Shown: one piece after another, positions 1 through 34,671 of the stretch
Position numbering within the stretch: the first letter of the stretch is position 1
Layout: the number at the start of each line of letters is the position of its first letter
Assembly (NCBI GenBank): GCA_001180065.1
Contig: CVSM01000148.1
Coordinates: forward strand, 1 to 34,671
Reading direction: 5' to 3'
DNA from: Candidatus Pelagibacter communis
Lineage (GTDB): Bacteria > Pseudomonadota > Alphaproteobacteria > Pelagibacterales > Pelagibacteraceae
DNA length: 34,671 nucleotides
Notes under the pieces: generated by a model
The model's input: only the letters and a program-made list of their open reading frames with translations
Told to the model about the DNA's origin: nothing
Database searches by the model: none
Program-made: the position numbers and the translations under genes

Positions 1-1
1 A

Positions 2-898
2 ATTGTTTATTCTGCGATGTGTTATGATAATGGAATGATGTTTGATGATGGAACATTGTTTAGATTAAGTGAAACAGGTTTTAGATGGATTTGCGGTGAT
101 GAATACGCTGGAGAATGGTTAAAAGAAACTGCGAAAAAGAAAAATTTTAAAGTAAATATTAAAAATTCTACTGATCAGATTAGTAATGTGTCAATACAAG
201 GACCAAAAAGTAGAGAAATATTAAAAAAATTAATTTTTACACCCCCCACTCAACCTTCAATAGACGAACTTGGATGGTTTAGATTTACGATTTGTAGAGT
301 TGAAGAGCTTCAGGGAATACCCCTAATTGTATCTAGAACAGGTTATACAGGTGAATTAGGTTTTGAGGTTTGGTGTCATCCTAAACATGCGCCAGAGGTT
401 TGGGATAAACTCATGGAGGCAGGAAAAAAGGAAAATTTAATTCCTGCTGGATTTGCAGCTTTAGATAAATTAAGAATTGAAGCAGGTCTAGTTTTATTTG
501 GTAACGAATTTGATGGACAGCAAGATCCTTTCGAGGCAGGTGTAGGTTTTACAGTTCCCCTCAAAACTAAAGAAGATGATTTTATTGGAAAAAGTGTTTT
601 GATTGAAAGGAAAGCTAATCCACAAAAAAAATTAGTAGGTCTAGAGCTAATTGGTAAAGAAGCTGCGGGTCACGGTGATTGTGTTCATATAGGAAGATCT
701 CAGGTTGGTGTAATTACTAGTGGATGCTTATCAACGGTTTTAAATAAAAATATTGCTCTTTGTAGAATTGACAATAAATATTCAGAAATTGGAACAGATG
801 TTGAAGTTGGAAAAATTGATGGACATCAAAAAAGAATTTCTGCAAAAATTGTTGAGTTCCCACACTTTGATCCTAAGAAAATAAAAGTAAGATCTTAA
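2..898 (+). CDS. GcvT-family folate-dependent aminomethyltransferase, 5'-truncated by window edge
   Basis: The reading frame is open from the first complete codon at position 2 to the stop at 896-898, so the ATG at 17 is internal and the N-terminus lies outside the window. About 298 residues are visible. The family signature is clear: a DDGTLFRL segment near the start, SIQGPKSREIL, SRTGYTGELGFEVW, a helix with GFAALDKLRIEAG, and the C-terminal barrel with VGVITSG. Members transfer a methyl or methylene group from an amine donor to tetrahydrofolate (GcvT of glycine cleavage, dimethylglycine/sarcosine enzymes, DmdA). No gcvH or gcvP gene is next to it in the visible part, so a glycine-cleavage role is not supported by context. 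The nearby amine cluster makes demethylation of a methylated amine plausible, by inference. Family assignment is secure; substrate is unknown. Confidence 0.88.
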   Translation: MVYSAMCYDNGMMFDDGTLFRLSETGFRWICGDEYAGEWLKETAKKKNFKVNIKNSTDQISNVSIQGPKSREILKKLIFTPPTQPSIDELGWFRFTICRVEELQGIPLIVSRTGYTGELGFEVWCHPKHAPEVWDKLMEAGKKENLIPAGFAALDKLRIEAGLVLFGNEFDGQQDPFEAGVGFTVPLKTKEDDFIGKSVLIERKANPQKKLVGLELIGKEAAGHGDCVHIGRSQVGVITSGCLSTVLNKNIALCRIDNKYSEIGTDVEVGKIDGHQKRISAKIVEFPHFDPKKIKVRS

Positions 899-1248
899 TG
901 TCCAAAAATACTAAAGATTTATTAAATTTTTGGGAAGATCAAATGAAGTTGTCCCATATGTCTAGTAACTATTTTTTCAGAAAATCACCTTCGCATTATC
1001 ATATGATGTTATTAGTAATGAACGCTTATAAATCTCAAGAAAACTTAACTGTGGAAGAACTTAAAACACGATTGTTCAAAACCTCAAGACCAAAATCTGC
1101 TCTTATGATTAATGAGGCATGTGAAAAAGGTTTTTTCATTTTAGAAAAAACCTCTGACGATCAAAGGAAAAAGTTTATTAAACCTACAGGAAGTTTTGTT
1201 AAAGAATTTGAAGACTATTTAAAACGGTTAAGAGAAATTTCTGTTTAA
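898..1248 (+). CDS. Winged-helix (MarR-like) putative transcriptional regulator
   Basis: A 116-residue protein whose ATG overlaps the stop of the GcvT-family gene by one base (TAATG), so the two are probably translated together. The middle of the protein reads as a winged helix-turn-helix: LTVEELKTRLFKTSRPKSALMI as helix 2, turn and recognition helix, followed by a hydrophobic strand (GFFILEKTS) and the DQRKK wing typical of MarR-type proteins (DxRxK). N-terminal and C-terminal helices would make the dimer interface. The stop at 1246-1248 abuts the stop of mtkB on the other strand with no spacer. A role as regulator of the adjoining C1 or malyl-CoA genes is inferred from position only. A non-regulatory DNA-binding or structural role cannot be excluded. 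Confidence 0.6.
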   Translation: MSKNTKDLLNFWEDQMKLSHMSSNYFFRKSPSHYHMMLLVMNAYKSQENLTVEELKTRLFKTSRPKSALMINEACEKGFFILEKTSDDQRKKFIKPTGSFVKEFEDYLKRLREISV

Positions 1249-2136
1249 CTAAAGTTTTTCTATAACTGACTTCACAGTTTCACCCATAACAGATGGATTT
1301 TTTGATATTGTAACTCCACATTCTTTTAACAATTCTACTTTTTCAACAGCGCTCTCTCCATAAGCAGAAACAATAGCGCCAGCATGACCCATTACTCTGC
1401 CTTTAGGGGCAGTAAGACCTGCTATGTATCCAATTACAGGTTTTTTCATATTTTCTTTCGCAAACTCTCCTGCTGCAACTTCTTGAGGTCCACCAATTTC
1501 ACCAATCATTAAGATTGCATCTGTTTCATCATCTGTTTCAAATTTTTCAATAATATCTCTAAATGAACTGCCATTAATTGGATCACCTCCAATTCCAACA
1601 CTAGTCGAAATTCCAATGCCTAAATTTTTCATTTGTTCTGCCGCTTCATAACCTAAAGTTCCTGACCTACTTATTATTCCAACTCTTCCCTCTTTATAAA
1701 TATGACCTGGCATAATTCCTAGCATAGATTTTCCTGGACTAATAATTCCAGCGCAATTTGGTCCGACTAAAGTCATTTTTTCATTTTTAGAGTACCTTCT
1801 CATATATCTTTTAATTCTAATCATGTCATGAGATGGAATGCCATCAACTATAGCTACACAAGTTTTTATACCTGCGTCTGCTGCTTCCATAGCTGAGTCA
1901 GCTGCAAAAGCTGGTGGTACAAATAATATTGATGCAGTTGCACCAGTGTGTTTTACTGCATCTTTAACAGTATTAAATACAGGTTTGTCTAAATGTTTTT
2001 GACCACCTTTTCCAGGTGTAACGCCACCTACAACATTAGATCCATATTTAATCATTTCTTCTGCATGGAAAGTTCCCATTTTTCCTGTAAAGCCTTGAAT
2101 AAGAATTTTAGTATTTTTTTCAATTATAACTGCCAT
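1249..2136 (-). CDS. mtkB: Malate-CoA ligase (malate thiokinase) alpha subunit
   Basis: A 295-residue ADP-forming acyl-CoA synthetase alpha subunit: CoA-binding Rossmann start (ILIQGFTGKMGTFH, residues 11-24), GGVTPGKGG, the SRSGTLGYE phosphate loop (about 157-164) and the phosphohistidine in GHAGAI (His251). Succinyl-CoA synthetase SucD shares these motifs. The choice of MtkB rests on segments I recall from methylotroph MtkB proteins, such as the RIKRYMRRY stretch (107-115) and VGPNCAGIISPGKSMLGIMPG, and above all on the MtkA-type partner and the malyl-CoA lyase in the same operon. The reaction joins malate and CoA using ATP. It follows mtkA with one base between genes and is the last gene of the operon. 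SucD function remains the main alternative. Confidence 0.85.
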   Translation of the reverse strand: MAVIIEKNTKILIQGFTGKMGTFHAEEMIKYGSNVVGGVTPGKGGQKHLDKPVFNTVKDAVKHTGATASILFVPPAFAADSAMEAADAGIKTCVAIVDGIPSHDMIRIKRYMRRYSKNEKMTLVGPNCAGIISPGKSMLGIMPGHIYKEGRVGIISRSGTLGYEAAEQMKNLGIGISTSVGIGGDPINGSSFRDIIEKFETDDETDAILMIGEIGGPQEVAAGEFAKENMKKPVIGYIAGLTAPKGRVMGHAGAIVSAYGESAVEKVELLKECGVTISKNPSVMGETVKSVIEKL

Positions 2137-2137
2137 T

Positions 2138-3301
2138 TTATTTCTTTAATGCTGCTACTGCTTTATTTGCGGCATCCTCTAAAGTGTTAGCTTCAATATA
2201 ATTTAATTTACTGTCTCGAAGAATCTTATTTCCCTTCTCAACGTTAGTTCCGGCTAATCTTATCACTAATGGAACTTTGATTTCTATTTTCTTAAGTGCT
2301 TGAACTATTCCTTCAGCAACCCAATCACATCTATTAATTCCTGCAAAAATATTTACTAAAATAACTTTAACTTTCTTATCCATAGTTATGAGTCTAAAAG
2401 CTTTTACTATTTTTTCAGGTGTTGCTCCCCCACCTACGTCAAGAAAATTAGCTGGCTCTCCACCTGCTAATTTAATCATGTCCATTGAAGCCATTGCAAG
2501 GCCAGCACCGTTAATAATATTTCCAATATTTCCATCTAAACTTACATAATTAAGACCTCTATCAGACGCATAAACTTCTTTATCATCCTCTTGAGTTTTA
2601 TCTCTAAGCTCAGAGACTTTGTCTCTTCTAAACATAGCGTTATTATCAAAACTCATTTTACAATCTAATGCTAATATCTGTTTCTGTTTTGAAATTACCA
2701 AAGGATTTACTTCAACCATTGTAGCATCTAATTCACTAAAAGCTTTAGCGCAACCAACAATAGTTTCTGAGGCTCTTCTAATTAATTCTGGTTCAATGCC
2801 TAATCCAAAAGCAAGTTCTCTTGCTTGAAAACTTTGAATACCAACAGCAACCTCGATTTTTGATCTTATAATTGACTCTGGTTTTTCTTTAGCAATTTCT
2901 TCCACACTCATTCCTCCTTCAGTAGAAGCTACGACCATAATACTTTCTGAACTTCTATCAAAAACTAAACCTAAATATAATTCTTTTTCAATATCAGTTG
3001 CTTCCTCAATATAAATTCTATTAACTATTTTTCCTTGGGGGCCAGTTTGATTTGTAACTAATTTTTTACCTAAAAGCTTATCTGTCGCTTGAGCAACCTC
3101 TAAAGGTGAATTACAAACAATCACTCCACCCGCTTTACCTCTTGCGCCTGAGTGTATTTGTGCTTTAACTACCCATTTTGATCCACCAATTTCTCTAGCT
3201 TTGTTTTCAGCTGTCTCTGGACTGTAAACTATTCCTCCTCTTGGTATAGTGACCCCAAAACTTGATAATATTTCTTTTGCTTGGTATTCGTGAATATCCA
3301 T
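2138..3301 (-). CDS. mtkA: Malate-CoA ligase (malate thiokinase) beta subunit
   Basis: A 387-residue ATP-grasp subunit starting MDIHEYQAKEIL, with the SGARGKAGGV nucleotide loop (about 52-61), the KELYLGLVFDR segment, VEVNPL, and the C-terminal CoA-ligase domain beginning LNYVSLDGNIGNIINGAGLAMASMDM. Two segments separate it from SucC: NIFAGINRCDWVAEGI (SucC usually has NIFGGI.RCD..A.G) and VRLAGTNVEKGNKIL (SucC usually VRLEGTN). Both match methylotroph MtkA as remembered. It sits between mcl, 3 bases upstream, and mtkB, one base downstream, which is the classic serine-cycle gene set. Paralogy with the TCA-cycle enzyme is obvious, and dual substrate use is possible. Confidence 0.87.
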   Translation of the reverse strand: MDIHEYQAKEILSSFGVTIPRGGIVYSPETAENKAREIGGSKWVVKAQIHSGARGKAGGVIVCNSPLEVAQATDKLLGKKLVTNQTGPQGKIVNRIYIEEATDIEKELYLGLVFDRSSESIMVVASTEGGMSVEEIAKEKPESIIRSKIEVAVGIQSFQARELAFGLGIEPELIRRASETIVGCAKAFSELDATMVEVNPLVISKQKQILALDCKMSFDNNAMFRRDKVSELRDKTQEDDKEVYASDRGLNYVSLDGNIGNIINGAGLAMASMDMIKLAGGEPANFLDVGGGATPEKIVKAFRLITMDKKVKVILVNIFAGINRCDWVAEGIVQALKKIEIKVPLVIRLAGTNVEKGNKILRDSKLNYIEANTLEDAANKAVAALKK

Positions 3302-3304
3302 AAT

Positions 3305-4243
3305 TTATTTATTATTTATTTGCTTATCTATATTAACAATATTTTCTGCCATTCTAGCTGATGCAGCATCTATCATCCTTCCATCAAGTTGTGCAGCACC
3401 TTTTCCAGCTTTTGCGGCCTTTTCAAGTTCTTCTAAAATTCTTTTTGCTTTAGTTACTTCTGATGAAGGAGGAGAAAAAACTTTATTTGCAAGTTCGATT
3501 TGTGAAGGATGTATTGCCCATTTTCCCTCTATACCAATAGCAGCTCCTCTTTTTGCAGCTTCTATATAAGCATCAGGATCATTGAAATCACCAAATGGGC
3601 CATCAATTGCTCTTAAACCATAAGCTCTGCATGTCATAACTAATTGTGAAAGTCCGTGATGCCATTGATCACCTGGATAGTCTGGGTTCAATCCTCCTAT
3701 AACGACAGTTCTTGCCCTTAAACTTGCAGCATAATCTGCAACTCCAAAATGTAAAGCCTCGAGTCTATCACTTGACTTCGCAATTTCTTTTATATTTGAC
3801 ATTCCTAATGCGGTTTCAATTAAGCATTCTATTCCTATTTTATTATTTAATTTTTTACTTGTTTCTATTTGTGTTAATAAACAATCAATCATATAAACGT
3901 CACTAGCTGTACCGGCTTTAGGTAAAAGAATTGTATCAAGTTTTTCCCCAACTTCCTCAACTATGTCAATTAGATCTCTATACATATAATAAGTATCTGG
4001 ACTATTAATTCGAACTGAAATTGTTTTTCCCTTTTCTCTCCAATTTATTTCTTTCAAAGCTTTGATAACGTTTTGTCGAGCTGAAATCTTATCCATCGGT
4101 GAAACTGCATCTTCTAAATCTAAAAAAATATAGTCGGCTTTAGAATTTAATGCTTTTTCAAACATTTCTGGAGATGACCCTGGGACCGCAAGTTCACTTC
4201 TTTGCAGTCTTGATTTTGCAGGTTTATAATACTTAAAACTCAT
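3305..4243 (-). CDS. mcl: Malyl-CoA lyase (HpcH/HpaI aldolase, CitE-like superfamily)
   Basis: A 312-residue TIM-barrel lyase. Visible motifs are RSELAVPGSSPEMFEKAL at the N-terminus, YIFLDLEDAVSP with the acidic metal-binding residues (about 39-49), SVRINSPDT, ILLPKAG, the GIECLIETALG metal-ligand glutamate segment, LHFGVADYAASL, AIDGPFGDF and GKWAIHPSQ. The GPFGDF and KWAIHPSQ pattern is that of Mcl from Rhodobacter and Methylorubrum. The enzyme splits malyl-CoA into glyoxylate and acetyl-CoA or runs the reverse condensation. It is the first gene of the operon with mtkA and mtkB, giving both steps between malate and glyoxylate plus acetyl-CoA. The promoter must lie in the AT-rich divergent spacer shared with the FAD oxidoreductase gene. 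Related beta-methylmalyl-CoA activity is possible. Confidence 0.88.
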   Translation of the reverse strand: MSFKYYKPAKSRLQRSELAVPGSSPEMFEKALNSKADYIFLDLEDAVSPMDKISARQNVIKALKEINWREKGKTISVRINSPDTYYMYRDLIDIVEEVGEKLDTILLPKAGTASDVYMIDCLLTQIETSKKLNNKIGIECLIETALGMSNIKEIAKSSDRLEALHFGVADYAASLRARTVVIGGLNPDYPGDQWHHGLSQLVMTCRAYGLRAIDGPFGDFNDPDAYIEAAKRGAAIGIEGKWAIHPSQIELANKVFSPPSSEVTKAKRILEELEKAAKAGKGAAQLDGRMIDAASARMAENIVNIDKQINNK

Positions 4244-4380
4244 TATAAATTATAAATTTTAAGTAAATCTTATTAAACAAAAAAATTAACGTATTATTTT
4301 TATATATAGTTTTTAGTAGTAAAAAATAAACTTTAATAAGAATTTTGCATTTGTTACTGATTCATCAATTGGTAAATATT
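4244..4380. promoter_or_regulatory. Divergent intergenic region between mcl operon and FAD oxidoreductase gene
   Basis: This 137-base spacer is almost entirely A and T. It separates the start of mcl on the minus strand from the chosen start of the oxidoreductase on the plus strand, so both promoters must lie here. I could not identify a convincing -35/-10 pair, because many TATA-like words occur by chance. No hairpin, riboswitch-like pairing or small gene was found. Confidence 0.5.
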
Positions 4381-5709
4381 ATGTCAAAAATACCAAATAA
4401 AGCTAAAGTAGTAATTATTGGTGGAGGCATTCACGGGCTAAGCACTGCCTGGAAATTATCAGAAAAATACAAAAATCCTGGTGACATTGTTGTTTTAGAA
4501 AAAAAAGATACTGCTGCTGGAGCTAGTGGAATAGCTTGTGGAGTTATAAGAAATAATTATTTCCAGCCAGCTATGAGAGAATTAATGGCTCATTCTGTTT
4601 CAGTATGGGAGAGTGATCCAAAAGCATTTAAATATAATGCAGTTGGATATTTACAAATATCACCTGAAGTCATGCATAAAGATGTTGCAACAATTTATGA
4701 ACAACAAAAAGCAATTGGTTACGACTCAGAATTTATCGAAGGTGAGAAAGATTGTATGAATTATATGAAAGGTATGTTTGATGACTGGCAGGCCCAAGGT
4801 ATAACTTCTGTTCTTCATGAAAAAAAAGGTGGATATGCATTTAATAAAGACTCTATAAAAGCCCTTGAAAATAAATCTACTTCAAATGGTGTCCAAGTTA
4901 TAAAAGGTGTTAGGGTTAACGGTTTTAAAAGAGGTAGTAATAGTAAAGCTGTTACAGGAGTTGAGACTGATAAAGGAACAATAGATTGTGAACAAGTAGT
5001 CATTGGTGCTGGACCATGGGCAAGAGATTTTTGGAATATGCTTGAGCTTCCAAAAACTGCTAACATAAAAGGTAAAGATGGAAAAATGCACACTACAGAT
5101 ATGTGGACTTATTGGATGTTACAAGAGGGAGTAATTGGTGTTGAACCAGATTTTTTAAAAATGAATAATGGTAAGGCTCCACCAGTAATACATGTAGACT
5201 CAACTGCTCCTTTATATTCAGACAAAACAAAAAAATTAATTACAGATAAAATTTGGGGTATTTATTATAAACCTGATATTGATGGTTTGGGTGTTCAAGG
5301 TGGTACCTCGCCTTACATTGTTGATAAACATTTTGATGAAGTAAATGTTGATCCTTACGGAATAGAGTCTCCAGAGTATCAAACCACTGAGGCATTCAAT
5401 GATATGTGGTGTTCTGCTTTAGCTCACTGTCAAAAAAGGTTTGAAGGGAAATCGGATTTATACAGAAAAGGTCCATCAGGTGGGCTTGGATGTATGACCC
5501 CAGACTCTTTTCCAATATTTGATAGATTTTTAGAAAATGTTTATATGATAGCAGATGCTAATCATGGATATAAAATGATTGGTGTTGGAGAATTGGTAGC
5601 TAAAGAAATTCTCGGTACTGAAAGTGATTTATTAAAACCATTTAGATTCAACCGTTACGAGAAGGGTGAACTTCACCCTACTTCGAACAGTCCGTTTCCT
5701 TGGAGTTAA
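4381..5709 (+). CDS. FAD-dependent oxidoreductase, DAO family (sarcosine oxidase/N-methyl amine dehydrogenase-like)
   Basis: A 442-residue flavoprotein. The ATG at 4381 is preferred to an in-frame TTG at 4345, because the FAD-binding Rossmann fold begins right after it: VVIIGGGIHGLSTAW (10-24), with Glu40 ending strand two as expected for FAD ribose binding. The ASGIACGVIRNNY segment (48-60) lies where covalent or near-flavin residues occur in the DAO family. The C-terminus has the standard GGLGCMTPDSFPIF and MIADANHGYKMIGVGELVAKEIL. The family oxidises the N-CH bond of secondary or tertiary amines such as sarcosine, dimethylglycine and N-methylglutamate. It precedes a glutamine-synthetase-like gene and mgsABC on the same strand, suggesting oxidation of an N-methylated amino acid. 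None of the other sarcosine oxidase/MgdABCD subunits is nearby. The exact substrate is open. Confidence 0.82.
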   Translation: MSKIPNKAKVVIIGGGIHGLSTAWKLSEKYKNPGDIVVLEKKDTAAGASGIACGVIRNNYFQPAMRELMAHSVSVWESDPKAFKYNAVGYLQISPEVMHKDVATIYEQQKAIGYDSEFIEGEKDCMNYMKGMFDDWQAQGITSVLHEKKGGYAFNKDSIKALENKSTSNGVQVIKGVRVNGFKRGSNSKAVTGVETDKGTIDCEQVVIGAGPWARDFWNMLELPKTANIKGKDGKMHTTDMWTYWMLQEGVIGVEPDFLKMNNGKAPPVIHVDSTAPLYSDKTKKLITDKIWGIYYKPDIDGLGVQGGTSPYIVDKHFDEVNVDPYGIESPEYQTTEAFNDMWCSALAHCQKRFEGKSDLYRKGPSGGLGCMTPDSFPIFDRFLENVYMIADANHGYKMIGVGELVAKEILGTESDLLKPFRFNRYEKGELHPTSNSPFPWS

Positions 5710-5779
5710 ACTTCAAGCCTAGACACTAATAAATTTTTCAGTTACGCTTGACTAAATTTATAATTGATTGAGGGGAAAA

Positions 5780-7249
5780 ATGACTGATTTAGAAAAACAT
5801 GTAAACCGACCAGGTAGGGATAAACAAGTCAAAAAAGTTAGAGAAAAAATAAACGAATTAGGAATAACATATATTTATTATCAGTTTATTTCCGTCACAG
5901 GAAGAGTAGTTGGAAAGGGAATACCAGCTGATCATTGGGAAAGAACTGCTGAAAAAGGTTTCCAATTAGTTTATGGAGCAACAGCTAACCTATTTCTAGA
6001 TCGACACAACAACTATATTGGTTATGGACCAGAGGCAATGGAATTAGTTGGAATTCCAGATCCTGAAACTTTTTGTCAGTTACCATGGGATAAAAGAGTA
6101 GGAAGAGTTTTTGTAACTTGTTTTAGAAATAGAGAAGAAAGAAATAATCCTGGTGGACATTTAACTTCTGATTGCAGAGGAAATTTAAGAATTTTCATGG
6201 ATGAATTCCAAAAGAAACATGGTTTAGAATTAAGAGTTGGAACTGAGCCTGAAATGATGTGGCTTACTAAAAATGATGATGGAACTCCTACAGGAAAAGG
6301 TTTTTCAAAACCGTTTTGCTACCATATAGACCAATTTGAGTCGTTGAGACCTGTATTTATGAAAGTAATTGAGTATGCAAAAGCAATGGGTCTAGATATG
6401 ATACAAGGAGATCATGAGGATGCACCAGGTCAATTAGAGTTGAATTGGACTTTTGATAATGTTTTAAGGAATGCCGATAGGTTATCAACTTATAGACAGA
6501 TATGTGCACAAGTTGCAAGAGAACACAATTTAATTGCATGTTTTATGACAAAACCTTTTATGGGTGTTTCTGCTAGTGGTTGTCATACAAATATGTCTTT
6601 ATGGAAAGGTGGTAAAGTTAAAACAAATAAACTTGGTCATAAATCTTTACCAGGTGTTGAAGAAGTTTTTGGCTATGTTGAAGGTGGAACAAATACTTTT
6701 ATGCCAGATACAAAGGATATGCAATTACCTGGAAAAATCGGTTTACAATCAATCGCGGGCATTATGGAACATTTACCGGCTTTAACAGCGTTAGGATCTT
6801 CAACTGTAAACTCGTATAGAAGATTATGGGATCAAGGTTTCTGGGCACCTGTATACGCTGATTGGGGATACCAAAATAGAACTTGTGGATTAAGAGTATC
6901 TGCTCCAGGAAGATTTGAATACAGATCTGTAGACTCGATGCATAACCCATATCTTTTAGGTGCTGCTTTGCTTAAAGCTTGCGATGAAGGAATTTCTAAA
7001 AAAATGAAACCTGCTGCTCCTGAGTCAAGAAATATATATGAAGCTCAAAAAGCTGGAAAGGATGTAAAAAAACTTCCTTTGAGCTTAGGAGAAGCATTAG
7101 AGAGATTAGCAGAGGATGAAGTAATTAAGTCTGCAATGCCAGATGAGATGTATAAAGTGTTTCATTGGTATAAAAATGATGAGTGGGAAAGATTCCTTGG
7201 AGCAACAACACAATGGGATCTTGATACTTATTTGGATTGCTTACCTTAA
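5780..7249 (+). CDS. Glutamine-synthetase-fold ligase (glutamine or gamma-glutamylamide synthetase)
   Basis: The ATG at 5780 with AGGGG seven bases upstream is chosen over a TTG at 5768, giving 489 residues. All main glutamine synthetase catalytic blocks are present: EPEMMW (156-161), GDHEDAPGQLELNW (210-223), SGCHTNMS (266-273), NSYRRL (344-349), NRTCGLR (366-372) and RFEYR (378-382). The family joins glutamate to ammonia or a primary amine using ATP. Being immediately upstream of mgsA (24 bases), it would supply glutamine or gamma-glutamylmethylamide to the split glutamate synthase. It is clearly different from the second ligase at 12894, with an extra segment around residues 290-320 and a longer N-terminus. 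Whether it is the GMA synthetase or a glutamine or other gamma-glutamylamide synthetase cannot be settled from sequence alone. Confidence 0.85.
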   Translation: MTDLEKHVNRPGRDKQVKKVREKINELGITYIYYQFISVTGRVVGKGIPADHWERTAEKGFQLVYGATANLFLDRHNNYIGYGPEAMELVGIPDPETFCQLPWDKRVGRVFVTCFRNREERNNPGGHLTSDCRGNLRIFMDEFQKKHGLELRVGTEPEMMWLTKNDDGTPTGKGFSKPFCYHIDQFESLRPVFMKVIEYAKAMGLDMIQGDHEDAPGQLELNWTFDNVLRNADRLSTYRQICAQVAREHNLIACFMTKPFMGVSASGCHTNMSLWKGGKVKTNKLGHKSLPGVEEVFGYVEGGTNTFMPDTKDMQLPGKIGLQSIAGIMEHLPALTALGSSTVNSYRRLWDQGFWAPVYADWGYQNRTCGLRVSAPGRFEYRSVDSMHNPYLLGAALLKACDEGISKKMKPAAPESRNIYEAQKAGKDVKKLPLSLGEALERLAEDEVIKSAMPDEMYKVFHWYKNDEWERFLGATTQWDLDTYLDCLP

Positions 7250-7273
7250 ACTAAAAAGATATAGGGGAAATAT

Positions 7274-8218
7274 ATGTGCGGAATAGCGGGATTAATTCAT
7301 AGAGGAAAATCATCAAAAGTTGGTCATGAACTTCAAGGTATGTTGCAAGCGCTAAAACATCGAGGAGAGGACTCTACTGGTTATGCTTTATACGGAGATA
7401 CAGATGGAAAAAATTTCATTATGAGATTTAAAGTTGGAGAAAACGTTGGTGAAGGTAGCACATCAGTTGCTGAAGACATATCTGTTTACGATGAAAGAAA
7501 AAAAATCGTAGACAGTTATCTTTTAGAAATGGGTGCAAAAATTATTAAAGAGGAGAGAATACTTCCCTACTCTTTAAGATACGAAATAGAATATAACAAA
7601 AAAGATTTACTAGAGTTTTCTCAAAAAATAGAGAGCATTCCGGGTGTTGAAATACTATCAATGGGTAAATCTTTAGAGGTAATTAAAGATCTAGGAAATG
7701 CAAAAATGGTTTGTGACAGATACAATCTTGATAAACTTGTTGGCACTCATGCAATAGGACACGCAAGAATGGCAACTGAATCAGGTGTAGATATTAAATC
7801 TGCTCACCCATTTTGGGGCTATCCTTTTAGTGATGTATCTGTTGTACACAACGGTCAGCTCACAAATTATTGGAATAATAGAAGAGCTTTAGAAAATAAA
7901 GGTATGAGATTTATGTCTGAATGTGATTCAGAACTTATTGCAGTTTATTTAGCTGAAAAAATGAGAGAAGGAGCATCATTAGAAGAAGGTATGAAAGAGT
8001 CTCTCTCAGGATTAGATGGTGTATTTACTTATTTTGTTGCAACGAAAGACTCTTTGGGAATGGCAAAGGATACAATGGCAGCTAAGCCTTTAGTTTTATA
8101 TGAGTCAGATGATTTGGTAGCGATGGGTTCAGAGGAAATAGCAATTAGATCTATTTTACCACAAGAAATTGATACTTATGATCCATTTGATGGAGAGGTA
8201 AAAGTATGGCAAATATAA
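7274..8218 (+). CDS. mgsA: Class II glutamine amidotransferase subunit of split glutamate synthase / N-methylglutamate synthase
   Basis: A 314-residue Ntn-hydrolase domain. Met-Cys-Gly-Ile at the start places the nucleophile Cys2 for exposure after methionine removal, and a clear AGGGGAAA ribosome site precedes the ATG. Other family marks are LKHRGEDSTGYA, GHARMATESG (the Arg that binds the gamma-glutamyl carboxylate), VVHNGQLTNY and the SECDSE segment. In GlxB/MgsA-type systems this domain stands alone instead of forming the N-terminus of GltB, and releases ammonia or methylamine from glutamine or gamma-glutamylmethylamide. Its 3' end overlaps the next gene by 13 bases, indicating translational coupling with mgsB. 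The symbol glxB is an equally valid name if the real substrate is glutamine. Confidence 0.88.
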   Translation: MCGIAGLIHRGKSSKVGHELQGMLQALKHRGEDSTGYALYGDTDGKNFIMRFKVGENVGEGSTSVAEDISVYDERKKIVDSYLLEMGAKIIKEERILPYSLRYEIEYNKKDLLEFSQKIESIPGVEILSMGKSLEVIKDLGNAKMVCDRYNLDKLVGTHAIGHARMATESGVDIKSAHPFWGYPFSDVSVVHNGQLTNYWNNRRALENKGMRFMSECDSELIAVYLAEKMREGASLEEGMKESLSGLDGVFTYFVATKDSLGMAKDTMAAKPLVLYESDDLVAMGSEEIAIRSILPQEIDTYDPFDGEVKVWQI

Positions 8219-9060
8219 AAAGTGTTTCAAAAAAAACTAAAGCCCAAGCTATGGGTATGCATACTGAAGTTTTAACTGGAAGAACGCAACAAAAATTCTT
8301 CAATCCTGATGAAGCTGAAAACTTTTATTATTTTGGAACATACGATGTTGATTTTAATAAAAGAACAGACCTAGATGTAAAAGATATGACCGCAGCAGAA
8401 GCAAATAAAGAAATAGATAATTTAATGAGTCAAGGTTATGGAACTATTGTTATTAAAAACCCACAAGGAAAACATAGTTTGGGAGTAGGAATATTAAATA
8501 AATTAAATTTAATTTTTGAGGGAAGTTTAGGATATTTTGGAATGGGTTCATGTGATGGTCCAATTGTTAGAATCAATGGAAGAGTTGGCTGGTCATGTGC
8601 TGAAAATTTAATGGCAGGTAAGGTTGTAATTGAAAAAAATGCTGGATCTTGTTTTGGAGCTGCTATTAGAGGTGGTGATTTAATTTGTAAAGGCAGTGTA
8701 GGTGCAAGAACAGGCATTGATATGAAAGGCGGCACGATAATTATAGGTGGTGATGCTGGCGCATTTACTGGATTTATGATGCAAAGAGGGAGAATTATAA
8801 TATTAGGAAATGTCGGGATAAATCTTGGTGATTCGATGTATGATGGGACAATTTTCGTAGGTGGAGAAATTGGTTCATATGGTAGTGATGCAGTAGATTC
8901 GGAGTTAACTAAGAGCGATCAAGATTGGTTAAGAAGAAAACTTAAGGTTGCTGAAATTGGTGAAAGTTTTGATGTGAGTAAAATGAAAAAAATTGTAGCA
9001 GGTAAGAAACTATGGAACTACGATAATTTGGAACCTACTGAGAAAAAAGGAGCAATTTAA
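8206..9060 (+). CDS. mgsB: GXGXG beta-helix subunit of split glutamate synthase / N-methylglutamate synthase
   Basis: A 284-residue protein beginning inside the last codons of mgsA. Residues from about 95 onward form the right-handed beta-helix seen at the C-terminus of GltB, with repeating glycine pairs about every 20 residues: GSLGYFGMG, GRVGWSCAENL, GSCFGAAIRGG, GSVGARTGI, GGDAGAFTGFMM, GNVGINLGDSM, GGEIGSYG. This domain has a structural role, holding the ammonia tunnel between the amidotransferase and FMN domains in glutamate synthase. In Rhizobium-type glx clusters and methylotroph mgs clusters it is a separate polypeptide, as here. The stop overlaps the next start (TAATG), so the three subunits are probably made in equal amounts. 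Confidence 0.87.
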   Translation: MANIKSVSKKTKAQAMGMHTEVLTGRTQQKFFNPDEAENFYYFGTYDVDFNKRTDLDVKDMTAAEANKEIDNLMSQGYGTIVIKNPQGKHSLGVGILNKLNLIFEGSLGYFGMGSCDGPIVRINGRVGWSCAENLMAGKVVIEKNAGSCFGAAIRGGDLICKGSVGARTGIDMKGGTIIIGGDAGAFTGFMMQRGRIIILGNVGINLGDSMYDGTIFVGGEIGSYGSDAVDSELTKSDQDWLRRKLKVAEIGESFDVSKMKKIVAGKKLWNYDNLEPTEKKGAI

Positions 9061-10478
9061 TGGCTAAGAAAAAAAAGAAAAAAAATGGTAAATTAAAAAC
9101 TAATGGTAACGTCGGTGGTAAAGCAGATGTTCACTTAAGTTCAAACGGTGGAAGAAACAAAAGCTTACTTGGTCATAATGCTATTTTTACGCCAGAGGTA
9201 ATTGATGACATTCATATTAAATCTCAGTTAGGCAGATACAGAATGCGTGGAATGGCATTAATGAAAAAAATTCCAACATTTGATGATCTAGTATTTTTAC
9301 CAGGCACACTTACAAGATTTGTAATAGAAGGTTATAGAGAAAAGTGTGAAACAAAAACTGTTATTGGACCAAGATGTGAAAATCCTATTGAATTAGATAT
9401 TCCAGTTTATATTACTGGTATGAGTTTTGGTGCATTATCTTATGAAGCAAAAACTGCATTAGCCAGAGGAGCAACAATGGCTGGTAGTGCAACATGTTCA
9501 GGTGAAGGTGGAATGATACCTGATGAGAGAAGATATTCAGAAAAATGGTTCTATCAATGTATTCAATCAAGATATGGTTTTAACCCACACCATGCACAAC
9601 TTGCAGATGGAATAGAGGTGTTTATTGGACAAGGACAAAAAGTTGGTATGGGTGGTCACTTAATGGGTCAAAAAGTAACTGATCAAGTTGCAGAAATGAG
9701 ATCATTACCCTCAGGTATTGACCAGAGATCTCCTGCAAGACATCCTGATTGGTTAGGTCCTGATGATTTAGCTTTAAAAGTAGAGGAACTAAGACAGTTA
9801 ACGAAAAATAAAGTGCCAATACAATTAAAATTAGGTGCATCAAAAGTTTATGATGATGTTCGTATGGCAGCTAAATGTGATCCTGATTCTATATATCTTG
9901 ATGGTATGGAAGGATCAACTGGAGCAGGTCCGCACATTGCTGCTGCTAATACTGGAATTCCAGGTATTGCGGCAATAAGAGAAGCTAGAAGAGCATTAGA
10001 TGATGTAGGAAAAACAGGAAAAGTTACATTAATTTATGCTGGTGGAGTAAGAGATGGAGCTGACATGGCAAAAGCATTGGCTTTAGGTGCAGACGCAATA
10101 GCTATCGGTACTGGTTCTATGATTGCACTAAACTGTAACAAAGATATTCCAGAAGCAAATTTTGAAAAAGAAATGGGAGTAAAAGCAGGTGAATGTTATC
10201 ACTGTCATACTGGAAGATGCCCTGTAGGAGTTGCTACACAAGATCCAAAATTAAGAGCAAGATTAAATCCTGATGATGCAGCATTGAGAGTTTATAATTA
10301 TTTACATTCAATGACTCTTGAAGCCCAGTTGTTAGCTAGAGCTTGTGGAAAAACAAATATACATTCTTTAGAACCTGAAGACTTAGCAGCGCTAACTTCT
10401 GAAGCATCAGCATTAGCTAAAGTACCATTAGCAGGAACAAACTATACTGTTGGAGTTGATAACTTTCACAAAATCTAA
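9060..10478 (+). CDS. mgsC: FMN/iron-sulfur catalytic subunit of split glutamate synthase / N-methylglutamate synthase
   Basis: A 472-residue TIM-barrel protein of the GltB central/FMN domain family. It has ITGMSFGALSYEAKTALARGA (substrate channel start), the GEGGMIPDERRYS segment, QLKLGASKVYDDVRMAAKC, DGMEGSTGAGPH, and the FMN phosphate-binding YAGGVRDGADMAKALALGADAIAIGTG. The cysteine cluster CYHCHTGRCPVGVATQ fits the [3Fe-4S] site of glutamate synthase. The N-terminus carries an unusual run of lysines (MAKKKKKKNGK). The subunit condenses channelled ammonia or methylamine with 2-oxoglutarate and reduces the imine. No GltD-like NADPH subunit occurs nearby, so electrons presumably come from ferredoxin or another donor. 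glxD is the alternative name. Confidence 0.88.
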   Translation: MAKKKKKKNGKLKTNGNVGGKADVHLSSNGGRNKSLLGHNAIFTPEVIDDIHIKSQLGRYRMRGMALMKKIPTFDDLVFLPGTLTRFVIEGYREKCETKTVIGPRCENPIELDIPVYITGMSFGALSYEAKTALARGATMAGSATCSGEGGMIPDERRYSEKWFYQCIQSRYGFNPHHAQLADGIEVFIGQGQKVGMGGHLMGQKVTDQVAEMRSLPSGIDQRSPARHPDWLGPDDLALKVEELRQLTKNKVPIQLKLGASKVYDDVRMAAKCDPDSIYLDGMEGSTGAGPHIAAANTGIPGIAAIREARRALDDVGKTGKVTLIYAGGVRDGADMAKALALGADAIAIGTGSMIALNCNKDIPEANFEKEMGVKAGECYHCHTGRCPVGVATQDPKLRARLNPDDAALRVYNYLHSMTLEAQLLARACGKTNIHSLEPEDLAALTSEASALAKVPLAGTNYTVGVDNFHKI

Positions 10479-10486
10479 AGGAATTA

Positions 10487-10888
10487 ATGGCAAAAAAGAA
10501 AAAAAACAAATCAAAATCAACTTCACTTCAATTAGGTAAGAAGAAAGAAACAGCTAGAGAAAAAATGATTGGTCAGTCAATTGGCTATCGATATGATGTA
10601 AATCTTTTACCTGATTATAAAAAAATGACTCCATTTTTAAAAAAATATGTAGAAGCGATGGGTTGGGATGATCTTAATTGGTTGGAAGATGTTCATATGG
10701 GTTATGAAGAAGGAAGACCTGCTGTATTTTGCAGAAATGCAAATGGATGGGTTACAATTCCATCATCAATTAAGTTACCAGACAATCAACAAGACAGAGA
10801 TATGATAGCAAGAGAACTTTTAGTTAAATTTCAAATGTCACCAAAACATCCTCTTGTTGATTTGAAAAAAGCATACTTAAAATTTTAA
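10487..10888 (+). CDS. Uncharacterised 133-residue protein co-transcribed with mgsABC
   Basis: I do not recognise this family. It begins 8 bases after mgsC with a good AAAGGA ribosome site, and a terminator follows at once, so it is the last gene of the mgs operon. The N-terminus is strongly basic (MAKKKKNKSKS, with further KKK and basic residues to about 28) and resembles the lysine-rich start of MgsC. The rest looks globular and soluble: YDVNLLPDYKKMTPFLKKYVEAMGWDDLNWLEDVHMGYEEGRPAVFCRN with many aromatic and acidic residues, then GWVTIPSSIKLPD and a C-terminal helix. There is no signal peptide, membrane segment or metal-binding cysteine cluster. A partner or assembly factor of the synthase is a reasonable guess from position alone. 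Confidence 0.75.
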   Translation: MAKKKKNKSKSTSLQLGKKKETAREKMIGQSIGYRYDVNLLPDYKKMTPFLKKYVEAMGWDDLNWLEDVHMGYEEGRPAVFCRNANGWVTIPSSIKLPDNQQDRDMIARELLVKFQMSPKHPLVDLKKAYLKF

Positions 10889-10916
10889 TTACACAATCTA
10901 AAGTTGATTCTTTTTT

Positions 10917-10946
10917 AAAACCTATTGTCAATATTAGGTTTTATTC
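10917..10946 (+). terminator. Rho-independent terminator between mgs operon and amt
   Basis: Perfect 8-bp stem AAAACCTA / TAGGTTTT (10917-10924 with 10935-10942) with a 10-base loop, running into TTTTATT on the plus strand. It lies 28 bases after the stop of the 133-residue gene. It implies that amt, starting at 11013, has its own promoter in the remaining spacer. That spacer is too AT-rich for me to call the promoter boxes with confidence. Confidence 0.65.
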
Positions 10947-11012
10947 AATTGTTTCGTTTGTAACAGCTATCGAAATTTTATAGGGTTTTAAAAACTAATA
11001 TGGAGAGAGAAT

Positions 11013-12413
11013 ATGACTGATCAGTTAACTGCTCTTACTACCATATTTACAGAATTTTACTACTGGGTCACGGTAGTACTGATGTTTTTAATTCACGTCG
11101 GATTCTGTATGTATGAAGTTGGAGCTTCTCGTTATAAACACCATCAACATACTCTTATGAAAAACACAATGCTGATACCACTGGTAACAGTAACTTGGTT
11201 TTTATTTGGTTGGTGGATTTACTGGGCTTTCCCAACAGGACCGGGATTAGCACCTTCAATTATGAATGAAAGTACCGCTCTAATTACAGATGACTCTGCA
11301 TTTAGTGCTACGTGGTACACTGCTACAAGTGAGTTGATGGCAATCAATTTAGGAGATCACATTTCTGGTGTCTTCTGGGCTGCTTTCCTACTCTTCTCAT
11401 GGACGGCTGCTTCCATTGTTTCAGGAGCAATTATTGAAAGAATAACAACTTTCGCATTTGGTATTTTAGCAATTGCGATTGGCTCTGTGTTCTGGACAAT
11501 TGATGCTGCTTGGGGATGGCACTTTGATGGTTGGATGTTAAAACTTTTAGGATATCATGATGCCTATGCGTCAGGAGTAATTCATGCAATTGCTGGTGGA
11601 TTTGCTTTAGGAGTTCTAATGGTTTTAGGACCAAGAATTGGAAAATTCTCATCAAGTGGTGAGCCAAGAAATATTGGACCAAGAAATCCTTGGCTAGTAA
11701 CAATTGGATTGTTTCTAATTTATACTGGTTTCTGGGGATTTTATGCGGCATGTAATATACCAATATTTGATCTTGGGCCTGAGTACGGTATGGAAGGTAT
11801 ATCTTATTGGACAGCAACAAACATATACGTAACCCCTACTACACTTAGTGGTATTACTTTTAACTTCTTGATGTCACTATCAGGAGGATTATTAGCCGGT
11901 TATTGGATTGCAAAAGGTGATCCTTTCTGGACATACTCTAGTGGACTAGCAGGTATCATATGTGCTTCAGCTGGAAATGATTTATATCATCCAATTCAAG
12001 CAATGATCATTGGTATGATCGGTGTTGTGATTTCATACAAACTACATTATTGGGTTGAGCGTAAGTTCAAAATTGATGATGCAGTTGGTGCAGTTGCAGT
12101 TCACGGTTATGCTGGATTTATTGGTCTAGTGATATGCGGTTTCGTTCTAAATGGTTATCCTTCATCTGGATACAGTGTGGGAGCTATGTGGGATGGAACT
12201 ACTTATGCAACAATTAACCCATTAGGACAATTCATAGGAGCATTAATAATGTTCGTAGTTCTTGGACTAATACCAGGCTATGTCATAGCTAAAGTTCTTC
12301 ACGGGATGGGCAAATTAAGAATTCCGCGGGAAGTAGAAATAGCTGGACTAGACTATGAAATGATGGAAACTGCTAAATCAGATGAGAAAGCAGTTGCATC
12401 AGCAACCAGGTAA
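11013..12413 (+). CDS. amt: Amt-family ammonium/methylammonium transporter (divergent)
   Basis: A 466-residue polytopic membrane protein with about eleven hydrophobic segments. The pore twin histidines are identifiable in GVIHAIAGG and AVHGYAGFIG, and GAIIERI corresponds to the conserved GA.AER of Amt proteins. The protein is not a close AmtB relative. The usual aromatic gate segment is replaced by FWAAFLLFSWTAAS, the region after TM2 is rich in tryptophan, and the C-terminal tail has GLDYEMM instead of the canonical GLD..EHGE. The start is supported by GGAGAGAG a few bases upstream. Its location between mgs genes and a type III glutamine synthetase suggests uptake of ammonium or methylammonium for this cluster. 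No glnK/PII gene is adjacent. Confidence 0.88.
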   Translation: MTDQLTALTTIFTEFYYWVTVVLMFLIHVGFCMYEVGASRYKHHQHTLMKNTMLIPLVTVTWFLFGWWIYWAFPTGPGLAPSIMNESTALITDDSAFSATWYTATSELMAINLGDHISGVFWAAFLLFSWTAASIVSGAIIERITTFAFGILAIAIGSVFWTIDAAWGWHFDGWMLKLLGYHDAYASGVIHAIAGGFALGVLMVLGPRIGKFSSSGEPRNIGPRNPWLVTIGLFLIYTGFWGFYAACNIPIFDLGPEYGMEGISYWTATNIYVTPTTLSGITFNFLMSLSGGLLAGYWIAKGDPFWTYSSGLAGIICASAGNDLYHPIQAMIIGMIGVVISYKLHYWVERKFKIDDAVGAVAVHGYAGFIGLVICGFVLNGYPSSGYSVGAMWDGTTYATINPLGQFIGALIMFVVLGLIPGYVIAKVLHGMGKLRIPREVEIAGLDYEMMETAKSDEKAVASATR

Positions 12414-12424
12414 AGGAGTAATAT

Positions 12425-12655
12425 ATGGCGACAGTTACAAATTGGATTGATCACCTAAACAAACCAGCAGAAGAAGTTGTTGGTGCTGTTTATCCTGGTG
12501 CTGGATCTAGTGAAGGTATACTTGTTATACTGGCTATACTTTTATGGGTTGGTTGGACTGTTTTAACTGCCAAATCTGAGAGCGATGAGCTTGACAGATT
12601 GGGTAGAAAAAGACATGGTCCAAATGACCATAAAAGCAACATTACCGATTGGTAA
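12425..12655 (+). CDS. Small single-pass membrane protein following amt
   Basis: A 76-residue protein starting 11 bases after amt with an AAAGGAG ribosome site at ideal spacing. One hydrophobic segment is visible (about residues 29-47, ILVILAILLWVGWTVLTA), preceded by a short soluble N-terminus with a Gly/Ala/Pro-rich stretch and followed by a charged tail (KSESDELDRLGRKRHG). By the positive-inside rule the tail is probably cytoplasmic. I do not recognise the family. Tight coupling to amt and the terminator immediately after it argue for a two-gene unit, so it may assist or regulate the transporter. That is inference from position. Confidence 0.78.
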   Translation: MATVTNWIDHLNKPAEEVVGAVYPGAGSSEGILVILAILLWVGWTVLTAKSESDELDRLGRKRHGPNDHKSNITDW

Positions 12656-12673
12656 TTTAAACTAAAAAAATTT

Positions 12674-12707
12674 GGGCACTGTGATAAGCAGTGCCCATTT
12701 TTATTTC
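12674..12707 (+). terminator. Strong rho-independent terminator after the amt unit
   Basis: Perfect 8-bp GC-rich stem GGGCACTG / CAGTGCCC (12674-12681 with 12689-12696), 7-base loop TGATAAG, and tail ATTTTTATTT. It is the clearest terminator on the plus strand and lies 19 bases after the 76-residue gene. The next small gene starts only about ten bases beyond the tail. Confidence 0.9.
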
Positions 12708-12717
12708 TTTACTAATA

Positions 12718-12876
12718 ATGTCTGAAGAAGATAATAAGAACGAAGAATTAAGACCAACCAAAATGCGTGGTGTGGTTTTTCCTAAAGCAAAGTATGGTGT
12801 AATTATTGCAATTATAATAATTATCTGTGTTAATTTGATTTTATATAAAGAAACAATTTTTTCTTTTTTTAAATAA
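12718..12876 (+). CDS. Small membrane protein, 52 residues
   Basis: An ATG at 12718 opens a 52-residue frame. A longer frame from a GTG at 12691 is rejected because that codon lies in the terminator stem. The protein has a charged N-terminus (SEEDNKNEELRPTKMRG) and one strongly hydrophobic stretch (about 30-43, YGVIIAIIIIICVNLIL), with a short basic-aromatic C-terminus. No clear Shine-Dalgarno sequence is present. It lies between the terminator and the GTG of the type III glutamine synthetase gene, 17 bases away. I do not recognise a family. The amino acid pattern looks like a real small membrane protein, but AT-rich sequence can produce such frames by chance. Confidence 0.5.
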   Translation: MSEEDNKNEELRPTKMRGVVFPKAKYGVIIAIIIIICVNLILYKETIFSFFK

Positions 12877-12893
12877 CTATGTTAGTTTAATTT

Positions 12894-14219
12894 GTGCCAA
12901 AAAATTTATTTAAAATTGCTAAAGAAAAAAAGATTAAATATTTTTTAATTAGTTTTGTTGATCTATTTGGGGTTTTAAGATCAAAATTAGTCCCGGCACA
13001 TGCAATAAAGGAAATGCAAGAAACTGGTGCCGGGTTTGCCGGGTTTGCTGCATGGTTAGATATGACACCTGCAGACTCAGACATGTTTGGAATTCCAGAT
13101 CCTGATAGTCTAATTCAATTACCTTGGAATAAGGAAGTAGGTTGGCTTGCATCAGATCTTTGGATGAATGGTAAACCAGTAGAAGCCTCACCAAGAGTGA
13201 TGTTAAAGAAACAAATCAAAAAACTCTCAAAACATGGTCTAGTCATGAAATCTGGAGTAGAATGTGAATATTTTCTAATATCTCCTGATGGAAATTCAAT
13301 TGCAGATCCAAGAGATACTCAATCAAAACCTTGTTACGATCAATCAGCGTTAATGAGAAGATATGACTTAATAAAAGAAATTTGTGATTGTATGATTGAG
13401 ATGGGATGGGGTCCTTATCAAAATGATCACGAGGATGCTAATGGTCAATTTGAAATGAATTGGGATTACTCAGATTGTTTAAAGACAGCAGACAGACATA
13501 CATTCTTTAAGTACATGGTAAAAACTATTTCTGAAAAACATGGCTTAAGAGCAACGTTTATGCCTAAACCATTTGAAAATTTAACTGGAAATGGTTGTCA
13601 TGCCCACATTTCTGTTTGGGATGGTAAAAAAAATAAATTTTTGGATAAATCTAATGAATTAGGACTTAGCAAAATGGCATATAATTTTTTAGGTGGAGTA
13701 ATAAAGCACGCTTCATCTTTATCTGCTTTTTTTAACCCTACAATTAATAGTTATAGAAGAATCAATGCACCTCCAACAAAATCAGGGGCATCGTGGTCAC
13801 CGAGTAGTATATCTTACACTGGTAATAACAGAACTCATATGATTAGAATTCCTGACCCAGGAAGGTTTGAATTAAGATTAATGGATGGATCGGCTAATCC
13901 CTATTTACTTCAAGCGAGTGTTCTTGCAGCTGGAATAAACGGTATTAAAAATAAGATAGATCCTGGTAAACCTCTAAATTGTAATATGTACGAAGATTTT
14001 GCCAAATATCCAAATCTCCCAAAACTTCCTGATCAATTAGATCAATCTTTAAAACAATTAAAACAAAATAAAGAGATGAACGATGCATTTGGTGATGATG
14101 TAATCAATAGTTATATAAAGCTTAGAAGCACAGAAATTAAGGAATTTGATAATGTAGAGAAATTTGATAAGTCAAAACCTATTACTAAATGGGAAAGACA
14201 AAATACTCTAGATTGCTAA
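12894..14219 (+). CDS. glnT: Type III glutamine synthetase family protein (GlnT / gamma-glutamylmethylamide synthetase)
   Basis: A 441-residue ligase starting at GTG; the nearest upstream ATG is followed by a stop. The N-terminus KYFLISFVDLFGVLRSKLVP and GAGFAGFAAWLDMTP match the type III (GlnT) group, to which methylotroph GmaS belongs as I recall. Catalytic blocks are complete: GVECEYF (121-127), NDHEDANGQFEMNW (177-190), GNGCHAHIS (232-240), NSYRRI (285-290), NRTHMIRIP (312-320) and RFELRLMDG. The reaction is ATP-dependent ligation of glutamate with ammonia or methylamine. In rhizobia glnT lies with glxBCD; here the equivalent mgsABC lies a few kilobases upstream with amt between. GmaS is a serious candidate function, and sequence alone does not separate it from GlnT. 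Confidence 0.87.
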   Translation: MPKNLFKIAKEKKIKYFLISFVDLFGVLRSKLVPAHAIKEMQETGAGFAGFAAWLDMTPADSDMFGIPDPDSLIQLPWNKEVGWLASDLWMNGKPVEASPRVMLKKQIKKLSKHGLVMKSGVECEYFLISPDGNSIADPRDTQSKPCYDQSALMRRYDLIKEICDCMIEMGWGPYQNDHEDANGQFEMNWDYSDCLKTADRHTFFKYMVKTISEKHGLRATFMPKPFENLTGNGCHAHISVWDGKKNKFLDKSNELGLSKMAYNFLGGVIKHASSLSAFFNPTINSYRRINAPPTKSGASWSPSSISYTGNNRTHMIRIPDPGRFELRLMDGSANPYLLQASVLAAGINGIKNKIDPGKPLNCNMYEDFAKYPNLPKLPDQLDQSLKQLKQNKEMNDAFGDDVINSYIKLRSTEIKEFDNVEKFDKSKPITKWERQNTLDC

Positions 14220-14220
14220 A

Positions 14221-15354
14221 GTGAAAAGCTTAAAAATTCTTAAAAGCTGGAAATATAAAAAATTATTAAGAAATAGTAATTATAGTTTTAAAAGAAAATA
14301 TGTTTTAAAACATCTCCCCTCCTCATTGATCTCTAATGCCTATAAATCAATTTCAAGTTGGAAAAATTATAAAGCAACTCCTCTTTTATCACTTGATAAA
14401 TTAAAGAAAAATTTAAAATTAAATAATATTTTTTACAAAGATGAATCTAAAAGATTTCATTTGAAGTCTTTTAAGGCTTTGGGAGGAGCATACGCTGTAG
14501 AAAGAATATCTAGAGGAAGAAGAAATATTATTATTTCGTCAGCAACTGCTGGTAACCATGGTAGATCTGTTGCTTGGGGTGCAAAAAGATTAAATTTAAA
14601 GTGTAAAATATTTGTAAGTCAATATGTAAGTCAAACAAGAGTCCATGAAATACAAAAATTTGGTGCCGAGGTAATAAGGGTTAAGGGAAACTATGAAAAT
14701 TCTTTGCAAGAATGTAAAAGACTTTCAAAAAAAAATAATTGGCAAATTGTTCAAGACGTTTCTACCAAAAATTATAGATATATTCCTCAACTTACTATGG
14801 CTGGATATTCAATTATGATAAAAGAAATATCTAAACAAACAAATCATTACATAACACACATTTTCATTCAAGCTGGTGTTGGAGGATTAGCTGCAGGTGT
14901 AGTTGCTGGGGTAGCAAAATATTTTAAAAGAATTCCAAAAATAATTATTGTTGAACCTGAAAGAGCGGATTGTGTTCTTCAGAGTGTAAAAGCAAATAAA
15001 CTAAAAAAAATAAGAATAAAAAAAGAGAGTATTATGGGTGGAATGTCATGTAATGAAATGTCACTTGTTCCATGGCAAATATTAAAAAAAACTTCTGACT
15101 ATTGTGTATCTGTTGCCGACAATAATGTTGCTAAAACAACTGCAATGCTAAAAGACAAGAAGTTGAGCAAAGCCTCAATAATTGGAGGTGAATGTGCAAC
15201 TCCTGGAGTTATTGCTCTTATAGGTTTAGCTAACAATCTTAAGGCTAGGAAATTACTGAATTTGAGGGAAGATTCCAACGTTCTTGTCATTGGATGCGAA
15301 GGAAATGCAGATGTAAAACTTTATAAACAACTGTTATCTAAGGGAAGAAAATAA
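14221..15354 (+). CDS. PLP-dependent diaminopropionate ammonia-lyase-like enzyme
   Basis: A 377-residue fold-type II PLP enzyme starting at GTG one base after the stop of glnT, so the two are co-transcribed. The order of motifs follows E. coli YgeX/DpaL: TPLLSL, KDESKRFHLKSFKALGGAYA with the Schiff-base lysine at Lys85, SATAGNHGRSVAWGA, the QDVSTKNYRYIPQLTMAGY segment, AGVGGLAAGVVAGV as the phosphate glycine loop, IVEPERADC, and IGGECATPGVIAL near the end. DpaL releases two ammonia molecules from 2,3-diaminopropionate. Threonine dehydratase-like or other amino acid ammonia-lyase activity is possible. Position next to a nitrogen-assimilating ligase fits an ammonia-releasing catabolic role. The N-terminus is unusually rich in lysine and serine. 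Confidence 0.78.
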   Translation: MKSLKILKSWKYKKLLRNSNYSFKRKYVLKHLPSSLISNAYKSISSWKNYKATPLLSLDKLKKNLKLNNIFYKDESKRFHLKSFKALGGAYAVERISRGRRNIIISSATAGNHGRSVAWGAKRLNLKCKIFVSQYVSQTRVHEIQKFGAEVIRVKGNYENSLQECKRLSKKNNWQIVQDVSTKNYRYIPQLTMAGYSIMIKEISKQTNHYITHIFIQAGVGGLAAGVVAGVAKYFKRIPKIIIVEPERADCVLQSVKANKLKKIRIKKESIMGGMSCNEMSLVPWQILKKTSDYCVSVADNNVAKTTAMLKDKKLSKASIIGGECATPGVIALIGLANNLKARKLLNLREDSNVLVIGCEGNADVKLYKQLLSKGRK

Positions 15355-15361
15355 TATTTAT

Positions 15362-16780
15362 ATGACAAAAAATGGAATAGCCTGGATCAGGGAAGATTTT
15401 AGAATTGAGCATAACCCTGCTCTTTCATTTGCATCTCAGAATCATGAAAATGTACTTGCTCTATATATCTATAACAAAAATGAATTCGATAATAAAAGAG
15501 AGGCGCAAAAGTGGTGGCTCTATAAATCTTTAGAAAAATTTAAATTAGAACTTTCTAAATTCAAAATTAATTTACAAATATTAGAGGGAGATGAACTTGA
15601 TATTTTTTCTAAAATAAAAAAAAAAGATAATGTTTCAGTTTATTGGAATAAAATCTATGAACCAGATGTAATCGCAAAGGGTAAAAAAATTCGAGATATA
15701 TTTATAAAAAATGAAATACAATATAAATATTTTAAAGGAAACATTCTTAATGAATTTCAAGAGATAACTAAAAGTGATGGAACTCCATTCAAAGTATTTA
15801 CTCCTTTTTGGAAAAATGCTGAGCAAAAATTTTTAAGTTTACCACCAATTAAGAATTATATTGTAAAAAAAAAAATAAAAACACTATCTTTTTTTAAAAA
15901 TTGTATCGAGCCAAAAAAAATTCTTCCAAAAAACAATTGGTATAAAAAATTTGAAAATTATTGGAAAGTTTCTGAAAGCGACTCTATCAAAATACTCAAT
16001 AATCTAATTGATAATAAAATAAAAGATTATGGAACTGCTAGAGATTACCCATCTATCGAAGGAACATCTAAACTATCTCCTTATATTAAACATGGACAGA
16101 TTCATGTTAATACAATTTGGAAAAAATGTAGTGCATTAAAATCTAAAGGAGTTGGTTATAGAAAATATATTAATGAATTAGGATGGCGAGAATTTTCACA
16201 TAGTTTAATTAACTATTTTCCTGAGTTTTTAAAAGGAAACTATAGAAAAGAGTTCGACAAATTCCCTTGGGTTAAAAATGAAAAATTTTTAAAAGCATGG
16301 AAATCTGGGATGACAGGTTATCCAATTGTTGATGCTGGAATGAGAGAACTTTATGAAACAGGATGGATGCATAATAGAATAAGAATGGTTGTCGGATCTT
16401 TTTTGGTGAAACATTTAAGAATAAATTGGACTGAGGGAGAAAAACATTTTAGAAATTGTCTACTTGATTTTAATAAGGCTAATAATGTTGCTCAATGGCA
16501 ATGGGTCGCTGGTTGTGGTGCTGATGCAGCTCCTTATTTTAGAATATTCAACCCGATACTTCAGGGCGAAAAATTTGACAAAGAAGGTTTGTATGTAAAA
16601 AAATGGGTACCAGAACTAAAAAGAGTTCCATCTAAGTTTATCCACAAACCTTGGGAAATGGAACTCAAATATCAAGACGCTATTAAAACAATAATTGGAA
16701 AAGACTATCCTAAACCAATAGTAATTCATGAAGTTGCTCGCCAATCAGCTTTATCAGCTTTTCAAACTTTAAAAAAATAA
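15362..16780 (+). CDS. phrB: Deoxyribodipyrimidine photolyase (cryptochrome/photolyase family)
   Basis: A 472-residue flavoprotein repairing UV-induced cyclobutane pyrimidine dimers with blue light. The N-terminal Rossmann antenna domain starts GIAWIREDFRIEHNPAL. The FAD domain carries INELGWREFSH, the TGYPIVDAGMRELYETGWMHNR core (about 315-336), RMVVGSFLVKHLRINW and the diagnostic NNVAQWQWVAGCGADAAPYFRIFNP near residue 390. Tryptophans for the electron-transfer chain are present in this region. Length equals E. coli PhrB. It begins 7 bases after the ammonia-lyase gene and ends the plus-strand run. Linkage to amine genes is probably economy of genome layout rather than shared function. Blue-light receptor function is less likely, since no C-terminal extension exists. 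Confidence 0.93.
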   Translation: MTKNGIAWIREDFRIEHNPALSFASQNHENVLALYIYNKNEFDNKREAQKWWLYKSLEKFKLELSKFKINLQILEGDELDIFSKIKKKDNVSVYWNKIYEPDVIAKGKKIRDIFIKNEIQYKYFKGNILNEFQEITKSDGTPFKVFTPFWKNAEQKFLSLPPIKNYIVKKKIKTLSFFKNCIEPKKILPKNNWYKKFENYWKVSESDSIKILNNLIDNKIKDYGTARDYPSIEGTSKLSPYIKHGQIHVNTIWKKCSALKSKGVGYRKYINELGWREFSHSLINYFPEFLKGNYRKEFDKFPWVKNEKFLKAWKSGMTGYPIVDAGMRELYETGWMHNRIRMVVGSFLVKHLRINWTEGEKHFRNCLLDFNKANNVAQWQWVAGCGADAAPYFRIFNPILQGEKFDKEGLYVKKWVPELKRVPSKFIHKPWEMELKYQDAIKTIIGKDYPKPIVIHEVARQSALSAFQTLKK

Positions 16781-16792
16781 AATTTTTTTAAA
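16768..16792. terminator. AT-only inverted repeat between convergent phrB and DUF2061 genes
   Basis: TTTAAAAAAA (16768-16777) and TTTTTTTAAA (16783-16792) form a perfect 10-bp repeat around five bases, with A and T runs on both sides. It could end transcription in both directions between the two convergent genes. The arm composition makes chance formation in this AT-rich DNA quite possible. Confidence 0.35.
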
Positions 16793-16797
16793 TTTCA

Positions 16798-17031
16798 CTA
16801 GGATCTACTAGCCCACCATTTATCTAAAATAAAATACCAAACAGCATTAGCGAGTGGTTCAACAATGGCATCTGTCAGCGCAATTAAAAAAGAAACATCT
16901 GCAACTAACATTAATACTGTTATTGCAATAGCAAAATGTCCAATGGTGTAAACAATAGTTCTTAATATTGAGCCTTTATTGTTCCGAAAAACATCTTCAG
17001 CCGCTTTAAATATACCTTTGGTTAATTCCAT
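16798..17031 (-). CDS. DUF2061 family small membrane protein
   Basis: A 77-residue protein with two hydrophobic segments (about 25-43 and 47-68). The segment SILRTIVYTIGHFAIAITVLML followed by ALTDAIVEPLANAVWYFILDKWW is typical of the DUF2061 family (predicted membrane proteins; R-x-x-x-Y/W near TM1 and a late W-Y-x-x-x-x-K-x-W motif). Function is unknown in the family. It lies 40 bases downstream of the zinc-ribbon gene on the same strand and may share its promoter and the Fur-like operator further upstream. Expression together is an inference from spacing. Confidence 0.78.
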   Translation of the reverse strand: MELTKGIFKAAEDVFRNNKGSILRTIVYTIGHFAIAITVLMLVADVSFLIALTDAIVEPLANAVWYFILDKWWASRS

Positions 17032-17071
17032 ATTAACTTCTTAATAATAGATTTTAAGCCAAATGTAATCT

Positions 17072-17248
17072 TTAAATTTGTGAACAAACGTCCTTGATAA
17101 CAGGCACATTAGCACAGTCAGAACATTTGGTTTTTTGCACTATACAACCGTTATCGAGAACTTTAACATCAACTACTCTGTCACATTTTGAGCAGACAGA
17201 TGAAACAGTTAATCCACATTTTTTGCAATTATAATTTTGAATATCCAT
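17072..17248 (-). CDS. Small zinc-ribbon protein, 58 residues
   Basis: Reading the minus strand from the ATG at 17248 to the stop at 17072 gives 58 residues. The frame contains three CxxC knuckles: CKKC (8-11), CSKC (19-22) and CSDC (42-45), plus single cysteines at 35 and 55. Four of these would bind one zinc ion in a rubredoxin-like or ribbon fold. Such a dense, well-spaced cysteine pattern is unlikely by chance in sequence this AT-rich, so the gene is probably real although small. No function can be assigned beyond metal binding and perhaps nucleic-acid or protein contact. It lies about 50 bases downstream of a Fur-box-like palindrome. Confidence 0.7.
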   Translation of the reverse strand: MDIQNYNCKKCGLTVSSVCSKCDRVVDVKVLDNGCIVQKTKCSDCANVPVIKDVCSQI

Positions 17249-17296
17249 GTATAAACAATAATTTTTAAAAATAATTTTTCAACAATTAATTAAGTG

Positions 17297-17342
17297 AATG
17301 ATAATCAATCTCAAACTTTTTTTGAGAATGATTATCATTATC
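17297..17342 (-). promoter_or_regulatory. Fur-box-like operator in a long palindrome
   Basis: The minus strand of 17324-17342 reads GATAATGATAATCATTCTC, matching the 19-base enterobacterial Fur consensus at 18 positions. A second copy in inverted orientation at 17297-17315 makes a 19-bp inverted repeat with one mismatch around a five-base centre. It lies 49-94 bases upstream of the zinc-ribbon start, where an operator would act. No T-run follows the palindrome on the minus strand, so it does not look like a terminator for yjbQ. Binding by Fur or a relative (Irr, Zur, Mur) is inferred, since Alphaproteobacteria often use other sites. Confidence 0.55.
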
Positions 17343-17370
17343 TTTATTTTTACAGTAAATAAATTTTTAT

Positions 17371-17790
17371 TTATTCTCCAATAAAATGATGAACTATTTT
17401 TCTTTCCTGACTCTCAATACGGTGTTCAAATAAATATAGACCTTGCCAAGTGCCAAGCAATAAATGACTCTTTTTTATACTTAAGGATATTTGATTATTA
17501 GTTAAAGCTGATTTGATATGAGCTGGCATATCATCTTTGCCCTCCGTTGTGTGAATATATAATTTGTTATCCATTGGAACCATCTTATCAAAATAATTTA
17601 ACAAATCAGTTTGAACATCAGGGTCCGCATTCTCTTGAACAATCAATGATGCGCTTGTGTGTTGAATGCTTAAATTTAAAACACCATTATTAAAATTTTT
17701 CTCCTTTATCCAATCTAAAGTTTTATGAGTAAATTCGTAAAGATTTTGCCCTTTAGTTTTAATTATCAAATCAAAAAAATCCTGTCTCAT
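17371..17790 (-). CDS. yjbQ: YjbQ/UPF0047 family protein
   Basis: A 139-residue protein of full family length. The conserved HTSASLIVQENADPDVQTDLL block (about 45-65) with its histidine and acidic residues, then TTEGKDDMPAHIKSAL and the LLLGTWQGLYLFEHR region, are diagnostic. Family members form trimers with a histidine-rich pocket. E. coli YjbQ has weak thiamine-phosphate synthase activity, but the true role is unsettled. The start overlaps the zapE stop by four bases (ATGA type), so it is translated as the last gene of the eight-gene run that begins with csaA. Confidence 0.9.
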   Translation of the reverse strand: MRQDFFDLIIKTKGQNLYEFTHKTLDWIKEKNFNNGVLNLSIQHTSASLIVQENADPDVQTDLLNYFDKMVPMDNKLYIHTTEGKDDMPAHIKSALTNNQISLSIKKSHLLLGTWQGLYLFEHRIESQERKIVHHFIGE

Positions 17791-18836
17791 AATTCATAAT
17801 TCATTGATGTTAATTCATACAAGCGACTAGTGGTTCTTTTAAAAGGACCACTTAAATTCTTTGAGCTTTCAATTAATCCTATATCAGTTTCTGATGTAAT
17901 CATTAATGGAATTTTTTTCTCATAAACAATATCTATAAAAGTAATAAATCTTTGTTGTTGATCTGAATTATTTTCATTAAAACTAGGAAGATTTTCTAAA
18001 AAAATAAAATTACAAATAGATGCTATTTCGATGTAATCCTCTGAGCCTAAATTTTTATCAAAGAGTTCTTTAAAATTAAATTTAGTTATTCCTTCATAAA
18101 AATTTTCTATTTCAAGTTTTCTACCTTTAATATTTAATATTTTAAAAATTTTTTTTTTATTTTTTGTGACTTTTCTAAAAAACTGGTTAAATTTAAAATT
18201 TGTGGTTTGATTAAGTGGTGATAAAAATCTTTGATTTTTTTCAATAATGTTCAATCTATAATCCTCTTCTATTTTAAGTTCTGTTTCTTCTGCATTTTTT
18301 TTTAATATCTTTAAGAATGGAATAAATTGTTCTCTTTGAAGACCATCTTTGTATAAATCATCTATATGAGTATTAGATGAAAATATAACTTTAATATTTT
18401 CATTGAATATTTTTTCAAATAATTTTCCTAATATCATAGCGTCTACAATATTAGTAACCTGAAACTCATCAAAATATAAAATTCTAGCCTTTTTACCTAA
18501 ATCTTTTACAAATTCAGAAATACCATTTTCTTTTTTTTTATTTTCAAAAATAAAATTATGAAATTCAATCATAAATTCATTAAAATGAAGTCTTTTTTTT
18601 TTTTCAGTTAACTCTTCAAAAAAGAAATTCAAAATCATTGTTTTTCCTACTCCCACATCTCCAACTAAATAAAAACCAGGTTTTATTCTTTTTTTTTTAA
18701 AAATTTTATCAAGAAAGGGTCTTTTAAAATTTCCGTTATAAAAATTTATAAGCTTTTCAATTATTGATAATTGATACTTATTAATTTCAAATTCTTTGTT
18801 TTCACAAAGTTTTAAAAATGATTTTTTTAAATTCAT
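17787..18836 (-). CDS. zapE: AFG1/ZapE-like cell-division ATPase
   Basis: A 349-residue P-loop ATPase. The Walker A is GDVGVGKT (59-66) and the Walker B LYFDEFQVTNIVDAMIL (120-136), the characteristic AFG1/ZapE sequence. Later family marks are the IFSSNTHIDDLYKDGLQREQFIPF sensor region and a C-terminal RFITFIDIVYEKKIPLMI segment. E. coli ZapE binds FtsZ during constriction; mitochondrial AFG1 acts in protein quality control. It overlaps both neighbours by four bases. In many Alphaproteobacteria this gene lies close to TCA-cycle genes, and acnA is four genes upstream here. Confidence 0.92.
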   Translation of the reverse strand: MNLKKSFLKLCENKEFEINKYQLSIIEKLINFYNGNFKRPFLDKIFKKKRIKPGFYLVGDVGVGKTMILNFFFEELTEKKKRLHFNEFMIEFHNFIFENKKKENGISEFVKDLGKKARILYFDEFQVTNIVDAMILGKLFEKIFNENIKVIFSSNTHIDDLYKDGLQREQFIPFLKILKKNAEETELKIEEDYRLNIIEKNQRFLSPLNQTTNFKFNQFFRKVTKNKKKIFKILNIKGRKLEIENFYEGITKFNFKELFDKNLGSEDYIEIASICNFIFLENLPSFNENNSDQQQRFITFIDIVYEKKIPLMITSETDIGLIESSKNLSGPFKRTTSRLYELTSMNYEL

Positions 18837-19261
18837 TTTTTTGATTTGAAGTCGATACCATATTCTGATCTAGGTCCTTTTCTTAATCCGAATGGACCAG
18901 ATATAAATAGTGTTAAGGGTTTTGTTCCTGGTTCAATATCAACACGATGTAGATTATTTGCTGACCTAAATCCAATATATCCAGGAGCTCTCCAATATTT
19001 CCCACTCTCTAGAGTTTCCCAATACCCCCCTCGTAAAATAATAGTAATATATGGGAATGTATGATTGTGAACTCCTTCTCCATGATCATCTGCTAGCATT
19101 TCATGAATTAAAATATTGAATGGAAACCATTTTGGTCTATTTCTAAAAATTAGATAGTATCTGTTCATCCAGGGTTTGGCTTCATGAAATTTAGGATGTG
19201 AAGGGCCTCTGTCTAAAACTACTTTTTTTCTTCCAATTTTTTCTAAAAATTTTAAAAACAT
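18833..19261 (-). CDS. Cupin-fold protein of unknown function
   Basis: A 142-residue protein with a single cupin core. The metal-site motif DDHGEGVHNHTFPYITIILRGGYWE (about 59-83) provides His-x-His and a conserved glycine-bounded strand, and APGYIGFRSANNLHRVDIEPG supplies the second motif with another histidine. Before the core is a positively charged stretch with RYYLIFRNRPKWFPFNILIHEM. No signal peptide is seen. Such small cupins bind Fe, Mn or Zn and may be dioxygenases, isomerases or sensors; the substrate cannot be read. It overlaps zapE by four bases and shares one base with the bamB stop, so it is in the same transcript. Confidence 0.75.
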   Translation of the reverse strand: MFLKFLEKIGRKKVVLDRGPSHPKFHEAKPWMNRYYLIFRNRPKWFPFNILIHEMLADDHGEGVHNHTFPYITIILRGGYWETLESGKYWRAPGYIGFRSANNLHRVDIEPGTKPLTLFISGPFGLRKGPRSEYGIDFKSKK

Positions 19262-20562
19262 TAATTTAATTTAATTATAGCATTATCTTTTATCAAAAAT
19301 AAATTTTTATCTGAAAAAAACGGTCTAGATATTTTTTCGTTATCTATTTTTAAGTTTTTTAAAGTTTGTCCTGTTGAAATATCAATGACTAAAAGTCTGC
19401 CGTTACTTGTAGTTAAGAAAATATTATTTAAACCTACTATAAATCCCACTGGTTTGATTATTTTTCGTTTGCTAGATTTAAATATATTAAATACATCGGT
19501 GATTCTGATAATGTTTCCTGTAATTCTATCCACTACTAAAAAATAACCTTCTAAAGAAAATGTAAATAAATAATCATCAACAATAGATGCTCTTAAATTA
19601 GAATTAACTTTATTTTTCCACTTAAAACTTCCAGTTTTAATATCTATTGAAAAAAATTCGTTCTTATTATTTGAAAAGAAAAGAGAATTATTATCTGATA
19701 TTATATCAGATGTTTCCAAAGAAAAAGCCGACTCATATATCAAGCTACTTTGAGTTGGAAGTTGCCATAGTAATTCTCCTTTATTAATATCTATAGCACT
19801 TATATCTCCAATAGAATTGTTAAAAAAAATTTTTTCATCTACAATTACAATTGATAATTTTTTTTTTGATCTAATTAAAGAATTTTCAGTTTGTATGTTC
19901 CATAATTCATTGCCATTTTTTAGAGAAAAACATCTTAATGTGTTAGAAAAATCTACAATAAAGAATTTATCTTTGTAAATTTTAATTTGAGAATTAAACG
20001 GAGCTAAATTATTTTTACTCCATACCAAATCTCCATTTAAAAGGTCTACCATATAATATTTTGCGATATTATCTGCTACTAATAAGTATCTTTCATTATT
20101 TGCAAATTGTAAAATTGGATTAAGTTTTCTTTCAGTTTTAGAATAATAATTTTTTTTCCAAACTAATTTTGAATTTTCATTAAATTGAATAATAGATCCA
20201 TTATTATCAAAAAATATAATATTATTTTTAAAGAAAACTATTTCAGGTTCGTATTGATGAAAATTTTTAATTTTTGAAAATTTGTATCTTGAAGATTTTT
20301 CTAAGTTTCCGATAAAATTAAGTCTTCCAATATTATTCAATAGGTTATTTTCAAATGAGATCTTATTTATTTTTGATTTAATATTAATCTTTAAATCTTT
20401 ATTAAATTCTTGACTTAAAATATTATCTTTCTTTAAAACTTTTTTAACATCTGGTTTTTCTTCCTCCAAGGTTTTTGATGATGTCCAAAATTTTGAATTT
20501 TTATTAAAAGAACATGAGTGAGATAATAAAATTATTAAAAATATATATATTAATTTATTCAC
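19261..20562 (-). CDS. bamB: BamB-like outer-membrane assembly lipoprotein (PQQ-type beta-propeller)
   Basis: A 433-residue protein starting with a short lysine, a hydrophobic core and a cysteine at 17 (MNKLIYIFLIILLSHSC), read as a lipoprotein signal, although the residues before the cysteine (SHS) are not the classic L-[AS]-[GA]. Repeats of about 45 residues with the tryptophan pattern GDLVWSKN, GNELWNIQ, GELLWQLP, GSFKWKNKV mark PQQ-like propeller blades. BamB helps BamA insert outer-membrane proteins. The preceding gene is YfgM-like, reproducing the yfgM-bamB order of E. coli, which supports the call. Overlap with that gene is eight bases. Confidence 0.82.
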   Translation of the reverse strand: MNKLIYIFLIILLSHSCSFNKNSKFWTSSKTLEEEKPDVKKVLKKDNILSQEFNKDLKINIKSKINKISFENNLLNNIGRLNFIGNLEKSSRYKFSKIKNFHQYEPEIVFFKNNIIFFDNNGSIIQFNENSKLVWKKNYYSKTERKLNPILQFANNERYLLVADNIAKYYMVDLLNGDLVWSKNNLAPFNSQIKIYKDKFFIVDFSNTLRCFSLKNGNELWNIQTENSLIRSKKKLSIVIVDEKIFFNNSIGDISAIDINKGELLWQLPTQSSLIYESAFSLETSDIISDNNSLFFSNNKNEFFSIDIKTGSFKWKNKVNSNLRASIVDDYLFTFSLEGYFLVVDRITGNIIRITDVFNIFKSSKRKIIKPVGFIVGLNNIFLTTSNGRLLVIDISTGQTLKNLKIDNEKISRPFFSDKNLFLIKDNAIIKLN

Positions 20563-21199
20563 TTAAATCTCTATTAAGTCTTTTTCGAGACTCTTTAACT
20601 AAATCTCCATTAGCGTTCTCAGTATTAAGAATTTGTTTAAAAAATTCTTTAGATTTTTCTTTCTCATTTTTAGAATAAAAGTATTCAGCTAACAAATATA
20701 AGGCATGGGATTTCCAAACACTTTGTGAATTTACCAATGGATTTAATATTTCTAGTAATTGATTTTCACCAACGTTATCCGCGTTATATAATGCTTTTTT
20801 ATATATAATAAGATTTTTAATTTCTTTTTCTAAATCTACTTTATTAATTACAAGATCAAATAAATCATTAATTTCATTTGGGTCGTCAATTAAATTATTA
20901 TCTAATATGAAATACAATGCTAGTGGTGAGTATGTGCTGTCCTTATCTTCTATCACTTCAACTAATAAGGATGATGTTAGTGATTTTTCACCGCTTTCGT
21001 AATCAATTACAGCTCTATTATACTTATCAGATAACTGTTCTTTAAATCCTTCCCTGTATGTTTGATAAGAATAAAAAACTATAATAAATAAAATTATGGT
21101 TGAAATTCCAAATATTATTTTTTTTCTATTTTCAATAAAAAAGCTTTTAATTCTCTCATTCCTCGTTCTTTTATCAATTATAGAAATTTCCTCATCCAT
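20555..21199 (-). CDS. YfgM-like membrane-anchored TPR protein
   Basis: A 214-residue protein with a charged cytoplasmic N-terminus (IDKRTRNERIKSFFIENRKK), one transmembrane segment (about 28-46, IIFGISTIILFIIVFYSYQ) and a long helical C-terminal region with TPR-like repeats such as YNRAVIDYESGEKS and HALYLLAEYFYSKNEKEKSKEFFKQIL. The architecture matches YfgM/DUF2133 proteins, which associate with the Sec translocon and periplasmic chaperones. It directly precedes and overlaps bamB. It begins two bases after acnA ends. Repeat sequence is poorly conserved, so the family rests on topology and gene order. Confidence 0.78.
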   Translation of the reverse strand: MDEEISIIDKRTRNERIKSFFIENRKKIIFGISTIILFIIVFYSYQTYREGFKEQLSDKYNRAVIDYESGEKSLTSSLLVEVIEDKDSTYSPLALYFILDNNLIDDPNEINDLFDLVINKVDLEKEIKNLIIYKKALYNADNVGENQLLEILNPLVNSQSVWKSHALYLLAEYFYSKNEKEKSKEFFKQILNTENANGDLVKESRKRLNRDLSE

Positions 21200-21201
21200 A
21201 T

Positions 21202-23871
21202 TTAAATCATATTTCTAAGCACATATTGAAGTATTCCACCATTTTTATAGTACTCTAATTCATTTTTAGTATCTATTCTACAAAGTGCTTCGATTGTTTT
21301 TATTTCTCCTGAGGCATACTTAATTTCAACTTTAACTTTATCAGACGGATTTATTCCATTTTCAAGATTGATTACACTTATTAACTCTGAACCAATTAAA
21401 TTTAAATTTTTTCTATCTATATTATCAATAAATTGTAATGGTAAAATTCCCATACCAATGAGGTTGGATCTGTGAATTCTCTCAAAACTTTCAGCAATTA
21501 CAGTCTTTACACCTAAAAGTTTAGTCCCTTTAGCTGCCCAATCTCTTGAAGATCCTGTTCCGTATTCTTTACCACCTATAACAACAAGATCAGTTCCTCT
21601 TTTTTTGTATTCAACTACTGCATCGTAGATTGGCATCACTTTTTTTTCTGGGTAAAGTGTAGTGAAGCCTCCTTCTGTTCCGGGTGCCATCTCATTTCGT
21701 ATTCTTATATTGGCAAATGTTCCTCTCATCATAACCTCATGATTTCCTCTTCGAGCACCATAAGAATTATAATCTTTAGGTAAAATTTGATGTTTCATGA
21801 AATACTCACCTGTTGGACTGTCTTTTTGAATATTTCCTGCCGGAGAAATATGATCAGTAGTTACCATATCCCCTAGAATTAATAATGGTCGAGCATCTTG
21901 AATCTTTTTAAAACCTTCTGGTTGATCTGAAAGATTTTCAAAAAAAGGTGGTTTTTTTACATATGTTGAATTTTCTTCCCAGTTATAAATACTACTTTTT
22001 TCCGTTTTAATTTGTTGCCATTGTTTTGGTCCCTCAGAAACATTTGAATATCTTTTTACAAACATTTCAGGATTCAAAGACTTTTTAAGTACATCTTCAA
22101 TTTCTTTATTAGATGGCCAAATGTCTTTCATAAAAATTTCATTACCATTTTTATCTTTTCCAAAACTATCTTTATAGAGATCAAAGCTCATATGACCAGC
22201 AAGAGCGTAAGCAACGACTAATGGAGGCGAAGCAAGATAATTAGCTTTAATGTGTGGTGAAATTCTACCTTCAAAATTTCTATTTCCAGACAATACTGAA
22301 ACAGCATAAATATTTTCCTTTTGAATAGATGCAACTATATCATCAGCAAGAGGACCTGAATTTCCTATACATGTGGTACAACCATAGCCAACCAGATTGA
22401 ACCCAAGTTTATCTAAATAAATATTTAATCCTGCTTTCTCTAAGTAATCTGTAACTACTTGTGACCCTGGCGCTAATGAAGTTTTAACCCATGGCTTTAC
22501 CTCTAATCCTAAATCTACTGCTTTCTTAGCTAAAAGACCTGCTCCAATTAATACATTTGGATTTGATGTATTTGTACAAGAAGTGATTGCTGCGATTAAA
22601 ATCGAACCATCTTTTATTGTGTATTCTTTATCTTTAACATCTGAAACTGAAAAATCTTTTTTACCAGTAACTTCAGAAAAACTTTTCATAAAACTATTTG
22701 AAGCATCAGTTAATAAAACTTTATCTTGTGGTCTTTTAGGCCCTGAAATAGTGGGAACAATAGTTTTCATATCTAAAGTTAAAGTATCGGTAAAAACAAT
22801 ATTATCATTAGCCCATAAACCTTGAGCTTTTGCATATTCTTCAACTATTTTTACAGTCATTTCATCTCTTCCAGAAAATTTTAAATACTTTAAAGTTTCA
22901 TCATCTATTGGGAAAAATCCACAAGTTGCTCCATACTCTGGAGCCATATTTGCAATTGTTGCGCGATCAGCTAAAGTTAAATTCTTTAAACCATCACCAT
23001 AAAATTCAACAAATTTTCCAACTACACCTTTGTCTCTCAACATTTTGACAACTGTCAAAACTAAATCTGTTGCAGTAGTACCCTCAGGCATCTTATTTTT
23101 TACTTCAAAGCCTATCACTTCAGGTATCAACATTGAAATTGGTTGACCTAACATACCAGCCTCAGCTTCAATGCCACCTACTCCCCATCCTAAAACTGAA
23201 AGACCATTAACCATAGTAGTGTGACTATCAGTTCCCACTAATGTATCTGGAAAAAGATAATTTTCTCCTTTAAATTTTTCACACCAAACTACTTTAGATA
23301 AATATTCTAAATTTACTTGATGGCAAATTCCTGTTCCAGGAGGAACTATTCTAAAATTATCAAATGCTTGCTGACCCCACTTTAAAAAAGAGTATCTTTC
23401 ACCATTTCTATTAAATTCAATTTCTACATTTTTATCAAAAGAATCTGATTTTGCTGACTGATCGACCTGCACTGAATGATCAATAACAAGATCCACTGCC
23501 GAAAGTGGATTAATTGTTTTGGGGTCTTTATTTTTTTCTTTCACAGCTTCTCGCATTGCTGCTAAGTCAGCAACTGCAGGAATTCCTGTATAATCTTGTA
23601 ATAAAACTCTTGCAGGCCTGTAAGCAATTTCCGTTTTAGATTTTTTGGTTTTAAGCCAACCTTTAATTGCTTCAATTTGATTTTTTGTAACCGAAACATC
23701 ATCTTCATACCTTAATAAATTTTCTAATAAAACTTTAAGTGATTTTGGTAATCTAGAGATACCCTCCAAACCATTTTCCTCTGCTTTCTTTAGTGAATAA
23801 AACTTAAATCTTTTATCATTTATCTCTATTTCAGATAAAGTTTTGTAAGAATTAATTTTTCCTGGTTTCAT
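21202..23871 (-). CDS. acnA: Aconitate hydratase A
   Basis: An 889-residue aconitase interconverting citrate and isocitrate in the TCA cycle. The three [4Fe-4S] cysteines are Cys432 (SCTNTSNP) and Cys498 and Cys501 (GCTTCIGN), with the spacing of E. coli AcnA. Other fixed motifs are LVGTDSHTTMVNGLSVLGWGVGGIEAEAGMLGQP, IVIGGKEYGTGSSRDWAAKG-type swivel-domain sequence (VVIGGKEYGTGSSRDWAAKG) and GDMVTTDHISPAGNI. Length and domain order match the IRP/AcnA type, not AcnB. It starts four bases before the LysE-type gene ends its reading on the same strand, so it is expressed within the long operon. Confidence 0.97.
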   Translation of the reverse strand: MKPGKINSYKTLSEIEINDKRFKFYSLKKAEENGLEGISRLPKSLKVLLENLLRYEDDVSVTKNQIEAIKGWLKTKKSKTEIAYRPARVLLQDYTGIPAVADLAAMREAVKEKNKDPKTINPLSAVDLVIDHSVQVDQSAKSDSFDKNVEIEFNRNGERYSFLKWGQQAFDNFRIVPPGTGICHQVNLEYLSKVVWCEKFKGENYLFPDTLVGTDSHTTMVNGLSVLGWGVGGIEAEAGMLGQPISMLIPEVIGFEVKNKMPEGTTATDLVLTVVKMLRDKGVVGKFVEFYGDGLKNLTLADRATIANMAPEYGATCGFFPIDDETLKYLKFSGRDEMTVKIVEEYAKAQGLWANDNIVFTDTLTLDMKTIVPTISGPKRPQDKVLLTDASNSFMKSFSEVTGKKDFSVSDVKDKEYTIKDGSILIAAITSCTNTSNPNVLIGAGLLAKKAVDLGLEVKPWVKTSLAPGSQVVTDYLEKAGLNIYLDKLGFNLVGYGCTTCIGNSGPLADDIVASIQKENIYAVSVLSGNRNFEGRISPHIKANYLASPPLVVAYALAGHMSFDLYKDSFGKDKNGNEIFMKDIWPSNKEIEDVLKKSLNPEMFVKRYSNVSEGPKQWQQIKTEKSSIYNWEENSTYVKKPPFFENLSDQPEGFKKIQDARPLLILGDMVTTDHISPAGNIQKDSPTGEYFMKHQILPKDYNSYGARRGNHEVMMRGTFANIRIRNEMAPGTEGGFTTLYPEKKVMPIYDAVVEYKKRGTDLVVIGGKEYGTGSSRDWAAKGTKLLGVKTVIAESFERIHRSNLIGMGILPLQFIDNIDRKNLNLIGSELISVINLENGINPSDKVKVEIKYASGEIKTIEALCRIDTKNELEYYKNGGILQYVLRNMI

Positions 23872-23875
23872 ATTT

Positions 23876-24466
23876 TTATATATAAAAAGTAATAATGCTT
23901 AATAAAAGAAGTCCTGACATAACATAATTAAAGTACTTTATAAATTTATCATTTGTCGCAAATTTCCTTAAAAATTTGCCAACAAATGTCCACAAAGTAA
24001 TACTTGTTACTGAAAATAGAAAAGCAAGAACAACTATTTGAGTCGCATAACTTATATAATTTACTCCTAACTCTACATAAGTAGATACAACAATAATTGC
24101 AACAGTGACGCCTTTGGGATTTAGGTATTGAAATAAAAAAGTTTCAATAAACTTAACAGGGTTTTCTTTCTGAGTATTATTTGATGATGTTGAGAAAGCG
24201 ATCTTGTACGCTAAATAGATCAAAAATAAAGTTCCAAGATATCTAATAACTAATTGAATGATTGGAAATAATTTAAAGACATTAATCAAACCTATGGATA
24301 AAAATATTACTAATGAGGTAAACCCTAAAGTAACACCAAGAATATGAGGTATAGTTTTTTTTATACCAAAATTAAATCCGGAATAAGATGCCACTACGTT
24401 ATTTGGACCAGGCGTATAAGCTGTAACAAACCAAAATAAAGAAATGGATAATATTTCAGGATGCAT
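23876..24466 (-). CDS. LysE/RhtB-family amino acid exporter
   Basis: A 196-residue membrane protein with about six hydrophobic segments. The N-terminal signature TPGPNNVVASYSGFNFGIKKTIPHILGVTLGF (about 19-50) is the LysE/RhtB pattern (PGP near TM1 and a G.. ..G repeat in TM2). Families export lysine, arginine, homoserine, threonine or leucine; the substrate cannot be read. It lies two bases after csaA and four before acnA on the same strand. Confidence 0.88.
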   Translation of the reverse strand: MHPEILSISLFWFVTAYTPGPNNVVASYSGFNFGIKKTIPHILGVTLGFTSLVIFLSIGLINVFKLFPIIQLVIRYLGTLFLIYLAYKIAFSTSSNNTQKENPVKFIETFLFQYLNPKGVTVAIIVVSTYVELGVNYISYATQIVVLAFLFSVTSITLWTFVGKFLRKFATNDKFIKYFNYVMSGLLLLSIITFYI

Positions 24467-24468
24467 AT

Positions 24469-24810
24469 CTATGCTATTGGGAGACCATTTTCAGATTGTT
24501 GAGAAGGATGAACAAGAATTACTTTGCCTTCTTTATCAATTGAACCTAAGATTAAAACCTGGGATACCACACCAGCAATATTTTTCTCAGGAAAATTACA
24601 AACCCCAATTACCTGTTTTCCTTTTAAATTATCTTCGTTATAATAATGAGTAATTTGTGCTGAAGATTGCTTAATTCCAATCTCTTTTCCAAAATCAACC
24701 TCTACTACTAAGGATGGTTTTCTAGCTTTCTCATTTTTTTTTACTGAGATTACTGTTCCTACTCTTATGTCTACTTTATTAAATATATCGTATGTTATTT
24801 GTTCTTTCAT
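24469..24810 (-). CDS. csaA: CsaA-like tRNA-binding domain protein
   Basis: A 113-residue OB-fold protein with the diagnostic order DIRVGTVISVKKNEKARKPSLVVEVDFGKEIGIKQSSAQIT, then GVCNFPEKNIAGVVSQVLILG. This is the same domain as the C-terminus of bacterial MetRS and free-standing CsaA, which binds tRNA and shows export-chaperone activity in Bacillus. It is the first gene of the minus-strand eight-gene operon, and its promoter must lie in the 29-base gap shared with the divergent argE gene. Confidence 0.92.
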   Translation of the reverse strand: MKEQITYDIFNKVDIRVGTVISVKKNEKARKPSLVVEVDFGKEIGIKQSSAQITHYYNEDNLKGKQVIGVCNFPEKNIAGVVSQVLILGSIDKEGKVILVHPSQQSENGLPIA

Positions 24811-24839
24811 AAATCCAGTATTTATATTAGTTATTATTC

Positions 24840-26030
24840 ATGAGTACAGAAATTAATAATGAAAAATTATATGAAAATTGCATCAAAATTTTGACCGATT
24901 TAATTGGTTTCAAAACAATTTCTGGAGATGATAATAGTAATCTAATAAATTATTGTGAAGAATATCTTCATAAGTTAGGCGCAACCTCATTTAAAACTTT
25001 TGATGAAGAAAAAAAAAGGGTTAATCTTTTTGCAACACTCAAGGCAAAAAAATCTAACGGAGTAAAACCAATAATTTTATCTGGTCATACTGATACTGTG
25101 CCGGTTTCAAAAAGTTGGAGCACGGATCCTTTTAAAGCTACTATTAAAAATGATAGACTTTATGGAAGAGGTGCATGTGACATGAAAGGCTTTATTGCAT
25201 GTGTTTTAGCTTTTGCCCCAATATATTCAAAAATAGAATTAAATAGAGATATTCATTTTTCATTTACTTTTGATGAAGAAACTGCATGTCTTGGTGCACC
25301 AATTTTAATTAAAGAATTAAAAAAAAGAAAAATTCAAGACGGTATATGTATTGTTGGAGAGCCAACTAAAATGAAAATTATAGATGCTCATAAAGGGTGT
25401 TACGAATACACAACTTATTTTGAAGGTTTAGCGGGTCACAGTTCCATGCCACACAAAGGTGTAAGCGCAGTTGAGTTTGCCTCACGTTATGCAAATAAAC
25501 TTATTGAATTGAGGGAGTCTTTAAAAAAAAGAGCTCCCAAAGATTCAATTTTTAATCCACCATTTTCAACTCTTCAAGTAGGGGGAATATTTGGAGGAAT
25601 AGCACATAATGTTATAGCTGATAAATGTTATATAGAGTGGGAGACAAGACCAGTAGTGAAAGAAGATGGAGTTTTCTTAAACCAAAAAATAGATAAATAT
25701 GCGAATGAAATTTTATTACCTGAGATGAAAAAAGTATTTCCAAATTCTAAAATAACAAAAAAAATTATAGGCGAAGTAACTGGTTTTGATCGTATTAAAA
25801 ACTCAGAAGCGTGTGAATTAGTTTCAAGTTTAACAGGAGATAATTCAAGAGAAGTTGTTTCTTTTGGAACAGAAGCTGGTTTATTTCAAGAAATCGGAAT
25901 GAGTACAGTTGTGTGTGGCCCTGGTTCAATTGAACAGGCACACAAAGTAGATGAATTTATTGAATTAAATGAAATTAAGAAATGTTTAAAGTTTTTAGAT
26001 GGTCTTAAAAAAAAATCAACTTTAAATTAA
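24840..26030 (+). CDS. argE: Acetylornithine deacetylase-like M20 amidohydrolase
   Basis: A 396-residue M20 metallopeptidase. Metal and catalytic residues can be placed: His83 in LSGHTDTVP, Asp114 in GRGACDMKG, Glu146/Glu147 in FDEETACLGAP, and a dimerisation domain with EGLAGHSSMPHKGVSAVEFASRY (His in GHSSMP). The C-terminal glutamate/histidine motif is GPGSIEQAHKVDEFI. The combination of DEETACLGA and GSIEQAHKVDEF is typical of ArgE (acetylornithine to ornithine). Other M20 N-acyl amino acid deacylases remain possible. It overlaps the convergent aldehyde dehydrogenase by four bases. An agmatinase-type gene nearby suggests arginine or ornithine metabolism, by inference. Confidence 0.85.
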   Translation: MSTEINNEKLYENCIKILTDLIGFKTISGDDNSNLINYCEEYLHKLGATSFKTFDEEKKRVNLFATLKAKKSNGVKPIILSGHTDTVPVSKSWSTDPFKATIKNDRLYGRGACDMKGFIACVLAFAPIYSKIELNRDIHFSFTFDEETACLGAPILIKELKKRKIQDGICIVGEPTKMKIIDAHKGCYEYTTYFEGLAGHSSMPHKGVSAVEFASRYANKLIELRESLKKRAPKDSIFNPPFSTLQVGGIFGGIAHNVIADKCYIEWETRPVVKEDGVFLNQKIDKYANEILLPEMKKVFPNSKITKKIIGEVTGFDRIKNSEACELVSSLTGDNSREVVSFGTEAGLFQEIGMSTVVCGPGSIEQAHKVDEFIELNEIKKCLKFLDGLKKKSTLN

Positions 26031-27460
26031 TTCCAACCACCAACAGCTTTAACTTCTAAAAACTCTTCAAGGCCATGTTCACCAGCCTCTCTGCCTATAC
26101 CCGAATGTTTAAAACCTCCAAAGGGAGCATCTACAGCAATACCAGCGCCATTAACATCTACCATTCCAGATCTTAATTTTCTTGCTACTCTTTTTACTTT
26201 TTCTTTATCTTGCGTCTGAATATAATTTGTTAATCCATATGGGGTATCATTAGCAATTTTAATAGCTTCCTCTTCATCTTCAAAAGGCATTACTGATAAA
26301 ACTGGACCAAATATTTCTGTTCTAGCAACTTCCATATCATTTTTAACATCAGCAAAAACTGTTGGTTTTACAAAATATCCTTTTTCAAATCCATCTGGTT
26401 TACCAGCTCCACCTGCAACTAATTTTGCTCCCTCGTCTATACCTTTTTTAATTAACATTTGTATCTTTTTATATTGAGTCTCAGAAATAACTGGTCCAAT
26501 GTGTTCTCCCTCTTTTTCAGGATCACCTACTTCAAAACTTTCAGTGTATTTCTTTAATCTCTCAACAGCTTCACTATACATTGATTTTTCTACAAGCATT
26601 CTTGTTGGTGCATTACATGACTGACCAGAATTTCTAAAACATCTTAGAGCTCCTCGTTCAATAGCATCAGGGTCAGCATCCTTAAATATTATGTTAGCTC
26701 CTTTCCCTCCTAGTTCTAAACTTACTCTTTTAAAATCTTTAGCTGCGTTTTGTGAAATTAATGCTCCAGCTCGAGTAGAACCTGTAAATGAAATCATATT
26801 AACATCTGGATGGCTTGTAAGTGCATTACCAGTAGTTTCACCATCTCCATTAACTAAATTAAATACGCCTGCAGGAAATTTTGTTTCGTCAATTAATTCT
26901 GCTAAAATCATTGATGACAAAGGCGCAAGTTCAGAGGGTTTAAGAATCATAGTGCATCCAGAAGCTAAAGCTGGTGCAACTTTAAGACAAACCTGATTCA
27001 TTGGCCAATTCCACGGTGTGATCAATGCGCATACACCTTTTGGTTCATAAATTAATCTTTGATTAGGAGCATGCTCTCCTAAAGGTTTTTCAAACTCAAA
27101 ATTTTTAAGATATCTTATAAAGGATTTTAGATGCGCTGCTCCTGTACCAGCTTGAAGTTTTGTAGCAAAGTCTTTTGGAGCCCCCATTTCAGTAGTAATT
27201 GCTTTAGCAATATCGGCCCATCTTTTTTTATAATTTTCATACAACTTTTCTAATAATCTTATTCTTTCTTCTTTAGTGGAAAAGGCCCAAGTGCTGTAAG
27301 CTTTTTTAGCCGAGCTTACCGCGTAATCAACATCTTCTTTATCACCTAATGAAATAACTGCACAATTTTCTTCTGTAGCAGGGTTAATTACTTTTATTTC
27401 CTTTTTACTTTTTGGAGCAACCCATTTTCCATCAATATAAAAATTTTTTTTATTTTCCAT
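26027..27460 (-). CDS. NAD(P)-dependent aldehyde dehydrogenase
   Basis: A 477-residue ALDH with all active-site parts: PWNWPMNQV (149-157), ILKPSELAPLSS, FTGSTRAG coenzyme loop, the general base Glu249 in LELGGKGANI, and the nucleophile Cys282 in RNSGQSCNAP. EIFGPVLSV and PFGGFKHSGIGRE end the domain. The substrate is not specified by these motifs; betaine aldehyde, 4-guanidinobutyraldehyde, 4-aminobutyraldehyde or a short aliphatic aldehyde are all conceivable. The start has a GGAG ribosome site. It is 20 bases downstream of the agmatinase-family gene on the same strand, which points to guanidino or polyamine breakdown. Confidence 0.92.
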   Translation of the reverse strand: MENKKNFYIDGKWVAPKSKKEIKVINPATEENCAVISLGDKEDVDYAVSSAKKAYSTWAFSTKEERIRLLEKLYENYKKRWADIAKAITTEMGAPKDFATKLQAGTGAAHLKSFIRYLKNFEFEKPLGEHAPNQRLIYEPKGVCALITPWNWPMNQVCLKVAPALASGCTMILKPSELAPLSSMILAELIDETKFPAGVFNLVNGDGETTGNALTSHPDVNMISFTGSTRAGALISQNAAKDFKRVSLELGGKGANIIFKDADPDAIERGALRCFRNSGQSCNAPTRMLVEKSMYSEAVERLKKYTESFEVGDPEKEGEHIGPVISETQYKKIQMLIKKGIDEGAKLVAGGAGKPDGFEKGYFVKPTVFADVKNDMEVARTEIFGPVLSVMPFEDEEEAIKIANDTPYGLTNYIQTQDKEKVKRVARKLRSGMVDVNGAGIAVDAPFGGFKHSGIGREAGEHGLEEFLEVKAVGGWN

Positions 27461-27480
27461 AACAGACTCCTAACCTTTCC

Positions 27481-28440
27481 TTATTTTTTTGCAAACAAAT
27501 TAGTTAGCTCATAAACAATTGTTGCAGCTGCTAAAGATGTTACCTCGGCATGATCATATGCAGGAGATACTTCAACTACATCTGCTGATATCAAATTCAT
27601 TCCGGACAAACCTCTTATTACATTTACGATTTCTCTAGTGGTCATACCTGCAATTTCTGGTGTACCTGTGCCTGGTGCAAAAGCGGGATCCAAAACATCT
27701 ATATCAATAGATAGATATAGAGGATTATCTCCAACTCTTTTTTTTATTCTTTCCGCAATCTTATCAGTTCCTTCTGTTTGAAATTCGTCACAATGAATTA
27801 TTTTAAATCCAAAACTCTCATCATTTTTAATATCATCTCTACTATACAAAGGACCTCTAATACCTACATGCATAGAGGCATCGTCTAAAAATAAATTCTC
27901 TTCTCTAGCTCGCCTAAATGGTGTCCCATGCGTATAAGGAGCACCAAAATAAGTATCCCATGTATCCAAATGAGCATCAAAATGAACTAGAGCTACTGGA
28001 CCATTATTAATTTTATTTACAGCTTTTAATAAAGGGAATGCAATTGTGTGATCACCCCCAAGACTTATTATACCTCCAGTCTTTTTTAGTAAATCGGTTG
28101 CACCTTCCTCAATTTGTTTAATTGCTTCATTTATATTAAAAGGATTACAAGTTATATCTCCTGCATCAGCAACTTGTTGTACTTTGAATGGTTCTACATC
28201 ATAACTCGGATGATAATTTGTTCTTAAATGTCTTGATGCTTGTCTAATACTTTGCGGTCCAAACCTTGCTCCTGGTCTATAACTTGTGCCTGCATCAAAG
28301 GGAATACCAACAATTGCAACATCACAGTATTCAACATCTCTTAATTCAGGTAATCTGGCAAAAGTAGAAGGTCCAGCAAACCTTGGTACTTTAGTACCAC
28401 TTACTGGTTGGATTGGTTCTTTACTACTTTTTTTTTTCAT
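27481..28440 (-). CDS. speB: Agmatinase-family ureohydrolase
   Basis: A 319-residue manganese ureohydrolase. The two-metal ligands are His131 (GGDH), Asp155, His157 and Asp159 (HFDAHLD), and Asp246 and Asp248 (SIDIDVLDP), a complete set. VPRFAGPSTFARLP near the N-terminus resembles the 4-guanidinobutyrase/3-guanidinopropionase branch (GbuA/GpuA) as well as agmatinase, so the precise guanidino substrate is uncertain. The reaction releases urea and an amine. It is the first gene before the aldehyde dehydrogenase. The symbol speB names the family, not a proven substrate. No urease genes are in the window. Confidence 0.88.
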   Translation of the reverse strand: MKKKSSKEPIQPVSGTKVPRFAGPSTFARLPELRDVEYCDVAIVGIPFDAGTSYRPGARFGPQSIRQASRHLRTNYHPSYDVEPFKVQQVADAGDITCNPFNINEAIKQIEEGATDLLKKTGGIISLGGDHTIAFPLLKAVNKINNGPVALVHFDAHLDTWDTYFGAPYTHGTPFRRAREENLFLDDASMHVGIRGPLYSRDDIKNDESFGFKIIHCDEFQTEGTDKIAERIKKRVGDNPLYLSIDIDVLDPAFAPGTGTPEIAGMTTREIVNVIRGLSGMNLISADVVEVSPAYDHAEVTSLAAATIVYELTNLFAKK

Positions 28441-28493
28441 TATAAAACTCTATCACATTCTGACAATTTGGAATATCTTCAATAATACTATTT

Positions 28494-29216
28494 ATGAAAT
28501 TATTTAAGTTCATTTTATTATATTTATTTTTAATTTCATCAGCACAAGCAGATACAATTTATCAATTAATTAAAATACCAAATCTTGAAATTTATAATAT
28601 TAAAACTGCAAATAATTTAAGATATCTTTATGCCAAACAACCTTTTACAATTGGAATAGACAATAATATTAATTGTTACAACTCCTCAAAGGAAGATTTG
28701 GAACAAAAGTATAAAATCATAGAAAAAAATTTTGATAGATATTCCCAAAGTTTTTTAAAAAAAATTAATTTAAAATACATTGTTCTATGTGAAGATTTAT
28801 CAATTTCTGGAATAAATACTGCTGGAATACCTGATAATATAATGAAAACTTTAATTGTTGATATTAAGTTTAATAATAAATATTTTGAAAGAGTATTACA
28901 TCATGAAGTTTTCCATATAATCAATGATACTTATAAAGATATCTTTGATAAAAAGACTTGGTCTAGTTTAAATCCGAATAATTTTAATTATGCAAAGTGC
29001 TCTACCTGCACAGAAAAAATCGGTCTAGATACTTACTCTAAAACTAATGGCTTTATTACAGAATATTCGAAATCAACTGCTTCTGAAGATATGGCGGAAG
29101 TTTTTTCACATTTAATGCACGGAAATTTACCCAAAGCAATTGATCCTATTCTCCAAAAAAAGATAGATTTTATTAAATCAGGATTATCTCAAATTGATGA
29201 AAATTTTAATTTATGA
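28494..29216 (+). CDS. Secreted putative zinc metallopeptidase (HExxH)
   Basis: A 240-residue protein with a signal peptide (hydrophobic core 5-15, likely cleavage after SSAQA at 19). HEVFH at 137-141 gives the HExxH zinc motif within RVLHHEVFHIIND. The downstream acidic helix SEDMAEVFSHLMHG (197-210) could supply the third ligand as a glutamate, as in gluzincins. A CSTC pair (169-172) may form a disulfide or metal site. I do not recognise a named family. It would act in the periplasm or at the cell envelope. Its stop overlaps the start of the cyclophilin gene by four bases, suggesting a functional pair. Confidence 0.7.
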   Translation: MKLFKFILLYLFLISSAQADTIYQLIKIPNLEIYNIKTANNLRYLYAKQPFTIGIDNNINCYNSSKEDLEQKYKIIEKNFDRYSQSFLKKINLKYIVLCEDLSISGINTAGIPDNIMKTLIVDIKFNNKYFERVLHHEVFHIINDTYKDIFDKKTWSSLNPNNFNYAKCSTCTEKIGLDTYSKTNGFITEYSKSTASEDMAEVFSHLMHGNLPKAIDPILQKKIDFIKSGLSQIDENFNL

Positions 29217-29860
29217 TTGAGAAAATTAAGGCCTCAAAATCAGAAAAAATAATCTTTATTTTTGTGATATCTTTGGCAATCTTTTCGTTAGGTTCTTTTT
29301 TTTTAATTAAAAATAAATGTTTATTTGTAAAAGATTACAATCCAGAGAAACTTACTTTTGAAAAACCAAATAATATTGCAATTTTAAATGTTGAATGTGG
29401 AAATGTTATTATTGAATTATACCCAAATATTTCTCCTTTAAGTGTTGAAAGATTTAAAACTTTAGTAAGGGCTAAGGCTTACGATGATGTTGCATTTCAT
29501 AGGGTTATCAAAGACACTCTTGTGCAAGCAGGTGATTTAGAATTTGGTAAAAAAGGAAATATTGACTATGGAAAAATTGGAACTGGACAATCAGGATTAG
29601 GAACAATTAAATCAGAGATCAATAACCCATTTGATTTTGAGAGAGGAAGCGTTGGTCTTGCAAGACAAAAAAAATATAACACTGAAGACAGTCAGTTTTT
29701 CATTATTCTTAGAGATGAACCTTTATATGAAAGTGAATATACTCCTATTGGAAAAGTCATTTATGGCATTAAAGCTTTAGAGAAAATAAAGTATCTTAAT
29801 AAATCTGAATATGTGCTTAGACCTGATTATATAAATTCTATTAGAATGTTAATTGACTAA
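29213..29860 (+). CDS. Membrane-anchored cyclophilin-type peptidyl-prolyl isomerase
   Basis: A 215-residue protein with one N-terminal hydrophobic segment (about 14-34) acting as an uncleaved anchor, followed by a cyclophilin domain. The core has VIIELYPNISPLSVERFKTL, DDVAFHRVIKDTLVQAGDLEFG (FHR with the catalytic arginine), then FERGSVGLARQ and DSQFFIILRDEP, and YTPIGKVIYG. These are the normal active-site segments, with FFIIL in place of the more common FFI(C/T). It presumably assists folding in the periplasm. It overlaps the secreted peptidase candidate upstream by four bases and the convergent 3-hydroxyacyl-CoA dehydrogenase by 12 bases. Confidence 0.87.
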   Translation: MIEKIKASKSEKIIFIFVISLAIFSLGSFFLIKNKCLFVKDYNPEKLTFEKPNNIAILNVECGNVIIELYPNISPLSVERFKTLVRAKAYDDVAFHRVIKDTLVQAGDLEFGKKGNIDYGKIGTGQSGLGTIKSEINNPFDFERGSVGLARQKKYNTEDSQFFIILRDEPLYESEYTPIGKVIYGIKALEKIKYLNKSEYVLRPDYINSIRMLID

Positions 29861-32071
29861 AGGTTTCCCAGTAGCCAATGTATGTTTAATTCTATCTTGG
29901 GTTTTTTTAGTCTCAATCAGTCTCATAAAAGCATCTAACTCTAATTTAAATAAATCATCTTCTGTTAACACCTTATCTAATGTAGTGTCACCCCCACTCA
30001 AAACAAAAGCTAATTCTTTCGCAACTTCTAACCCATGATCTAATATTATTTTATCATTATAAAGTTTCTCTAAAATTTTATTCATTTCACCAATAACTTC
30101 TTTTCCAGGTAATTTAAATTGAAGTTCTGTAGGTGCCTTAAAGTCTTTGTTTTCATTTAGGATTTTTTTTGAAACTTCCAACAAACTATTTCTATTCATA
30201 ATTTTTTTATTTTCAGGTAACAAATATTTTAGTGGCTCTGCTTCAATAGGTGATGTTGCTGTTTTTCCATAACCAATTATATCAAAAACTTTTAATGGAG
30301 CATAATTTGGATCTTTTTTGGCCTCCTCCGTATTAAGCCATCTTGCTAACATTTCTTTACATCCACCTCCCGCTGGAATTAAACCTACAATAGTTTCGAC
30401 GAGACCAATTACTATATTGGTATGAGCGGCGACAAAATTACTTTGAACTAAAACCTCAAACCCACCTCCTAATGTAAGTCCAGATGGCGCAGATATAACT
30501 GGATACTTAGAATACTTAAGATGTTTACATGTTTCTTGAAAATATCTTATAAATTTTTCAATTGATTTAAAATCATTCTTATCAGCAAATTCCATTGTGT
30601 AAGTTAAATTAACTCCTGCTGAAAATTGCATACTTTCATTAATTATAATCAAAGGCTTATCAGTTGCTTTTTTTAGAGCATCCATTGAGTCATAATCTAG
30701 AGCGTTAGCTTTAGTGGTAAATTCAACTATATTATAATCGTTAAATCTATAAATTGATGCTGAACTATTTCCATCAATACTTGATGATGTCTTCTTAACC
30801 TTACCTAAGGTTTCTATTGAAGTATACTTTTGCCTCTCACCATAAAAATTTTCATTTTTTGTTTTACTTAAATTTTCTAAGAAGTTATTTCCTTCAAAGT
30901 TATCGACTTTTTCAAAAAAGTTTTTAACCCCAATTTCCTCAAGCATTTCAAAAGGGCCTTTGGCCCAATTAAAACCAAGTCTCATAGCCTCATCAATATC
31001 ATTGAATTCTTTTGTTATGCCTGGAACTAATGAAGAAGCATACTTAATAATCTTTTCTAATACAGACCATGCATATTCTCCATATTTATCATTCCTGCTA
31101 ATGAGGCTCTTCAAATCAACTTTATCTGACTTAACATCTATTTTTTTACTTGTAGAGTATTCGCCAGTTTGAAGATTTATAGCTTCCATAACTTTTCCAC
31201 TATCGGTTTTCTTCATTCTATAGAAACCGCCTTTACCTTTTCTACCTGTATATCCCGTTTCAATTAGTTTTTTTATTAATGGAATTTCTTTTGCAACTTC
31301 GTGAAATTCGTCTGTTTTAGGAAGCTCCTTAATAAAGCTTTTTAAAACATCAGCCATCAAATCAATACCAATTAAATCATAAAGTCCAAAGACACCTGTT
31401 TTTGGAATGCCCATTGGTCTTCCAAATATTGCGTCTGCTTCCTCAACGGAGAGTTTCATTTTGAATGCTTCAGTCATTGCTATTTGCATAGCATAAACAC
31501 CCACTCTGTTTCCTAAAAAACCTGGAGTATCGTTGCAAATAATAGCACCTTTACCTAACTCAGTTTCACAAAATTCTTTTAATTGATTAATCTTATTTAA
31601 ATCATTGTCTTCATTTTTAACAATTTCTAATAAACCCATATATCGAACAGGATTGAAAAAATGTGTTATACAAAAATCTTTTTTTTGTTCTTTATCTAAA
31701 TTTTGAGACAATACTTTGATTGGTATTGAAGAGGTATTTGAAGAAACAATTGCTCCATCTTTTCTACTTTTAAAAATTTTGTCATAAATTTCATGTTTAA
31801 TATCAATTCTTTCTACCACTGCTTCAACAATCCAATCAGCATCTCCAACAACATTAAAATTATCAGAAATATTTCCAATCTTGATATTATTTATTTTTGA
31901 TTTATCAATTAACAACGGTGGTTTAGATTTATGAATTCTTTCTCTTGCCTTTTCACTTATTTCTGTTTTTAAATCTAATAATGTAACTGGAATATTTGCA
32001 TTGCATAAATGAGCAGCAATTCCACTTCCCATTGTACCTGAACCAATCACCACTACATTTTTTATCTTCAT
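29849..32071 (-). CDS. FadN-type 3-hydroxyacyl-CoA dehydrogenase/enoyl-CoA hydratase fusion
   Basis: A 740-residue bifunctional beta-oxidation enzyme. The N-terminal half is the NAD-binding and C-terminal domains of 3-hydroxyacyl-CoA dehydrogenase: VVVIGSGTMGSGIAAHL (6-22), His137 in THFFNP, NDTPGFLGNRV (180-190) and GYTGRKGKGGFY. The C-terminal half is crotonase-like, with GLTLGGGFEVLVQS (Glu539) and GLVETIVGLIPAGGG (Glu559), both hydratase acids in place. This order is reversed relative to E. coli FadB and matches FadN-like proteins of other bacteria. It lies 13 bases downstream of the transporter permease on the same strand, an unusual partner. It could serve fatty acid oxidation or a related short-chain acyl-CoA pathway. 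No thiolase or acyl-CoA dehydrogenase gene is in the window. Confidence 0.88.
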   Translation of the reverse strand: MKIKNVVVIGSGTMGSGIAAHLCNANIPVTLLDLKTEISEKARERIHKSKPPLLIDKSKINNIKIGNISDNFNVVGDADWIVEAVVERIDIKHEIYDKIFKSRKDGAIVSSNTSSIPIKVLSQNLDKEQKKDFCITHFFNPVRYMGLLEIVKNEDNDLNKINQLKEFCETELGKGAIICNDTPGFLGNRVGVYAMQIAMTEAFKMKLSVEEADAIFGRPMGIPKTGVFGLYDLIGIDLMADVLKSFIKELPKTDEFHEVAKEIPLIKKLIETGYTGRKGKGGFYRMKKTDSGKVMEAINLQTGEYSTSKKIDVKSDKVDLKSLISRNDKYGEYAWSVLEKIIKYASSLVPGITKEFNDIDEAMRLGFNWAKGPFEMLEEIGVKNFFEKVDNFEGNNFLENLSKTKNENFYGERQKYTSIETLGKVKKTSSSIDGNSSASIYRFNDYNIVEFTTKANALDYDSMDALKKATDKPLIIINESMQFSAGVNLTYTMEFADKNDFKSIEKFIRYFQETCKHLKYSKYPVISAPSGLTLGGGFEVLVQSNFVAAHTNIVIGLVETIVGLIPAGGGCKEMLARWLNTEEAKKDPNYAPLKVFDIIGYGKTATSPIEAEPLKYLLPENKKIMNRNSLLEVSKKILNENKDFKAPTELQFKLPGKEVIGEMNKILEKLYNDKIILDHGLEVAKELAFVLSGGDTTLDKVLTEDDLFKLELDAFMRLIETKKTQDRIKHTLATGKPLVN

Positions 32072-32084
32072 AAAATGATTTTAA

Positions 32085-32939
32085 TTATCGGTTTATTCCT
32101 CTTAATCTTTCTGATCTTCTTCTTAAGAGCTCAGCAGTAACTAGTATTAATGTTGATAAAATAATTAAACAAGTAGCAACAGCAAGAATTGTCGGACTTA
32201 ATTGTTCTCTTAAGCCCGTCCACATTTGTATTGGAATAGTTGTATTCTCAAGTCCTGCCAAAAATAATACTACTACAACTTCATCAAATGATGTTACGAA
32301 TGCAAATAATCCTCCTGAAATAACTCCAGGTAAAATTAATGGTAAAGTAATTTTCATAAAAGTATTCACAGGATCACTACCTAAACTTGCAGCAGCTCTG
32401 GTTACACTATGGTCAAATCCTGAGAGTGTAGCAGTAACCGTGATAACAACAAAAGGTGTTCCTAAAATAATATGGGCAAGAACAATACCCGTGTGTGTAG
32501 CTGCTAAACCAGCTTTTGCCATAAAGAAAAATATTGCAACACCTGAAATAATTAAAGGAACAATCATAGGAGAAATTAAAACAGCCATTATCAAACCTTT
32601 GTAAGGCATGTGCCTACTACTTAAACCTAAGGCAGCAACTGTTCCAAGTATAACTGAACCAATTGTTGCAAAAATTGCGATAATAAAACTATTTTTCGCA
32701 GCTAATCCCCAAGGATTTTTAGTTCCGTAAATCATATCTTTATACCATCTCAAAGAAAAAGCATCTGGATCTAGCCTTTTCATCCCATCAGAGAAACTTA
32801 AAAATTCTTCTGCGTTAAAAGATAATGGAAAGATTACAAATAAAGGGGCAATTAGAAAAAAGAAAACAGCGGCACAAATTGTTAAATAAATATAATGCCA
32901 AATTCTATAATGTGGTTCAGTATATTTTGGTAATGCCAT
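32085..32939 (-). CDS. ABC transporter permease, PotC/PotI type
   Basis: A 284-residue inner-membrane permease with six hydrophobic segments. The EAA loop RAAASLGSDPVNTFMKITLPLILPG (about 194-218) and FDEVVVVLFLAGLENTTIPIQMW place it in the spermidine/putrescine (PotC/PotI) branch of type I importers. The second permease gene ends five bases upstream. It works with that permease, the binding protein at the window edge and an ATPase presumably encoded outside the window. Substrate is likely a polyamine or related small cationic amine, by family. Confidence 0.9.
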   Translation of the reverse strand: MALPKYTEPHYRIWHYIYLTICAAVFFFLIAPLFVIFPLSFNAEEFLSFSDGMKRLDPDAFSLRWYKDMIYGTKNPWGLAAKNSFIIAIFATIGSVILGTVAALGLSSRHMPYKGLIMAVLISPMIVPLIISGVAIFFFMAKAGLAATHTGIVLAHIILGTPFVVITVTATLSGFDHSVTRAAASLGSDPVNTFMKITLPLILPGVISGGLFAFVTSFDEVVVVLFLAGLENTTIPIQMWTGLREQLSPTILAVATCLIILSTLILVTAELLRRRSERLRGINR

Positions 32940-32944
32940 CCTAA

Positions 32945-34198
32945 TTATCCTAATTTAATGTTATCAATTCCAACTATTTTGTTATAAAGCCAATAAATCA
33001 CCAATACTCCACTCAGCAGCATTAGTCCCATTGCAGATGCAAAACTCCAGTCAAGGGTACTTTTCATATGAAAGGCGATCTGGTTACTGATTAAAGTCCC
33101 AGATGCACCACCAACTAAGGCTGGTGTAATGTAATAACCAATCGCTAAAATGAACACTAATAAGCAACCTGCACCAATTCCAGGAATTGTTAGTGGGAAA
33201 TAAACTTTCCAAAATGCTACAAACGGTGTTCCTCCTAGTGATTTTCCAGCTCTCATTAAGCTTGGTGAGATAGTTTTCATTACACTATATAAAGGAAGCA
33301 CCATGAATGGCAGCAAGATTTGTGTCATTGCTACATAACTTCCTGTCTTGTTGTACATCATTTCAGGTCGGTTATCGTCAGCCACCAATCCTATTCCGAC
33401 AAAGAAATCATTTACGATACCTTGTTGTTGCAACAAAATCATCCAACTAGCAGTTCTTACAAGTAATGAAGTCCAAAACGGCAGTAGTACGCATATCATT
33501 AATAGGTTACTATATTTCATTGGGAGAGTAGCTAACAAATGGGCTATTGGATAAGCCATCAAAAAACAAAAGACCGTCACAAAGAATGCAATCTCCAAAG
33601 TTCGTAACCACAGCACTCTGTGAATTCTCCTATCTTCTTCAACGCTTACTATTTTCCCTTCCTCATTTACATACATATCCATTCCTTTTAAATATTTTTG
33701 ACCTGTAAATTCAGGGGCTCTTCTTTGGATTGCTCTCCAGTACTCAACATCAGCCCATCTTTTGTGTACTGCCATTATTTGTTCTTTATAGTTTCCCTCT
33801 TCAAATTTTTTAGATGCTCTTCTTAATTTTTTAATAATACTTTTAAATCCATTTTTAGTGTAATTTAATTGAGTAGATAGTTTACCTTCTCGTTTATCTT
33901 CAACTAGTTTTATAAAGTCCTCATGAAAAGCTGCGAAAACTTCCTCATCTGGCAAATCTTGACCATCCCAGTTTTCCATTGCTTTAAATGTTTTGGGTAA
34001 CATTTGTGTTACCATTTTATCATCAACACTTCTGAACAACATGTCACCTATTGGAAAAACATAAGTGATAATTAAAAAAAATAATAAAGGAGCAACGAGC
34101 AAGAAAGCTTTGATCTTATTCTTTTTTTCCGCTTTTTTTAGACTAACCTCTAAGGGTATTCCGTCTGTTGTTAAAATTTGTTTTGTTTCAGAGCTCAT
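32945..34198 (-). CDS. ABC transporter permease, PotB/PotH type, with a large N-terminal loop
   Basis: A 417-residue permease. TM1 (about 30-50) is followed by a hydrophilic, probably periplasmic segment of some 145 residues (54-196) rich in Lys, Glu and Phe, before TM2 at about 201-224. Typical PotB/PotH proteins have about 280-310 residues without such a loop. The EAA motif RAGKSLGGTPFVAFWKVYFPLTIPG (316-340) and the C-terminal membrane segments are normal. The start codon lies 7 bases after a strong terminator-like hairpin and has no obvious ribosome site between them. It pairs with the permease downstream, five bases away. Confidence 0.88.
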   Translation of the reverse strand: MSSETKQILTTDGIPLEVSLKKAEKKNKIKAFLLVAPLLFFLIITYVFPIGDMLFRSVDDKMVTQMLPKTFKAMENWDGQDLPDEEVFAAFHEDFIKLVEDKREGKLSTQLNYTKNGFKSIIKKLRRASKKFEEGNYKEQIMAVHKRWADVEYWRAIQRRAPEFTGQKYLKGMDMYVNEEGKIVSVEEDRRIHRVLWLRTLEIAFFVTVFCFLMAYPIAHLLATLPMKYSNLLMICVLLPFWTSLLVRTASWMILLQQQGIVNDFFVGIGLVADDNRPEMMYNKTGSYVAMTQILLPFMVLPLYSVMKTISPSLMRAGKSLGGTPFVAFWKVYFPLTIPGIGAGCLLVFILAIGYYITPALVGGASGTLISNQIAFHMKSTLDWSFASAMGLMLLSGVLVIYWLYNKIVGIDNIKLG

Positions 34199-34201
34199 AA
34201 A

Positions 34202-34231
34202 TAAAAAGGGCGGTTATAAATAACCGCCCTT
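34202..34231 (-). terminator. Hairpin with U-tract between binding-protein gene and permease genes
   Basis: Perfect 12-bp inverted repeat AAGGGCGGTTAT / ATAACCGCCCTT (34206-34217 with 34220-34231). Read on the minus strand it is followed by TTTATTTATG, and the T's at the stem base extend the tract. This looks like an intrinsic terminator or an attenuator that lowers permease transcription relative to the binding protein. It ends only seven bases before the permease ATG at 34198. Confidence 0.85.
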
Positions 34232-34268
34232 AAATTATAATATATAATTAAGTTCTTTAAAACTTAAA

Positions 34269-34671
34269 TTATAGACCAGCTTTCATAGCTTCCCATTTTT
34301 CACCAAGCTCTGTTCCGTTATCAGCCCAGAAAATTGGATCTACTAGGAAGTAGTTTTTAGTGTTAGCCGGTGCAGTTGGCATTTGTGGTACCATATTAGT
34401 CTTACCATCTTTATACCAAGGCTCACCTTTTTCCATAATACCAATTGAAGATTTTCTCCAAGGAGCATATGCAATGTATTTAGCACTTCCTGCTAACATT
34501 TCAGAACTAGTCATCATAGCTAAAGCTTTTTTAGCCATACCATTAGCATCGTTTGGTCCACCTTTAACTTGTACGAAATATTCGTAGTCAAGACCTTGGC
34601 CATCCCAAACTTGTTTGATTGGTGCACCTTCTCCAATTTCAGCATTGAAGAATCTACCATTCCAACCAGTA
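34269..34671 (-). CDS. ABC transporter substrate-binding protein, PotD/PotF-like, C-terminal part
   Basis: The frame is open to the right edge, so only the last 134 residues are present; the methionine at 34538 is internal. The end includes VKGGPNDANGMAKKALAMM and SAKYIAYAPWRKSSI, similar to the C-terminal lobe of PotD/PotF proteins (helices following GxxxxAxxFI in which the residual pattern gives a stretch ending YxxYxPxR). The last residues form ADNGTELGEKWEAMKAGL. Its position, ahead of two permeases on the same strand, fixes the role as the periplasmic binding component. Ligand cannot be read from this part. The gene is followed by the hairpin at 34206-34231, as usual in such operons. Confidence 0.8.
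   Translation of the reverse strand, partial: TGWNGRFFNAEIGEGAPIKQVWDGQGLDYEYFVQVKGGPNDANGMAKKALAMMTSSEMLAGSAKYIAYAPWRKSSIGIMEKGEPWYKDGKTNMVPQMPTAPANTKNYFLVDPIFWADNGTELGEKWEAMKAGL

Follow-up and report, generated by a model that had tools for sequence, protein, structure and literature searches.

The question raised by this locus is how SAR11 bacteria, described as the most abundant heterotrophs of the ocean (PMC3160333), process DMA. The dmmDABC genes were reported to be absent from all SAR11 representatives, a proposed metabolic bottleneck explaining DMA in marine aerosol (PMC5520151), yet HTCC1062 is reported to grow, albeit weakly, with TMAO as its only source of nitrogen although it lacks dmmDABC, for which its authors postulate an isoenzyme (PMC8918994). 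According to these reports, the DMA step is thus left without an assigned enzyme. Among open-licence papers, judged by titles and abstract openings, we found none that assigns a DMA role to genes of the SAR11_1304-1309 type and none in which N,N-dimethylglutamate figures as an intermediate in bacteria.

The window (i.e. the whole stretch of 34,671 nucleotides analysed) is a SAR11 contig with a TMAO/methylated-amine island that includes glutamate genes (Table 1). The run from FAD oxidoreductase to type III glutamine synthetase (GS) described in the initial annotation was borne out, and its order is kept in relatives, which excludes an arrangement by chance.

Table 1. Features of the island, with positions in the window.
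Feature	Position	Strand	Remarks
Tdm, C-terminal part	2..898	+	NF053776, 485 bits; contig end cuts gene
u116, small conserved protein 3' of tdm	898..1248	+	no family
FAD oxidoreductase, DAO family (equivalent of SAR11_1304)	4381..5709	+	PF01266; ATG at 4381, ORF from 4345
GSx, divergent glutamine-synthetase-fold ligase (equivalent of SAR11_1305)	5768..7249	+	TIGR03105, 290.9 bits, below cut-off
mgsA-like, class-II glutamine amidotransferase (GATase) subunit of set-1 synthase	7274..8218	+	PF13522
mgsB-like, GXGXG subunit of set-1 synthase	8206..9060	+	PF01493
mgsC-like, FMN glutamate-synthase-domain subunit of set-1 synthase	9060..10478	+	PF01645, 301 bits
u133, 133 aa (equivalent of SAR11_1309)	10487..10888	+	conserved, no family match; candidate extra subunit
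Amt-family transporter (equivalent of SAR11_1310)	11013..12413	+	PF00909
s76, small protein, one hydrophobic stretch (by eye)	12425..12655	+	3' of amt in same-genus relatives
s61, small protein, hydrophobic stretch (by eye)	12691..12876	+	
GmaS, gamma-glutamylmethylamide synthetase, type III GS (equivalent of SAR11_1316)	12894..14219	+	TIGR03105, 626.5 bits

Demethylation genes in and around the island

The GcvT-type protein at the left edge, initially suggested as a possible demethylating partner, is best read as the last 297-298 or so residues of the TMAO demethylase (Tdm): it matches positions 467-762 of 763 in NF053776, whose full-length cut-off is 1100 bits, the gene being cut by the contig end. 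Full-length Tdm is encoded at the same place in relatives, and the full-length copies within the order score 1075-1177 bits on this model, some of them slightly below the cut-off. The adjoining u116 gave no match in a Pfam/NCBIfam search at 0.001; its counterparts beside Tdm in the same-genus relatives examined are 71-86% identical.

The predicted structure of the DAO oxidase matches the folds of sarcosine oxidase beta and dimethylglycine dehydrogenase; the protein is ∼25-27% identical to MgdA over about 200 aa, and the best family models cover only about its residues 20-235. We regard it as a candidate N-methyl- or N,N-dimethyl-glutamate oxidase. The absence of MgdABCD noted by the initial annotation holds within the window but not for the lineage, as two complete relatives (G446 and the closed G012) carry Mgd-type soxBDAG genes past the place of the window edge, ∼18 kb to the upstream side of tdm; their MgdA shares 63-64% identity with the Aminobacter protein. 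In the incomplete genome to which the window belongs, one soxA passed the family cut-off, and it belongs to another kind of soxBDAG set. With the GcvT-type protein read as the end of Tdm and Mgd-type genes being present in G012 and G446, the earlier idea of a shortened N-methylglutamate (NMG) pathway, in which the DAO and GcvT proteins replace MgdABCD, was abandoned.

A divergent ligase and a paralogous synthase

Both GS-like ligases carry residues of gamma-glutamyl-amine ligases and not those of ammonia GS, in agreement with the earlier proposal of an amine/glutamate assimilation island. The ligase at the right end passes the TIGR03105 cut-off of 469.6 bits, keeps Lys30', Tyr147, Asp177, Glu186, Trp300 and Arg312 and finds its best PDB match in Rhodovulum GmaS (7CQL, E 4.7e-172); on these grounds we assign it as GmaS, with methylamine as its probable substrate. 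GSx, which is ∼27% identical to the window GmaS, fails the same family threshold, but it shares the fold of GmaS/type III GS (GlnT), and in an alignment GmaS-type catalytic and amine-pocket residues are kept in the window copy and in 17 orthologues. Comparison of the window and G446 copies with a GlnA control located Lys30', Tyr147, Gln175, Asp177, Glu186, Asn188 and Trp300, the residue roles being those given for the GmaS pocket in PMC7948447; at these seven positions the GlnA-like protein of the same genome has V, F, K, H, E, G and E. Moreover, GSx has W at the Glu-flap position and V at the Asp50 ammonium position, where the GlnA-like protein has E and D. Lacking the residues of an ammonia GS, GSx does not appear to be an ammonia glutamine synthetase. 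Its pocket differs from that of GmaS by Val48 and Pro182 (A48V and N182P) and at neighbouring positions, differences that are no proof of a preference for DMA. RhGmaS is reported to accept DMA with a Km far above that for methylamine (PMC7948447). We regard GSx, from its pocket and its distribution, as a candidate gamma-glutamyl-dimethylamide synthetase.

The three genes that follow GSx encode GATase, GXGXG and FMN-glutamate-synthase proteins in the order of canonical MgsABC, and had been named mgsABC. In an MgsC tree, however, canonical and second-set (set-2) sequences form a 100/100 group of 12, while the 17 set-1 rows fall outside (83/74); the outgroup branches are long and the root is unsure. 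Set-1 is nearer to canonical MgsC than to the three outgroup rows and groups with N-methylglutamate synthase rather than with the GltB row. Canonical synthases have three subunits only and stand beside gmaS, whereas set-1 is followed by u133 and its adjacent ligase is GSx in 17/17 contexts. By sequence, set-1 is best described as a paralogous group distinct from canonical MgsABC. In some relatives a second, canonical mgsABC accompanies it, placed between s76 and gmaS; 16 of the 20 relatives with set-1 (the window's own genome included, and many of them incomplete) show no second synthase subunit. As GmaS is kept in the window and in others, set-1 may serve methylamine too.

The gene u133 lies after the mgsC-like gene in all 17 contexts, and its product is 62-89% identical to the window copy across 15 other aligned sequences. 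It has no Pfam or NCBIfam match, and a fold search of the PDB with its model (pLDDT 73) found nothing at E 0.001. When the 17 orthologous contexts (each about 14-20 kb) were compared, the three set-1 subunits and u133 followed GSx in every one (mgsA-like identity 53-60%; mgsB-like likewise present in 17/17), the DAO oxidase was found in 13 and the Amt gene in 8. GSx, the set-1 subunits and u133 hence form a conserved five-gene unit, which is separate from the canonical NMG genes and tied to Tdm.

Distribution of GSx with Tdm and Dmm

In the SAR11 order (73 genomes besides that of the window), Tdm and GSx were each found in 31 genomes and together in 30, within 8 kb of each other in 29 of these. 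A class sample of 385 alphaproteobacterial genomes gave GSx matches in 45, of which 38 were counted as orthologues; the seven set aside are 63% (G433), 62% (G326) and 33-35% (G182, G198, G286, G312 and G363) identical. GSx was present in 26 of the 33 Tdm genomes of this sample, the pair spanning 13 families; in 14 of these 26 both genes share a contig and are no more than 18 kb apart. The association of GSx with Tdm is well supported.

As marker for Dmm we used PF11927, the family of Paracoccus aminophilus DmmC (236 bits), which was found in 49 class genomes, including three weak matches that were set aside (G090, G319 and G397; 51-59 bits). Strong matches occurred in none of the 26 Tdm genomes with GSx vs five of the seven without (2/26 and 6/7 when weak matches are counted too), and the marker was absent from all 61 relatives in which it was sought. 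This near exclusion could partly follow taxonomy. Individual genomes depart from the pattern: G326 combines a strong PF11927 match with its uncounted GSx-like gene, in G045, Tdm, the oxidase and soxBDA are present without GSx, and G395 has Tdm and neither GSx nor PF11927. GmaS accompanies GSx in 29 of the 38 genomes, so that a shared methylamine niche could account for part of the pattern. Five genomes with Tdm and GSx (81-95% complete) showed no GmaS at E 1e-135, a possible sign that free methylamine is bypassed.

A candidate DMA route and its alternatives

The reading that we favour, at about even odds, is that the cassette of GSx, set-1, u133 and the FAD oxidase carries out the DMA step in place of Dmm, via gamma-glutamyl-dimethylamide and N,N-dimethylglutamate. 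As to the substrate, both intermediates and the roles of u133 and the oxidase, we infer the following. Tdm converts TMAO into DMA and formaldehyde; GSx would join DMA to glutamate in an ATP-driven reaction, giving gamma-glutamyl-dimethylamide; the set-1 synthase with u133 would move the amine onto 2-oxoglutarate, giving N,N-dimethylglutamate; and the FAD oxidase would take off one methyl to leave N-methylglutamate. Mgd-type soxBDAG, encoded outside the window, would remove the second methyl, the nitrogen staying in glutamate, and free methylamine would pass from GmaS to canonical MgsABC where this is kept and to set-1 where it is not.

The cassette resembles the NMG pathway (MgsABC-GmaS-MgdABCD; Aminobacter aminovorans pAA01, P. 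aminophilus pAMI6) in the order of the three synthase genes, the ligase pocket residues and the nearby genes for N-methyl amino-acid oxidases or dehydrogenases; it differs in the position of set-1 outside the canonical MgsC group, in the extra 133-aa partner, in the pairing with GSx and mostly DAO, and in tracking Tdm. DmmDABC (Ruegeria pomeroyi, P. aminophilus) is predicted to serve the same post-Tdm step, the two systems being alternatives among the sampled Tdm genomes. Dmm, however, yields free methylamine and is a monooxygenase of several subunits, one of them from the haem N-demethylase-like family PF11927, whereas the cassette combines an ATP-dependent ligase and a synthase of other families.

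The kept GmaS pocket of GSx, the proximity of set-1 to canonical MgsC and the 16 of 20 set-1 relatives without a canonical synthase subunit would also suit a further N-methylglutamate pathway, divergent from the first, that uses methylamine itself, perhaps at a different affinity, with GSx as an alternative GmaS, set-1 as an alternative MgsABC and DAO as N-methylglutamate oxidase. Such a pathway would be redundant, as GmaS is kept beside GSx in the SAR11 contexts read to the island end, and it leaves unexplained the tracking of Tdm by GSx, the near exclusion with Dmm and the use of TMAO nitrogen by HTCC1062 without Dmm; we judge it unlikely, if still the strongest of the alternatives. Less probable again is that the unit acts on another small amine (e.g. 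ethylamine or another N-methyl amine), Tdm being co-inherited only through a marine amine-user lifestyle: the tight physical linkage of GSx to Tdm, and the fact that GSx and Dmm nearly exclude each other where Tdm is present, speak against it, while 11 GSx genomes besides that of the window lack a full Tdm, and a GSx-related subfamily (52-63% identical) is found in other surroundings, where its neighbours are P450, ABC transporters or another GS-like protein. A dedicated ammonium GS-GOGAT, in which GSx makes glutamine and set-1 glutamate from ammonium released by amine breakdown, would fit the adjoining Amt and the GS and glutamate synthase domain families, but seems very unlikely given the Trp in place of the Glu flap, the absence of Asp50 and the grouping of set-1 away from the GltB row.

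Returning to the DMA reading, we propose more tentatively, and at somewhat less than even confidence, that a secondary-amine pathway with u133 as a new subunit is the missing DMA route in SAR11 and in further alphaproteobacteria that have Tdm but no Dmm, with no monooxygenase at the DMA step. If so, the cassette would remove the bottleneck at DMA that has been reported for the marine methylamine cycle, and estimates of DMA turnover based on dmm counts would need revision. Naming SAR11_1304-1309 as candidates makes the question of the DMA enzyme testable with a few cloned genes.

A search of genome contigs with the GSx alignment gave 537 confirmed stretches, the best 80 all from Pelagibacteraceae or Ca. 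Pelagibacter, and viral contigs searched with GSx gave no match. The coordinates of Amt in G446 agree with those of the published amt. By eye, Ala occupies what we take, by AmtB numbering, to be the upper Phe-gate position; a methylamine-transporter reading based on this residue was dropped, as the closest solved relative has a similar non-Phe stretch. Comparison with rhizobial GlnT/Glx proteins, suggested earlier as a means to tell methylamine from ammonia systems, does not separate the two cases: the one rhizobial set checked has GmaS-type residues and soxBDAG adjacent, and therefore itself looks like an NMG set.

Genes of the cluster and their SAR11 locus numbers

All genes listed in the initial annotation were recovered in place, including the GcvT gene at the left edge, which turned out to be the C-terminal end of Tdm (TMAO demethylase, which makes DMA), interrupted by the contig end; full-length Tdm occupies the corresponding position in relatives. 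The source genome comprises 834,822 bases (71% complete). In named genomes, the best 80 of 537 confirmed stretches of the GSx family (a divergent GS-fold ligase) are all from Pelagibacteraceae or Ca. Pelagibacter, on which basis we assigned the source to SAR11. In genome G446, the last base of u133 (a 133-aa protein) is 1,245,731 and the first of amt is 1,245,857; since this gap exactly equals the one published for HTCC1062 between SAR11_1309 and SAR11_1310 (1245732-1245856; PMC2704228), we took G446 to be HTCC1062 or a copy of it.

Features of the window, with SAR11 locus numbers assigned by gene order and published names
Feature	Window position	Locus	Published name
Tdm		SAR11_1303	gcvT-like aminomethyltransferase (PMC3160333)
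u116	898-1248		
Malate-CoA ligase/citE cassette	1249-4243 (-)		
Oxidase (DAO-family FAD)	4381-5709	SAR11_1304	monomeric sarcosine oxidase (PMC3160333)
GSx	5768-7249	SAR11_1305	glnT (PMC5069961)
Set-1 (three mgs-like genes)	7274-10478	SAR11_1306-1308 (by count)	
u133	10487-10888	SAR11_1309	
amt		SAR11_1310	
GmaS	12894-14219	SAR11_1316	glnT (PMC3160333)
Region after gmaS, with diaminopropionate ammonia-lyase-like PLP enzyme	14221-16780		

SAR11_1313-1315 have been named glxBCD (PMC3160333). A table comparing sulfur-limited with control stationary cells lists 0.22 for SAR11_1302 and 0.19 for SAR11_1305 in its first value column, and 0.62 and 0.78, respectively, in its second (PMC5069961).

The conserved 116-aa protein u116, which is without family, immediately follows tdm (3') in same-genus relatives. 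Between u116 and the oxidase lies a variable cassette consisting of a malate-CoA ligase pair and a citE/malyl-CoA-lyase-like gene, present in the window and in contexts L217, L218 (here with PEP carboxylase, 935 bits), L219 and L220, and missing in L033, L036, L037, L040, L042, L052 and L216; this is a hint that some SAR11 have parts of the serine cycle. A Paraburkholderia plasmid (L204) carries similar genes (60-63%), along with a PEP-carboxylase-like gene, close to a GmaS-like gene, mgsABC and a soxBDA set. Of 13 same-genus contexts, 12 have the PLP enzyme after gmaS and 10 a photolyase.

Distribution of Tdm, GSx and the Dmm marker

Across a sample of 385 genomes of the class, we found GSx orthologues (66% identity or more; G406 counted from a contig-edge fragment) in 38, Tdm (E 1e-180) in 33, GmaS (E 1e-135) in 69 and PF11927 in 49. 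The latter is a fair marker of the DMA monooxygenase Dmm: DmmC of Paracoccus aminophilus matches it with 236 bits, and mutation showed the dmm genes of this organism to be required for growth on DMA (PMC4543880). Since PF11927 may also cover proteins other than Dmm, its presence alone is no proof of Dmm. GSx accompanied Tdm in 26 of the 33 genomes, none of which had a strong PF11927 match, as opposed to five of the seven Tdm genomes lacking GSx (G082, G219, G312, G343, G370). Of the other two, G319 has a weak match and a contig ending within tdm, and G395 has neither GSx nor PF11927. Including the weak matches that we had set aside (G090, G397 and G319; 51-59 bits) gave 2/26 versus 6/7. We calculated the exclusion among Tdm genomes (Fisher p 9e-5 by genome; chance of no overlap by family 0.0016, with 13 GSx, 4 Dmm and 18 Tdm families) and among all 385 (strong PF11927 in 0/38 GSx genomes versus 46/347 others, p 0.014), p-values that serve as guides only because genomes and families are not independent. 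Tdm and strong PF11927 were not associated overall (p 0.57). Counter-evidence comes from 12 GSx genomes without full Tdm (among them the source genome, with its cut tdm) and from G326, which has both strong PF11927 and a GSx-like gene (62%) that we left out of the orthologue count.

In the sample of the SAR11 order (completeness 80 or more, plus the source genome), 31 of the 73 genomes besides the source genome carried Tdm, 31 GSx and 30 both. In the set of 61 relatives, PF11927 had no match. In the sole genome with GSx only (G454), the contig ends within the oxidase gene. The sole genome with Tdm only (G045, 92% complete; L213) has Tdm, the oxidase and Mgd-type soxBDA together, and neither GSx nor set-1 was found in it; it is a genuine exception if no contig is missing. 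Of the 30 order genomes with both genes, 29 have Tdm and GSx no more than 8 kb apart; of the 26 class genomes, 14 have them on one contig and within 18 kb. The association of GSx with Tdm is strong. On plasmid pAMI6 of P. aminophilus (L237), the genes after Tdm encode a truncated haemoglobin and an ammonium transporter, the latter only 24% identical to the window Amt, and dmmDABC lies nearby.

Ligases, synthases and Mgd-type genes

GmaS scored 626.5 bits against TIGR03105, and came closest to Rhodovulum GmaS; GSx scored 290.9 bits, under the cut-off. At the positions with roles reported for RhGmaS (PMC7948447), Lys30', Tyr147, Gln175, Asp177, Glu179, Glu186, Asn188, Trp300 and Arg312 are kept in GSx of the window and 17 orthologues, whereas the genome's own GlnA-like protein (so named by its residues) has V, F, K, H, E, E, G, E and R, and Asp at position 48. 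Because of this difference GSx looks like an alkylamine ligase rather than an ammonia GS, for which the residues provide good sequence-based evidence. GSx consistently differs from GmaS by Ala48 to Val and Asn182 to Pro; the pocket residues alone do not point to DMA.

Of 20 contexts fetched from 20 of the 45 class genomes matching GSx, 17 encode a GSx of 67-76% identity, followed in all 17 by set-1 A, B, C and u133. The oxidase shares the stretch in 13, Amt in eight and Tdm in three. As set-1 and u133 are missing from the remaining three, their GSx-like proteins (61-63%) were treated as a different subfamily. Ten neighbouring proteins that were tested comprised eight GntR/FCD regulators, one IclR and one without match; u133 matched no known family or fold.

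The genes initially annotated as mgsABC (set-1) are a paralogous set, since in a tree of 32 rows they form a separate group (83/74), apart from one (100/100) uniting a second synthase, set-2, with MgsC of Aminobacter, Paracoccus aminophilus, Rhizobium, Sphingobium and two more rows; the root is unsure because outgroup branches are long. Searching 61 genomes, the source genome included, for the FMN subunit (E 1e-60) recovered set-1 in 20, the second type (51-52% identical to set-1) in 7 and both in 4. Set-2 lies immediately upstream of gmaS in G012, G034, G019 and G004, upstream of it in G446, and divergently beside it in G050; the amt-gmaS interval of the window holds no synthase. The second subunit was not seen in 16 of the 20 set-1 genomes, many of them incomplete; in those with GmaS, set-1 would also have to serve GmaS.

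At most two soxA genes per relative pass the family cut-off. In G446 and G012, soxBDAG (Mgd, N-methylglutamate dehydrogenase) lies about 18 kb upstream of tdm, with MgdA 63-64% identical to that of Aminobacter; the other set of G012 has 54% identity. The source genome, incomplete and with the window ending inside tdm, has one soxA above the cut-off, which belongs to a set of this second kind. Another soxBDA set adjoins the GSx unit in three distant genomes (L184, L185, L186), and a canonical-type set does so in L192.

A proposed route from DMA to glutamate

SAR11 has been described as lacking dmmDABC, with no evidence of DMA oxidation (PMC5520151). HTCC1062 grows weakly with TMAO as sole nitrogen source, for which a DmmDABC isoenzyme was suggested (PMC8918994). 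Our search of the open-licence literature, judged by titles and abstract starts, found no assignment of the DMA step to these genes.

The predicted fold of the oxidase (mean pLDDT 79) resembles sarcosine oxidase beta and dimethylglycine dehydrogenase (TM about 0.6), which places it by fold among enzymes oxidising N-methyl amino acids and fits N-methylated glutamate, rather than free DMA, as its substrate. We propose that DMA, glutamate and ATP would yield gamma-glutamyl-dimethylamide, to be converted to N,N-dimethylglutamate, then to N-methylglutamate and formaldehyde, and that Mgd would release glutamate from N-methylglutamate. In the synthase step 2-oxoglutarate would take part as it does in glutamate-synthase chemistry. 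The proposed route is a variation on the N-methylglutamate type of pathway, of which the initial annotation had suggested a shortened version; DMA is assigned as substrate with moderate confidence, and the chemistry is a proposal. This makes an open question of ocean nitrogen cycling, the SAR11 DMA step, directly testable. Five Tdm- and GSx-positive genomes without GmaS at E 1e-135 (G108, G131, G137, G233, G329; 81-95% complete), three of which share one family, are consistent with glutamate being reached without free methylamine, and incompleteness could be part of the cause.

GSx-like genes of 39-63% identity also occur in different contexts (L172, L173, L175, L196, L197, L199), several with a second GS-like protein, type-1 amidotransferase, aldehyde dehydrogenase, ABC transporter or P450, and perhaps belong to other gamma-glutamyl-amine pathways.
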